From Phytophthora colocasiae (taxonomy: Eukaryota; Oomycota; Peronosporomycetes; Peronosporales; Peronosporaceae), in contig JAGKQI010000086.1 of the NCBI GenBank assembly GCA_018806915.1, positions 744,001 to 808,000 of the forward strand: DNA of 64,000 nucleotides. The letters run 5' to 3'. Position numbers and translations under genes: made by a program. Below the pieces are notes generated by a model. It worked only from the letters and a program-made list of their open reading frames with translations, made no database searches and was not told where the DNA came from. Positions 1-64,000 of the stretch are shown here, one piece after another (position 1 is the first letter of the stretch; each line of letters starts with the position of its first letter).

Positions 1-1133
1 TGGCTGAGGACTCAGCAGCGGCAGGGGCTCCAATGAGCGTTTCACTTGACCTCCGCAGGTGTGCACACTTCGCCGAGTATCGAAGCAACGCTTAAATAAG
101 CAACGACGACGGGAGTCTGTGCCCCAGATGAGTGACTTATCCACTCCTGCTCCAAACCGGAGAGACCACCCGGGACTACATGGTCCATGTGGGCTACCTG
201 GGCCGAGGCTTCACGGGGAAGCTCAGCGTCGTTCTGACCGGCTCGCCACTTGGAGTAGCTGCGCCGAGGTGGACGTCCGCCTCGGTCGCGAGGTCTACTC
301 TTCCAGTACGCCGAAGATACGCGTGCGGCCACTGGCCGCTTTCCTCGCCACACAACGGCAGTGGCTCCCGCCTCTCAGACCACCCTCACCTGCTTCGCAG
401 GAACGCTCTTCCAGTCTCCGAGGGAGACTCGCTGGTTGTGCCAGCCACGGGACCAGAGCCTGAGCTCGGCTGCTAGTCCGTCAGCTTCTCACACTAGTGG
501 TGAGAAGCGGGTGTCGACCGAGTGGTCGACCTCGAGCCCTTCAGGGCACCTCCGATCTTCGCGATCAAAAGCGTCCACGACACGTCAGGGCAGTCCTGCC
601 TCAGGGGCCCTTCAAACTCCCACGAGTTTTGGGGAATGAGAAGATACCCACGCCACTTCACCCAGATACTGGTTTCGTGACTACGATGGCGACGCCGCGC
701 CACTGCGCGCTCCACGTGGTAGTGGGTCGGAGTCCCTGCTCATCGATCAACGGCGCAGGAGGCCGATTCGCTGCGGAACGCAATACTCGATGAGTGTGAC
801 GAGGCGCCATCTGTCATGCATCGCGCCTGGTACCAACTCGATCACTCGGATCGGTACTCTCCAGAGTCAGACTCAGTCCCTTCAAGGGAACGTGGTGAGA
901 GCGTTTGGCATTCACATGCCCGTCTCGCTCACGACATGGAGGGAGACTCGAGCCGAGTGGCTTGGCTCAGAAGCTGGCCTCAGTCCCTGACCGCTCGCCT
1001 GCATCAGCAGGAGCTTCAGCTCGCTGAGCTGCGGGGTCAGGTGACGTTGCTGCTGCAGATGGCGCAGCCTGGGCGCGTGCCGTCGGCGCCAGCGCCTCCG
1101 CGTTCACCCCCGCGGGGTCCCGATATGGCTTAA
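1..1133 (+). pseudogene. A2 antisense ORF, frameshifted remnant
   Basis: Plus-strand remnant of the family A antisense ORF, running against pol. It aligns base for base with 32475-33559 in A1, where the frame is open and ends at the same TAA (1131-1133 here). In this copy the frame is lost to many 1-3 base insertions, so only pieces of the N-terminal domain and of the C-terminal coiled coil (about 820-1130) can be read. The function of the protein is unknown. Confidence 0.75.
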
Positions 1134-2139
1134 GCAAGCCGACGTAGAACACGGGGTGTGTTCGCATCCGCTTTGGCAAGTCAAGCGTGTATGCCAGGCC
1201 CCTCTTGGCCACGACCGTAAACGGTCCGATGAAGCGCGGACGCAATTTCGTCTTAAAGACACTCGACACTGCATGTAGGTAGGTTCTTAGCGTTTAATAA
1301 AACTTGGTCACCGACCTTAAATTCCCACATATTGCCTCTGCCTTTTGCATCAGCTTGTTCCTTCTGAACGTCTTGGCTTTCGGCCATCGCGTCACGCACA
1401 CAGCGTAATACGCTCAATCTCACCGAGAGGAAGTCATCGACTTGTTTACGCACAGCAGAAGGGCTGATATCAGCAAGCTCGGAGTCGAGCGACGGCACAG
1501 CCTCTCCCCACCTGGCCTGAGGCCACCGCGCGGCGGAGTGAGCGGGACGCGCGGATGCGCAAGGCCGTTCACGTAGAACGGGGTGAAGCCTGTCGAGGCA
1601 TGCACCGCGTTGTTCATTGAGAACTCAACGAGAGGGAGCATAGCGCTCCAACGCTTCGGCGTTTCAGCGCATACGCTGCGGAGGATGTCCTCCAGGACGC
1701 GGTTCACGCGTTCAGTTTGGCCGTCGGTCTGCGGATGGTCCGCCGTGGACATGTCCAGTCGAGTGCCAAGCACCTTGAAGACGGACGTCCAGAAGTGACC
1801 CGTGAAACGGGGATCTCGATCCGAGACAATGGTCTCTGGCAGCCCATGCTGGCGGAAGAACCGATCGATAAAGATCGTCGCTGTACCAGCGCCATCGACG
1901 GTGTCCGGCACAGCCGCTAGGTGAGCCATCTTGCTCAGACGGTCAACAAAGACCACCACGCCCGTGTTGCCTGCCGAATCCTTCGGCAGGCCAAACACAA
2001 AGTCCATACTGATGGACTGCCAACACCCAGAGGGTACAGGCAAGCTCGCCAAAGGCGCAGCCGCATGCGGCGAGGGTTTAACCCGCTGACACGTCTCGCA
2101 CGTGCGCACATATGTGCTGACTTGTACAGCTTCGGCCAC
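494..2139 (-). pseudogene. A2 pol 3' part: integrase core to chromodomain, broken
   Basis: Integrase catalytic core at 1420-2139 with the D,D,E pattern (MDFVFGLP, SDRDPRF, QTERVNRV), the GPF/Y module near 1180-1260 (RFIGPF), a Pro/Ala-rich linker, and a chromodomain at 494-715 (VKWRGY, NSWEFEG). The pieces are in different frames. A 4-base deletion near 2125 relative to A1 separates the integrase zinc-binding part from the core, and further indels split the tail. The chromodomain stretch is antisense to the remnant at 1-1133. Confidence 0.85.
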
Positions 2140-3941
2140 CAGTACATGGAGCTCACCGAGCCGTAGGTCTTCTCGCGACCGAGGTGGCCGCCTGTGGGCG
2201 TGTCGTGGGCCTCATAGAGGATACGATACTTCAGGTCCTCATCGTGAGGAACCACCACACGTGGTGGGTCATCCTGACCCGTGCTGTAGTACAACAGACC
2301 GCCTTCCAGGCTATAGCGTTGGAGTCTCGCCTTTAGGCGACGTGACAGAGTCACCTTTGAGTCGTTAAACTCGTCGCTCCCTAGAGCTTGAAGCAGCGCG
2401 ACACAAGAGTCGTCCTGAGCGTACGCTGCTCGAACCATGTCCGTCACGGACGACGTCACCGAGGTGACATGAGATAACTCATAGTCCGGGCGACGTGATA
2501 ACGCGTCAGCGAGGACGTTCTGCCTGCCAGGCTTGTACTTCACCTCGAAGTTATACTCCGCAAAGAAGGAGAGCCATCGGGCCATCCTCTGCGAGAGATG
2601 AGGCGACTGCGTCGCTGTGCGTAGTGACGCATGATCCGTGTAGATCACAAACGGCTTGGAGCCGAGCAGGTGAACCCTGAATTTGACGAGAGCGTACTTC
2701 ATCGCAAGTAGCTCCTTGTCATGAACTGGATAGTTCTTCTCAGCAGCCTTGAGCTGCCGAGACTCAAACGCAATGACGCGTTCGCGCCCTTCGGCGTCCG
2801 CTTGTAGCAAAGCACTGCCAATGGCAAAGTCCGAGGCGTCACAGACGACGATGAACGGACGATCGGGGTCTGGCAACGCCAGTATCGGTGCCTGAAGCAG
2901 GCTATCCTTGATACGAGTGAACGCGCTCTCGTGCTCAGCACACCATACCCATTCGGCATCCTTCTTAAGGAGATCCGACAGTGGCCGAGCCAACTCAGCG
3001 TAGTTCTCGCTGTACTTGTGCAAGTAGTTGGCCAAGCCCAGCCACTTACGCAAGTCCTTCTGGTTCAAGGGAACCGGCCAGTCCACAATGGCCTTGACTT
3101 TTGCTGGATCAGCACGAAGGCCATGCTTCCCAATGAAGCACCCTAGGAAAGGGATTTCTTCCGCGCCAAAGACGCACTTGTCCGCGTTGGCGTACAACTT
3201 GTTCGTGCGCATGCACTCGAGCACAGCTTGTACGTGCTCCACGTGTACCTCGACATCAGTCTTTCCGTGCTCAGCACGACTGCGGACGAACACGTCGTCA
3301 AAGTACGTCTGTGCGAATGCCCGCAGGGGCCTGAACAACTGCGTCACTAGACGATTGAACGTTGCAGGCGCATTCGACAGCCCTTGGGGCATGACGAGCC
3401 ACTCCCAGAGCATACCGCTCGGGGTGCTCACCGCTGTAAGCGGAATATCACTGGCTCGCATGAGCAGCTGATAGTAGCCATCGACTAAGTCGAGCGCACT
3501 GTACATGGTGCAGCCCACCATGTTGTTCTGAAGAACATCCTTCCTAGGAATCGGCGTCTGCGCCGGAATCGTGGCAGCGTTGAGCTTGTTAAAAGCGTGA
3601 ACGATACGCCACTTGCCATTCGGCTTTCTGACACAGAACGTTGGCGCGGAGTGTGGAGACTTGCTCTCGCGCACGAGACCCGCCCCGTGCTTCGCACGGA
3701 AGAAGGCATCAATGACGTCGCATTGCTCTTTAGGAAGAGGCCACTGCCGGGTCACGCAGTACTTAGGCCCGGGAACTAAGTCGATCTCGTGACGGACGCC
3801 TCGGTCAGGAGGCAGGCCACTCGGTGGTTCCTTCAAGACAACGTCTCCATATTCCTTCAGCAAGGAGTAGAAGGGGTCCGAGGGATTCTTGAGGATCTCC
3901 GATCCACTCCTGGCGTTCAACGCCGTCTTGACCCTGGCCAA
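1935..3941 (-). pseudogene. A2 reverse transcriptase, RNase H and integrase N-terminus
   Basis: A 668-residue open frame. RT covers roughly residues 40-215 with the catalytic motif YFDD near 3290-3305. RNase H follows (VVCDASDFAIG, KELLAM, YTDHASL, NVLADALSRRPDYE). Next is the integrase zinc-binding region (HDTPTGGHLGREKTY) up to the break near 2125. The start shown is only the first Met in frame: a 1-base deletion near 3945, shared with A3 but not A1, separates this frame from the protease frame. Confidence 0.88.
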
Positions 3942-5173
3942 GACGGACCGTCCACGACGGACGATGAGTTTAACTCCTCTTCAGGTCGAACGATGACCAC
4001 CTCGGCGAGTTCGCCAGCCTTCAAGGCATCGCCAAAGTCGGCGAACGACATCTCCTCTAGCTCAAGGAGCTTGCCAACACTCGGCAATTCGTCCAGCCGG
4101 ACGCTGCCTTCGGCACTGCCGTTCACTCCATCAACCAGAGTGTATAGCTGCCCACAGCCCTCCTGTGCGTCGGCACTCGACGTCACGGATGACTCAGACG
4201 CAGAGCGCCTCGCCCAAAGGGCCTTACGACGTCGTCGTCTAGCCGACGAGCGTCCACTCGACTGAGTACGTGCCGCCGCACAGGTTTCGGCCCCTTCAGG
4301 CCCAGTGTCAGTGACACTCAGCGATCCACTCGGTCGATGACCGATGTCGCTCAGCGGAGTACGTGCCGCTGCACAATCAATGACCGTGGCTGGTCCAATA
4401 TCAGAGACATTCAGCGATCTACTTGGTCCACGACCAGCATCGCTCGGCGGAGTAAGTGCCGCCCCACAGGGATTACGTGGGCTCTGCCCACACGTTGACT
4501 CACTGTCAACCAGCGCTACGCGCTCAACAGGACTGTGGTCCTCGCACTCGGTGCTGTCCACCAACTCGGACACACCGACCTCCAACATCATAACCGACTC
4601 GGCTCGATGCTCGCGCCAATAGCGCTTCTGCTTCCTAGCAGAGGTGGGTTCATGACTCGCCAAAGCTCCACTAGGAGAGAAGTGCGTAGCACCTAAGGTC
4701 TTCGACCTCCAATCGATCCATGGTTCGTGGCGCTCCAGCCACGCCATACCAAGGATGAGGTCGTACCTCGAATCCAGGTCCAAGACCAAACAGCTTTCTA
4801 CGCTGTCGAAGTCTAAGAACTTCAGCCGCAGGTCCATGGAGACCTTGGCTGCCGTGACACGGACGCCCGTCGCTAGACGGACAGTGACGGTGTCACCTCT
4901 TCGCGCTCGAAGCGCCTCAGCATATTGCTGACTACCCTCAACGGTGGAGCGTCTGACATAGTTGCCAGACGCTCCCGAATCGATCAACACGATCCACGGC
5001 TTCTCGAAGCCCTTCACGTCCACCTGGACGACCAGCAAGCCCTGCTTGCCCACACGTTCCGTGTTCAAGAGCACGGAGCTCTTCGGGGCTGAGCCCCAGT
5101 GCCTCTCACGCACTGCAGAACTCAGTTCTTCCCCAGTAGACGCGGGGCGGTCTACTGGGAACCGTCGTTTCCC
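3917..5173 (-). CDS. A2 protease and Asp/Ser-rich linker, -1 frame of gag-pol
   Basis: Retropepsin-like protease with catalytic motif [10 protein letters not shown] followed by DLILGMAW, then a long hydrophilic linker that leads to RT. The frame is open without a stop from the slippery site at 5167-5173, so I place its beginning there and not at an ATG. It is in the -1 frame relative to gag. It ends at 3917 because of the shared 1-base deletion just before RT. The linker has short repeats of the type AARTPxSDxGxxPSxSLxVxD. Confidence 0.85.
5132..5173 (-). promoter_or_regulatory. A2 gag-pol -1 frameshift signal
   Basis: On the minus strand: heptamer G GGA AAC (5167-5173) in the gag frame, a 7-nt spacer, then a perfect 10-bp stem CCCAGTAGAC/GTCTACTGGG (5150-5159 with 5132-5141) around an 8-nt loop. 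The gag UAG (5152-5154) lies inside the 5' arm. The -1 frame enters protease without a stop. Slippery heptamer, spacing and stem match the classical retroviral arrangement. Confidence 0.85.
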
Positions 5174-6123
5174 TGGGCAGAGCCCAAAGCGGGACCCGCG
5201 GCAGGGTTGCGGCCATTCTGGCCGGCGCGCTCTTTGCGCAGGGGGCAGTTGGGCCTCAGATGTGTGGGACTACCACACGTGTAGCACCGGCGGGTGCTCA
5301 TACGCTGCACCGCAGCTCGTAGCTCGGCTACTTCATCTTCAGCATAGCTGAGGTCCATGGGCTCGGGTCCCCCGGACCCTGTGCTGTTAGCACCGACCCT
5401 CGACAACTTAAAGTTGTGTTCGGCATTCAGTGCCACGCTGACAGCGTCCTCGAACGTGCGAGGGTTCTGACGGAATGCCTCCGTCCTGGCCACGCCAGCT
5501 CGCAAACCTTCCATGAAGATGGTCACGGTGACCACCTCAGGTAGAGGGTCGGCAGCCATGCCGGCAATGAGCGTGCGCAGCTCTTGGACATAGTCCACCA
5601 GGTCCTTCTTGCCCTGTCGGCAAGCAAGGAAGCGTGACCGCACGCGATACGCCTGGTTAGGCGGAGCAAACACTTGCGTAAGCTTGGCCTTAAGCTCACC
5701 CCACGTGGGGAAGGCCATTTCTACCGACGTCCCAGACGTCAAGGTCCATTCTCGTGCTCGCCCTTCGAGCTTAGAGATGGCGAACGCCACGCGTTGGCCT
5801 TCCAACTGGAGCATAGCGGCCCCCATGGCCATTTCGACCTCTCGGGTCCACAACAGGAGGTTCTCTCCTTCGTGCCCGTGAAAGGTCTTCACGCTGAGCG
5901 TGACGGGCTTAGCTCTCGGAGCGGGGTTAACCCCCTTTACATTCCGTAGGATGTGCTCAACGAGAGCGTTTTCGTACGAGGCGAATGCCTCGAGGCGCGC
6001 GTTGACGGCCTCCGGCCCTTGGGACGCAAGGTGCGCCATACCTTCTGGGCCTAGCAAGGACGTAAGCTTGTTAAGCGTGTCCCGCTGACTCGGAGTCAAG
6101 TGAGCGTATGCTTCTGGCTCCAT
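5152..6123 (-). CDS. gag: A2 Gag (capsid-nucleocapsid) polyprotein
   Basis: Intact frame of 323 residues. I chose the ATG at 6123 ([10 protein letters not shown]) because the two codons upstream use only GTG. A Retrotrans_gag-like capsid region spans about residues 60-210 ([31 protein letters not shown]). A single CCHC zinc knuckle, C-x2-C-x4-H-x4-C, lies near residues 280-293, followed by a basic tail. It packages the element RNA into virus-like particles. It ends in UAG inside the frameshift hairpin. Confidence 0.9.
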
Positions 6124-6161
6124 TCTCACAGAGAGACGGTCTTCAACTCAGGAGATGGATT

Positions 6162-6178
6162 GACTACAAGTGCTACCA
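6162..6178 (-). other. A2 primer binding site
   Basis: Minus-strand TGGTAGCACTTGTAGTC, two bases inside the 5' LTR. The first 8 nt are complementary to a tRNA 3' end TGCTACCA. The same 17-mer stands at the same place in A1 and B, and with one extra T in C2. The tRNA species is not identified. Confidence 0.75.
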
Positions 6179-6180
6179 GA

Positions 6181-6591
6181 TGCAGCGGGGCTGCGTAGGT
6201 GTGCACGGCACAGAGGAAGTTTGGTTGACTCGTAGAGTCCTGCTTACAAGGCACTAGCCTTCGGTTCTATACAAGAACCAAGTAGTCCACTAAATACGGG
6301 ACTCATACAATCAGTGTCCCTATAACATAGGAACTAACACTAATTATGTAAAATGCAAACTGATTTTTATTGATTTTATTGCCCTAATATTAAATGTAAC
6401 GGATTTAGTATCTAACATACTAAATCCTAGTCTAAATGCAATGTGTGGCTCTGAGCTAACTGCCAACAAGTGGCTACATATGTGACGTGTGGGAAACACG
6501 ATGTGTCATACACAGATCTGTGACGTGTGATAGTCGGTGTGTACCACACCAACTGTAGCCAAGGCGCGCAGCGCCGTGTAACCCCGTTACA
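6181..6591 (-). repeat. A2 5' LTR
   Basis: 411-bp LTR; on the minus strand it begins TGTAACGGGGTTACA and ends CGCAGCCCCGCTGCA. Nearly identical to the A1 LTR at 43925-44335. It is built of consecutive hairpins, for example an 11-bp stem with a 5-nt loop at 6401-6427, GGTTCT/AGAACC, and GTGTAAC/GTTACAC at the end. No coding sequence seen. Confidence 0.92.
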
Positions 6592-7929
6592 CTTGAGCTG
6601 CCGAGACTCAGACGCAATGACGCGTTCGCGCCCTTCGGCGTCCGCTTGTAGCAAAGCACTGCCGATGGCAAAGTCCGAGGTGTCACAGACGACGATGAAC
6701 GGACGATCGGGGTCTGGCAACGCCAGTATCGGTGCCTGAAGCAGGCTATCCTTGATACGAGTGAACGCACTCTCGTGCTTAGCACGCCATACCCATTCGG
6801 CATCCTTCTTAAGGAGATCCGACAGTGGCCGAGCCAACTCAGCGTAGTTCTCGCTGTACTTGTGCAAGTAGTTGGCCAAGCCCAGCCACTTTCGCAGGTC
6901 CTTCTTGTTCAAGGGAACCGGCCACTCCACAATGGCCTTGACCTTTGCTGGGTCAGCACGAAGGCCATGCTTCCCAATGAAGCATCCCAGGAAGGGGATT
7001 TCTTCCGCGCCAAAGACGCACTTGTCCGCGTTGGCGTACAACTTGTTCGTGCGCATGCACTCGAGCACAGCTTGTACGTGCTCCACGTGTACCTCGACAT
7101 CAGTCTTTCCGTGCTCAGCACGACTGCGGACGAACACGTCGTCAAAGTACGTCTGTGCGAATGCCCGCAGGGGCCTGAACAACTGCGTCACTAGACGATT
7201 GAACGTTGCAGGCGCATTCGACAGCCCTTGAGCCACTCCCAGAGCATACCGCTCGGGGTGCTCACCGCTGTAAGCGGAATATCACTGGCTCGCATGAGCA
7301 GCTGATAGTAGCCATCGACTAAGTCGAGCGCACTGTACATGGTGCAGCCCACCATGTTGTTCTGAAGAACATCCTTCCTAGGAATCGGCGTCTGCGCCGG
7401 AATCGTGGCAGCGTTGAGCTTGTTAAAAGCGTGAACGATACGCCACTTGCCATTCGGCTTTCTGACACAGAACGTTGGCGCGGAGTGTGGAGACTTGCTC
7501 TCGCGCACGAGACCCGCCCCGTGCTTCGCACGGAAGAAGGCATCAATGACGTCGCATTGCTCTTTAGGAAGAGGCCACTGCCGGGTCACGCAGTACTTAG
7601 GCCCGGGAACTAAGTCGATCTCGTGACGGACGCCTCGGTCAGGAGGCAGGCCACTCGGTGGTTCCTTCAAGACAACGTCTCCATATTCCTTCAGCAAGGA
7701 GTAGAAGGGGTCCGAGGGATTCTTGAGGATCTCCGATCCACTCCTGGCGTTCAACGCCGTCTTGACCCTGGCCAAGACGGACCGTCCACGACGGACGATG
7801 AGTTTAACTCCTCTTCAGGTCGAACGATGACCACCTCGGCGAGTTCGCCAGCCTTCAAGGCATCGCCAAAGTCGGCGAACGACATCTCCTCTAGCTCAAG
7901 GAGTTTGTCAACACTCGGTAGCTCGTCCA
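6592..7929 (-). pseudogene. A3: family A RT/RNase H fragment
   Basis: Minus-strand fragment of an older A copy covering the end of the protease linker, RT (QTYFDDVF intact near 7140-7155) and the beginning of RNase H. RT is frameshifted by a 10-base deletion near 7230 relative to A2. It carries the same 1-base deletion near 7785 that breaks A2, so A2 and A3 share a defective ancestor. Its downstream half was replaced by the A2 LTR at 6591. Element B is inserted at 7930, and A3 resumes at 16198. Confidence 0.88.
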
Positions 7930-8235
7930 TGTAACGGGGTTACATTGAAGAGTGACTTTAGTCACTCTTCCGAAGTGGATACATTTGGTGTGTCACACAT
8001 CATGGTGACACGTGGCAGGTGGCTCCGCAGCCGCCTATCACCTTCTATATAGGTTACACTATAGATAACTTTTAGTTTGTATTGCAGGCCAAGCTAACAA
8101 GTATCTATAATATAAATCTACCTAATCTTTAGTTAGTCTCCCCAAGTCTTTGGGGACCGAGTGAACTGCCGTTCACTAGGAGTTTGTATACTCCAAGCCT
8201 TCCTCTGTGTGAAGTGCTGTGTGACCCCCGTCACA
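7930..8235 (+). repeat. B 5' LTR
   Basis: 306 bp, TGTAACGGGGTTACA at the start and TGTGACCCCCGTCACA at the end; both ends are perfect short hairpins. The interior is also a chain of hairpins: an 11-bp stem at 7947-7970, GTGTCAC/GTGACAC, CCCCAA/TTGGGG, GTGAAC/GTTCAC. Matches 15883-16197. Confidence 0.95.
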
Positions 8236-8237
8236 CT

Positions 8238-8254
8238 TGGTAGCACTTGTAGTC
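8238..8254 (+). other. B primer binding site
   Basis: TGGTAGCACTTGTAGTC, two bases after the LTR; identical to the A family site. Confidence 0.75.
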
Positions 8255-8317
8255 AATCCTACGCCTACGCGGGTAGATTGATTACCTGAATCCTCTGTGG
8301 CCAGAAGTAGTTGTACC

Positions 8318-9313
8318 ATTGATCGAAGTGAGTTTCCTCACTTGACCGACTCTCAGTTTGAGTCGGTCCGGAAGATGGCGGGCATCTTTGGGATGGATGC
8401 CTTCCGAAGCTTGGCGGCGGCGACGCCGGCCGAGCAGGTCGAACGCGTGGTGGCGTTCGACATGTACGAACGTGGGCTCATTGAGGACGTTCGAGGAACC
8501 TTTGAGGCTCCTGTGGTTGAACCGAGGCCGGTTCAACCCAAGCCTTTAAGACTCAAGGTTCTTCCCTATGAAGGTAAAAACCTTCACTTCTGGATCCGAG
8601 AAGTTGAGCTCGCCATGGAGGCGGCTCTCATCTCGGTGGAGCGACTTTGGGTCGCTTTCGCGCTGTCTAACCTCGGGGGTCGAGCGAAGACATGGGCGTA
8701 CACGCGCGAAGCGACGTCGCCTGGATGTTTTACATCCTGGGCCCAGCTGTGCGAACAGCTTCGGGCCGCATTCCTCCCGGCGAACTATGAATATCGCCAG
8801 CGGTCACGCTTCCTAGCCTGCAAGCAAGGGAAACGTGACCTGCACGAGTACATCCAAGAGATGCGCGTTCTCGCGGCATCTCTGGTAGGGAACCCCCTAC
8901 CTGAACACATCCAAGTAACTGTGTTCATGGACGGCTTAAGAGTAAGCCCGACCCGCACGCAACTGTTCCGCGTGCAGGTCAACACGATGGAGGAGGCGAT
9001 TCAAGTCGCGCTCCAGGAGGAGTACAGCCATACACAGGCTCAGACTCCTGCCTCTGCGTGGCAAGGCCACAGCGGGCCGACGACGGCGTCGGCCAGTGCT
9101 CCTGGGAATGGAGCAGGCTCGGGACCAGCCCCGATGGACTTGGGGATCGCCGAGCAGAAACGCATCCGCTGTTTCGAGTGCGGGCGTTTCGGACACTTCG
9201 CACGTGTCTGCCCCTCTGGGGGGCAATGGAAGAGGTCTTCCAAGTCTCAGGGCTCTAAGGGCCGCTGGAAGAAGCCGGCGCCCAAGAGTCAGGGGAACTC
9301 CGGGGACCAGTAG
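8318..9313 (+). pseudogene. gag: B Gag, start codon lost
   Basis: An open frame of about 331 codons with a capsid region (LHFWIREVELAMEA, FLACKQGKRDLHEYIQEM) and one CCHC knuckle, C-x2-C-x4-H-x4-C, near residues 285-298. By alignment with A ([10 protein letters not shown]) and C (TDCAHLSDPE) the original start should be at 8318, which now reads ATT, so I infer an ATG to ATT change. The frame is open upstream only to non-ATG codons. It ends in UAG at 9311-9313 inside the frameshift hairpin. Confidence 0.8.
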
Positions 9314-9331
9314 GGGCGGGGCGCCCTACTG
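9292..9331 (+). promoter_or_regulatory. B gag-pol frameshift signal, decayed heptamer
   Basis: Heptamer position reads G GGG AAC (9292-9298), one base from the GGGAAAC of family A. A 9-nt spacer follows, then stem CAGTAGGG (9308-9315), an 8-nt loop and CCCTACTG (9324-9331). The gag UAG is in the 5' arm. The -1 frame is open downstream until an indel in the protease. Confidence 0.7.
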
Positions 9332-11394
9332 AAACACCAAGTCCCCATGCGGGTGGTGCGGTAGGCACACGCAGTGGAGACTTAGCCCAGAGAGTCTTGG
9401 GACTCTCAAAGCGGAGAAGGGAAGCGGTGGGCTGCTGGTGGTACACGTGAGTGTGCGGGGTTTAACAACCCCTTTAGAGTCTTGATAGACTCTGGGGCGA
9501 GCAAGAACTTTGCTCGCCGACAAACTGTCGCAAGGAATCGCGGCAAGTTTGAGGACGCTCTACGTGAGAGCGAGGGGTGAAGCTAGTTGCCGTACGACTA
9601 GCCGATGGTACGGTGGTGGAAGTACCAAAGGTCCAGGTGGACCTGGCTGTGAAGTTTGAGGACTTCGACAGCGTGGAGTCGTTCATTGTCCTCGAGATGG
9701 ACAAGTACGACTTGATCCTAGGGATGCCGTGGCTTGAGAAGCACGAGGCCTGGATCGATTGGCGCGGCAAAGCCATTGGGGCTAGCCGGCCTGCAGTCTC
9801 TGACAGAGCTTTGGTGAGTCATGTTCCCACCTCTGTCAGGACTAAGGGCGTTCGCTGGAACCGCCAGGACGCGGCAGCGTCCGAGGAGTATTTGGGGGCT
9901 GGTGTAGTCGGTGCTACATCGCCCCACACGAGAAGTGATCGTGGGCCATGGATGGCCGGGGCAACGGGCGGAGGCCCTTGCCCTACGTGTGGGTCTGCAA
10001 CGACAGCAGGGCCCCACGCACGAAGTCGCAGCGACGTACAGGCTGCGACTGTGGTAGTGCCCGAGAGCACTAACCAGGTGGGTAACTTAGGTCCACAAGC
10101 GGATGAAAGAGTTCCGCAGGAAGCCAAGATGGCTCGCGATGCTGAAGTAGTGGCATCGCCAGGCGTACGAGAGGTAGTTCGACGCCAGGTCGCTCAGACC
10201 ATAACTGATGCGGGTAACAGAGTTCCGCATGGAGCCACGAGGGCTCGTGATGCCGAAGTAGTGGCATCACCAGGCGTGAGAGAAGTAGTTCCACGCAAGG
10301 TCGCTCAGACCATAACTGATCAGGAAGACACCAAGGGTGCTTCCGATGCGGGTAACGCAGTTCCGCACGGAGCCATGAGGGCTCGTGATGCCATCGTAGT
10401 GGCATCACCTGGCGTGGGTAAGTTAACCCCACGCCATGGACGTAAGCCGGGGTTGGTAGAATACCATCCCGAAGAAGTCCACGAGGACTTGGGACAGGAG
10501 CTAAAGGCTCCTAGGTCACAGTCGGTCGAAGAATGCTATCACATCTTCGACGGCGTGACCGGGCATCGCGTGAAGGCGGGGGCCATCGAGTTGGCACCCC
10601 TGCCTGTATTAGAGCTATTGAACCTCGAGGAAGTCGCGATGGAGGACTTCCTGGCCGAGTTGAAGGCCGGGGAGATATCGGAGATGGTTCTCCTTAGGCC
10701 GGAGCCCACTCCAGAGGAGTTGAACTCCTCCTCAGTGATGGACGAAGACGTCCTGGAGGAGTTCCGGAAGCAGCGTGCGTCGCGCACGGGCTCCGAGATT
10801 CTAAAGAATCCGAAGGATCCGTTGTATCCTTTAGTGAAGGAGTTTGAGGACGTGGTGTCTAAGGACCCACCCTCAAAGCTCCCACCAGACCGAGAGATCA
10901 GGCACGAGATTGATCTCGTGCCAGGCACAAAGTATTGTGTCACGCGTCAATGGCCCCTGCCCCGAGAGCAGAGCGACGTCATTGACGCGTTCTTCGCCGC
11001 TAAGGCGAAAGCGGGAATGGTGCGAGAATCGAAGTCCCCGCACTCGACGCCGACCTTCTGCGTTCGCAAGCCGAACGGGAAGTGGCGTCTGGTTCATGCT
11101 TACAATAAGCTGAACAGCGCGACTGTGCCAGCACAGACGCCGATCCCTCGCAAGGATGTGTTGTTGAACAACATGGCCGGCTGCACGCTGTATAGCGCGC
11201 TGGATCTGGTGGATGGATACTACCAGATCCTGATGCGGGAGTGTGATATCCCGCTCACGGCCGTGAGCACGCCGAGCGGTATGCTCTGGGAGTGGCTGGT
11301 AATGCCACAAGGTCTATCCAACGCACCAGCGACCTTCAATCGCTTGGTCACACAGTTGTTTAGACCTTTGCGTGCGTTCACGCAGACGTGCTGA
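9314..11394 (+). pseudogene. B protease, linker and RT N-terminal half
   Basis: Protease motif [11 protein letters not shown] (about 9479-9510) is in a different frame from its surroundings because of at least two small indels between 9360 and 9580. From 9577 a single frame carries the end of protease (YDLILGMPW), a linker with imperfect direct repeats, and RT up to FTQT at 11390. A 2-base loss in the codons of the YFDD catalytic motif ends it, so reverse transcriptase is inactive. Confidence 0.85.
10090..10430 (+). repeat. direct repeats in the B protease-RT linker
   Basis: Three imperfect copies of a roughly 105-125 bp unit encoding (GN)xVPxGAxxARDAxVVASPGVxE, twice with RKVAQTITD. The two spacers differ by an insertion containing GACACCAAGGGTGC. 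This is the position of the hydrophilic linker seen in A and C. Confidence 0.7.
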
Positions 11395-11725
11395 CGATAT
11401 ATTCGTCCATAGCCGTGCCGAGGGAGGCAAGACGGCTATAGAGGTGCATCGGGAGCACCTCCGTCGAGTGTTTGAGGTCATGAGAGCTAACAAGCTCTAT
11501 GCCAACATCGACAAGTGCGTCTTCGCAGCTGAGGAGATTAAGGTCCTCGGCTGCTTTGTCAGCAGCGTCGGGGTCCGAGCGGATCCCGACAAGGTCAAAG
11601 CCATTGCGGCATGGCCTGTTCCTCGGTCACAAAAGGACCTGAGGAAGTGGTTGGGCTTAGCCAACTACTTGCACAAGTACAGTGCTGGCTATGCGGGACT
11701 CGCAAAGCTTTGTCGGACCTTCTGA
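11372..11725 (+). pseudogene. B RT C-terminal half
   Basis: Starts just after the destroyed catalytic motif with DDIFVHSRAEGGK and carries the RT thumb/connection (LGCFVSSVGV, LRKWLGLANYLHKY). It breaks at about 11700, where the sequence slips frame twice before RNase H resumes. Confidence 0.85.
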
Positions 11726-14357
11726 AGAAGGAGGCCGAGTGGTGCTGGAGCGCCAGCACCAGGATGCTTTTGACAGCATCAAGGCGAGCTTGCAATGCGC
11801 GCCCGTCCTGGCGTTGCCGGACGATGCCAAGTCGTTTAGCGTTGTCTGTGATGCTTCCGACTATGCAATTGGCTGTGCGCTATTGCAACAGGACGATCAG
11901 GGACGAGATCGGGTGATCTCGTTCCAGTCCAGGCAGCTGAAGGCTGCCGAACGGAATTATCCCGTTCACGACAAGGAACTCTTGTCGATGAAGTACGCCC
12001 TTGTCAAGTTCAGGGTGTATCTTCTGGGCTCAAGGCCCTTTGTGGTCTATACAGACCACGCGTCCTTGCGGACAGCCATCCATACGCCGCATTTATCGCA
12101 GCGGATGGCGCGTTGGCTGTCATTCTTCGCGGAGTACAACTTCCGCGTTGAATACAAGCCTGGCAAGCTCAACACGCTTGCCGACGCTTTGTCGCGCAGG
12201 CCCGACTATGAGTTCGCTCATATTAGTCGGGCCACGACGGATCTTTACGATCGAATACGCTTGGCGTATCGGGACAATGACACCCTCGCCCCTATTGTGC
12301 GGTATTTGTCCGCTGGCACGGATGCCAAGGTCGAATGGCTTACGCCTCGACAGCGGGCACGGCTCCACCGCTATGAGTGGGCCGATGGCCTGCTCCACTA
12401 TCGGGTGGAGCCCGGGGATCCTCCGCGAGTGGTTGTTCCCAACGACGAGGATCTGAAGTATGATATACTTCATGAGGCACACGATGTGCCTTCGGGTGGC
12501 CACTTGGGCCGAGAGAAGACCTATCACGGGGTCTCTCAGATGTTTTGGTGGGCCCACATGTACAAGTGGGTGGCCAAGTACATCAAGACATGTGAAACAT
12601 GTCAGCGCGTTAAGCCAGCAGGGCACGCGTCGGCTCCACTACCAGTCCCGCTGGACTGCTGGAAGTCGATGAGTCTCGACTTTGTCTTCGGCCTTCCGGC
12701 CGATGACCAGAAGAACACCGGCATTGTGGTGTTTGTATGCCGGTTGAGCAAGATGGTGCATCTTGCTCCGGTCTCTGAGACCATTACCGGGGAACAAACT
12801 GCGAAGTTGTTCCTTGATAGCGTCTTCCGCTATCACGGGTTGCCTGAGACTGTTGTCTCTGACCGCGACCCGCGGTTTACCGCTGCGTTTTGGAAAACGC
12901 TGTTCCAATTGCTTGGAACACGGTTGACGATGTCAACAGCGGACCATCCGCAGACCGATGGTCAGACTGAGCGCGTCAACCGAGTGGTTGAGGACGTGCT
13001 GCGCAGTGTTTGCGCTGAGGCGCCGCGCTCTTGGTCAGCGCAGCTGCCTATGGTTGAGTTTGCACTCAACAACGCGGTACACGCGTCAACGGGGTTCACG
13101 CCGTTCTACTTGAACGGGCTTCGGAACCCCCAGGTGCCGCTCACACTGGGTGGGGGCACCGCGGCTTCGAGAGTAAGTGGGGGAGAGGCTCGGAAAGAGC
13201 TTTCCTCCCAGGTTTCCGGTGTGGAACCAGCCGCACTGCGGAAGAAGTTGTCGACATTTGTCGGCAACAGGCTGAATGTGATCAGCCGGGTGCGAGATGC
13301 AATGGCACTCGCACAGGACAAGCAAGAGGAGTACTCAGACCAACATGGGAGAGGAAACTTAAGTGTATTTAATGTGGGGGACTTAGTGCTACTCGACACT
13401 AGGAATCTACCTCTTAACACTGTTAGCTCCACGGTGAGCAACAAGTTGAAGCATCGCTTCATTGGACCCTTCAAGGTCCTGGGTAGGCACGGCGCTGCCT
13501 ACACGATCGACTTGCTTAAGTCGATGACGACCCACCCGACGTTTTATGTGGGTCGTCTGAAGCGGTACCATGACCCTCAGGGTCATGCGGCCCCTGAAGA
13601 GGTTGAGGGCGGCCGCGAGGAGGAGAGTAAACCTCCTCGACGCGAGGTTGAGCGTCAGGTGCAGAGCGCCCCAGGTAATAGGGAGTTTGGTGACTCCCAG
13701 GGGCGAAGCCATACCCCGGTGGAAGGTACGAGCGGTGTGGATACACCGAGGGGCCAAGCGAGTAGGCCCCTAGGCACGAGTCGCGCGACGACAGGGAGTA
13801 CGCGTACGGTTGCGACTCCCGGCGAGACATCGTCGCCTGAAGGTCGTAGACCTCTTGACGAAGGGAGTCAAGTGCCCGCGAAGAGGCACTACGGTCTACA
13901 CGACCATGAAGACCCTGCATCGCGAGACGCAGGTCTTCCAGTAGGCACACGACACCAGGTTGGCCGACTGCAGAGGCAGCCTGGCCGCCAACACCAAGAT
14001 CAAGAGCGACCTCAAGCGCGAGGACACGCGCTCGGAGGAGGCGGACCTCCTCCTGTTGCTGAGAAACAAGTTGGTCAAGAGGCCCAGTCGAAGGCCTCTG
14101 AGTCCCCAACGTCGGGGACGGCTCGAAAGAGCAGTCGAGCGAGGCCTCCTCCGGCTTTGCTTGACCGGAACGGAGAACGCCACTACCATGTGGAGCGGGT
14201 TCTCCAGGAGCGGCGTCGCGGTGGGAAGCGCCAGCTCCGAGTGAAGTGGCACGGGTACCCTGCGTCGCAGAGTACCTGGGAGCCGATTGAGCGGCTCCAG
14301 GTTGACTGCCCGAAGGCTGTCGCGTGCTGGGAAGAGGCACGGCGGCAGCCTTCGTAA
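11682..14357 (+). CDS. B RNase H, integrase and chromodomain
   Basis: An open frame of 891 codons; the first 35 or so codons before QDAFDSIKAS are out of frame. RNase H: VVCDASDYAIGCAL, KELLSMKYALV, YTDHASL, NTLADALSRRPDYE. Integrase: zinc-binding HDVPSGGHLGREKTY with CETCQR, then D,D,E core (LDFVFGLP, SDRDPRF, TDGQTERVNRV). GPF module RFIGPFKVLG follows. The C-terminal chromodomain (YHVERVLQERR, VKWHGYPASQSTWEP) is near 14185-14330 and would steer integration to chromatin. The last 840 bases overlap the antisense ORF. Confidence 0.9.
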   Translation: MLAMRDSQSFVGPSEEGGRVVLERQHQDAFDSIKASLQCAPVLALPDDAKSFSVVCDASDYAIGCALLQQDDQGRDRVISFQSRQLKAAERNYPVHDKELLSMKYALVKFRVYLLGSRPFVVYTDHASLRTAIHTPHLSQRMARWLSFFAEYNFRVEYKPGKLNTLADALSRRPDYEFAHISRATTDLYDRIRLAYRDNDTLAPIVRYLSAGTDAKVEWLTPRQRARLHRYEWADGLLHYRVEPGDPPRVVVPNDEDLKYDILHEAHDVPSGGHLGREKTYHGVSQMFWWAHMYKWVAKYIKTCETCQRVKPAGHASAPLPVPLDCWKSMSLDFVFGLPADDQKNTGIVVFVCRLSKMVHLAPVSETITGEQTAKLFLDSVFRYHGLPETVVSDRDPRFTAAFWKTLFQLLGTRLTMSTADHPQTDGQTERVNRVVEDVLRSVCAEAPRSWSAQLPMVEFALNNAVHASTGFTPFYLNGLRNPQVPLTLGGGTAASRVSGGEARKELSSQVSGVEPAALRKKLSTFVGNRLNVISRVRDAMALAQDKQEEYSDQHGRGNLSVFNVGDLVLLDTRNLPLNTVSSTVSNKLKHRFIGPFKVLGRHGAAYTIDLLKSMTTHPTFYVGRLKRYHDPQGHAAPEEVEGGREEESKPPRREVERQVQSAPGNREFGDSQGRSHTPVEGTSGVDTPRGQASRPLGTSRATTGSTRTVATPGETSSPEGRRPLDEGSQVPAKRHYGLHDHEDPASRDAGLPVGTRHQVGRLQRQPGRQHQDQERPQARGHALGGGGPPPVAEKQVGQEAQSKASESPTSGTARKSSRARPPPALLDRNGERHYHVERVLQERRRGGKRQLRVKWHGYPASQSTWEPIERLQVDCPKAVACWEEARRQPS

Positions 14358-15700
14358 AGTAGTCCGCGGCTTCTTAGCCGCTGAACGGGGTTGGAACACA
14401 GGTGTATGTGTTCCATACCCGCGCTCATTGTGAGCGCTGGACTGAGACTCAGTTCTCAGTCGCTCCATCTGATGATGGAGCTGACGTTGGCCTACGAGGT
14501 GGGCAAACTGGACACGAAGGTCCCGGAGGCGGAGGATGCCCTCCAGGTGATCTTCGTCACGGAGTTTGTTGTACTCCTGGGTTGACTTGACTGTCAACCG
14601 GACCCATGGCCAGAAGAGGTCCTCAGCGTCGATCCACGACGCAGTGTTCTCTGGGAGAACCCATGGGTAACCCCATGTGGGCTTGAGACTACCCTTAGTC
14701 TCAGGCTTCTTGCGAAGCGAGGTGAATTCCTTGAGAGGAATTCGGTGCTGTGCTAGAAGCACGCACCTGGCAACAGAGAGTTGCCTTGAAAGAGAGGTTC
14801 TTTCTGAACCAAGGCCCGCTCATAGGCGCCTTTGGAGGTATGGCCCCCTATGAGAGGACGTGGGTCCTGGAGCTGCTCGAGATACGCAGCAGCTCCCGAG
14901 CCTTGATCGGGCGGGTAGTATCCCCGCTGGTGGGCAGAGTCCTCATCGTGTTGATGAGACTCACGTGCGACCGTTGGTGCGGTGCGCATTGGCTGTTGAG
15001 CAGCCTGAAAGAGCTCTTGCTGCTCATCGAGATCGTTAGTGATCTCATGGGGCTCGCGGATGAGCCCCTCCTCCTCATCGGCGTCGTCATCGTCGACGTC
15101 GTCGGGGCCGAAGATCTTCGAGCTCCCTTCTCCTTGTCATGTCTTGACAAGGAGACTGTGAAGCATGACGCTTCTTGGAGTTGGTGCTTGGCACCTTATC
15201 CTCTGCCAGAATGGCCCGGGCGCGTTCGCGCCCTTCAGCAAGTGTCAGATGAGGCAGGTGGTGGCGTAGTGTCGCCACCACGGCCGCTGGTGTTGTCGGG
15301 AGACTTGACGCGGTGTCCTTGTCTCCATGGTGCTCCTCCGTGGTCGGAGTACCAGCCGCAGGCTTGCCCTCGGCGTCATCGTTGTCGCTCTCGTCGCCCG
15401 AGTAGTTGACAAGAGTCGCTTCCTGTTCGGAAGGACTCCAGGAACCGGGACTATGGTCCTATACTCGAACCGAGGATTCGGTCGAGTATCAGGCGGTAGG
15501 GACGGAGACCTACTGCGCCTTTGGCTAGAGCTAGCCGTCGCAGCAGTGCTGCTGGGCGAGCTAAGAGCTCTGGAGGCCACATCGGTGGCCTCATGAAGTG
15601 CCGAAGCCTTGCCGCGAGGCTTGGCTGGCTTGGAAGTTGGCTTTGCAGCCTTCTTCCGTGAAGACGCTTGCGCGTCTGGGTTTGCACCCTTTGCAGACAT
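13516..15700 (-). pseudogene. B antisense ORF, frameshifted
   Basis: Minus-strand reading frame running from an ATG at 15700 against pol. Segments in several frames line up in order: Ser/Pro/Arg-rich N-terminus (15245-15700), Asp/Glu-rich block (about 15100), a charged middle part (14753-14989), a Trp-containing part (13896-14762), then a Leu-rich coiled coil (13516-14340; LVSQQQEEVRLLRARVLALE). The last segment is antisense to the chromodomain of pol. About five frameshifts break it. Function unknown; the layout matches the antisense ORFs of A and C. Confidence 0.65.
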
Positions 15701-15870
15701 GTTGCTGGGCTTCCAAGGAAGCCTGGTACGCGTTAGCAGTGCGCCCTGTGCTCTGTGAGAGCAGAAGCCGCAGCGACTAGAGCTGGCGGCAGGTCGATCG
15801 ATTTCGACATTGAAGAGAGAAATGTGAAAGGGATTTTCTCTCTCCTCTGATTGGACGAGAGTCGAATCTA

Positions 15871-15882
15871 AGTGGGGAAGGA
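15871..15882 (+). other. B polypurine tract
   Basis: AGTGGGGAAGGA directly before the 3' LTR; expected plus-strand primer site for reverse transcription. Confidence 0.75.
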
Positions 15883-16197
15883 TGTAATGGGGTTACATTG
15901 AAGAGTGACTTTAGTCACTCTTCTGAAGTGGATACATTTGGTGTGTCACACATCATGGTGACACGTGGCAGGTGGCTCCGCAGCCACCTATCACCTTCTA
16001 TATAGTTACACTATAGATATCTTTTAGTTTGTATTGCAGGCCAAGCTAACAAGTATCTATAATATATTCAGTCTTAAATCTACCTAATCTTTAGTTAGTC
16101 TCCCCAAGTCTTTGGGGACCGAGTGAACTGCTGTTCACTAGGAGTTTGTATACTCCAAGCCTTCCTCTGTGTGAAGTGCTGTGTGACCCCCGTCGCA
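15883..16197 (+). repeat. B 3' LTR
   Basis: 315 bp. Begins TGTAATGGGGTTACA, a C to T change that weakens the terminal hairpin, and ends in GTCGCA instead of GTCACA. It has 9 extra bases near 16065 absent from the 5' LTR. Followed by GTCCA. Confidence 0.95.
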
Positions 16198-16337
16198 GTC
16201 CAGCAGGACGCTGCCTTCGGCACTGCCGTCCACTCCATCAACCAGAGTGTATAGCTTCCCACAGCCCTCCTGTGCGTCGGCACTCGACGTCACGGAAAAC
16301 TCAGACGCAGACGAACGCCTCGGTCAGGAGGCAGGTC
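16198..16337 (-). pseudogene. A3 remainder: protease linker fragment with internal junction
   Basis: Continuation of A3 after element B: linker codons to about 16303, then an abrupt jump near GACGAACG to a piece of the RT N-terminus (GACGAACGCCTCGGTCAGG). Read on the minus strand, RT sequence is followed by upstream linker sequence, so the junction is that of a tandem duplication of the linker-RT segment. C1 begins right after it. Confidence 0.75.
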
Positions 16338-16796
16338 TGTAATGGGTCTACCTAGACCTATTAGATGGCGTACACGTGCACTTACGTGTATGAGGAAGCG
16401 TGCAATTAGAATAGACTTAATTTAAGTATACTTATTTAAATAAGTATAATTAATCAAATATAACTAAATTAAACTGCAAAATACCGTAAAATGAGAACTG
16501 TTATTGAATTGGGCCTAAGCCAATTATGGTCCTCCTAAAACTGTTTGTTATCTATTTCTAAAGGGTCTGCCAACGTGTGGTTGGCAGAAACTCTGCTCAG
16601 TGATTGGTAGAAATCCGTTACTTTTTACCAATAATATGCACAAATGCACACGAACCACCCAATAATGTGGTTCGCCCATGTATCCATTGGTGTGTACAGC
16701 ACACCAAGGTCTGAGGCCCATTTCCAACCTCTAACAGTTATCCTAACTGTTAGAGTTACAAGTGGTACTACCACTTGTACGTGTAACCCCGTTACA
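16338..16796 (-). repeat. C1 3' LTR
   Basis: 459 bp, matching both C2 LTRs. On the minus strand it starts TGTAACGGGGTTACA and ends CCATTACA. It contains the palindromes ACTTATTTAAATAAGT and CTAACAGTTA/TAACTGTTAG. The 100 bases to 16896 hold a polypurine tract (minus GGGGGATGG, 16797-16805) and an untranslated stretch. Confidence 0.93.
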
Positions 16797-16896
16797 CCAT
16801 CCCCCGTTAAGATTCGACGTATCGATCTCGACACGTCAATCAACAGAACTTGACAAGACCGTCAAGTTCCCAAGAGAAATCCGAGTTCATTTCGCA

Positions 16897-17106
16897 ATGG
16901 TCTCGCCAACGCCCACGTCTCCGTCCGCTTCTGCGGACTCGCAAGCCTCTCCTGCTGCTGCAGCAGGAACTACAACCTCAGCAGTGCCCGCTAGCACTGC
17001 TGCTTCCAGCGGTCCGACAGAGAAGCTCTCTGTCACCGACTACCATGCTCTCCACAAGGAGAAGCAAGCGAAGAAGACCTCTTCTTCGCTAGCAAGGATC
17101 AAACAC
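16897..17106 (+). pseudogene. C1 antisense ORF, N-terminal part
   Basis: ATG at 16897 opens a Ser/Thr/Pro/Ala-rich frame (about 70 codons) that ends with KKTSSSLARIKH, where element A1 is inserted (duplication AACAC). The same protein resumes after A1 at 44336. In C2 the corresponding start is at 56367 on the minus strand. The ATG lies about 100 bp from the LTR, so the antisense frame could be driven from sequence near the 3' LTR. Confidence 0.7.
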
Positions 17107-17213
17107 TGCAGCGGGGCTGCGTAGGTGTGCACGGCACAGAGGAAGTTTAGTTGACTCGTAGAGTCCTGCTTGCAAGGCACTAGCCTTCGGTTCTATACAA
17201 GAACCAAGTAGTC
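17107..17213 (-). repeat. A1 3' LTR fragment
   Basis: Matches bases 1-107 of the left side of the A LTR (43925 onward), that is, its U5 end. The U3 part and the sequence that should join it to the antisense ORF are absent; D starts here. Confidence 0.88.
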
Positions 17214-17834
17214 CGGATAACCATAAATCAGAGAGTCGAATTTACCTTCTAGTGCGCAAGTGGTCTTCTTCAGGACCTAAGACAAGGGAAGAGGATAGTG
17301 TATTGGCCTCCCCTTAGTCTTCCTGCAAGTTTCTTCGCATACCTAGCTACAGCTAAGACCGGATCCCCAATTTGGCCGGCTTACCTTACGCTAGTGAAGA
17401 CCCCGGATCCAACGGTGTTGATTGCTTAACCGCAGGATCCCTCGACCTCTCAACACCCTCAAGACCAACCGCTACAGGAGGCGGCAAGCAAGACAGTAAA
17501 GGAAAGGAAAAGGAACCCCACAGCCACCAAGGCAACCCCGGATCTAAGGATCCACAAGATCTTCGAGTCCAAGACCAAGATCCCCCAACCAGGACCTGTG
17601 TGCAGGAATACCCACGCAAGTCCAACCTCCCAAGTCCCCGCCAAGGACGTTCAAGCCCTCACGCCTGTGTACACTCTCCCGTTCCTGAGAGAGCAGATCC
17701 CGCCCACTGACGGGTACACAAGGTGAGCCTCAGCAACCCCACGGTTATCGGAGTACCCCCTCCGTTAGTCAGTGTCTGGGCGCCGTGTGTGAACGTTGGA
17801 TCCCTGCTCATTCCAGCGGATCCACTACACCACA
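17214..17834 (+). repeat. D 5' LTR
   Basis: Starts (T/C)GGATAACCATAAATC and ends CACTACACCACA. The first base reads C here and T in the 3' copy, so the exact edge is uncertain by one base. Differs from 31345-31966 by a one-base indel in a C run and very few substitutions. It does not show the hairpin chain of the A, B and C LTRs. Confidence 0.9.
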
Positions 17835-20162
17835 ATGGTGCGCGTGCCCGGATCTTTTGGGGACGGCGGATATCACCGTGAGTCCGAAGAGACTGTACAA
17901 GTGAAGGAAGAACCGGGAGAAGAAGTGCCGACGGTCGTTGGATCGCCGTCAGCACCGCTGAACGCTAGATCCACGGATCGACGGAGCCCTGGGAGGAGCT
18001 CTGTCGACAAGAAGGAGGTGAGTCTGGCAACAGACTCGGAAGAAAAACCTCCCCCTCCTCCCCAGGTCCCTTCGGGGACCCCCGCGGATCGGAACGCGAG
18101 TTCTGATCCGCCGGGTGGGGATTCAGCGGCGAAAGCTGTTGGATCTTCATCCACCACCACCACCACCACCGCGCAGATCTCAGGTGGTAAAACGTCGAAG
18201 AAGAAGACGAAGATTGCGCGGAAGAAGCTGAGGGCAACAGGATCTGATGTCGACGAGAAGCCGGTGGTGAAACCGGAGTGGTCGTCGACCCAGCTGGAGG
18301 CTTCGTATCGCCGGATCGCGCTCGAGGACTTCCTCCGGGAAGACCCTGTGATGAGGATCCTACAACCCCAGTTGGTTGGATCCCTCACCGGCCCGATCAC
18401 GGCACCGGCTCAGTCTACGAACAGTTTGGACAGCGCTTTGGATCTCCTACGCCTGCTCGAAGAAGCTGGTTTTGCTGCGGGTGTTTTCGACGGGGACACC
18501 CTCTTCCGCTTGGATCACGACAGGATCCGTATCGCAGCGGCCTCGCTCTTCAGCCGACTGAAGCCCCTCGTCGGTGAGCGACGAGTGATCCGAGATCCGA
18601 TGTCCAAGCTGGCGCAGTCCCCAGAGTACCAGACAGGATCCTCGCGATACGCTTCGGCGGAGTCCGAAGCAGGATCCGACAGCTCGTCGGAACCCCGACG
18701 TATGGCACTCGGCCCTACAGGTGTTGCGATGTTGGCAGCCCGTATGCCAACTGATGTCCCGGATGCCAAGCCAGCGCGAACGCGGGACACCTCGCGTGAT
18801 CAACCCCGTGCCATGGATCCGCCGCATGCATCCACCAAGGGACTGCAAGCTTACTTCCAATCAGCCATGGACAAGTTCTTGAAGGAGCGGCAGATGACTA
18901 CGGTCCCAAGAGCCACGACGCGCGCTTCGGATCCTGTATATCGGGACGTCGAGATGGAGTCAGTAGGATCACACCCCGAGAACTGGGAGTATGACCCTGA
19001 CGACCTTGACGGATTGGCTCTCCGGCGTACGGCGACGACCACTGCTGCATCCGTTACGGCAGGATCCAGCACGATTCAACGGATCCGGATTTCTGCGATA
19101 TCGGACCTGAAGGAGTTCACGGGCAAGGGGCACGACGAGGAACGAGCAAGATCATGGATTAGTAAAGTCAAGTCAGCCGTCACGAGAGATCAAGCATCGG
19201 ATGAAGAAAAGTGCCTTACCTTCGGAGATCTCCTCACAGGTCCAGCGCGAAACTGGTACAGACAACTCAGTCGATCCACAAGGCTGAAGTGGAGTGATCT
19301 GCTGAAAGCCTTCCAGACGCAGTACTGCGGCCTCGGAGTCTCGGTGGCGTGGCAATACTACCACGCCCGCAAGAGATCCGATGAGTCGCCACTGGAATAC
19401 CTGTACCGGTTGAACGTAGCAGGTCTTCGTGCGAGAGTGATGATCAAGGATGGAGATGCCAAAGCTCGCCGCGAGCACGTCGAACACTTCATCGAGACGC
19501 TCGGGGATGCGGATCTGGCAGACCAACTGACATTACTCCGACTTGCGGACGCGGATCAACTCGAAGACGTACTGCGGGCCCGAGATCGCGCGAGATCCAG
19601 ACAGAAGAAGCCGTCGTCGGGATCCAGCAAGTTCCGGCCGAAGACCACGACGGCTCCACAGCCAACCGGTCCAACGCGTGCGATCCGTTCCATGCAAGTT
19701 GTAGAATCGGAGGGATCCGACTCCGAGGACTCCGGATCCGACGGTGAGCTTCGCAGAGCATACGTAGCAGCCTCGAGTGAGCGACCGATTACCTCGACGA
19801 CAGCCGGATCGACAGAGACCAAGACAGGAACTTCGGATCCTAAGAAGGATCCGGATCCAACCCAAGCCAGCTCGGATCCAGTGCCACAGGATCGTCGACC
19901 GCGTTTTTCCAACGAAGGGCAACGCTGCTCGCACTGCGGATCCAGGAAACATTCGGATCTTGGCTGTTGGAAGCGTCTCACCTGCCAGAAGTGCGGCAAG
20001 AGGGGTCATCCGTCGGATCGCTGCTTCTTCGTATGTCGCGGCTGCGGAGAACTTCATGATCACGGCAAGTGCCAGATGGAGGAGTTCTACAACCTCATCC
20101 GACAGTGGTTCGATCCAAGTAAGCACATGCTTCCAGAAGCTGCCGAGAAGATGTTAAACTAG
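17835..20162 (+). CDS. gag: D Gag polyprotein
   Basis: Open frame of 775 residues from the ATG at 17835, the first base after the LTR; the frame is also open from an ATG inside the LTR at 17796. A long Ser/Asp-rich N-terminal part precedes a Retrotrans_gag capsid region (WYRQLSRSTRLKWSDLL, YYHARKRSDESPLEYLYRLN, about residues 470-590). Near the C-terminus are two CCHC knuckles (CSHCGSRKHSDLGC, CQKCGKRGHPSDRC) and a third Cys/His cluster (CRGCGELHDHGKC). It ends in UAG within the frameshift signal. Confidence 0.9.
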   Translation: MVRVPGSFGDGGYHRESEETVQVKEEPGEEVPTVVGSPSAPLNARSTDRRSPGRSSVDKKEVSLATDSEEKPPPPPQVPSGTPADRNASSDPPGGDSAAKAVGSSSTTTTTTAQISGGKTSKKKTKIARKKLRATGSDVDEKPVVKPEWSSTQLEASYRRIALEDFLREDPVMRILQPQLVGSLTGPITAPAQSTNSLDSALDLLRLLEEAGFAAGVFDGDTLFRLDHDRIRIAAASLFSRLKPLVGERRVIRDPMSKLAQSPEYQTGSSRYASAESEAGSDSSSEPRRMALGPTGVAMLAARMPTDVPDAKPARTRDTSRDQPRAMDPPHASTKGLQAYFQSAMDKFLKERQMTTVPRATTRASDPVYRDVEMESVGSHPENWEYDPDDLDGLALRRTATTTAASVTAGSSTIQRIRISAISDLKEFTGKGHDEERARSWISKVKSAVTRDQASDEEKCLTFGDLLTGPARNWYRQLSRSTRLKWSDLLKAFQTQYCGLGVSVAWQYYHARKRSDESPLEYLYRLNVAGLRARVMIKDGDAKARREHVEHFIETLGDADLADQLTLLRLADADQLEDVLRARDRARSRQKKPSSGSSKFRPKTTTAPQPTGPTRAIRSMQVVESEGSDSEDSGSDGELRRAYVAASSERPITSTTAGSTETKTGTSDPKKDPDPTQASSDPVPQDRRPRFSNEGQRCSHCGSRKHSDLGCWKRLTCQKCGKRGHPSDRCFFVCRGCGELHDHGKCQMEEFYNLIRQWFDPSKHMLPEAAEKMLN
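17836..17854 (+). other. D primer binding site
   Basis: TGGTGCGCGTGCCCGGATC, one base after the LTR. Its complement reads as a tRNA 3' end: loop bases GAT, CCGGG (5-nt T-stem arm), CACGCGC (7-nt acceptor arm), A, CCA. It overlaps the ATG of gag at 17835. The tRNA identity cannot be told without the host tRNA set. Confidence 0.75.
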
Positions 20163-20202
20163 AACGCTCGCCGGGTTTGAATCCGGTACGAGACGAGCGT
20201 TC
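20153..20202 (+). promoter_or_regulatory. D gag-pro -1 frameshift signal
   Basis: Slippery G TTA AAC (20153-20159) in the gag frame, gag stop TAG (20160-20162), then a 9-bp stem GAACGCTCG (20162-20170) with CGAGCGTTC (20194-20202) enclosing an inner CCGG/CCGG hairpin (20171-20186). The -1 frame reads GTT AAA CTA GAA and continues into protease. E keeps the heptamer and the outer stem, with a changed but better-paired inner stem. Confidence 0.82.
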
Positions 20203-21508
20203 AACGTCTTACATCTATGCATATGTGAACAAGAAGGCCATGGATCAAGTTAGCAACAAGCGAACGGATCTATTGGATAATACATGTGAACTTCATGGGA
20301 AACGTACGGCTAGAGTTGCAAGCTTTCGCTCTACAGACGATGAATACCAGAGATCCGAGATCGCCATGTTCTTGGATCTCATGCCTGGAGAGTCACGCGG
20401 GTACTGGAAGTACCATGTCCCCAGCAAACACTTCAAGCAGGCCAAGGCAACGTGCAAGATCAACAATGCCAAGTCCACCGTGCTTCTTGACTCGGGATCC
20501 GAGGTGTCGATCATCGATGCCGCCTTTGCTCGTAAGGTTGGATCCCAGATCGACAGTCAAACACAAGAATGCCTCGGAATTGGTGAGCAGCTGTACATTG
20601 CAGCAGGCAAAACAAGGATCAAGGTTACCTTGGCTGGATACTTGGTATACTTCTGCGATGTCTGGGTCGGCGAGGATCTCCCACCCGACTGCGACGCGAT
20701 CCTTGGTATGGACTTCATGGTACCAGCCGGGATCCGACTCGACTTGGGCGACGGATCCGTGTGCTTGCATGACGAGATCCGTGTGCGCCTCCATGGACGA
20801 CGGCAGATTTTCAGCGGCCGGGCCCGCCCGCTACTCCTCCAGGAAGGCATACGGCTGGAACCCGGCGAGATCTTCGAGCATCCGGATCGGATCCATCTCA
20901 AGGAGTACGAGAAGCTGTGGCTACGCAGAGGCAAGCAATGGGTACCAACGTTAGCTCAAGGTCCAGGCAAGATCCGCTATCTACAACTTACCGATGTCGG
21001 TGAGAAAGCGGTCTCCCTCAACCACAATGAGGAGATCGGCATGTGGCTGGCCGGGGATCACGTTCCTCGCACCCCGGGCTTCATTTCCGTCGGATCCCGG
21101 CGCTACAACGAGTGGCAGAACCTTGCCATGAGCGCCACGACGGAGATCCCGCCGCCACCGCGTCCGAAAGAGCCTTGGGAGCTTGAGCCGGCGGTGGATC
21201 GGCCGAAGTACGCAGAGCCGAGAGGGATCCTGAAGCGCCCTGTCCACACCGCTGTCGTGTCACGCTGCCCCGGCTCGCCACCTACGTCGGACCGGATCCT
21301 TGAAGGAACGGTCGACTGGCGAGACAGGATCCAGTCCGACGGATCCGATCCGACGACGTCTAGGCTCCAAGCGCACCGCCGTGTCCGATTTGGACCAGAG
21401 GCCGCAAAGGATGCTGCGCCAGACTCGTCGGATCGAGGGGCGTCCTCACACGCCCGGATCCGAGATCCACAGGCTCAGGATCCTCCGGATCCTCTTCAGC
21501 TTGTCTGA
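20153..21508 (+). CDS. D protease, -1 frame
   Basis: Frame open from the slippery site to 21508. Aspartic protease motif VLLDSGSEVSIID (around 20480-20515) and the second conserved block AILGMDFMVPAG. It is preceded by a region with SYIYAYVNKK that is also in E, and followed by about 250 residues without a domain I know. A stop at 21508 separates it from the linker frame, so either an indel or a second recoding event lies there. Confidence 0.82.
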   Translation, partial: VKLERSPGLNPVRDERSTSYIYAYVNKKAMDQVSNKRTDLLDNTCELHGKRTARVASFRSTDDEYQRSEIAMFLDLMPGESRGYWKYHVPSKHFKQAKATCKINNAKSTVLLDSGSEVSIIDAAFARKVGSQIDSQTQECLGIGEQLYIAAGKTRIKVTLAGYLVYFCDVWVGEDLPPDCDAILGMDFMVPAGIRLDLGDGSVCLHDEIRVRLHGRRQIFSGRARPLLLQEGIRLEPGEIFEHPDRIHLKEYEKLWLRRGKQWVPTLAQGPGKIRYLQLTDVGEKAVSLNHNEEIGMWLAGDHVPRTPGFISVGSRRYNEWQNLAMSATTEIPPPPRPKEPWELEPAVDRPKYAEPRGILKRPVHTAVVSRCPGSPPTSDRILEGTVDWRDRIQSDGSDPTTSRLQAHRRVRFGPEAAKDAAPDSSDRGASSHARIRDPQAQDPPDPLQLV

Positions 21509-21630
21509 TTGAAGATCCGGCAACGTGTACTGTCTCTGGCCAGAGACTGGACGCCACCGTTGAGGATCGGCAGCACGTCCGTGCGACGGGCGACGACCAT
21601 CACTCCGACAAATCAGTCGGAGATGACGTT

Positions 21631-22866
21631 TTGGGGCGCCCTGGGGCGAATATGAATGCCCCGCTGCTGAGGTCGATATGGACATGCAGCGCGAGGCGAG
21701 GCGCGTCTAACGAGCCGTCGCATGCCTCAAACGGTGCCCTAGAAGCCGAAGGGCCCATGTCGACGCGCCTCCTTGAAGATCCGGAGGGCTGCCCTGTCTC
21801 TGCGCAGAGCCGGGACAATGATGTCGAAGGGTCGCCCCGTAATCATGAGACAGGTGACCATCACTCAGATGGCACAGTCGGATCCAAGTTTTCGGAGTGC
21901 CCTGAAGCCCACAGGAATGCCCCGGAGCTCGGGGAGCGCTCATTAGACGCGCCCGGTCAAGACCTTTCCGATGAGCTACCCCACGCCCCCCACCGACGCC
22001 TACAAGCAAAGTCGGATCCCAACCTGACACAGGTTGAAGATCGGTGTCGCGTATGCGACAGGGGTCAAGGACGGGGCAGGCCTGAACGGTCGTCTGATTC
22101 CGCACTTAGTGGGGATCTGAGCCCCTCATATTCACACGAATACGAGCGAGCGGCGGGGGCGACCAGCGGGAAGGGCGCCGTCGATTGCAAGACACCCAGG
22201 GCGATCTACGCGTGTACCAAGGGTGCTACGGATGCGCCTCCGCAAGACGAAGATGATGGTGCGCGCCAAGGCAAGGTTGAGGACTCAGGGGCGCCAGGGG
22301 ATCCGGATCAAGGCGCTACGGCACAAGAAGAGCTGGACCAAGGGGCGACGACGTACGTGGACGCGGCGAAGACCCCAGAAGACGATCCGAGAACTGGACG
22401 TGGTGCGCCGAAGGGTGATCCTGCTGTTGGATCCAGCTTGGAAGCAGGGAGCGAAGTCGGAAGACCTGCCGAGGGAGGTGCCGCTCGCGGACCGGATCCG
22501 GCCACAAGAAAGCTGGATCCTGGTAGCCATGTAACAGCCAGTGATCCGCCCAGAGTGGGGACAAGTGAGGATCCGTCACCGGCGTCAGGACATGGAGATC
22601 ACAAGTTCGCCTCAGACAAGGATCTCGTGGTTGGATCCCGACCGGATCTCGTGGCTGAGTCCCAGCCGGATCTCGAGGTTGGTGCCCGGCCGGATCCTGG
22701 ATCCGCAGAAGATCACGCCGACGATGGAGTGTTTGTCCACGAGAATGGCGGATCCTACGCGGAGGATCTCGAGAAGGAAATGGCGGTGTTGCCAGAGGTT
22801 GTGACGGCGACGGTCGAAGTGAAGATCGAGGATCTCCGGTGGGGATCCAGCCTCCAACACACCTGA
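21631..22866 (+). pseudogene. D protease-RT linker
   Basis: 411 open codons rich in Asp, Gly, Pro and Glu, with repeats such as LVVGSRPDLVAESQPDLEVGARPD. No catalytic domain recognised. It is in the same frame as RT downstream, but is left by a 1-base shift near 22845. Between about 22850 and 22975 the coding (TPEEIQRL, LLIGKGNALPPPA) is in another frame, as comparison with E shows, before a second shift restores the RT frame. Confidence 0.75.
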
Positions 22867-23001
22867 GGAGATCCAACGACTGGCGAATGTGATCTGGAAG
22901 TACAAGCACCTACTGATCGGAAAGGGCAACGCCTTGCCCCCGCCTGCTGTAGGCGCGATCTGTGACATTGATGTGGAGACGCGAAGCCAATTGCCCAGCG
23001 A

Positions 23002-26000
23002 GTGCGTAAGGTGGCGCCGCAGTATCGCGAGAAGCTCTCGGATCTGATCAAGGGATTGTTGCAAGCGAAGATCATCCAAGTCTCAACGTCACCATGGGCT
23101 TCGCCAATTGTCGTGATCATCAAGAAGAATGGCGTTGACATCAGGCTCTGCATCGACTACAGGTTGGTGAATAGCCTGACGAGGTTGATGGTATATCCTA
23201 TGCCTCTCATCAACGATCTACTGGAGGATCTCGACGCCGTGTTATGGTACTGTTCTCTCGACATGGCCAGTGGTTTTTGGGTTGTCTCCATGACGGATCG
23301 CGCAAGAGCCATCTCGGCATTTATCACCCCGTTTGGATTGTTCGAGTGGAACCGGATGCCGTTTGGTCTCAAGAATGCCCCGCAGATCTACCAGCGTTTG
23401 TTGGACAACACCCTCTATGGGTTCCTACGGATCCCGCCCACGGCCGGATCCGGATCCGCGTTGGATCTCTTCCGAGATGGGATCCCGGAGAGGAATGGTG
23501 AACAGTCTGTACTTGGACGAAGATCGTACATCGACGACATCTTAGTGACTGCCGGATCCTGGGATCACCTGTGTGAGCGAGTGCGTTTACTGCTGGAAGC
23601 CTGTGACAAGTGGAACTTGTCGATCAGCGTGGCCAAGAGTTTCTGGGGTCTGAAGAAGGTCGATTACCTGGGACACCGAGTGTCTAGCGAAGGACTAGAG
23701 GCACATCCGAAGGACCGAGAAGCGCTGGTGGATCTTGCGTTCCCGGGATCGCTGCGCGCTATGCAATCTTTCCTGGGTAGCCTAAACTACTACGCTCGAT
23801 TCATCGAGGACATGGCGGTCTACGCGTCGGTACTCTACGAACTGAGGGAGGTCGACTTCGCGGAGTTGAGGTCCAGCCGCAAGATCCTGCAGCCAACCGA
23901 CTCTGTGATCAAGGATCCCGAGGACCCGTCGAACCCGAGAGATCCGGATGAGAAGTGGATCCGTGCTTCAGCCGCCTTCGAGGCCCTGAAGAGGAAGATC
24001 GCTATGACTCCTACGCTTCGGCATTTCGATCCCGACAAGCAACCGGTGGTGATTGTCTACGCCAGTGAGTGGGCCATCTCAGCTTCCCTGACGCAGGATC
24101 ATGATGGGATCTACATGCCGGTGATGTTCGTTAGCAGATCCCTGAAACCGAACGAAGTGAACTATGGGATCGTAGAGAAGGAGGTGCTGGCCTTGCTAAG
24201 GATCCTGGATCTCGGATATTCCATGTTGGTTGGACGACGGATCCGGGTCCTAACCAGGCACTCTACCCTCCGGTGGTTGTTCCGTTCTACCGGACTACAA
24301 GGAAGGTTGGGCCAATGGGCGGCGCTGTTATCGCCTTGGGCTTTGGAGATCACGAAGTGCACGAAAGGGGAGGACGAGATCCTCGGATCCCTTGCCGCAA
24401 GTATCACCCCGAGATCCGAGGTGGATCAAGCTCTAGTAAACATCGCCCCGAGGAAAGAGCCACGCAGAGCAATCCAGATGCCAGTACCGACCGTAGGACC
24501 GGAGGAAGAGTTGTGGGTGGTTAGTTTCGACGGATCCGCCAGGGTGAAACGTGGCGGAGGATCCTTCAGCGCGATCGTCTGGAAGTTACCTGAATGGAGG
24601 GTGATTAAAGCAACATCTCGATACGCAGAGAACCTGACAGTCAACGAAGCAGAGTATAACGGACTTCTATTATGTTTCGAGTTACTCGAGGATCTGGCTA
24701 AGGGGCGACTTGTTATCTGCGGAGATTCGAATCTGGTGATCAGCCAGATGCGCGGCGAGATCGACTGTAAAGCGCCGGCCCTGACGTTACTGAGACAGAA
24801 GGCGCTAATGCGGCTTCGGGATTGGCCGGATCACGACCTGCTACATGTGAAGCGAGCGTGGAACGCAAGCGCCGACAGCTTGGCCAGTGCAGCATTGCAA
24901 CGAGAGAGCGGGATTACAGTCGACCAAGGGGCGGACCACGAGGATCTCGTCACTTTGAATCGGTTGGATGAGATTCTGACCTCGGGATCCGAGGATCCGA
25001 CACCACGGATCAGTGCAGTGGCTACTCGAAGACAAGCCAGAGAAGGGCGACCCCGAGTACTCGACGAGGAGTCCGTGCAACGGCTGAGGATCGACCGGAT
25101 CCGACAAGCCCAGGACGAAGAAACATGGATCTTCAACCTGAAGTCGTTCCTGCGGGGACAGCTGACGGATCTGACTGCGGCCGAAGCCAAAACGTGCCGT
25201 CTGCTAGCAGACAATTTCGAGTTGGACGAGGATGAGCTGTTGTTCTATTGCACGCCGTCACGAAGGGCCGAAGCCGATCGAGATGGATTATTACGACTGG
25301 TTATACCGGAGACGCTCCAGGCGGACCTGCTGCATCACTATCATAGCAGTCTAGAAGGAGGACATCAAGGGATCGGCCGTACGTACCAGAGGATCAAGGA
25401 CCACTTCTACTGAAGAGGACTTTTCAGATCCGTGCAGCAATTTGTCGGTGAATGCGTGGATTGTGAGACGGGCAAGGGGTGACCTACGATCCGTGGAGTG
25501 TCGCCAGGCAACATTCAAGCCACCTACCCGTTTCAAGTGATCGCCATGGATCATATACCCTCGCTACCAAGATCCAAGAACGGGAACACCGAGCTTCTAG
25601 TATGGGTGGACCTCTTCACTGGTTACGTGATCGTCAATGCTAATAACTCACGAACAGCTCAAGCTGTGGCGGAGTCCTATGAGATCTGTGTGTTTCGTCG
25701 ATTCGGCGCCAGCCAGGTGATCCGGCACGACCGAGAACCCGGGTTCATGTCCGATTTTTTTCGTGCTTTCAACCGGATCCTAGGCCAGCGCCAGAGAGCC
25801 ACTATGGCTTATCGACCACAGTCGAACGGCACGGCTGAACGGATGGTACAGACGATTACTCGAGCAATCAAGATGTATGTTCAGGATCCCGACCAGAGAG
25901 ATTGGGACGAGTATGCCGAACGCTTGACCTTTGCTTTGAACACTGCACAAGACCGGACTAGGGGCGACACGCCGTTCTACCTCGCCCATGGCTGGGATCC

Positions 26001-26817
26001 CAAGACAACTCTGGAGGCAACACTATCCGTAGGAAGTACCGGACGCCGAGATACCGATCCACGACGTTGGAGGTATAAGATCCAGCGACACTACCAACTG
26101 GCCAGGGCTGAGGTGAATGACCGCTTGAAGCAGGCGATCTCGGATCGTGCCGACCGGCACAACGAAGCGGCGACTCAACACTCCATCGAGGCCGGATCCC
26201 AAGTGTGGCTGTTCTTAGACAGAGTCAAGGAAGGGTACGCCAAGAAACTGGCTCACCTGTGGCATGGACCGTTCCGTGTGGCTGAAATGACGAATGAGTA
26301 TGCAGCTCGCTTGGAAATCGTGGGTACAGACTACCACTTGTTTCCGGTGGTGCACATCTCCAAGTTGAAGCCTGTCAGGACATTCCCAGACCGACCGAAG
26401 ATCCAGCTGACGGTGGACGAAGCGGATCGTTTAGACTTCGACGAAGCCTTGTTACCGGAGGACAGCTGGGAGCGTGATCTGGAAGATGGCGAGTTTGAAG
26501 TCGAGCGGATCGCGGACGTCCGGACCGGACGACCCACTCGGTATGGCCGGATCCGACGAGAGTTCCAAGTTTTCTGGAAAGGGTACGAGGACCCTACCTG
26601 GGTAGATGAAGCAGACCTGAACTGCGGCGCGTTACTGCATGAGTTCCTCCAAGAACGGAGCAAAAGGAACCGCTTCCAAGCGATGCAGTCTCATGAAGAG
26701 GAGTATGGATCTTCTATTGGTGAGGGCGCTCGCCAATGTGGAAGAAGAAGACTGGCAGCCTACTGCGAGTGGACACGTTGTGTATTTACATGTGAAGAAA
26801 AGAAGGGTGACCTCTGA
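23002..26817 (+). pseudogene. D RT, RNase H, archaeal-type RNase H, integrase, chromodomain
   Basis: One frame with two UGA stops (25411-25413 and 25480-25482) in the integrase zinc-binding region; E has Trp and Arg codons there. RT catalytic motif YIDD at residues 176-179. RNase H-like connection (VVIVYASEWAISASL, EKEVLALL) at about residues 345-440. A second RNase H (VSFDGSARVKRGG, NEAEYNGLL, GDSNLVISQ, WNASADSLASAALQ) at about 505-640. Integrase D,D,E: AMDHIPSLP, RHDREPGF, NGTAERMVQ. Chromodomain FQVFWKGYEDPTWV near 26560. Dual RNase H is known from some oomycete and plant Ty3 elements. Confidence 0.9.
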
Positions 26818-26860
26818 GTGGGGATCGGATTCCAGCTAGGTCGATGCCCGATCACTTACT

Positions 26861-27195
26861 CGGATCTCCAAGTCGGATCCTTGGGTTCTGAAGGCGGATC
26901 CTTGGGTCCTGAGGGCGGATCCTTGGGTTGTGAAGGCGGATCCTTGGGTCCTGAAGGCGGATCCTTGGGTTCAGAAGTTGGATCCTTGGGTTCTGAAGTC
27001 GGGTCCTTGGGTTCTGAAGTCGGATCCTTGGGTCCTGAAGGCGGATCCTTGGGTTCTGAAGTTGGATCCTTGGGTTCTGAAGGCGGATCCTTGGGTCCTG
27101 AAGGCGGATCCTTGGGTTTTGAAGACGGATCCTGGGATTTTGAAGCTGGATCTTTGGGTCCTGAAGGCGGATCCTCGGATCTCCAAGTCGGATCC
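26861..27195 (+). repeat. 21-bp tandem array downstream of D pol
   Basis: About 15 units of GGATCCTTGGGTTCTGAAGGC with small variation, bordered on both sides by CGGATCTCCAAGTCGGATCC. Because the unit is 21 bp, the array stays open in both orientations (plus GSLGSEG, minus DPPSEPK). It lies between the pol stop and the end of the antisense ORF. Confidence 0.95.
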
Positions 27196-27311
27196 TGGGG
27201 CCCTCTGGGTCTCACTATCATTGCTTGGGCGATTTGAAGTTAGAGTGTGCGGATCCTGAGCGAAGAAAGCCTGAGTGGACGAGAAGAATATATGGAGTTA
27301 AGTAACGCAGC

Positions 27312-30300
27312 CTACAGAGGTTGGGATCTGGCAGCGTCGGGATCGAACCCCGGCAGCGAGCGGACGAACTTCATGGAGAGTCGACTGGCACCGAAGCTGG
27401 GATGGGAGGATCCGGAACGGTAGTGGGTACGCCAAGGATCCTGACGATCGCAATCTTCAAGAGCGGCAACAAGGTTTTGTGGAGGATCCGCTCCTGCAGC
27501 GACGGCTTCAGCTCCCGGATACCAAGTGGTATCTTCCAAAGGCAGTGGGAAGTGGATGAAGTGTGGGTCCAACCAGAGATCCAAGTCACAACACCCGGTT
27601 AGGCGCATCCTTTCGAATATCTTGTTCTGCAGCTTGCGATAATTATCTCGCGCGTGAGATCCACGATTCTTCCTGCGACGATAGAAGCCTGCGAACCAGC
27701 TATCCGTCTTGCGTAGTTCAGTAGAGATGGGGAATGAATGCGTGGATTCCCAAACCGCTTGGAGATTGGCAGACTCAAACGCATCATACCAACTCAAGAT
27801 CTCCGCAAGTCGAGGCGACAGATCCTCCTGGAAGGTATGAGGGGGCGGAGCTTGAGACTGGAGGTCCTTCCACGGCTCCGTCGCGTACAACTGAGTAATA
27901 TGGGCTTCGGAGATGAGATCAGGAACGTAACTGCCCCGATCCAACGCACCACGGCCGATACGGAGCGGGAACAACCACCCAGGACGACGACAAGCAGTCA
28001 AACCACTGGCGGAAAGCGTCCGGAGACTCAGCTGGCTAACTTCGCTCGCGATCCAAGGTGCCACTTCTTCGGAAGCCATTGGGCGAGGATCTCGGGCGGC
28101 AGGAACAAACTCCTTCAACGGACCGAAGGCTTCAAACTGCAGGTTTTCAACGTTTCCACGAGAGCCCGTCTCGGGAGCTACTGGGGATGTAGGTGACGAA
28201 CGGTTGGACCCGTTATCAGGCGGAGCAGTTGAAGCATCGCCGATCTCGATAGGAGCGGATGCTGACCCCTCCCCGGATGAACGCCGACGTAATTCTGACC
28301 GGGAGCGCAACTTGGCGACCCGTACCTGCTCGTCATCGGACCCCTCCGACTCTCCATCTGAGCTGGCTTCTCGGTCACCCGGTACGGCTGATCCGGGCGA
28401 ATTCCCCTCGCCGGAATCTTGTGGCTTCTTCCGGCTTCTGATAGCGGGGGCCTTGAGAACCGCTGGGTCAGGGACCTTCGTTTTTTCACTTGAAGGAGGC
28501 TCTTCGGTAGTCTGGTTTGGAGCTACTCCAGGTTCGGAATCGGCGGAGTCGGGATCCCGCCCCGAACACTCTTCCCTTGCGTCCCCAAAGTCAAAATCCG
28601 GATGTTTCTCCGTGTCGTTCCCCTCTGTGTAGACGGGAGTAGGCGTGGGCTGGGACGTGACGTCGGAAGACTTCGCAGGGCTGGCGCAGCGTGGGACCTT
28701 AGGGGGAGGTTCTTCTGTTGAAGAAGAAACGTCGCTGTGTCGACGTTTAGAAGAAGAAGACCCCTTGGCAGTGGACGTCTCCGACTGTACGCTCGGCGCA
28801 TTGGACGAGCTGCGCATCGCCATAGAAGCGATCGACGCCAGATTACGAAGAGCTGCGGTACGCTCGTCAATGACGCTACGGTGTTCCTCCTCCAGGGCAG
28901 TATGCTCCTGTCTGAGTGCGTCATGCTTCGTCTTGAGGTCTTGATGACTTCCGCGGAGACGCTTGAGATGTTCTTGGTCGACCGATGCTTGCGCCAACGA
29001 CGCCGTCAACTGCTCGGTTTCCCCCTTCAGACGCTGGATCTCAACCCCTTGATCCCGAATGATCTGGTCTTTCCGGCGAAGACTTGTCTCGCTTGGTCTC
29101 GCTCAAGAGTTACGGTGGAAGTTTTCTGTGTGGCCTTGTCCAGAGCTTGGGTCGCCTGATCTCGCACGCGAAGAGCTTGATCTCGCTCATTTGACACGCG
29201 ATCCAATTCCTGGGAGACCGCGGCGGACTTCCGCGCAGCCTCGTCACGCTCAAGGCGGATCCGATCGAGATCCGCACTCATCTTCTGCTGGTCCGGCGTT
29301 TGGCTCCGGATCCTGTCGAGCTCGCGCTTGGCTCTCTCTCTCTGGCTTGGTCCGCACGATCCCGTCGATCATTCGCTTCCCGTAGATCATCTTCGGCCCG
29401 CTTGAGACGTTTCTCGGCGCTCAGACGCTTGAGCGCGTTGTTCTCAGCCCGTCTCTGCTGACGTTCCATCTCTTCCCGAGCGCTGAAGTTCTCCCGTTCC
29501 AAGCGCGTAAGGTCTTCGTGGGCTCGGTTAAACTTCTGAAGGGTATGTGCATGTACCCGGTGAAGATCTTCACGTCTGCGCTCCGATTTGGCGAGAAGTC
29601 CTTCCAACTCAGCGATCCTCTCTTTCTGGACATGAAGTTCTAGCTTGAGCGAGTCGACCGTCTTGGCAAGATTCTGTTGGGAGAGTTACTTGAGCGACTC
29701 GCGCAGCTGATCCGGTGGGCCCGGAGGCCTTCGATCTTATGCGCTTGTTGATCGCAACGGATAGCAGCCTCTGCGAGCTGGACGCTGGTGCGATTGCGTT
29801 CGAGCTCCGCTGCATCTCGCGCGGCCTCCACCGCTCGCAGCTGAGTTTCCAGATCGTTCGCACGCTCCAGTAGCTCCGAGGACTCTTCACGCTGATCCTC
29901 GAGATCTTGGACCAATCGGACTACCGAAGGATTCTCCACTGAGACATCTTCCCCAGCAATCTGCTGCTCGAGCCCCACCGTATAATCTTGCAAAACGGCG
30001 TAGGCTTCTGCCGAAGACACTTCCAGATCGGAATACCGGACCTTGAGAGTGTCCAATTCGGCGCAGGCGATCCTTGAGCCGATCCAGATCCTGCACCGCT
30101 TCCGCTTCTTTCTGTTTCGCTAACCGGAGAGCAGCTTGGGACACATTGTACCGGTGCTGCGTGAAATCGATGAAGGCTTGGGCAACGTTCAGGCGGGGTT
30201 GCAGCATGTTGTGGAGTTCTTCGTTATGGCGGCGCGCTGCGGTCAGATCATGGAGCACTTGTTGGTAGCTGTCCTGCATCTCGTTATACCCAGCAGCGAG

Positions 30301-30483
30301 AGACTGGAGCGAGGCAATGGCATCATACACTGGATCCAGATCTGGAACCGTGGGGGTCGTAGCCGCAGCGGGGTCGGAAGGGGCTTGGTCGCAATGAGGA
30401 CAAGGGGGCTGGGCCGCAGAACGATCTTGGCCGAAGAACACCGTGGTGTACGCGGAGGAACTGGCGTCGTCGGACCGATCCAT
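27312..30483 (-). pseudogene. D antisense coiled-coil ORF
   Basis: Minus-strand gene of about 1,050 codons from an ATG at 30483, in five segments offset by small indels (29887-30483, 29640-30056, 29278-29607, 29027-29281, 27312-29009). The N-terminus has a Cys/His cluster (CPHCDQAP). Most of the first 600 residues are heptad-rich coiled coil (LEQQIAGEDVS, LERENFSAREEMERQQRR). A Ser/Glu-rich acidic stretch follows, then a C-terminal globular part with many aromatics (WYDAFESANLQAVWES, DLWLDPHFIHF). I do not recognise the family. Its place matches the antisense ORFs of A, B and C. Confidence 0.78.
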
Positions 30484-30767
30484 TTTCGCCGAAGTGAGGA
30501 TTTGAAGAAGTGGTGGATCGGACTGAGAATTTGTATGGGAACGACGTGATGCCGTCGTGCGGCAACAACCTCGTCCCAGGGGCGATTGTGGTGAAGTGGA
30601 TTCAAATCAAACCGGATACGACGCAGAACGACCACGATGATGGGTGACGTGCGACAGTGGTGCTATGATAAGGACAGGTCCCTGGAACTGGGTACCTATT
30701 CTAGGGCGGATCCTCAGTTAGGACCCACTTGGCCTAGCTGACCTACGTTCGGATCCCACAGTTCTAA

Positions 30768-30985
30768 GTGCGGATCCGGTGGCCCTAAGTGCGGATCCGG
30801 CAGTCTTTAAGTGCGGATCTGGCGGTCTTAAGTGCGGATCCGGCAGTCCTTAAGTGCGGATCCGGCAGTCTTAAGTGCGGATCCGGCAGTCCTTAAGTGC
30901 GGATCCGGCAGTCTTAAGTGCGGATCCGGCAGTCCTTAAGTGCGGATCCGGCAGTCTTAAGTGCGGATCCGGCAGTCCTAAGTGA
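30768..30985 (+). repeat. 21-22-bp tandem array upstream of the D antisense ORF
   Basis: About 10-11 units of TTAAGTGCGGATCCGGCAGTC, alternating between one and two T or C at the unit border. It lies 285 bp before the antisense ORF start, on the side from which that ORF would be transcribed. Confidence 0.93.
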
Positions 30986-31250
30986 AGATCCAAGATCCCA
31001 AGATCCAAGATCCCAAGATCCGGGATCCGAGACTCAGGATCCGGGATCCTCAAGATCCAAGATCCCAAGATCCAGATCCAAGATCCTCGGATCCTGAAGC
31101 CGGATCCTCAAGATCCAAGATCCCAAGATCCAGATCCAAGATCCTCGGATCCTGAAGCAGGATCCTCAAGATCCAAGATCCCAAGATCCAGATCCAAGAT
31201 CCCAAGATCCGGAGGTCGGATCCTAGGATCCAGGCTCGGATCCTCACGAT
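30986..31250 (+). repeat. GATCC-rich repeat array
   Basis: Short AAGATCC/CAAGATC units, with a higher-order repeat of about 58 bp (GGATCCTGAAGC plus a run of CAAGATCC units) present nearly three times. No coding capacity that I trust. The bases from here to the 3' LTR (31251-31344) show nothing else. Confidence 0.88.
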
Positions 31251-31344
31251 CCAAGACATCGACGTAGTGGAGAAGTTGCAGGAGAGCCAGCATGATCCAA
31301 GATAGAGATTTGCGATGGGAAAGATAGGGTACAAGATGAGGAAC

Positions 31345-31966
31345 TGGATAACCATAAATCAGAGAGTCGAATTTACCTTCTAGTGCGCAAGTGGTCTTCT
31401 TCAGGACCTAAGACAAGGGAAGAGGATAGTGTATTGGCCTCCCCTTAGTCTTCCTGCAAGTTTCTTCGCATACCTAGCTACAGCTAAGACCGGATCCCCA
31501 ATTTGGCCGGCTTACCTTACGCTAGTGAAGACCCCGGATCCAACGGTGTTGATTGCTTAACCGCAGAATCCCTCGACCTCTCAACACCCTCAAGACCAAC
31601 CGCTACAGGAGGCGGCAAGCAAGACAGTAAAGGAAAGGAAAAGGAACCCCACAGCCACCAAGGCAACCCCGGATCTAAGGATCCACAAGATCTTCGAGTC
31701 CAAGACCAAGATCCCCCCAACCAGGACCTGTGTGCAGGAATACCCACGCAAGTCCAACCTCCCAAGTCCCCGCCAAGGACGTTCAAGCCCTCACGCCTGT
31801 GTACACTCTCCCGTTCCTGAGAGAGCAGATCCCGCCCACTGACGGGTACACAAGGTGAGCCTCAGCAACCCCACGGTTATCGGAGTACCCCCTCCGTCAG
31901 TCAGTGTCTGGGCGCCGTGTGTGAACGTTGGATCCCTGCTCATTCCAGCGGATCCACTACACCACA
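31345..31966 (+). repeat. D 3' LTR
   Basis: TGGATAACC at the start and ACACCACA at the end. The sequence after it (TACACGACAGCG) is the family A antisense ORF, in frame with an ATG inside this LTR at 31928. Confidence 0.92.
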
Positions 31967-33559
31967 TACACGACAGCGTCGCCGACGCGCGACCCGCGTC
32001 GCTCTCCTGCCGAGGACGGCGAGATCGAAGTGGACTATGAGGAGTCCGTACCGGGCGATGCCCCTGCGTCTCCTGCTCCTGCGAGCCCTCGGACGACTCG
32101 ATCTGAGCAGCGCTCTCCACGCGATCCGCGTCGGTATTCCATTCCACGGCAATTGCGACAGCCCAATCCGTTCCCTGAGGGACCCTCGAGCCTGGTGCTC
32201 AACGCATTGCGCGACGCGCCACCACTTCCTGCTCGCGATGAGCCCGAACCGCCCGGAGGCGTAGAGGTGACGATCTCCAACCCGCTCGATGAGGCGCAGG
32301 AGGCCTCCATGAGCAGTCCCCCAGGGACGCGTCGACCGGTTCCTCGGACTATCGTAGGGACTTCGTCGCGGCGCGACTACGGCTTCGAGCCTCGTGACCC
32401 TGCCGAGCAGGTGAAACAGTTGATGGCCCAGCCAAACCTGCATGGTTACACCATAGGCGGACCTCCTCGTACGGTGGCTGAGACTCAGCAGCGGCAGGGG
32501 CTCCATGAGCGTTTCTTGACCCCGCAGGTGTGCACACTCGCCGAGTATCGGCAACGCTTAAATAAGCAACGACGACGGGAGTCTGTGCCTCAGATGAGGA
32601 CTTATCCACTCCTGCTCCAAACCGGAGAGACCACCCGGGACTACATGGTCCATGTGGCCACCTGGGCCGAGGCTTCACGGAAGCTCGCGTCGTTCGACCG
32701 GCTCATGGAGAGCTGCGCCGAGGTGGACGTCCGCCTCGGTCGAGGTCTACTCTTCCAGTACGCGAAGATACGCGTGCGGCCTGGCCGCTTTCCTCGCCAC
32801 ACAACGGCAGTGGCTCCCGCCTCTCAGACCACCCTCCCTGCTTCGCAGGACGCTCTTCCAGTCTCCGAGGGAGACTCGCTGGCTGTGCCAGCCACGGACC
32901 AGAGCCTGAGCTCGGCTGCTAGTCCGTCAGCTTCTCACACTAGTGGTGAGAAGCGGGTGTCGACCGAGTGGTCGACCTCGAGCCCTTCGGGCGCCTCCGA
33001 TCTTCGCGATCAAAAGCGTCCACGACGTCAGGGCAGTCCTGCCTCAGGGGCCCTTCAAACTCCCACGAGTTTTGGGAATGAGGATACCCACGCCACTTCA
33101 CCAGATACTGGTTTTGACTACGATGGCGACGCCGCGCCATCAGGCGCTCCACGTGGTAGTGGGGAGTCCCCTGCTCATCGATCAACGGCGGAGGAGGCCG
33201 ATTCGCTGCGGAACGCAATACTCGATGAGTGTGACGAGCGCTATCTGTCGCATCGCGCCTGGTACCAACTCGATCACTCGATCGGTACTCTCCAGAGTCA
33301 GACTCAGTCCCTTCAAGGGAACGTGGAGAGCGTTTGGCATTCACATGCCCGTCTCGCTCACGACATGGAGGAGATCGAGAGCCGAGTGGCTTGGCTCGAA
33401 GGGCCTCAGTCCCTGACCGCTCGCCTGCATCAGCAGGAGCTTCAGCTCGCTGAGCTGCGGGGTCAGGTGACGTTGCTGCTGCAGATGACGCAGCCTGGGC
33501 GCGTGCCGTCGGCGCCAGCGCCTCCGCGTTCACCCCCGCGGGGTCCCGATATGGCTTAA
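31967..33559 (+). CDS. A1 antisense ORF (Ser/Pro-rich, coiled coil)
   Basis: 530 open codons from the D junction to TAA at 33557-33559. With the ATG at 31928 in the D LTR the frame is 543 residues, so the original start was replaced. Order: Arg/Asp-rich start with an acidic EDGEIEVDYEE block; a predicted globular part (LLQTGETTRDYMVHVATWAE, about 32600-32780); a Ser-rich stretch; then a heptad coiled coil (IGTLQSQTQSLQGNVESVWH, LHQQELQLAELRGQVTLLLQ) at 33260-33500. The last 620 bases are antisense to the pol chromodomain region. It is the only intact antisense ORF in the window. Function unknown. Confidence 0.8.
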   Translation, partial: YTTASPTRDPRRSPAEDGEIEVDYEESVPGDAPASPAPASPRTTRSEQRSPRDPRRYSIPRQLRQPNPFPEGPSSLVLNALRDAPPLPARDEPEPPGGVEVTISNPLDEAQEASMSSPPGTRRPVPRTIVGTSSRRDYGFEPRDPAEQVKQLMAQPNLHGYTIGGPPRTVAETQQRQGLHERFLTPQVCTLAEYRQRLNKQRRRESVPQMRTYPLLLQTGETTRDYMVHVATWAEASRKLASFDRLMESCAEVDVRLGRGLLFQYAKIRVRPGRFPRHTTAVAPASQTTLPASQDALPVSEGDSLAVPATDQSLSSAASPSASHTSGEKRVSTEWSTSSPSGASDLRDQKRPRRQGSPASGALQTPTSFGNEDTHATSPDTGFDYDGDAAPSGAPRGSGESPAHRSTAEEADSLRNAILDECDERYLSHRAWYQLDHSIGTLQSQTQSLQGNVESVWHSHARLAHDMEEIESRVAWLEGPQSLTARLHQQELQLAELRGQVTLLLQMTQPGRVPSAPAPPRSPPRGPDMA

Positions 33560-33758
33560 GCAAGCCGACGTAGAACACGGGGTGTGTTCGCATCCGCTTT
33601 GGCAAGTCAAGCGTGTATGCCAGGCCCCTCTTGGCCACGACCGTAAACGGTCCGATGAAGCGCGGACGCAATTTCGTCTTAAAGACACTCGACACTGCAT
33701 GTGTAGGTAGGTTCTTAGCGTTTAATAAAACTTGGTCACCGACCTTAAATTCCCACAT
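32940..33758 (-). CDS. A1 integrase C-terminus and chromodomain
   Basis: Frame with the GPF/Y module (RFIGPFTVVAKRG), an Ala/Arg-rich linker, and a chromodomain (YHVERLMARRRHR, YLVKWRGYPHSQNSWEFEG, 32990-33140). It is split from the integrase core by a 1-base loss near 33768, so it is a fragment of a broken pol. From 32940 to 33559 it is entirely overlapped by the antisense ORF on the plus strand, and both frames are open there. Confidence 0.88.
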   Translation of the reverse strand: MWEFKVGDQVLLNAKNLPTHAVSSVFKTKLRPRFIGPFTVVAKRGLAYTLDLPKRMRTHPVFYVGLLKPYRDPAGVNAEALAPTARAQAASSAAATSPDPAAQRAEAPADAGERSGTEALRAKPLGSRSPPCRERDGHVNAKRSPRSLEGTESDSGEYRSSDRVGTRRDATDSARHTHRVLRSAANRPPPPLIDEQGTPHYHVERLMARRRHRSQNQYLVKWRGYPHSQNSWEFEGPLRQDCPDVVDAFDREDRRRPKGSRSTTRSTPASHH

Positions 33759-35419
33759 ATTGCCTCTACATTTGCATCAGCTTGTTCCTTCTGAACATCC
33801 TGGCTTTCAGCCATCGCGTCACGCACACGGCGTAATACGCCCAATCTCACCGAGAGGAAGTCATCGACTTGTTTACGCACAGCAGAAGGGCTGATATCAG
33901 CAAGCTCGGAGTCGAGCGACGGCACAGCCTCTCCCCCACCAAGCCCAAGGCTGCCGCGTGGCGGAGTGAGCGGGACGCGCGGATGCGCAAGGCCGTTCAC
34001 GTAGAACGGGGTGAAGCCTGTCGAGGCATGCACCGCGTTGTTCATTGAGAACTCAACGAGAGGGAGCATAGCGCTCCAACGCTTCGGCGTTTCAGCGCAT
34101 ACGCTGCGGAGGATGTCCTCCAGGACGCGATTCACGCGTTCAGTCTGACCGTCGGTCTGCGGATGATCCGCCGTGGACATGTCCAGTCGAGTGCCAAGCA
34201 CTTTGAAGACGGACGTCCAGAAATGGCCCGTGAAACGGGGGTCTCGATCCGAGACAATGGTCTCTGGCAGCCCATGCTGGCGGAAGACCCGATCGATAAA
34301 GATCGTCGCTGTACCAGCGCCATCGACGGTGTCCGGCACAGCCGCTAGGTGAGCCATCTTGCTCAGACGGTCAACAAAGGCCACAACGCCCGTGTTGCCT
34401 GCCGTATCCTTCGGCAGGCCAAACACGAAGTCCATACTCATGGACTGCCAACACCCAGAGGGTACAGGCAAGCTCGCCAAAGGCGCTGCCGCATGCGGCG
34501 AGGGTTTAACCCGCTGACACGTCTCGCACGTGTGCACATATGTGCTGACCCACTTGTACATCTTCGGCCACCAGTACATGGAGCTCACCGAGCCGTAGGT
34601 CTTCTCGCGACCGAGGTGGCCGCTTGTGGGCGTGTCGTGGGCCTCATAGAGGATACGATACTTCAGGTCCTCATCGTGAGGAACCACCACTCGTGGTGGG
34701 TCATCCTGACCCGTGCTGTAGTACAGCAGACCGCCTTCCAGGCTATAGCGTTGGAGTCTCGCCTTTAGACGTCGTGACAGAGTCACCTTTGAGTCCTTAA
34801 ACTCATCGCTCCCTAGAGCTTGAAGCAGCGCGACACAAGAGTCGTCCTGAGCGTACGCTGCTCGAACCATGTCCGTCACGGACGACGTCACCGAGGTGAC
34901 ATGAGATAACTCATAGTCCGGGCGACGTGATAACGCGTCAGCGAGGACGTTCTGCCTGCCAGGCTTGTACTTCACCTCGAAGTTATACTCCGCAAAGAAG
35001 GAGAGCCATCGGGCCATCCTCTGCGAGAGGTGAGGCGACTGCGTCGCTGTGCGTAGTGACGCATGATCCGTGTAGATCACAAACGGCTTGGAGCCGAGCA
35101 GGTGAACCCTGAATTTGACGAGAGCGTACTTCATCGCAAGTAGCTCCTTGTCATGAACTGGATAGTTCTTCTCAGCAGCCTTGAGCTGCCGAGACTCAAA
35201 CGCAATGACGCGTTCGCGCCCTTCGGCGTCCGCTTGTAGCAAAGCACTGCCAATGGCAAAGTCCGAGGCGTCACAGACGACGATGAACGGACGATCGGGG
35301 TCTGGCAACGCCAGTATCGGTGCCTGAAGCAGGCTATCCTTGATACGAGTGAACGCGCTCTCGTGCTCAGCACGCCATACCCATTCGGCATCCTTCTTAA
35401 GGAGATCCGTCAGTGGCCG
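33722..35419 (-). pseudogene. A1 RNase H and integrase core
   Basis: RNase H (VVCDASDFAIGSAL, YTDHASLRT, NVLADALSRRPDYE), integrase zinc-binding region (HDTPTSGHLGREKTY, CETCQR) and catalytic core with D,D,E intact (MDFVFGLP, SDRDPRF, TDGQTERVNRV). Upstream it is cut by the copia element. The frame continues into the copia LTR to an ATG at 35569, giving a 615-codon chimeric ORF. A 1-base loss near 33768 ends it. Confidence 0.87.
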
Positions 35420-35578
35420 TATTGGAATCTGGTAACACGCAGGCAACTTGTTGTTAAAGGGGGTAATCTTGGACTGGCGCCTCTCGGGCCCTCTGTTTTG
35501 CACTAACCAGTAGTACACTATCATTGCTACGTACTCAACGGCTTTCAACGGCCCTAAGTAGTAGTACACTTTCCAATA
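35420..35578 (-). repeat. copia 3' LTR
   Basis: 159 bp, identical to 40569-40724 except for three extra bases (GTT). The polypurine tract GGAGGGGGCG (minus strand, 35579-35588) precedes it, next to an 8-bp hairpin CCGAAGTA/TACTTCGG just after the pol stop. Confidence 0.93.
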
Positions 35579-35599
35579 CGCCCCCTCCGAAGTAGCAGT

Positions 35600-37756
35600 T
35601 TACTTCGGAAGATGCTCCTTGGTCAAGCCAATCATCTTGCCCAGCATCTCCAAACGATCGCTGGCAAGGGGCTTCGTCAATAAATCGGATGGATTCACGT
35701 CCGACTTCACCTTGTGCAAAGCCACCGTCTTCTTCGCGACTTGGTCACGAACGTAGTGCCATCTCAGTTCGATATGTCGCGTCCTGCGACTAAATGTAGG
35801 ATTGGTAGCCATGACATAGGCTGCCTGATTGTCAATTCCCAAGCGGACTTCCGTCTTCAACGCTGGGAAGACTTCAATGAGTACGTTTCGCAGTCCTTGT
35901 CCCTCCATCGAGGCCTCACAGGCAGCGACATACTCCGCTTCAGCTGTACTCTGGGCGACAATGGTCTGTCGTGTCGATGCCCAAGAAACAGCTCCTCCAG
36001 CTACACAGTGCACGTAACCGGTTACACTCTTGCGACTGTCAGGGTCATTGCCCCAATCCGAATCGCAAAACCCGTCGATGACTAGTGTATTCGCCTTTTG
36101 AGATTCTTTGCTGGCCGAGTACTCAATGCCCATACTCTTGGTCCCAACCAAGTACCTGAGCACGCGCTTCGCGGCTCCAATATGCTGTTGAGTTGGTTGT
36201 TGGACGTACCGGCTCAGCTGGCCGACAGCATACGCGATGTCGGGGCGGGTACAGGTCGCTAAGTACATTAGCGAACCTACCAGCTCACGATAGGGAAAGG
36301 ATTTCCCGTAACCAAGCTCCTTCTTGTGTTGGCCTGCATCCGTGTCGTTCACAGTCAATCGCAGTTTCGTCTCCATCGGGATCCTGCTCGGGTGTGCATC
36401 GTTGAAGTGAAACTTGTCGATGATCTCCTCACAGTACCGAGTCTGATGAATTTGGATTGAGTTTTCGTTTTGTTGCACCTCCACACCTAGGTAGGTACTC
36501 ACCAAACCTTGGTCCTTGATTCCATAGGCTTCATTCAGCTCACTGAACAATCGCTTCTTTAACGTCTCGTTCCGAGTCGCACACAGGATGTCATCTACGT
36601 AGAGAAGAACCAACGCGAACTCTCCATCCTGGTCGTAAAAATACAAGCATGGCTCAGTAGCACACTGCTTGAACCCAAATCGAATTAACCACGAATTCAC
36701 CTCACTGTTCCATTCACGCCCTGACTGTCGAAGACCGTACAAAGCTTTGTTGATCATGTAGATCATGCCATCTTCTTCGCTTGGATAGCCTTCCAGCTCT
36801 TCAAGATACTGCTTGATCGCGAGGAATGCATTCAGGTACGCTGTATTAATGTCACCCTGATAAACTATTAGATGCAACAGAACACACACCGCGAGAAACA
36901 ATCTGAAAGTAGCCATCCTTGCCACGGGTGAGAAGGTCTCTTGAAAGTCAATACCCTGGCGCTGTTTGTCGCCTCGCGCCACGATCCGAGCTTTGAACCG
37001 AACGACGTATCCAAGGTAATCAGTCTTCACACTGTACACCCACATTGTCTTTATCGCTCGTTGTCCGACCGGCATCTCTGCTCTCGGAATCATACACAGC
37101 ACTTCCTTGTCTTTGAGTGCCCGAATTTCGTCATTCATAGCAGCTCTCCACTCTTTAGCAAACTTAGACCTCATCGCCTCGCGATAGTTCCGAGGTATGT
37201 TCACGCTACTCGCTCGAATTCCATTGTTTCCACGCAAATCCGCGTGTAGTGCCCTAAAAGCCGAAGTCACCGAGAAATTCTCATATCGGTCAGGTGGGTG
37301 ACGCTCGTGCACTTCACGAAGTCCTGGGCGGCGTACTGGGACCTCCCGTTTCTGCCTCTTTGTATCCACCTTTGCCCGCTTTGGATCTCTCACTCGCTTG
37401 ACTTCATCTTCTCTTTGGCGTCGACGACCAATCATTATCTCGCCTGGAGAATCACTGTCGCCTGCTTCCAGATCATCACCGAGATCGAACAGACAGTTTC
37501 CCACTTCTATCTCGTCACTGGGATCAAAGTTTCCCACTTCTATCTCATCACTGGAACCAAGGATAACATCACCGTCGTCTTCACTGACTTCGTCGTCAAT
37601 TACAGGAAGGACGGTGACATCTTCATCATCGTATTCAACTATTTTACTGTCAATATCATCACCTTCACAATTGCTGTCTTCATCAGCATCCTCTGCTTCG
37701 CCTCCCTGCGTTTCTTCAAACGCGCCATCGCTGGAATAGTCTGGAAGAGAACTGTT
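35600..37756 (-). CDS. copia reverse transcriptase and RNase H
   Basis: Best-preserved part of the copia pol: open from the UGA at 37757 to the TAA at 35600 (first Met at 37537). It begins with an acidic, repetitive spacer (SSDEIEVGNFDPSDEIEVGN). RT has WRAAMNDEIRAL, FSPVARMATFR and catalytic LLYVDDILCA near 36590. RNase H has IDGFCDSDWGNDPDSRKS, STAEAEYVA and the C-terminal DLLTKPL block. Length and motifs match full copia RT-RNase H. Confidence 0.92.
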   Translation of the reverse strand, partial: NSSLPDYSSDGAFEETQGGEAEDADEDSNCEGDDIDSKIVEYDDEDVTVLPVIDDEVSEDDGDVILGSSDEIEVGNFDPSDEIEVGNCLFDLGDDLEAGDSDSPGEIMIGRRRQREDEVKRVRDPKRAKVDTKRQKREVPVRRPGLREVHERHPPDRYENFSVTSAFRALHADLRGNNGIRASSVNIPRNYREAMRSKFAKEWRAAMNDEIRALKDKEVLCMIPRAEMPVGQRAIKTMWVYSVKTDYLGYVVRFKARIVARGDKQRQGIDFQETFSPVARMATFRLFLAVCVLLHLIVYQGDINTAYLNAFLAIKQYLEELEGYPSEEDGMIYMINKALYGLRQSGREWNSEVNSWLIRFGFKQCATEPCLYFYDQDGEFALVLLYVDDILCATRNETLKKRLFSELNEAYGIKDQGLVSTYLGVEVQQNENSIQIHQTRYCEEIIDKFHFNDAHPSRIPMETKLRLTVNDTDAGQHKKELGYGKSFPYRELVGSLMYLATCTRPDIAYAVGQLSRYVQQPTQQHIGAAKRVLRYLVGTKSMGIEYSASKESQKANTLVIDGFCDSDWGNDPDSRKSVTGYVHCVAGGAVSWASTRQTIVAQSTAEAEYVAACEASMEGQGLRNVLIEVFPALKTEVRLGIDNQAAYVMATNPTFSRRTRHIELRWHYVRDQVAKKTVALHKVKSDVNPSDLLTKPLASDRLEMLGKMIGLTKEHLPK

Positions 37757-38820
37757 TCAAAGAATGTCGTCCCACAACTGCTGATCTTCAGCGTTGTCAA
37801 GTTCACTACTCTGCTCCTTCCCCATGTCTTCAACATTTGGTAGAGCACTATTGAGTAAGATGTCATCCCACACTTGTTGGTCTTCATTATTCCAGTCAAC
37901 ACTAGAAACTCCATCTTCCTCCACCATGTCTTCGTCACTGACGTGGTCGCACTGCTCGTCGTCGTGTTCGTTGGCAGGCATATTATCGTCGTCAGATTTC
38001 TCACTAGCATCCAAATCTCCATCCTGAGGGTACTCGTCGAATGTCCGCAGCCACTTGTCCACCTTGGACTCGAATGCACTGCCATATCGATCTTTGTACT
38101 TGATGCTTTCATTGAGTTTTACAGCTGCCACGAAGCCTTTCTTGTGCTCGGATGGAAAATACACTTGACATCCGACAACGTCCTCACGATACCCGAGTAA
38201 GAACCCAATGCGACAGTTTGCATTCAGCTTCGTCCGCATCGTGATAGGCGTGTGGCAATACACCAGCGAACCAAAAGCACGGATATGATGTATATCTGGC
38301 TTCGTGCCAAACATCACCTCGTATGGCGTGCATCCTGCACCCTTGCAGAACACCCGGTTCTTCACGTACACGGCGGTTTCCAACGCATGAATCCACATCG
38401 ACTTTGGTAGACCAGAATCATGCATCATTGTCTTCACCATACCTTCTAGAGTTTGATGAGTTCGCTCAACTGCATTGAGCTGCGAAGACTTAGGTCCAAC
38501 CTTCGTCCCCTTCGTCTTGTACCAGAGCTCCATGGTACTGTTACAAAACTCCTGGTCCTTATCAGTAAGTACCTGCTTGACAAGTCCAGCGTCTTGCTCA
38601 TCACTTCACCATTTGCGAATTACAACCTCTCCAACACGTTTTCCATGCTGTCTTTCTGCCCATGCAATGTACTGCTTCATGAACTGGTTCACCTCACCCT
38701 CTGTGCGAGACTTCATCAGGTAGGTGGTCACAAAGCGTGAGTATCCATCCAGTACTACGAGCACCGCAGTATACTGAGTCCCGTTGTGCACTCCCGGTAT
38801 GAGCAGTATCTGCGAACACT
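37757..38820 (-). pseudogene. copia integrase catalytic region and C-terminal spacer
   Basis: Integrase core in the same frame as RT but with UGA stops at about 38606 (after VVIRKW) and 37757. Visible: VLDGYSRFVTTYLMKS, then LNAVERTHQTLEGMVK (the catalytic Glu) and GTKPDIHHIRAFGS. The far end is an Asp/Glu-rich tail with a duplicated QQxWDDILLNSxLPxxE unit. The join to the upstream frame near 38800 is a frameshift. Confidence 0.85.
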
Positions 38821-39644
38821 ATGTCATTGACGCGCGTGATCTTACGCTCGAGGTTCTTCTGGAACGTTTTCCTTTTCTGCTTCCCGAAATGGCAGTCAGC
38901 ACAGTCAAACTTGCCACGCTTCTTCAGCATGATGCCCTTTGCCATGCCTCGGTCCACCATCCATCGGATATATTCTGGACATGTATGTCCTAGACGCGCG
39001 TGCCACAAATCGATATCTGCAACACCATCGGTCACCGTAAAGTTCGCAATAACATGTTTCTTGGTTGATATTTTGCTATTCTTTGCCTTCTTCCTACTAA
39101 CATTGTGGGTTCCGAACGTCCAAAGCTGGTGCTCGTATGTCGTGCGAATCACTTCAGTGCCTTCCTTCGACATCCCGAACATCTTCGTGTCTTGGTCCCA
39201 CGACATCTTGAACCCCTGGTCCAAAGCCTGTCCTGGTGAGAACAAGTTACACCCAGCCTTTGGGACATACAGTACATCTTCCAGAAATACTGTCACCATT
39301 TGCTCGTCAACCATTGTATCTAGCAGTACAGTTCCAAACCCCTCTGCTTGAGCTACTCCACTGTCGGTAAACCCTGAAACTGTCGGGTTCCAGTCGCTAT
39401 CATCCATACTTTGGAGTGATGTGAAGTACTCCTTATTCGCCACGATGTGAGCATTGCTACCTGTGTCGAAGTACCACCGGTTCGGGTCGTAGTCTTTTGC
39501 TGCATGCTTCACAACGTCACTGACCACCACATCACACTTGAGCGAGTGCGCCGACGCCTGAGGTTTTTTGTTTCGACTCTCCTTGTTCTTTCTTCGAACA
39601 TGCATACTTCGGTTTTGCATTCTTCCGTCCGCTTGGCTGCTCAC
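38694..39644 (-). pseudogene. copia protease and GAG-pre-integrase domain
   Basis: Protease active site RWYFDTGSNAHIVAN, then the pre-integrase zinc-binding region (DLWHARLGHTCPEYI, CADCHFGKQKRK) and the first part of the integrase core (NDIVFADTAH). Frame shifted relative to Gag on one side and to the rest of integrase on the other. The ending after about 38800 is out of frame. Confidence 0.88.
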
Positions 39645-40486
39645 GTTTTTTCTTCAGCCAACAGGTCCGGACAGTCACTTTTGTAGTGTCCCTTACCACC
39701 ACGGTTGAAGCACTCGACATCCGCAATGTCAATCTTCTTCTTGAATTCTTTTCCGTGGTTTTGCTGCTTACTAGTCCTCCGAGTCCCTGAAGAGCTTCCT
39801 TGCGTCTTCTTGCCTGTGTTGTTTCCAAATGCATGACTATCCCAGTCTTTGCTTTGTGATTCTGCAGTCAAAATCAGCTCACGGATATTCTCTGGTGTGT
39901 ATTTGCTCATGTCCTTACTGAACAAAACTTTCCTTCGTAGCTCGTTGTAGCACATCTGGTTTGGCAGACTACGCAGGAGAATATCCACCATTTGTAGATC
40001 ATTCACAGGTGCCTCCAAGTCCTTCAGCTGCTCCATCATCTCGAACATCTTGTAGAGATGGCTACGCACATCACCATTGGCGCGCAGGTGAGTCCTGTGT
40101 AATTCACCGTTCAGGCGATACACCTTCTGCGCCTTCGTGGCCGAGTTCGTCTTCCCGTCGTAGATGCTGCACAGCTCACGCCACATTTCAGTGCCTGTCT
40201 TCTTTGACATCACTTGCTTGGCTAGTCGCATCGACAGTGAACCCTGGATGAGTATCTTCACCTTGGCCTGCTTCTTCTTGAAGTCATTTTTCTCTTCCTC
40301 TGTGTCTCCTTCGGTCTTCGTGCCGAGAACAATCTCATCCAACAAGCTCTTTTCAAACGCGTTGATCATTGACTGTTTATAGAATATCCAGTCTTCCCCG
40401 TCCCAACGGACCGGAATTCCCTTAGATCCTATCTTGAAGCCCTTCTTCTTGTGCTTGCTGTCGTCTGAGTCGGAAGATGAAGACAT
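39641..40486 (-). pseudogene. gag: copia Gag
   Basis: ATG at 40486 (MSSSSDSDDSKHKKKG); 281 residues with a UBN2/copia Gag region (WEDWIFYKQ-like WDGEDWIFYKQSM, LRSLPNQMCYNELRRKVL). The zinc knuckle reads CFNRGGKGHYKSDC: the second Cys of CX2C is Arg. The frame ends in a run of A (GAAAAAACG) where copia should continue into protease, so I take the UGA as the result of an indel. The knuckle change and the shift mark it as a dead copy. Confidence 0.85.
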
Positions 40487-40568
40487 TGTTGCCTCTGTTA
40501 CTGATCTTCTAGCTGTCTCGAATCGCGCCGTGTGCGCTAGCGAAGTCGTAGAGTTGGGCTCGTAACCC

Positions 40569-40724
40569 TATTGGAATCTGGTAACACGCAGGCAACTTGT
40601 TAAAGGGGGTAATCTTGGACTGGCGCCTCTCGGGCCCTCTGTTTTGCACTAACCAGTAGTACACTATCATTGCTACGTACTCAACGGCTTTCAACGGCCC
40701 TAAGTAGTAGTACACTTTCCAATA
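40569..40724 (-). repeat. copia 5' LTR
   Basis: 156 bp, TATTGGAAAGTG at the minus-strand start and GATTCCAATA at the end. The site after it on the minus strand, GGGTTACGAGCCCAACTC (40551-40568), looks like the complement of an anticodon arm (GGGCTCGTAACCC) and not of a tRNA 3' end, as in copia elements that prime from a half-tRNA. Confidence 0.9.
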
Positions 40725-42917
40725 GGCCGAGCCAACTCGGCGTAGTTCTCGCTATACTTGTGCAAGTAGTTGGCTAAGCCCAGCCACTTTCGCAGGTCCT
40801 TCGGGCTCAAGGGAACCGGCCAGTCCACAATGGCCTTGACCTTTGCTGGGTCAGCACGAAGGCCATGCTTCCCAATGAAGCACCCTAGGAAGGGGATTTC
40901 TTCCGCGCCAAAGACGCACTTGTCCGCGTTGGCGTACAATTTGTTCGTGCGCATGCACTCGAGCACAGCTCTCACGTGTTCCACGTGCACCTCGACGTCA
41001 GTCTTGCCGTGTTCGGCCTGACTGTGGACGAACACGTCGTCAAAGTACGTCTGTGCGAATGCTCGCAGGGGCCTGAACAACTGCGTCACTGGACGATTGA
41101 ACGTTGCAGGCGCATTCGACAGCCCTTGGGGCATGACGAGCCATTCCCAGAGCATACCGCTCGGGGTGCTCACCGCTGTAAGTGGAATATCACTGGCTCG
41201 CATGAGCAGCTGATAGTAGCCATCGACTAAGTCGAGCGCACTGTACATGGTGCAACCCACCATGTTGTTCTGAAGAACATCCTTCCTAGGAATCGGCGTC
41301 TGCGCCGGTATCGTGGCAGCGTTGTGCTTGTTAAAAGCGTGAACGATACGCCACTTTCCATTCGGCTTTCTGACACAGAACGTTGGCGCGGAGTGTGGAG
41401 ACTTGCTCTCGCGCACGAGTCCCACCGCGTGCTTCGCACAGAAGAAGGCGTCAATGACGTCGCATTGCTCTTTAGGAAGAGGCCACTGCCGGGTCACGCA
41501 GTATTTAGTTCCGGGAACTAAGTCGATCTCGTGACGAACGCCTCGGTCAGGAGGCAGGCCACTCGGTGGTTCCTTCAAGACAACGTCTCCATATTCCTTC
41601 AGCAGGGAGTAGAAGGGATCCGAGGGATTCTTGAGGATCTCCGATCCACTCCTGGCGCTCAGCGCCTTCTTGACCTCGGCCAAGACGGACTCGTCAACGA
41701 CGGACGATGAGTTTAACTCCTCTTCAGGTCGAACGATGACCACCTCGGCGAGTTCGCCAGCCTTCAAGGCATCGCCAAAGTCGGCGGACGACATCTCCTC
41801 TAGCTCAAGGAGCTTGTCAACACTCGGCAATTCGTCCAGCCGGACGCTGCCTTCGGCACTGCCGTCCACTCCATCAACCAGAGTGTATAGCTGCCCACAG
41901 CCCTCCTGTGCGTCGGCACTCGACGTCACGGATGACTCAGACGCAGAGCGCCTCGCCCAAAGGGCCTTACGACGTCGTCGTCTAGCCGACGAGCGTCCAC
42001 TCGACGGAGTACGTGCCGCCGCACAAGTTTCGGCCCCTTCAGGCCCAGTGTCAGTGACACTCAGCGATCCACTCGGTCGATGACCGATGTCGCTCAGCGG
42101 AGTACGTGCCGCTACACAATCAATGACCGTAGCTGGTCCAATGTCAGAGACATTCAGCGATCTACTTGGTCCACGACCAGCATCGCTCGGCGGAGTACGT
42201 GCCGCCCCACAGGGATTACGTGGGCTCTGCCCACACGTTGACTCACTGTCAACCAGCGCTACGCGCTCAACAGGACTGTGGTCCTCGCACTCGGTGCCGT
42301 CCACCAACTCGGACACACCGACCTCCAACATCATAGCCGACTCGGCTCGATGCTCGCGCCAATAGCGCTTCTGCTTCCTAGCAGAGGTGGGTTCATGACT
42401 CGCCAAAGCTCCACTAGGAGAGAAGTGCGTAGCACCTAAGGTCTTCGACCTCCAATCGATCCATGGTTCGTGGCGCTCCAGCCACGCCATACCAAGGATG
42501 AGGTCGTACCTCGAATCCAGGTCCAAGACCAAACAGCGTTCTACGCTGTCGAAGTCTAAGAACTTCAGCCGCAGGTCCATGGAGACCTTGGCCGCCGTGA
42601 CACGGACGCCCGTCGCTAGACGGACAGTGACGGTGTCACCTCTTCGCGCTCGAAGCGCCTCAGCATATTGCTGACTACCCTCAACGGTGGAGCGTCTGAC
42701 ATAGTTGCCAGACGCTCCCGAATCGATCAACACGATCCATGGCTTTCTCAAAGCCCTTCACGTCCATCTGGACGACCAGCAAGCCCTGCTTGCTCACACG
42801 TTCCGTGTTCAAGAGCACAGAGCTCTTCGGGGCTGAGCCCCAGTGCCTCTCACGCACTGCAGAACTCGGTTCTTCCCCAGTAGACCACCACACGTCTACT
42901 GGGAGCCGGTGTTTCCC
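40725..42917 (-). pseudogene. A1 protease, linker and reverse transcriptase
   Basis: From the slippery site the -1 frame is open ([11 protein letters not shown]) to an extra base near 42750, which shifts it just before the protease motif [10 protein letters not shown]. From 42751 one frame runs through protease (DLILGMAW), the Asp/Ser-rich linker and RT with QTYFDDVFVHS near 41040. It stops at the copia insertion after YAELARP. Unlike A2 and A3 the linker-RT junction is in frame (VVDESVLAEVKKALS). Confidence 0.88.
42876..42917 (-). promoter_or_regulatory. A1 gag-pol -1 frameshift signal
   Basis: GGGAAAC (42911-42917, minus strand), a 7-nt spacer, and stem CCCAGTAGAC/GTCTACTGGG (42894-42903 with 42876-42885). 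Heptamer, spacer length and all ten base pairs equal those of A2, while the spacer bases and the 8-nt loop (GTGTGGTG here, CGCCCCGC in A2) differ. The UAG is 42896-42898. Confidence 0.85.
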
Positions 42918-43867
42918 TGGGCAGAGCCCAAAGCGGGACCCGCGGCAGGGTTGCGGCCATTTTGGCCGGCGCGCTCTTTGCGCAGAGGGCAGTTGGGCCT
43001 CAGGTGTATGGGACTGCCACACGTGTAGCACCGGCGGGTGCTCATGCGCTGCACCGCAGCTCGTAGCTCGGCTACCTCGTCTTCAGCATAGCTGAGGTCC
43101 ATGGGTTCGGGTCCACCCGACCCTGTGCTGTTAGCACCAACCCTCGACAACTTAAAGTTGTGCTTGGCATTCAATGCCACGCTGACAACGTCTTCGAAGG
43201 TGCGAGGGTTCTGACGGAATGCCTCCGTCCTGGCCACGCCAGCTCGCAAACCTTCCATGAAGATGGTCACGGTGACCACCTCAGGTAGAGGGTCGGCAGC
43301 CATGCCGGCAATGAGCGTGCGCAGCTCTTGGACATAGTCCACCAGGTCCTTCTTGCCCTGTCGGCAAGCAAGGAAGCGTGACCGCACGCGATACGCCTGG
43401 TTAGGCGGAGCAAACACTTGCGTAGGCTTGGCCTTAAGCTCGCCCCACGTGGGGAAAGCCATTTCTACCGACGTCCCAGACGTCAAGGCCCATTCTCGTG
43501 CTTGCCCTTCGAGCTTAGAGATGGCGAACGCCACGCGTTGGCCTTCCAACTGGAGCATAGCGGCCCCCATGGCCATTTCGACCTCTCGGGTCCACAAAAG
43601 GAGGTTCTCTCCTTCGTGACCGTGAAAGGTCTTCACGCTGAGCGTGACGGGCTTAGCTCTTGGAGCGGGGTTAACCCCCTTTACATTCCGTTGGATGTGC
43701 TCAACGAGAGCGTTTTCGTACGAGGCGAATGCCTCGAGGCGCGCGTTGACGGCCTCCGGTCCTTGGGACGCAAGGTGCGCCATACCTTCTGGGCCTAGCA
43801 AGGACGTAAGCTTGTTAAGCGTGTCCCGCTAACTCGGAGTCAAGTGAGCGTACGCTTCTGGCTTCAT
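42896..43867 (-). pseudogene. gag: A1 Gag with premature stop
   Basis: Same length and frame as the A2 Gag from the ATG at 43867 ([11 protein letters not shown]). A CAG to TAG change at 43829-43831 stops translation after about 12 codons; downstream the frame is open, with capsid region and CCHC knuckle ([14 protein letters not shown]). Confidence 0.88.
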
Positions 43868-43905
43868 TCTCACAGAGAGACGGTCTTCAACTCAGGAGTT
43901 GGATT

Positions 43906-43922
43906 GACTACAAGTGCTACCA
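43906..43922 (-). other. A1 primer binding site
   Basis: TGGTAGCACTTGTAGTC on the minus strand, two bases from the LTR, as in A2 and B. Confidence 0.75.
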
Positions 43923-43924
43923 GA

Positions 43925-44335
43925 TGCAGCGGGGCTGCGTAGGTGTGCACGGCACAGAGGAAGTTTGGTTGACTCGTAGAGTCCTGCTTGCAAGGCACTA
44001 GCCTTCGGTTCTATACAAGAACCAAGTAGTCCACTAAATACGGGACTCTCACAATCAGTGTCCCTATAATAAAGGAACTAACACTAATTATGTAAAACGC
44101 AAACTGATTTTTATTGATTTTATTGCCCTAATCCTAAATGTAACGGATTTAGTATCTAACATACTAAATCCTAGTCTAAATGCAATGTGTGGCTCTGAGC
44201 TAACTGCCAACAAGTGGCTACATATGTGACGTGTGGGAAACACGATGTGTCATACACAGATCTGTGACGTGTGCTAGTCGGTGTGTACCACACCAACTGT
44301 AGCCAAGGCGCGCAGCGCCGTGTAACCCCGTTACA
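43925..44335 (-). repeat. A1 5' LTR
   Basis: 411 bp, near-identical to 6181-6591, with hairpin termini at both ends. Followed by AACAC, the duplicated target within the C1 antisense ORF. Confidence 0.93.
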
Positions 44336-45674
44336 AACACCCTACTGTTCCTCTCAAAGAACTCTTTGGAGAGGACTACGAAGACATCGTCGACTACGAC
44401 GACGACGATGTCGAGGAGGGAGAGCTTGATGACAAGCCTCCCGCTCCCGTGTCTTCGTCTGAAGACACGTCCAACCCACCCGTGGGGTCTCGACGACCTC
44501 GTGTTGAGGTCTTGGACGCTTCGAGCTTGAAGCGTCCGCGCAGTGATGACGAAGCGTCCCCCATGTTGAGGGCGCTCACTGCTCCACGCACTGATCCTCC
44601 AGTGCGTGCACCATGGCTGCCTACGGAGGCACAGATCCATGAGTGGTCCGGTGCTAGCTCACCACCGAACCCGATACTGTTTTACGCATGCAACAGTATC
44701 AACGACGACGACGTCGCCGCTGAGATTGTCTTTGAGTCCGAGACTCAAAGACGCGACTACTATATCGGGCTCTTTAATGAGCTCCGATACTATGCAGCGA
44801 AGAAGACTTCGCGCAAGAGCAAAGTGCCAGAGTGGCAGGCACTTTGTCAGTCGTGGAACGCCTTTGTTGAAAACTTCAACAAAGACCCGAAGGCATATCG
44901 CGATCGCGTTGCTGCGGCTCGCGATCGCTACTACACTTACACTACACGTGGTAAGTGTGAACGCCTCCATGATCAGTCATGGAAGCGGGGATCCCATGTG
45001 CCGTTCCCTTTGGCACACCCTGCCCGTGTTGCCAACCCTTGGCAACACGTCTCTCAGAAAGTGATCTCCTGGGGTACACGCTTGTACGTGTACCCGATCA
45101 CATCAAGGAGCTTCGTGGTCGTCTCGAGCCACGCGGAGCTCCGAGTGCTGTGGCTGACCGCAGCACTCCTCGTGCAGGGCTTACCCCTGCAAGTTATGGT
45201 GGGCTTCGTACGCCCTCACCATTTCCGGAACGTCCTCCATCAGGACGTTCCGCGGCTTCCACGTATCTCGATGGGGAGGAAATCCTCTCCAACGAATACG
45301 AAAACGAACCTCTTGAGAGTTCGTTCTCTTATGAGCCACAATCCGCTCCACAATCCGGCGGATCGCTCCACGCGCGTCGCGCAACGGCGGCGGAGGGGGT
45401 GGGAACACTCCCTCCGCATGGTCAACGCTATGACCATGACGATCGTGCCCTGCACGATCGAGTTGCTGCGCTGGAGCAGACACAGAGCGCTGAGATAGCT
45501 GCTCTGAAGCAGGAGGTTCGTGTCCTCCGTGCTGAGGTCTGCGAGGCAGCTCAGACTGCCTCGAACCTCTCGTCCGGTCTTGGGACGAGAGTGAACCGGT
45601 TGATCGACCGTGTCGACGGTCTCGATAAGGCCTTCCAGGCCTCTCGCACTCCTCAGTCGGACTACCAACCCTAG
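44336..45674 (+). pseudogene. C1 antisense ORF, main part
   Basis: Resumes after A1 at codons KHPTVPLKELFGEDYED. An acidic block (DYDDDDVEEGELDD), Ser/Pro stretch, and a predicted helical globular region follow (DYYIGLFNELRYYAAKK, WNAFVENFNKDPKAYRDR; 44740-44950). At about 45000-45060 the sensible frame changes (to GYTLVRVPDHIKELRG), the same in C2. The end is a coiled coil (DRVAALEQTQSAEIAALKQE, NRLIDRVDGLDKAFQ) with TAG at 45672-45674. From 45181 it is antisense to pol. Function unknown. Confidence 0.75.
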
Positions 45675-45885
45675 GTAGTCCGTGCTGCACGTACGGCTTC
45701 AATCGCCCGACGTAGAAGGTCGGGTGGAGCCTCATGCTGGACAGTATGCCCAGCCGGTACGCGTTGCCGTGCCGTTCAAGTACCTTGAACGGCCCAATGA
45801 ATCTTGGAGCAAGCCTTCTTGCTCCAAAGTCAGACACTGCATGTTTAGGCAGGTTTTGTGTAGCTAACAAAACTAATGAACCCAC
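45181..45885 (-). pseudogene. C1 integrase C-terminus and chromodomain
   Basis: GPF module (RFIGPFKVLERHGNAYRLG) and chromodomain (RFRIRWRGFPPHRDTWKPRN) ending at 45181. The upstream continuation to the integrase core (around 45890-46020) is shifted by small indels. 45181-45674 also codes for the coiled coil of the antisense ORF. Confidence 0.86.
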
Positions 45886-46023
45886 TTTGAATTCATTTAT
45901 GTTGCCACTACCAACATTATCAGCGTTCAGCTTCTGTCGATCGACAGAAGCTGCGATAGCATCCTGGACAAACCGTATGACGGATTGTCTTCGCTGTACA
46001 AAGTATAGCGAACCCTAGCTGAA

Positions 46024-47637
46024 TCATGTCAGCTTGTCGCCCTTGTCAGCAGCAGGCCCTGCCTGCTCGCTATCATCTCTCATGTCTGTGCCCGGCACAG
46101 ACATCGTGCGCTCGTTCCTGCTCGAACGAGACGTCGCACGCGTCACCGCAACTGATAGTGTGCTGCTATCAGTTGCATTCTGCGGTTGTTCGGACGCAAC
46201 CGTAGATCCTCCCCCACTTAAGGAGGAAGCTACCCCGCCGAGCATGCTCGGCAATCGTGGATGCCTCATGGCGTTCACGTAGAACGGTGTATGCCCTGTC
46301 GAGGCATGCACCGAGTTGTTGATGGCAAACTCTGCCATCGGCAAGCACTCGCTCCAATGCGGGAACGAGTGAGCGTAGCTCTTCAACGTGTCACCCAGTA
46401 CACGGTTGACACGTTCGGTCTGTCCGTCCGTCTGCGGATGATCCGCAGTCGACATTGATAACTGTGAACCAAGAAGTGTAACACTTCTTACCAGAACCGC
46501 GCTGTGAAGCGTGGATCACGGTCCGACACAATGTCGAGCGGCATGCCATGGTGTTTGAACACCATGTCAACAAACAGTCGCGCAGTCTGCGCGGCTGTAA
46601 CAGTTGCCGGGACGGCAGCAAGATGGACCATCTTGCTGAAACGGTCCACAAAGACAACGATGCCCGTCCTCCGCTTGCTGTCAGGCGGAAGACCGAAGAC
46701 AAAGTCCGTGGACATGGACTGCCAACACTCCGATGGAGTCTGTAGTGATTGAAGCGGAGCCTGCGAGAACTGCGCAGGCTTCACGCGTTGACAAACCTCG
46801 CAAGCACGTACGTACTTGCGCACCCACTTGTACTGGTGGTGCCAGTAGAAGTCACGCGTGAGAAGAGTGTATGTCTTCTCACGACCCGGATGCCCTGCCG
46901 TGGGGGCATCGTGATACTCGAACATGATCCTCAACCGGAGGTCATGATCATTCGGAACGACAATGCGATCCGCATTGTCGTCTACTGCACTGTACAACAG
47001 TAGGCCTTCGTGTACACGATAGTGGTGTACACGAGCTCGAAGATGAGGGGTTAGCTTCCGACGTGCCACGTCGGAAGGTGCTGCAACTCCAGCACCCCTT
47101 CGCGTCTGCATCCCTTGCATACGCGTTCTTCACGTCGTCAATCAACGTTGACGACGGCACACTTGTCATCACGACGCCAACAGCGTTGGCGTCGACCGTC
47201 TCCGCATAGTCAGGTCGACGCGATAACGCGTCGGCCACTACATTGAGTCTTCCGGGTTTGTACTCTACCCGGAAGTTGTACTCCGCGAAGAAGGACAGCC
47301 ATCTCGCCATACGTTGCGAGATGTGCGGCGACTTAATCGCCGTACGCAATGATCGCGTGGTCTGTATAGACTACGAACGGTCTACTCCCAAGTAGATACA
47401 CTCGGAACTTTGCGAGCGCATACTTCATGGCAAGGAGCTCCTTGTCATGTACGGGATAATTACGCTCAGCTGGCTTCAGCTGACGCGATTGATAGTAGAC
47501 TACACGATCACGCCCTTCGTGATCGTGTTGCATCAATGCACATCCGATTGAAAAGTCGGATGCATCGCGCACTACGTGGAATGGACGATCTTGGTCCGCC
47601 ACGGCCAAGATCGGCGCTTCAGTCTAGCCCTGCTTGA
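46024..47637 (-). pseudogene. C1 RNase H and integrase, broken
   Basis: RNase H (FHVVRDASDFSIGCALMQ, 47333-47608; FFAEYNFRVEYKPG, 46948-47349), integrase zinc-binding (HDAPTAGHPGREKTY, CEVCQRVKP) and core (TDFVFGLPPDSKRR, SDRDPRF at 46488-47120; QTERVNRVLGD at 46024-46455). Breaks shared with C2: TAG before RNase H, a shift at YTDHA, and an insertion after RFW that contains GAAGTGTTACACTTC. Confidence 0.87.
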
Positions 47638-48454
47638 CTGCACCGAATGCGTCCTCGCACTCGGTCGTCCAAATCCACTCAGCTTCTTTCTTAAGAAGCT
47701 GTGACAACGGGCGAATCTTGCCCGCATAGTTGTCCACGTACTTGCACAAGTACGTAAGGAACTGCCTCAGTCCCTTCACATTGGATGGCGTGGGCCATTC
47801 ATTGATCACTTTGACCTTCTCTGGGTCAGGGCGCACGCCGTCTTTCCCCACGAGACACCCCAGCACGGGTATCTCGCTCGCCCCGAAGATACACTTCTTC
47901 AGGTTCGCATAGAGCTTATGTTTCCTCATAATCTCTAGCAGCTTCCGGAGATGCACCTTGTGCATCTCAATGTCCGTCTTCCCGTTCACAGCCCGGCTGT
48001 GGACGAACACGTCGTCGAAGTAACTCGGTGCGAAGTCGCGCACCGAGCGCAATAGATGTGTCACGCATCTATTGAACGTCGCAGGGGCGTTCTTAAACCC
48101 CTGTGGCATGATGAGCCACTCCCAAAGCATACCGCTTGGAGTGCTTACCGCAGTGAGAGGGATGTTCCTCTCACGCATGAGGATCTGATAGAATCCATCA
48201 TGCAGATCTAAAGCACTGAAGATAGTGCTCAAGGCCATCGAATCGATGATAATATCTTTTCGCGGTATCGGCGTCTGCGCCGGTATCGTCGTATCGTTCA
48301 ACTTATTGTACGCATGAACGATGCGCCAGCCGCCCTGTGGTTTCTTCACACAGAATGTTGGGGCACTGTGCGGGGACTTTGATTCCCGCACTTGACCTCC
48401 AAGACGACGACTTTCAAAGAAGTCGTCGATCGCTTGCACTTGTTTACGCGGCAA
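47624..48454 (-). pseudogene. C1 reverse transcriptase, 5'-truncated
   Basis: RT from RKQVQAIDDFFESRR to FGAVKQG with SYFDDVFVHS intact. Upstream RT codons, protease and gag are missing: at 48454 the sequence switches to an inverted family A fragment. It ends in the TAG that C2 also has. Confidence 0.9.
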
Positions 48455-48849
48455 TCGTCTGCGACCGAGTCTTCCGTGACGTCGAGTGCCGACGCACAGG
48501 AGGGCTGTGGGAAGCTATACACTCTGGTTGATGGAGTGGACGGCAGTGCCGAAGGCAGGGTCCTGCTGGACGAGCTGCCGAGTGTTGACAAACTCCTTGA
48601 GCTAGAGGAGATGTCGTTCGCCGACTTTGGTGATTCCTTAAAGGCTGGCGAACTCGGCGAGGTGGTCATCGTTCGACCTGAAGAGGAGTTAAACTCATCG
48701 TCCGTCGTGGACGAGTCCGTCTTGGCCAGGGTCAAGAAGGCGTTGAGCGCCAGGAGTGGATCGGAGATCCTCAAGAATCCATTGGATCCCTTCGACTCCT
48801 TGCTGAAGGAATATGGAGACGTTGTCTCGAATAAACCATCGAGTGGCCT
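48455..48849 (+). pseudogene. A4: family A protease linker to RT N-terminus
   Basis: Plus-strand A fragment ([22 protein letters not shown] to NPLDPFDSLLKEYGDVVS), ending in CGAGTGGCCT where the C2 LTR starts. It shares the variant GGGAAGCTATACAC with A3, and its left edge (CGTCTGCG) matches the internal junction of A3, so A4 and A3 appear to come from the same tandemly duplicated A copy. Confidence 0.85.
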
Positions 48850-49309
48850 TGTAACGGGGTTACACGTACAAGTGGTAATACCACTTGTAACTCTAACAGT
48901 TAGGATAACTGTTAGAGGTTGGAAATGGGCCTCAGACCTTGGTGTGCTGTACACACCAATGGATACATGGGCGAACCACATTATTGGGTGGTTCGTGTGC
49001 ATTTGTGCATATTATTGGTAGAAAGTAACGGGTTTCTACCAATCACTGAGCAGAGTTTCTGCCAACCACACGTTGGCAGACCCTTTAGAAATAGATAACA
49101 AACAGTTTTAGGAGGTCCATAATTGGCTTATGCCAAATTCAATAACAGTTCTCATTTTACGGTATTTTGCAGTTTAATTTAGTTATATTTGATTTAATTA
49201 TACTTATTTAAATAAGTATACTTAAATTAAGTCTATTCTAATTGCACGCTTCCTCATACACGTAAGCGCACGTGTACGCCATCTAATAGGTCTAGGTAGA
49301 CCCATTACA
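48850..49309 (+). repeat. C2 5' LTR
   Basis: 460 bp, TGTAACGGGGTTACA at the start, ATTACA at the end. Hairpins follow each other: ACAAGTGGTA/TACCACTTGT, CTAACAGTTA/TAACTGTTAG, CGAACCAC/GTGGTTCG, an 11-bp stem at 49014-49043, TCTGCCAA/TTGGCAGA, ACTTATTTAAATAAGT, GGTCTA/TAGACC. Confidence 0.95.
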
Positions 49310-49311
49310 CC

Positions 49312-49329
49312 TGGTAGCACTTTGTAGTC
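49312..49329 (+). other. C2 primer binding site
   Basis: TGGTAGCACTTTGTAGTC, two bases after the LTR; the A/B site with one added T. Confidence 0.72.
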
Positions 49330-49395
49330 CGTCCCACGACCGACTGCTGTTCGTTCGTATGGAGTCATACGAACGCGGTAGAGAACTCCCAATGG

Positions 49396-50340
49396 ATGAG
49401 GGATCCGCTGGGACCTCACATGTCCGTGACGCGCACGGACTGTGCCCACCTGTCAGATCCAGAGTGGGAAGCTCTCCAAAGACTTTCACAAGTCATTGGA
49501 GAGGCAGCGGTAGCGACGATGCTTCGTACGCTATCGCCGACAGAGCAACACGGTGTTGATCTGGGGTACATTGTTAAGGAGCAACGAGATGTTGCTGCCT
49601 CGGTGGCTTCCCCGAAGCCACGCGTGGAGTCATTGAAACTCCACGTGAGTACCTACACGGGGAAGGAGGACGAGACCCTCCTTCGGTGGCTTGTCGAACT
49701 CGACACAGCCGTTGCGGCTCGACGTATCGTCGATCCGATGTCGAAGGTCGCGTTTGCCATGTCATGTCTTGGCGGACGTGCGAGGAGTTGGGCCTATGGG
49801 CGCCGACTCTCGGATCCTACGTGCTTCGGCACGTACGAGGCGTTCAAAGAGGAGCTCAAGCTTGCGTTTGAGCCCCCGAAGAACGAGTTCAGATCGAGAG
49901 CGGAGTTCCTCGATCTGCAGCAGGGCAAGGATGATGTTCATACCTTTGCCCAGCGTGCTCGATACTTGGTATCGAACATAGTGGCCAACCCGATCGACGA
50001 GGCGACCAAGGTCGTCACGTTCATGAAGGGACTAAGAGATGGTCCCGTCAAAACATACCTCTTCCGAGAGTATCCGAATACTCTCAAGGAAGCGATCAGC
50101 CTTGCGATGCAAGAGGAGTTTAGCTGGCGTCAAGCTAAACTCCATGCGACCGCGCCGAAGCCGGCGCGTCCTGTTGTGAAGACGGGAGGTACGGAACCTA
50201 TGGACCTCTCGAGTGCTACGACTGCTGGTCAACAGCAGCGTAGGAATAGCAAGGTTCGATGTTACAAGTGTGGTAACATCGGTCACTACGCAGTGAGTGC
50301 ACAGCGGGCGGGCGTTCAAAAAAACGCCAAGGACCAGTAG
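49396..50340 (+). CDS. gag: C2 Gag
   Basis: 314 residues from the ATG at 49396; a Met at 49420 (MSVTRTDCAHLSDPEW) fits the A and B starts equally well. Capsid region: LLRWLVELDTAVAAR, FLDLQQGKDDVHTFAQRAR. The knuckle is incomplete, CYKCGNIGHYAVSA: the last Cys is Ala, probably from paired indels. It ends in UAG inside the frameshift hairpin. Confidence 0.85.
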   Translation: MRDPLGPHMSVTRTDCAHLSDPEWEALQRLSQVIGEAAVATMLRTLSPTEQHGVDLGYIVKEQRDVAASVASPKPRVESLKLHVSTYTGKEDETLLRWLVELDTAVAARRIVDPMSKVAFAMSCLGGRARSWAYGRRLSDPTCFGTYEAFKEELKLAFEPPKNEFRSRAEFLDLQQGKDDVHTFAQRARYLVSNIVANPIDEATKVVTFMKGLRDGPVKTYLFREYPNTLKEAISLAMQEEFSWRQAKLHATAPKPARPVVKTGGTEPMDLSSATTAGQQQRRNSKVRCYKCGNIGHYAVSAQRAGVQKNAKDQ

Positions 50341-50360
50341 GCGCGGGGCGTCCTACTGGT
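50319..50360 (+). promoter_or_regulatory. C2 gag-pol -1 frameshift signal
   Basis: A AAA AAC (50319-50325) in the gag frame, a 7-nt spacer, 9-bp stem ACCAGTAGG (50333-50341) with CCTACTGGT (50352-50360), 10-nt loop; gag UAG at 50338-50340. The -1 frame (PVGAGRPTGDAVSR) leads straight into protease. Confidence 0.87.
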
Positions 50361-51700
50361 GATGCAGTCTCGCGTGTCGAGCTTGGACACGCGACAATGA
50401 GGACTGCTGCCCCCAGCGAGAAAGCTTCTCGCTGTAAGCTGCAAGATGACAAGCCAAACCTTGTCATCCTGAACGTGATGTCGAAGAGAGTTAACTCTCT
50501 TCGTGCCCTAGTGGACTCGGGCGCGTCGAACAACTTTGTTCGACAGGGAAGTCTTCGAAGGTTTGACTTCGAAGAGGCCAACACGCCTCGCAGCGTGTTG
50601 GAGGTGCGGTAGGCAACAGGTGCCACCGTGAGGACTGAGAAGCGCGTAGTCCATGTGCGCTTCTCTTACAAACGAAGGACGTTACTGGGAGAAGCGTACG
50701 CTCGTACGCTTCAACAACGCATGCGCGACAGAGAGCGATGGCCCTGTCAGTGCTGCACATGCACCAGGCGGTGCATGTGTTTCCCCAGTTAAGGCAGCAG
50801 CGTTCGCCGCTGCCTCCGATCGCCGCCGGCGACCGCCAGCGACTCAGGGAGTCGTTGGGAGAAAATGTGTGTCGACTCAGAAATCTGAGCCGAAGAGTCG
50901 CGGTCACATGAGTGATGGTCAGGTGAATCGCATTCACCTGAGAGAAGGTAAAATACCGGTATTACCGGTATCCTTGGAGGTACTTCAAGGGTCGCGCCGA
51001 CGACGTCGCGTCAACTCTGGGAGTTGACGAAACAAATAATATTCGGGGAACCGAAAGGCGTGCGTCAGCTCTGGGAGCTGATGCCACTGGCGCATCGCTG
51101 CTAGTTCTGGGAACTAGCGATCGTGCATCAGCTCCGGGAGCTGATGATGCGTGTACAAGCGAACGTTCGCTAGCGCAGGAAGCTAGCGAGAGCACGTCGA
51201 CTCCGGGAGTCGACGATGCGGTTGCTTTATCCGCTCCGGGAGCGGATGGAGGCGCAGCGGTTCAGGAAACCGACTGCGCGGCAGGAGGAGCTGGCGGTTG
51301 CAAACGCCCAGCACCCGAACAACCTGCGTGCTCACGTGCAGCAGCGCTGCACGCGATGAGCGGCACTCAAGCCGGGCTTGATAGTGCGAGTCAGCGGAAG
51401 GAATCCGCTGACGATTGCGATAACGTCCCGTCCAAGGTGCGATGCCTTGGACGTGGAGCACCTGGAGCCGGGCTCCACGGTAGACCTTCGCGGCGCAAGC
51501 TCAGGGAGCTGCGCGAGTCTCAGTCCGGGACTGAGACGGGTGTATCTGCAGTGCAGACACCGAGTGTCGAGACGTTGAACGTCTTGACACGTACTGGTAC
51601 TGGACTACAGTACCAGAGGATGCGGTTGGAGAATCCGCCGACGAGTGCGTCGGCGTTGACCGCATTTCCAACGATGAGTTGGTAGCGCTTCGCACGAGAC
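50325..51700 (+). pseudogene. C2 protease and linker
   Basis: Protease motif ALVDSGASNNFVRQ (about 50505-50545) in the -1 frame; TAG at 50610-50612 follows LEVR, where A has RLATG. After that the reading shifts frame several times; pieces of the linker can be read to RT at 51701. The linker includes a chain of palindromes described separately. Confidence 0.8.
51008..51275 (+). repeat. chain of CTCYGGGAG-centred palindromes in the C2 linker
   Basis: Perfect palindromes around YGG: GTCAACTC/GAGTTGAC (51010-51028), TCAGCTC/GAGCTGA (51065-51081), CTAGTTC/GAACTAG (51101-51117), CATCAGCTC/GAGCTGATG (51126-51146), CGTCGACTC/GAGTCGACG (51195-51215), ATCCGCTC/GAGCGGAT (51229-51247). Arms differ, the centre stays. 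Both strands encode SAPGAD/STPGVD-type hexapeptides. Confidence 0.9.
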
Positions 51701-52849
51701 TTGTACGATGGACGCATCGAACAAATTTGCATTCGCTCGGATATCGAGAGAGTGGAGCGCGAGGCCGAAGAGCTGAAGCAGCTCGTAGTCGATGGGATCA
51801 CTGAGGGTGATGACTCCCTCAGTGCGAAGACTAAGAAGCAGCGCTTCGAAGAGCAGAGTTGGGACTCGTTGAGGTCGAGTCCCTACTACGAAGTTCTGCG
51901 GGAGTACAAGGATGTACTCCCGGACGAGGTTCCTTCGGAGCTTCCGAAGGATAAGGGCGTACAGCACGAGATTGATCTCGTGCCGGGCACGAAGTACTGT
52001 GTTGCACGGCAGTGGCCACTGCCGCGTGAACAAGTGCAAGCGATCGACGACTTCTTTGAAAGTCGTCGTCTTGCAGGTCAAGTGCGGGAATCAAAGTCCC
52101 CGCACAGTGCTCCAACGTTCTGTGTTAAGAAACCACAGGGCGGCTGGCGCATCGTTCATGCGTATAACAAGCTGAACGATGCGACGATACCGGCGCAGAC
52201 GCCGATACCGCGAAAAGATATTATCATCGATTCGATGGCCTTGAGCACTATCTTCAGTGCTTTAGATCTGCATGATGGATTCTATCAGATCCTCATGCGT
52301 GAGAGGAACATCCCTCTCACTGCGGTAAGCACTCCAAGCGGTATGCTTTGGGAGTGGCTCATCATGCCACAGGGGTTTAAGAACGCCCCTGCGACGTTCA
52401 ATAGATGCGTGACACATCTATTGCGCTCGGTGCGCGACTTCGCACCGAGTTACTTCGACGACGTGTTCGTCCACAGCCGGGCTGTGAACGGGAAGACGGA
52501 CATTGAGATGCACAAGGTGCATCTCCGGAAGCTGCTAGAGATTATGAGGAAACATAAGCTCTATGCGAACCTGAAGAAGTGTATCTTCGGGGCGAGCGAG
52601 ATACCCGTGCTGGGGTGTCTCGTGGGGAAAGACGGCGTGCGCCCTGACCCAGAGAAGGTCAGGTGATCAATGAATGGCCCACGCCATCCAATGTGAAGGG
52701 ACTGAGGCAGTTCCTTACGTACTTGTGCAAGTACGTGGACAACTATGCGGGCAAGATTCGCCTGTTGTCACAGCTTCTTAAGAAAGAAGCTGAGTGGATT
52801 TGGACGACCGAGTGCGAGGACGCATTCGGTGCAGTCAAGCAGGGCTAGA
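51701..52849 (+). pseudogene. C2 reverse transcriptase
   Basis: RT from SPYYEVLREYKDVLPDEVP through the primer-template region (ARQWPLPREQVQAIDDFF, SPHSAPTFCVKKPQGGWR) to SYFDDVFVHSRAVNG near 52450; a 1-base loss at about 52660 (EKVR) shifts the thumb region to 52663-52848. The TAG after FGAVKQG is shared with C1. Confidence 0.88.
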
Positions 52850-54400
52850 CTGAAGCGCCGATCTTGGCCGTGGCGGACCAAGATCGTCCATTCCACGTAG
52901 TGCGCGATGCATCCGACTTTTCAATCGGATGTGCATTGATGCAACACGATCACGAAGGGCGTGATCGTGTAGTCTACTATCAATCGCGTCAGCTGAAGCC
53001 AGCTGAGCGTAATTATCCCGTACATGACAAGGAGCTCCTTGCCATGAAGTATGCGCTCGCAAAGTTCCGAGTGTATCTACTTGGGAGTAGACCGTTCGTA
53101 GTCTATACAGACCACGCGATCATTGCGTACGGCGATTAAGTCGCCGCACATCTCGCAACGTATGGCGAGATGGTTGTCCTTCTTCGCGGAGTACAACTTC
53201 CGGGTAGAGTACAAACCCGGAAGACTCAATGTAGTGGCCGACGCGTTATCGCGTCGACCTGACTATGCGGAGACGGTCGACGCCAACGCTGTTGGCGTCG
53301 TGATGACAAGTGTGCCGTCGTCAACGTTGATTGACGACGTGAAGAACGCGTATGCAAGGGATGCAGACGCGAAGGGGGTGCTGGAGTTGCAGCACCTTCC
53401 GACGTGGCACGTCGGAAGCTAACCCCTCATCTTCGAGCTCGTGTACACCACTATCGTGTACACGAAGGCCTACTGTTGTACAGTGCAGTAGACGACAATG
53501 CGGATCGCATTGTCGTTCCGAATGACCGCGACCTCCGGTTGAGGATCATGTTCGAGTATCACGATGCCCCCACGGCAGGGCATCCGGGTCGTGAAGACAT
53601 ACACTCTTCACGCGTGACTTCTACTGGCACCACCAGTACAAGTGGGTGCGCAAGTACGTACGTGCTTGCGAGGTTTGTCAACGCGTGAAGCCTGCGCAGT
53701 TCTCGCAGGCTCCTCTTCAATCACTACAGACTCCATCGGAGTGTTGGCAGTCCATGTCCACGGACTTTGTCTTCGGTCTTCCGCCTGACAGCAAGCGGAG
53801 GACGGGCATCGTTGTCTTTGTGGACCGTTTCAGCAAGATGGTCCATCTTGCTGCCGTCCCGGCAACTGTTACAGCCGCGCAGACTGCGCGACTGTTTGTT
53901 GACATGGTGTTCAAACACCATGGCATGCCGCTCGACATTGTGTCGGACCGTGATCCACGCTTCACAGCGCGGTTCTGGTAAGAAGTGTTACACTTCTTGG
54001 TTCACAGTTATCAATGTCGACTGCGGATCATCCGCAGACGGATTTCGGACAGACCGAACGTGTCAAACCGTGTACTGGGTGACACGTTGAAGAGCTACGC
54101 TCACTCGTTCCCGCATTGGAGCGAGTGCTTGCCGATGGCAGAGTTTGCCATCAACAACTCGGTGCATCCTCGACAGGGCATACACCGTTCTACGTGAACG
54201 CCATGAGGCATTCACGATTGCCGAGCATGCTCGGCGGGGTAGCTTCCTCCTTAAGTGGGGAGGATCTACGGTTGCGTCCGAACAATCGCAGAATGCAACT
54301 GATAGCAGCACACTATCAGTTGCGGTGATTGCGTCACGACGTCTCGTTCGAGCAGGAACGAGCGCACGATGTCTGTGCCGGGCACAGACATGAGAGATGA
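52850..54400 (+). pseudogene. C2 RNase H and integrase, broken
   Basis: RNase H at 52864-53139 and 53123-53422, zinc-binding region (HDAPTAGHPGRED) 53404-53688, catalytic core 53646-53981 (TDFVFGLPPDSKRR, SDRDPRFTARFW). The break after RFW at 53981 and the shift at 53130 are the same as in C1. Beyond 53985 only out-of-frame pieces of the DHPQTDGQTERVN region remain, with extra indels not in C1. Confidence 0.85.
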
Positions 54401-55294
54401 TAGCGAGCAGGCAGGGCCTGCTGCTGACAAGGGCGACAAGCTGAAAGGATTCAGCTCGGGTGCGCTAGACTTTGTCCAGCGAAGACAAGCCGTCATACGG
54501 TTTGTCCAGGATGCTATCGCAGCTTCTGTCGATCGACAGAAGCTGAACGCTGATAATGTTGGTAGTGGCAACATAAATGAATTCAAAGTGGGTTCATTAG
54601 TTTTGTTAGCTACACAAAACCTGCCTAAACATGCAGTGTCTGACTTTGGAGCAAGAAGGCTTGCTCCAAGATTCATTGGGCCGTTCAAGGTACTTGAACG
54701 GCACGGCAACGCGTACCGGCTGGGCATACTGTCCAGCATGAGGCTCCACCCGACCTTCTACGTCGGGCGATTGAAGCCGTACGTGCAGCACGGACTACCT
54801 AGGGTTGGTAGTCCGACTGAGGAGTGCGAGAGGCCTGGAAGGCCTTATCGAGACCGTCGACACGGTCGATCAACCGGTTCACTCTCGTCCCAAGACCGGA
54901 CGAGAGGTTCGAGGCAGTCTGAGCTGCCTCGCAGACCTCCAGGCACGGAGGACACGAACCTCCTGCTTCAGAGCAGCTATCTCAGCGCTCTGTGTCTGCT
55001 CCAGCGCAGCAACTCGATCGTGCAGGGCACGATCGTCATGGTCATAGCGTTGACCATGCGGAGGGAGTGTTCCCACCCCCTCCGCCGCCGTTGCGCGACG
55101 CGCGTGGAGCGATCCGCCGGATTATGGAGCGGATTGTGGCTCATAAGAGAACGAAATCTCAAGAGGTTCGTTTTCGTATTCGTTGGAGAGGATTTCCTCC
55201 CCATCGAGATACGTGGAAGCCGCGGAACGTCCTGATGGAGGACGTTCCGGAAATGGTGAGGGCGTACGAAGCCCACCATAACTTGCAGGGGTAA
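54369..55294 (+). pseudogene. C2 integrase C-terminus and chromodomain
   Basis: GPF module (RFIGPFKVLERHGNAYRLG) and linker in one frame to about 54940; the chromodomain (RFRIRWRGFPPHRDTWKPRN) is in the frame 54992-55294. A loss of bases near 54945 relative to C1 separates them. Overlaps the antisense ORF from about 54800. Confidence 0.83.
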
Positions 55295-56367
55295 GCCCTG
55301 CACGAGGAGTGCTGCGGTCGGCCACAGCACTCGGAGCTCCGCGTGGCACAATACGACCACGGAGCTCCTTGATGTGATCGGGTACACGTACAAGCGTGTA
55401 CCCCAGGAGATTACTTTCTGAGAGACGTGTTGCCATGGGTTGGCAACACGGGCAGGGTGTGCCAAAGGGAATGGCACATGGGATCCCCGCTTCCATGACT
55501 GATCATGGAGGCGTTCACACTTACCACGTGTAGTGTAAGTGTAGTAGCGATCGCGAGCCGCAGCAACGCGATCGCGATATGCCTTCGGGTCTTTGTTGAA
55601 GTTTTCAACAAAGGCGTTCCACGACTGACAAAGTGCCTGCCACTCTGGCACTTTGCTCTTGCGCGAAGTCTTCTTCGCTGCATAGTACCGGAGCTCATGG
55701 AAGAGCCCGATATAGTAGTCGCGTCTTTGAGTCTCGGACTCAAAGACAATCTCAGCGGCGACGTCGTCGTCGTTGATACTGTTGCATGCGTACAACAGTA
55801 TCGGGTTCGGTGGTGAGCTAGCACCGGACCACTCATGGATCTGTGCCTCAGTAGGCATCCATGGTGCACGCACTGGAGGATCAGTGCGTGGAGCAGTGAG
55901 CGCCCTCAACATGGGGGACGCTTCGTCATCACTGCGCGGACGCTTCGAGCTTGAAGCGTCCAAGACCTCAACACGAGGTCGTCGAGACCCCACGGGTGGG
56001 TTGGACGTGTCTTCAGACGAAGACACGGGAGCGGGAGGCTTGTCATCAAGCTCTCCCTCCTCGACATCGTCATCGTCGTAGTCGACGATGTCTTCGTAGT
56101 CCTCTCCAAAGAGTCGACGATGTCTTCGTAGTCCTCTCCAAAGAGTTCTTTGAAAGGAACAGCAGGGTGTTTGATCCCTGCTAGCGAAGAAGAAGTCTTC
56201 TTCGCTTGCTTCTCCTTGTGGCCAGCATGGTAGTCGGTGACAGAGAGCTTCTCTGTCGAACCGCTGGAAGCAGCAGTGCTAGTAGGCACTGCTGAGGTTG
56301 TTGTTCCTGCTGCAGAAGCAGCAGGAGAGGCTTGCGCGGACGGAGATGTGGGCGTTGGCGAGTCCAT
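54805..56367 (-). pseudogene. C2 antisense ORF
   Basis: Same protein as C1: ATG at 56367 (MDSPTPTSPSAQASPA), KKTSSSLAGIKHPAVPFKELFGEDYED uninterrupted here because A1 is absent. A 32-bp tandem duplication (56081-56144) shifts the frame at the acidic block. From 56026 the middle part is open (SSEDTSNPPVGSRRPRV, DYYIGLFHELRYYAAKK), then the same frame change as in C1 near 55430 leads to the part with GYTLVRVPDHIKELRG. The coiled-coil end is frayed. Confidence 0.75.
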
Positions 56368-56458
56368 TGCGAAATGAACTCGGATTTCTCTTGGGAATTT
56401 GACGATCTTGTCAAGTTCTGTTGATTGACGTATCGAGACCGATACGTCGAATCTTAAC

Positions 56459-56468
56459 GGGGGGATGG
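56459..56468 (+). other. C2 polypurine tract
   Basis: GGGGGGATGG immediately before the 3' LTR; the same G run precedes the C1 3' LTR on the minus strand. Confidence 0.75.
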
Positions 56469-56928
56469 TGTAACGGGGTTACACGTACAAGTGGTACAAC
56501 CACTTGTAACTCTAACAGTTAGGATAACTGTTAGAGGTTGGAAATGGGCCTCAGACCTTGGTGTGCTGTACACACCAATGGATACATGGGCGAACCACAT
56601 TATTGGGTGGTTCGTGTGCATTTGTGCATATTATTGGTAGAAAGTAACGGGTTTCTACCAATCACTGAGCAGAGTTTCTGCCAACCACACGTTGGCAGAC
56701 CCTTTAGAAATAGATAACAAACAGTTTTAGGAGGTCCATAATTGGCTTATGCCAAATTCAATAACAGTTCTCATTTTACGGTATTTTGCAGTTTAATTTA
56801 GTTATATTTGATTTAATTATACTTATTTAAATAAGTATACTTAAATTAAGTCTATTCTAACTGCACGCTTCCTCATACACGTAAGCGCACGTGTACGCCA
56901 TCTAATAGGTCTAGGTAGACCCATAACA
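56469..56928 (+). repeat. C2 3' LTR
   Basis: 460 bp, differing from the 5' LTR in very few positions (GTACAACCAC for GTAATACCAC near the start, CCATAACA for CCATTACA at the end). Confidence 0.94.
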
Positions 56929-57342
56929 ACCCCCGCGCAGATCTCAGGTAGTAAAACGTCGAAGAAGAAGACGAAGACTGCGCGGAAGAAGCTGAGGGCA
57001 CCAGGAGCTGAGGTCGACGAGAAGCCGGTGATGAAATCGGAATGGTCGTCAACCCAGCTAGAGGCTTCATATCGCCGGATCACGCTCGAGGACTTCCTCC
57101 TGGAAGACCCCGTGATGAGGATCTTACAACCTTTGTTGGTTGGATCCCTCGCCGGCCCGATCACGGCACCGGCACAGTCCACGAACAGTCTTGACAGCGC
57201 CCTGGACCTCCACCGCCTGCTCGAAGAAGCTGGTTTTGCTGCGGGTGTTTTCGACGGGGACACCCTCTTCCGCTTGGATCACGACAAGATCCATATTGCA
57301 GCGGCTTCACTTTTCAACCGACTGAAACCCCTTGTCGGTGAC
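56929..57342 (+). pseudogene. D-family Gag fragment
   Basis: Matches the D gag from about 18175 to 18575 (QLEASYRRITLEDFLLEDPV, EEAGFAAGVFDGDTLFRLDHD), about 90% alike by eye, so from a different D copy. It is cut at the left by the C2 LTR and at about 57342 by an opposite-strand integrase sequence of E. Confidence 0.88.
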
Positions 57343-58550
57343 CCCAGGATCTTATTGAACGATCTGAAGAAGTCGGACATGAAGCCCGGTTCTCGATCGT
57401 GCCTGATCATCTCGCTAGCACCAAATCTGCGGAACACGCATTCTTCATAAGATTCCGCGACGGTCTGGGCCGATCGGGAGGAACTAGCCTTTGCGATCAC
57501 ATATCCCGTGAACAGATCTACCCAGATCAGTAGTTCGGTGTTGCCTTTGTTGGATCTGGGCAGAGAGGGTATGTGATCCATCGCTATGATCTGGAATGGG
57601 TATGTCGCTTGCAGATTCCCAGGCGACTCGCCCCGGATCGTGGGTCTCCCCTTTCCGGTCTCACAGTCTACACACTCGCCTACGTATCGCTGCACGCTCC
57701 GATATAATCCCCTCCAGTGGAAATGATCTCGGATCCGCTGATAAGTGCGTCCGATCCCTTGATGTCCCCCTTCCAGAGTCGTATGATAGTGGTGGAGGAC
57801 ATCCTGCTGTAGCGTTTCTGGAACTACGAGTCTCATCAGGCGGTCGCGATCACCATTTGATCTCGGCCCTGGTGGGCAGTAAAATAGCAGATCTTGTTCG
57901 TCTACCTCGTACTCGGAGGCGATCTTGGCGTAAGATCCAGATTCGGCTCGAGTAAGATCCGCGATCTGCCCAGCCAGGTACTTCTTTAGTCCTGCGATCC
58001 AGACCTCCTCGTTCTGGGCTCGCCTGATCCGATCAAACCGCATCTCCCGGATCAGTCCCTCTCGCAGGACAGCGGCACCAGGTCGCGCTCGGGCTGCACG
58101 CATGGCTACGGCCGACACTTGCACAGTTCGATCTTCAACCCGAGGGATCAACACCTCATCAAGTCGATTCAAGGTGATCAGATCGCATCGATCTGCCTCA
58201 TCGTGGACCTCGATCCCGCTTCCTCGTTGCAGCGCGGCACTCGCCAAGCTATCTGCACTCCCATTCCAGTCTCTCTTCACATGGACCAGCTCGTGATCTC
58301 CCCAATTCCGCAAGTGATCTAGCACCTTCTGTTTCAGTAACGTCAATCCTGGCGCCTTACAGTCGATCTCGCCCCGGACTTGTCGGATCACCAGGTTCGA
58401 ATCGCCACAAACGACCAAACGGCGGCGCTCTAACTGTGCGATCATGCCAAGACCTAGCAAGAGCCCACGGTATTCCGCTTCATTGACAGTAAGACTCTCC
58501 GCATAGTCTGATCTAGCCTTGATCACTTTCCACTCCGGCAAACTCCACAC
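57343..58550 (-). pseudogene. E archaeal-type RNase H and integrase N-terminal part
   Basis: Second RNase H (TVNEAEYRGLLLGL, GDSNLVIRQVRGE, WNGSADSLASAAL) and integrase zinc-binding region with intact codons where D has UGA (HFHWRGLYRSVQRYVGECVDC, TGKGRPTIRG). Core: AMDHIPSLP and RHDREPGFMSDFF; the catalytic Glu is lost at the junction near 57342. Confidence 0.88.
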
Positions 58551-59150
58551 GATCGCGCTGAAAGCGCCTCCTCCCTCGTTTCACGCGTGCCGAACCGTCG
58601 AAACTTACTACCCATAGCTCCTCACCTGGATCTACGGGTGGGAATCGGCATCTGGATCTTACGTCTTGGTTCCTTCTGTGGCGCGATCGCGACCAGGGCT
58701 TCGTCGATCTCCGATCTAGGCGTTATATTAGCTGCGATCGCCCCAGTATCTCATCCTCTCCCTTCGTACACTTCGTGATCTCGGAGTGTCCATGGGGACA
58801 GGAGAGCAGACCATTGTCCCAGACGTCGCTTGGAGGCCGGCAGACTTGAACAGCCAGGCAAGCGTGGAGTGTCTGGTTAGGACCTTGATCCGACGTCCCA
58901 CTAACAGGGTGTAGTGTAGATCCAAGATCCGAAGTAGAGCCAGCACCTCCTTTTTCGGCAACATTATAGTTTAGCTCGTTCGTCTTCGTTCGGCTGGCAA
59001 ACGCGACCGGGTGGTAGATCTGGTCGTGTTCACTGCATTAGTGCGGCGGAAATCGCCCAGTCACTAGCATACACGATCACCACGGGTAACTTCGTCATGT
59101 CGAAGTGACGAAGGATCGGGGTCGACGCGATCTTGGTTTTCAAGGCTGTA
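58551..59150 (-). pseudogene. E first RNase H / connection, frameshifted
   Basis: Readable in pieces: KKEVLALLRILDLHYTLLVGRR and LTRHSTLAWLFKSAGLQ (58728-58964), VIVYASDWAISA-like codons near 59050, then a frameshift to RT. At 58580-58620 the FDGSAR block of the second RNase H is out of frame. Confidence 0.75.
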
Positions 59151-60276
59151 AACGCCCTGTGTGCCCTACCCCACCTCTCGTCGCCAGCTCTTTGGGCCAG
59201 ATTGGCTTCGACCTTGCTTGAACAGGGGGAGGCATCGCCCCCAAGTTAAGATCCGGCGTACTATCCCCCTTTTGAGTCGAGGTGTCGGGTGATCCATCCT
59301 GGTTCGACTTAAGCGCAACGGGATCTCGAGTGATCGGGTCCGTACTATCCATGATCTTTCGAAGATCTGGTCGCTTCTTCAGTTCTGCGAACTCCACCTC
59401 ACGTAGTTCATATAGGACCGATGCATAGATCGCATAATCCTCGATGAACCGACTATAGTAATTCAAACTTCCCAGGAACGATTGCATGGATCGGAGTGAT
59501 CCAGGGAATGGTAGATCCGTCAGAGACTTCAGGTCTTTCGGGTTTGCCTCCAATCCGTCGATCGACACTTTGTGTCCGAGATATTCCACCTTATCCATGC
59601 CCCAGAAGCTCTTCGCCACACTGATCGAGAGATTCCACTTATCACAGGTCTCCAATAGGTCTTCCACCCGATCGCACATTTGATCCCATGTTCCAGCCGT
59701 GATCAAGATATCGTCGATGTATGATCTCCGTCCTAGAACTGACGGGCGACCAGGATCCTCCGGGATCCCTGATTCAAACACATCTGCAGAGTCTTCCGTG
59801 TTCCCTGACTGGGAGATCTTCAAAAATCCATATAGGGCGTTGTCCACAAGACGTTGATAGATCTGAGGGGCGTTCTTCAGCCCGAACGGCATGCGATTCC
59901 ACTCGAAAAGACCAAATGGAGTGATGAAAGCTGAAATCGCGCGAGCTCGATCGGTCATTGATACGACCCAGAATCCACTCGCCATGTCTAATGAACAATA
60001 CCACAGAACCTTGTCAAGATCTTCTAACAGGTCATTGATCAGAGGCATCGGGTAGATCATCAACCTCGTGAGACCGTTCACCAGCCGATAGTCGATACAT
60101 AATCGGATGTCTACACCGTTCTTCTTGATGATTACTACGATCGGCGATGCCCACGGTGAGGTCGATGGTCGGATGATCTTGGCAGCTAGAAGTCCTTTGA
60201 TGAGATCCGATACTTTCTCTCGGAATTGTGGCGCCACCTTCCGGACTCGTTGTGCAATCGGTTTTGCATCCCCCAC
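59140..60276 (-). pseudogene. E reverse transcriptase
   Basis: One frame of 378 codons: PIAQRVRKVAPQFREKVSDL, SLDMASGFWVVSMTDRARA, RRSYIDDILITAGTWDQ (catalytic YIDD near 59715), VEYLGHKVSIDGLE. The C-terminal 60 residues are a hydrophilic stretch where D is shorter. The start given is the first codon after a frameshift from the linker. Confidence 0.88.
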
Positions 60277-61122
60277 GTCGATATCGCATATAACACCCTT
60301 GGCTGCCGGAGGAAGTGCGTTTCCTTTCCCGATCAGGAGATGTCGCTTCTTCCAAATAATCTGTCGAAGTTTCTCGATCTCTTCCGGGGTAGCCGATCCC
60401 GGATTTCCTACTTGTAGATCTTCAATCCTGACTTCTTCAGTGGTGGAGATCTGGATTTCTGGTACTACTGCGAGATTATCGGCTAGATCTTCGGCCGAAA
60501 AATCGCCGCTTTCATTAATAAGTGGGTCTGATCGGCGTTCTCGATTCTTTTAGGAGGTGTCGGATCGGGTTCGTTCGTCGATGGATCACGGAGTCTATCG
60601 TCCTTGGCCATCAGGATCGGGGTGTCCTCAACCGTGGGGCCGACGTCGGATACATGTTTGATCTCGATTTGAAAATCTGTTTTTTTCTGTTTTTACCTCG
60701 ATCTCTTCTTCGCGTGTCCGATCTGTCCGATCTGGGGCCTGATCTGGCAAGTTCTCATTCGTCTCAGTCTCACCGCCCCCAGCTTCGCCACTCGGGGCCT
60801 TGTCGGAACTGATCGTAATCGGTGGGGTATCCATGGGATCCGGTTGGGGATCGATGAATGCGACCTTGACTTCGGCCGCATCGGTTGGTAATCGAGGTCC
60901 TAATGTCGATATTGGCGTAGGATCAGGATCGGTCTTGGTCGTTCCACCTCGGCGGAGTATGGATCGCGGTGTAACGTAGGTCGGCCGTTCGACCGACGAT
61001 GAGGGAATCTCTACGGATTCCTGAGGTTCTGGTCTTGCGTCCACAGTCGCTTGTAGAGCTAGGTTCTGCCACTCCATGTAGCGCCGGGACCCGACCGACA
61101 CGAACCCGGGGAATCGAGGCAC
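60277..61122 (-). pseudogene. E protease-RT linker
   Basis: Asp/Pro/Thr-rich frame (60628-61122) corresponding to 21100-22866 of D but much shorter, then out-of-frame pieces with LLIGKGNALPPAAKG and TPEEIEKLR just before RT. No domain recognised. Confidence 0.7.
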
Positions 61123-61125
61123 TTT

Positions 61126-62011
61126 TTACTGATCAAGTACCATTCCAACATGTAATCGGTGATCCAATCGTAAAATCTTCTCGGTCAAATTCGTGATCAC
61201 TAAATACCGAGTTCGGCCGGGTCCATTTACCACGGTGGGTACCCATTGGTCGCCTCTGGTCACCCATAATTTCTCCGTTGCCGATAATTTCACTCTCGAT
61301 GCGGTCTCTTCAGATCCCCCAACTGGGATATGTAGATCTTCCTCCAATTTTACCGATCTTACTTTCTCCCCGTATAACCTCTTGCGACCACTAAGTGGGA
61401 TCCCCACTTCGTTAGGCAAGCACATCGATCCCTTCGCAAGATCCATCCGGACCCCAGCCGGGATCATGAAATCCATACCCAGAATCGCATCTTGCCCGGA
61501 TAGATCCCCGATCCAAATATCGAAAAAGTAGACCAAGTATCCCGCAAGCGTGATCTTGACCCTCGTCCTTCCCTCGGTGGTGTACACATTATCACCGATC
61601 CCAACACACTCCTGTCTCTGACTAGTGTCAAAGTGGCACCCAACCTTACGAGCAAAGGCGGTATCCACGATGGATACCTCGGCGCCAGTGTCCAGGAGCA
61701 AGATCGCTCTTTCATGATTGATCTTGCCTGAGATCTTGGCGGAACCATTTTCCTGGTGCGTGGTATTTCCAATATCCCTGGATTCTCCTTCCTGAGATCC
61801 AGAGCCACTTCCGCACCAGATCGCAAGAATTCATCGACCCAGGAAGACTCGCGATCTTAGCAGTATACGAATGCAACTTACATGTATTACCGCGCAGATC
61901 CGAATTCTCCTATCTTGATCTCTCGATTTCTTTGTTCACATATGCATAGATGCAGTACTCAGAACGCTCGGCTCGTACCGGTTTCCAAACCGGCGAGCGT
62001 TCTAGTTTAAC
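61126..62011 (-). pseudogene. E protease
   Basis: Protease motif ILLLDTGAEVSIVDTAFARK at about 61640-61705 and AILGMDFMIPAG; ends at 61126. The -1 frame entered at the slippery site is open through SEYCIYAYVNKE (61910-62011), then a shift near 61880 separates it from the protease motif. Confidence 0.83.
61961..62011 (-). promoter_or_regulatory. E gag-pro -1 frameshift signal
   Basis: GTTAAAC (62005-62011), TAG (62002-62004), outer stem AGAACGCTCG/CGAGCGTTCT (61994-62003 with 61961-61970, 10 bp), inner CCGGTTT/AAACCGG (61978-61993). Same heptamer and outer arms as D; inner arms changed but more fully paired. Confidence 0.82.
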
Positions 62012-64000
62012 ATCTTTTCCACCTTCCTCGGGGAACAATCCGGCGTGTCGGGTCGGATCGTACCACTTGCGAATCTGGTTGTAAATTCTTCCCATGGGGC
62101 ATTCTCCAGCTTCATGGATCTCCCGCAACCACGGCATGTATATAAGCAGCGATCCGTTGGGTGGTCCCTCTTTCCGCATTTGTCACAGGTTAAACGTCTC
62201 CAGCAGTCCAGATCCGTGTGCTTCCGCGATCCACAATGCGAACAGCGACCTCGATCGTGATCTGATCCCCTGTGATCCGTGATCCTGCCTCAATCTTGCG
62301 AGTTCGTGTGCGATCGCGGCTGATCCACTGTTGGTGGGGAGCGCTCCCAGTACCGATCGGCTTTCTTTCTGACGCGGCCAGATATATCCTCCGGAGATCA
62401 CCTTCAGAATCGGATCCGTCCGATCCGGATATTTCTTCCGTTTCCGAGCTCGGATCTTGGGTTTGGATCGCCCGCACCACCGCTCGGGTGGGTGCTGCCG
62501 GGGCGCTGGCCGGTGCCTTTTGTCTGTATTTCGATCCGAACGCAGATTTACGCTGCTCTGCTTTTCGCCCGTTCCCGGGCCTGAAGTACTTCCTCCAGTT
62601 CATCGACGTCGCTCAGCCGGAGTAGGGTCAGCCGATCAGCTAACTCCGGATCTCCCAATGTCTCGATGTAGTGGTCTACATGTTCCCGGCGGGCCTTGGG
62701 GTTCCCATCCTTGATCTTTAGTCTAGCACGTAAAGCCGCCACGTTGAGCCGGTAGAGATAATCGAGAGGAGTTTCTTCCGATCGCTTGCGAGCGTGATAG
62801 TATTGCCACGCGACCGACATACCCAACCCACAATATTGGGTCTGGAAACTGTCCAACAGATCCGCCCACTTGGTTTTCGTCGTTCGACTGAGCTGCCTGT
62901 ACCAGTTCTTTGCCGGTCCCACCATCAGATCTGCAAACGTGAGGCATTTCTCTTCTTCCGTAGCCTGATCGCGCTAGAACGCTGACTTGACTTTACTGAT
63001 CCAGGCCCGAGCGCGATCTTCGTCCAGATCTTTACCCGCAAAATCTTTCAGATCCGAGATCGCTGAGATCCGGACCCGCTGGATCATCGACGATCCTCCT
63101 TGACCGATCGCCGCGGATGCGATCGTGGCTCGGCTCGACATCTGTCCACCGGAACTTGGTATGCCCAGATCGTCCGGATCGTATTCCCATGCATCCGGAT
63201 CCGAGGCCGTGACGGACTCCATCTCAACATCCAACTCCCCTTCGATCGGCGATCGGGGTGTCGCGAGATTCCGTTCTTTCAAGAAACGATACATCGCCAT
63301 TTGAAAGTAGTCGTCCAACTTGTTGCTCGATCCAGTGGAATTAGTCGTCGGCGCGGTCTGGTCCGTCCGGATCCGGCGATTTTCTTGCTGATCGGGCATC
63401 TTGACCTCCAGCTTCGCAGCCACCGATCGCGTATCCTGTTTCTTCATACGCGATTTCAGGAACTTGGCGCCGGAGGGCCCTAACGACATGCGTTGCAGCC
63501 TTCTCGGGCTATCTGAGTCTGGTTCCGAGGTCGCTGACGCGTAGCATGACGACCCAGTCTGATAGCCTGGGTCGGGCGTCAGTGGGCGCTCGCCGACCAA
63601 GATCTTGAGGGAATCGAATAGATCATGGGTCGCAGATTGAATCGCTTGTAGTTCCAAGTCAAATAGAGAGTTTGGGTCGAACTCTCCAGCCACCAAACCA
63701 GCTTCTTGGAGCAGATCAAGTAGGATCTTCACCGCGTTCAGGCGGTCAGAGCTAGTCCGGGGCTTCGACACTGGGCCGGTGAGGTTACCGATCTGGCGGA
63801 CTTGTATGATCGTAAGAACGGGATCGTTAAGCAAGGTCTCTCTTAGCATCTTCCTGTAGTAGGCCTGCTCGATCGCGTCCTTGGTGATCGTCGATCCTGG
63901 GCTGATCATATCTTCTGGCTCTGAGTCTGGAGCCTTCAATTTCGTCCGGGTGCTCTTGATCTTCTTTTTCTTGGTCGATCTTGAGCTTTGCTGATTCCTT
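62002..64000 (-). pseudogene. gag: E Gag, running past the window end
   Basis: Capsid region WYRQLSRTTKTKWADLLDSFQ, YYHARKRSEETPLDYLYRLN (62548-62925). Upstream part 62974-63939 and beyond is in the same frame but separated by an in-frame TAG (62974-62976, after KSAF). A frameshift near 62590 precedes the zinc-knuckle region (about 62060-62230), which is readable only in pieces. The UAG of gag is 62002-62004. The 5' end and LTR are outside the window. Confidence 0.85.

Follow-up and report, generated by a model that had tools for sequence, protein, structure and literature searches.

The family C element

The window analysed here is a stretch of 64,000 nucleotides of Phytophthora DNA. Its positions 48850-56928 are occupied by an element, referred to as family C, which is a Ty3/Gypsy chromodomain LTR retrotransposon of a Phytophthora. 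The element is bounded by paired forward-strand LTRs of 460 bp, as is expected of Ty3/Gypsy; the 5' LTR (48850-49309) and the 3' LTR (56469-56928) share 99.1% identity. Between them, all on the forward strand, lie the gag ORF (49318-50340), with its Retrotrans_gag and Ty3_capsid domains, an open spacer (50942-51685), the reverse transcriptase (RT) ORF (51686-52666) and the part of pol for RNase H, integrase and the chromodomain (52667-55291). This last part is broken in the window copy, and its frame end was taken from another copy and its domains from a second copy in the window, which lies at 44361-48453 on the reverse strand and is 98.5% identical to 52020-56114. The gag, RT and integrase domains (PF03732, PF19259, PF00078 and PF17921) show the Ty3/Gypsy order, RT and then integrase, and inside family C copies, C17:296393 (L029) among them, RNase H (PF17919) stands between the two. 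The rve score is 31.3 bits, slightly below its cut-off of 32.6. An antisense ORF of 433 aa, stop to stop (54977-56278, reverse strand), overlaps the 3' end of pol; it has relatives across many Phytophthora, and a Pfam search of it returned no domain. Three further stretches of the window serve for comparison, namely family A (1-6180, reverse strand), family B (8236-15882, forward strand) and family D (17835-27200, forward strand), another Gypsy.

Hairpin excess against controls

The original prediction described 53903-55450 (forward strand) as a dense chain of short perfect hairpins that ought to be rare by chance, and all ten hairpins that it listed are perfect inverted repeats. Its stem lengths held in part: the palindrome at 54520-54545 has arms of 13 bp and no loop, as described, but two stems are longer than was given, 54369-54391 having a stem of 11 bp with a loop of 1 nt, and 55224-55248 a stem of 10 bp, or 11 bp with one outward base. 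The density proved to be real and even understated. These 1548 bp contain 18 non-overlapping perfect stems of at least 8 bp with loops of at most 12 nt, or one every 86 bp or so, together with 34 stems of at least 6 bp, against shuffle means of 0.32 (maximum 2) and 4.3 (maximum 11), respectively (Markov-1, n=200). Shuffles that preserve the codons (60 per ORF) likewise gave nothing similar, with means of 0.22-0.57 per ORF against 7-18 stems of at least 8 bp in each of the seven family C ORFs. By this count, gag holds 8 stems (0.32 in codon shuffles), RT 11 (0.42) and the antisense ORF 18 (0.52), and the spacer, the densest part, holds 13 in 744 nt (0.53). One family C copy, whose pol portion is open over 3315 nt, has 40 stems, against a shuffle mean of 1.41 (maximum 7, n=200).

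The hairpins had been placed in pol and the antisense ORF; they are there, but their range is wider and takes in the whole element: gag as well as pol and the antisense ORF, and also the LTR over its first half, where 56469-56699 contains seven of the ten hairpins (stem of at least 6 bp) of the 3' LTR. Counted over 7.2 kb, family C carries 91 perfect stems of at least 8 bp, and all 40 sequences compared have 11.2-13.5 such stems per kb, against 11 in the 50 kb of five random 10-kb loci. About 45% of the internal region lies within hairpins, when perfect stems of at least 6 bp are taken and loops are counted. The related families B and A carry a lower load than C. Family B is intermediate, with 40 stems of at least 8 bp and a loop peak at 4 nt, and family A has few such stems (6) and 2.7-4.1 times as many stems of at least 6 bp as its codon shuffles. 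Family D, the hairpin-poor comparison with 2 stems of at least 8 bp in 9.4 kb, and copia stand at the level of the shuffles.

Composition and two-strand coding

The antisense ORF over the 3' end of pol would suit the view that the hairpins simply follow from base composition or from two-strand coding, the latter having been offered in the original prediction. However, the same kind of excess is present in the LTR and in ORFs at a distance from the antisense ORF: the gag, RT and integrase frames hold 7.8-17.5 stems per kb, compared with 13.8 for the antisense ORF itself. The excess also vanishes in both codon-preserving and Markov shuffles, and the by-product reading is therefore already refuted and has practically no chance of being right.

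Geometry and placement of the hairpins

Stem length in family C peaks at 9 bp, with 47 stems of 9 bp, two of 12 bp and one of 13 bp, and no arm is longer than 13 bp. The loops run from 0 nt and stop near 12 nt, and the span of the hairpins peaks at 23-24 nt. Loops of 0-8 nt show a tens-fold excess, whereas stems of at least 7 bp with long loops are at background (9 against 8.2 for 21-40 nt, 9 against 9.8 for 41-60 nt) and stems of at least 8 bp are only slightly above it (4 against 2.1 and 5 against 2.2), and thus the excess is local. Zero-loop palindromes with stems of at least 8 bp number 6, against 0.1 expected. Regular spacing is rejected, as the gaps fit random placement, with a mean of 36 nt between stems of at least 7 bp. 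The pairing classes relative to the codon frame (25, 23 and 15) reveal no strong rule, and among tetraloops GNRA and UNCG account for none and one of 19 in C and for one each of 33 in B.

The sole recurring loop motif is a C-YGG-G centre, found by eye in 11 hairpins, nine of them within the spacer 50942-51685. It is common to all six units of a tandem array, u1-u6 (51008-51249, forward strand), whose arms differ and covary. Repeated hairpin elements of the REP-like or fold-back kind were considered and rejected, since the arms vary from hairpin to hairpin despite this shared centre. Between families, the stem columns that overlap number 123 against 99 expected for C and B, 53 against 38 for C and A, and 63 against 30 for B and A, and the places of the hairpins are therefore mostly family-specific.

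Mutation or selection

Perfect arms could be written by a mutation process, that is, snap-back or template switching of the reverse transcriptase, with selection filtering the protein only. The perfection of the arms and the symmetry of the strands fit such a process, as do two two-sided changes between copies and some excess of hairpin gains among changes found in at least two copies (22 against 11.5). Private changes, in contrast, gain hairpins at the chance rate (28 against 26.4 expected), although these may be mostly later host mutations. An inverted template present in the changed state only was found in none of 99 testable multi-base change clusters. Where a hairpin is new in one family, both of its arms mostly depart from the relative; of 75 such hairpins, counted over family comparisons that overlap, only three combine an unchanged arm with at least three changes in the other. 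Products of quasi-palindrome correction by template switching, another origin put forward at the outset, are rejected on these three counts, and a mutation process as such is very improbable.

Natural selection, instead, appears to maintain the hairpin chain of family C. Stem-breaking changes common to at least four copies number 11, against 37.9 locally expected; the synonymous ones alone number 5 against 12.5, and the non-coding ones 3 against 19.4. Those in two or three copies number 37 against 53.3, and private non-synonymous ones are at expectation (86 against 88.3). We read the deficit among shared changes as selection, with the reservation that shared changes are linked by descent, which makes the z values of this test too sharp. 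Also against this reading, a Fisher test at synonymous sites alone, at least four copies against private, gave p 0.36. Covariation among nine hairpins of the one spacer amounts to 26 two-sided cells, a value reached in none of 500 shuffles, and there the amino acids are coupled across the loop. Compensatory pairs thus do exist, many among the hairpins of this spacer; between copies, where they had been sought, they are few (two clear cases).

Strand symmetry and folding

Tolerance of G-U in family C does not exceed that of A-C, and therefore both strands seem to matter: shared broken pairs number 17 (G-U) and 21 (A-C), stems of at least 9 bp number 102 when G-U is allowed and 114 when A-C is allowed, and the outer flank mismatches are 25 each. 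Selection on the folded sense RNA alone, for compaction, packaging by Gag, stability or ribosome pausing, as in some RNA viruses, would draw on the strong folding of the element, whose median z-score, taken per 150 nt, reaches -3.9 in C (37 segments) and -3.4 in B, compared with -0.5 in D. The one-mismatch stems of C (G-U 11, A-C 7) agree with it, as does family B, which has its loop peak at 4 nt and favours G-U in three of four tests: stems of at least 9 bp (40 against 29), one-mismatch stems (6 against 2) and the first loop mismatch (21 against 5). The fourth, the outer flank, goes the other way (G-U 17, A-C 20). Against the sense RNA stand the three tests in C given above, the first loop mismatch in C (A-C 22, G-U 8) and the folds of the two strands, sense and antisense, which are no more unlike in C than in D and copia. 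At the first loop mismatch, C and B lean in opposite directions. We consider selection on sense RNA alone unlikely, though a serious contender. As to packaging, proposed in the original prediction, a fold is certainly encoded, but C shows no sense-strand (G-U) preference.

Selection may also act on DNA, where hairpins, in the single-stranded cDNA while reverse transcription proceeds or in the integrated duplex, would aid synthesis, shield the strand or make recombination among copies harder. Strand symmetry, Watson-Crick purity and the excess of zero-loop palindromes are in its favour; on the other side, family D and copia manage without hairpins, and we know of no need for so many of them in Gypsy cDNA. 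This reading is quite unlikely.

A proposed shield against complementary strands

The explanation to which we tentatively lean is that selection holds family C over its whole length, protein code included, as a chain of local, perfectly Watson-Crick hairpins with arms near 9 bp and loops from 0 up to about 12 nt, and that the benefit is most likely shielding from complementary strands. Sense and antisense strands would each fold locally upon themselves, so that neither pairs with a complementary strand; the partners avoided may be RNAi guides and targets, and the antisense transcripts of many dispersed copies. Arms kept under about 13 bp would, moreover, be too short for Dicer to use. The "dsRNA property" suggested early on comes closest to this shielding, since both strands seem to matter.

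A more specific version is, on balance, less likely than not: a Phytophthora Gypsy clade would bear a strand-symmetric second code over its protein code, in which hairpins spanning about 23 nt render each strand complementary to itself and less ready to pair with other molecules. They would form a cloak over the whole sequence against homology-based silencing, with C having it in the strongest form and its relatives in a weaker one. The capped arms and the span of 23-24 nt count for the shielding, the span lying close to the sizes of Phytophthora small RNAs, 21 and 25 nt. The available parts of PMC3804510 describe these two sizes, with the 25-nt class arising mainly from transposable elements, and those of PMC3522703 describe small RNAs along Gypsy elements in both orientations. 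Several results count against the shielding. Hairpin spacing is random and leaves many open targets, 21- and 25-mers from C fold on themselves, on average, no more strongly than those from A and B, families poor in hairpins are no rarer than C, and family B leans to G-U. The inverted repeats of P. infestans are a further point against it, though they are of another size class. According to the parts of PMC3804510 available, they are the most potent sources of small RNAs in that species. Separately, hairpins were rejected as a cause of copy number, as first-look candidates for A (926) and B (824) exceed those for C (700); D has 380.

A hairpin chain within protein code is an unusual second layer of information, and its many copies are a natural test of the extent to which a genome parasite can bend its codons for nucleic-acid folding. 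Family C offers a test of whether folding shields transposons from RNAi, and a direct comparison is possible, as hairpin load ranges from high through middle and low to none among the families of a single genome. It is also a warning against treating synonymous sites in such elements as neutral clocks.

Comparison with known systems

Family C shares its LTRs, gag, RT, integrase with H2C2 zinc finger and chromodomain with the oomycete Ty3/Gypsy chromodomain elements, but the hairpin chain and the antisense ORF set it apart. The available passages of PMC5348765, on the Chronos and Archon elements, do not contain the word "hairpin". No relatives were confirmed in viral_contigs. Among titles and abstract beginnings, no literature on hairpin-chained coding sequence in retrotransposons was found, which is weak evidence of absence given that subscription journals lie mostly outside this coverage.

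Genome-scale ordered RNA structure is a feature of some RNA viruses. The likeness lies in a folding energy below that of shuffles along the whole coding length of C; the differences are that C is a retrotransposon with short, local, perfect Watson-Crick hairpins, and that sense-specific folding with G-U tolerance was not found in C (B leans to G-U). In the parts of PMC11381356 available, the genomic RNA of yeast Ty3 has structured regions, with up to 30% in the stable class, as well as a small number of 6-nt palindromes, one of which serves dimerisation; both elements are thus Gypsy-type with structure and short palindromes, but C has its 91 perfect stems. The inverted repeats of PMC3804510, as far as its available text goes, are from the same genus and yield 21-nt small RNAs from hairpin RNAs, whereas the arms in C are at most 13 bp. 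A survey of perfect inverted repeats, PMC13155455, gives a eukaryote mean of 1.91 per kb (arms of at least 10, spacer of at most 8), and its available passages do not mention Phytophthora or oomycetes. Its repeats, as described there, resemble those of C in their perfect arms, short spacers and relative conservation of arms within species; family C differs in having 36 arms of at least 10 (loop of at most 14) in 8.1 kb, dense inside protein code.

Hairpin Excess in Family C and Its Relatives

Family C, a Ty3/Gypsy chromodomain retrotransposon at 48850-56928, was predicted to carry a near-continuous chain of short perfect hairpins in its coding sequence at 53903-55450. All ten of the hairpins named in that prediction were found, and every one is perfect. 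Counting perfect stems of at least 8 bp with loops of at most 12 nt and no overlaps, this region contains 18 stems, against a mean of 0.32 and a maximum of 2 in 200 first-order shuffles. Applied to the whole window, the rule finds 231 stems (15, 11 and 21 in three shuffles), which cluster at 44-57 kb and, less strongly, in a second zone at 8-17 kb. Shuffling that leaves protein and codon counts unchanged abolishes the excess. The seven family C ORFs tested carry 7-18 stems of at least 8 bp each (shuffle means 0.22-0.57), and three ORFs of the related Gypsy family B (8236-15882) carry 6-12 (0.48-1.03). Three ORFs of family A (1-6180), also related, carry 0-3 (0.22-0.75), with stems of at least 6 bp being 2.7-4.1 times commoner than in such shuffles. 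The remaining eight ORFs (the hairpin-poor family D at 17835-27200, copia, and one unassigned) have 0-1; the family D gag ORF shows some excess of stems of at least 6 bp, 14 against 7.5 (shuffle maximum 13).

Between 49310 and 56468 (7159 bp) there are 91 perfect stems of at least 8 bp, and stems of at least 6 bp with their loops cover 45% of the sequence. Stem lengths over 48850-56928 show no smooth fall-off, with 48 stems of 5 bp, 38 of 6, 30 of 7, 24 of 8, 47 of 9, 16 of 10, 17 of 11, 2 of 12 and 1 of 13. Loop sizes range from 0 to about 12 nt, with counts near background past about 15 nt. Longer stems have shorter loops (rank correlation -0.33 for stems of at least 8 bp), giving outer spans that gather around 23-24 nt; family B, in contrast, lacks this correlation, and its loops peak at 4 nt. 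Gaps between family C hairpins are consistent with random placement, and hairpins are as dense in the LTR's first half as in the coding part. The outermost pair of stems of at least 8 bp (48850-56928) is C-G, with C on the 5' side, in 47%, against 25% for G-C.

The hairpins of C, B and A lie mostly at different codons when the RT-RNase H part is aligned; stem columns common to two families are modestly above chance where C is one of the two, and twofold between B and A. Eight further Gypsy places in the same genome, sampled at 1.8 kb each, fit a gradient of stems of at least 8 bp: 0 in L053 and L056, 1 in L052, 3 each in L055 and L059, 7 in L054, and 20 and 22 in L057 and L058, which proved to be further family C copies. 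L054, L055 and L059 are mutually 81-87% identical, and the hairpins gained or lost among them differ by a single change or a few, which fall in either arm.

The Carrier Element

Family C has 460-bp LTRs that are 99.1% identical. Pfam matches comprise gag, RT, a zinc-binding integrase domain, a Tf2-like SH3 domain and a chromodomain, the last three coming from the second window copy (44361-48453, minus strand); the integrase core scores slightly below cut-off. Pol is split into several frames in the window copy, and is open across the fetched part in some of the 17 other copies examined. The element sits in a Phytophthora genome: among the matches listed, those closest to gag (93%) and to an antisense ORF (85%) are both P. 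citrophthora annotations, and of the 120 relatives listed per search almost every named one is from a Phytophthora species. A first look at the genome (92.5 Mb, 105 contigs) gave 700 candidate places for family C; scoring covered the best 40.

The genes are those of an ordinary Ty3/Gypsy element. The hairpin chain may be new: titles and opening abstract lines of the literature searched gave no account of one in a retrotransposon, and the words Phytophthora and oomycete do not appear in a survey of perfect inverted repeats across the tree of life (PMC13155455).

The antisense ORF (54977-56367, minus strand) lies over the 3' end of family C and has no Pfam domain. It has 503 relatives at E <= 0.001, the named ones among the 120 listed being Phytophthora, and it is a putative conserved antisense gene of Gypsy elements. 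Most of it (55596-56159) is absent from 7 of 39 other copies, and in one copy examined the flanks abut.

Probable Selection on the Hairpins

Selection on the family C hairpins is well supported by changes between copies. The comparison used 40 sequences, being all the scored places (38 fetched, the second window copy and the window copy), in pieces of 3.1-4.9 kb over 52000-56928; all carry 11.2-13.5 stems of at least 8 bp per kb. At two-state sites covered by at least 25 sequences, we scored the rarer base for breaking or creating a stem of at least 7 bp. The expectation came from making that change at sites up to 75 bp away that match in base and in coding class. Sites short of matched neighbours (6/661, 1/164 and 1/108) or with at least three states were left out.

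Private changes (655) cause 168 stem losses against 194.1 expected and 28 gains against 26.4. Changes in 2-3 copies (163) cause 37 losses against 53.3 and 14 gains against 7.7, and those in four or more copies (107) 11 against 37.9 and 8 against 3.8. The more copies share a change, the larger is the deficit of losses, a pattern that would follow if breaking stems lowers the number of an element's offspring. In the last class, losses are 5 against 12.5 at synonymous sites, 2 against 4.5 at non-synonymous sites, 3 against 19.4 in the non-coding part before the LTR, and 1 against 1.5 in the LTR. Private non-synonymous losses are at expectation (86 against 88.3), and private synonymous losses are already somewhat low (32 against 43.5). 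The rarer base is not necessarily the newer; where it is older, later hairpin gains score as losses, a bias that runs against the deficit. Descent links the shared changes to one another, so that formal z values make the result look more certain than it is. By a plain Fisher test of four or more copies against private changes, p is 0.0003 over all sites and 0.005 in the non-coding part; at synonymous and non-synonymous sites it is 0.36 and 0.25, respectively.

Covariation and a Test of Arm-Copying

Compensatory pairs between copies, which had been proposed as a check, are present but few, with two clear two-sided changes, 55868/55889 in five copies and 56185/56204 in eight. Another two pairs show two Watson-Crick types, with A-C there in the majority of copies; the other candidates lie in repeats or have carriers that differ between the two sides.

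The spacer between gag and RT (50942-51685) contains nine hairpin units with a common centre, C-YGG-G, and differing arms: u1-u6 at 51008-51249, and u7-u9 at three further spacer places. Across them 95.1% of cells pair, both sides vary in eight of nine pairs, and G-U is confined to the two outermost pairs. Two-sided changes occur in 26 cells, a number matched by none of 500 shuffles. The units were chosen for their centre and arms, and u7-u9 have no obvious tandem relationship, so that this test is biased towards the structure. In u1-u6, residues before and after the loop are coupled as threonine/valine, alanine/alanine and valine/threonine. Seven of eight fetched copies have one unit more than the window copy, this extra unit carrying one A-C mismatch in six of the seven; the eighth piece stops short of there. 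The same centre is seen in 11 otherwise different hairpins at 51126-54391, nine in the spacer and two in pol.

As to copying of one arm from the other, 99 of 100 change clusters (at least two changes within 12 nt on the same copies) were testable. An inverted template was present only in the changed state in none of the 99, only in the common state in three, and in both states in one. Where a hairpin of one family is absent from a relative, its arms differ from the relative about equally; for 18 such hairpins between C and B, the summed arm difference is 27 (binomial mean 32.2). One arm unchanged with at least three changes in the other was found in only 3 of 75 hairpins over all 12 overlapping family comparisons.

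Strand and Possible Function

If sense RNA alone mattered, G-U mismatches should be tolerated. Family C shows no G-U preference over A-C in shared broken pairs (17 and 21), private broken pairs (52 and 58), stems of at least 9 bp with the mismatch allowed (102 and 114) or outer flanks (25 and 25). Among one-mismatch stems, a smaller sample, there are 11 G-U and 7 A-C in C, and 6 and 2 in B. The sense strand of C folds 1.3 kcal/mol per 150 nt below the antisense (p 0.12), a gap no larger than in hairpin-lacking D (2.0) or copia (5.6). Family B leans to G-U in three of four tests (one-mismatch stems, inner mismatch, stems of at least 9 bp), the outer flanks showing no lean (17 G-U, 20 A-C); thus what shaped B may have been its RNA, and in C both strands.

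Local folding of both strands, with arms of 9-11 bp, would fit a guard against pairing between molecules. Guides would be antisense and targets sense, G-U in one strand being A-C in the other. Phytophthora small RNAs lie along Gypsy elements in either orientation (PMC3522703). They come in classes of 21 and 25 nt, and transposable elements are the main source of the 25-nt class (PMC3804510). The share of 25-mers folding below -10 kcal/mol is 9.5% sense and 10.9% antisense in C, 6.5-7.3% in B, 3.7-3.9% in A and 0.1-0.6% at two random loci; averaged over 21-mers and over 25-mers, the folding energy of C does not lie below that of B and A. Random hairpin spacing leaves open targets in C, and hairpin-poor families are no rarer than C, so that a guard of either strand against pairing with other molecules is a tentative proposal, to which we give slightly less than even weight.

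Other Features of Families B and D

Long open frames on the minus strand of family B near the end of pol (13516-14373 and 13896-14819, within a noted range of 8282-14819) are perhaps another antisense gene, going by the reading frames. The pol of family D (22972-25413) resembles that of Chronos-type elements, presumably with a second RNase H (compare PMC5348765). At the end of family D (26870-27204) there are tandem repeats, spaced in multiples of about 21 nt, that match many times in other D copies.
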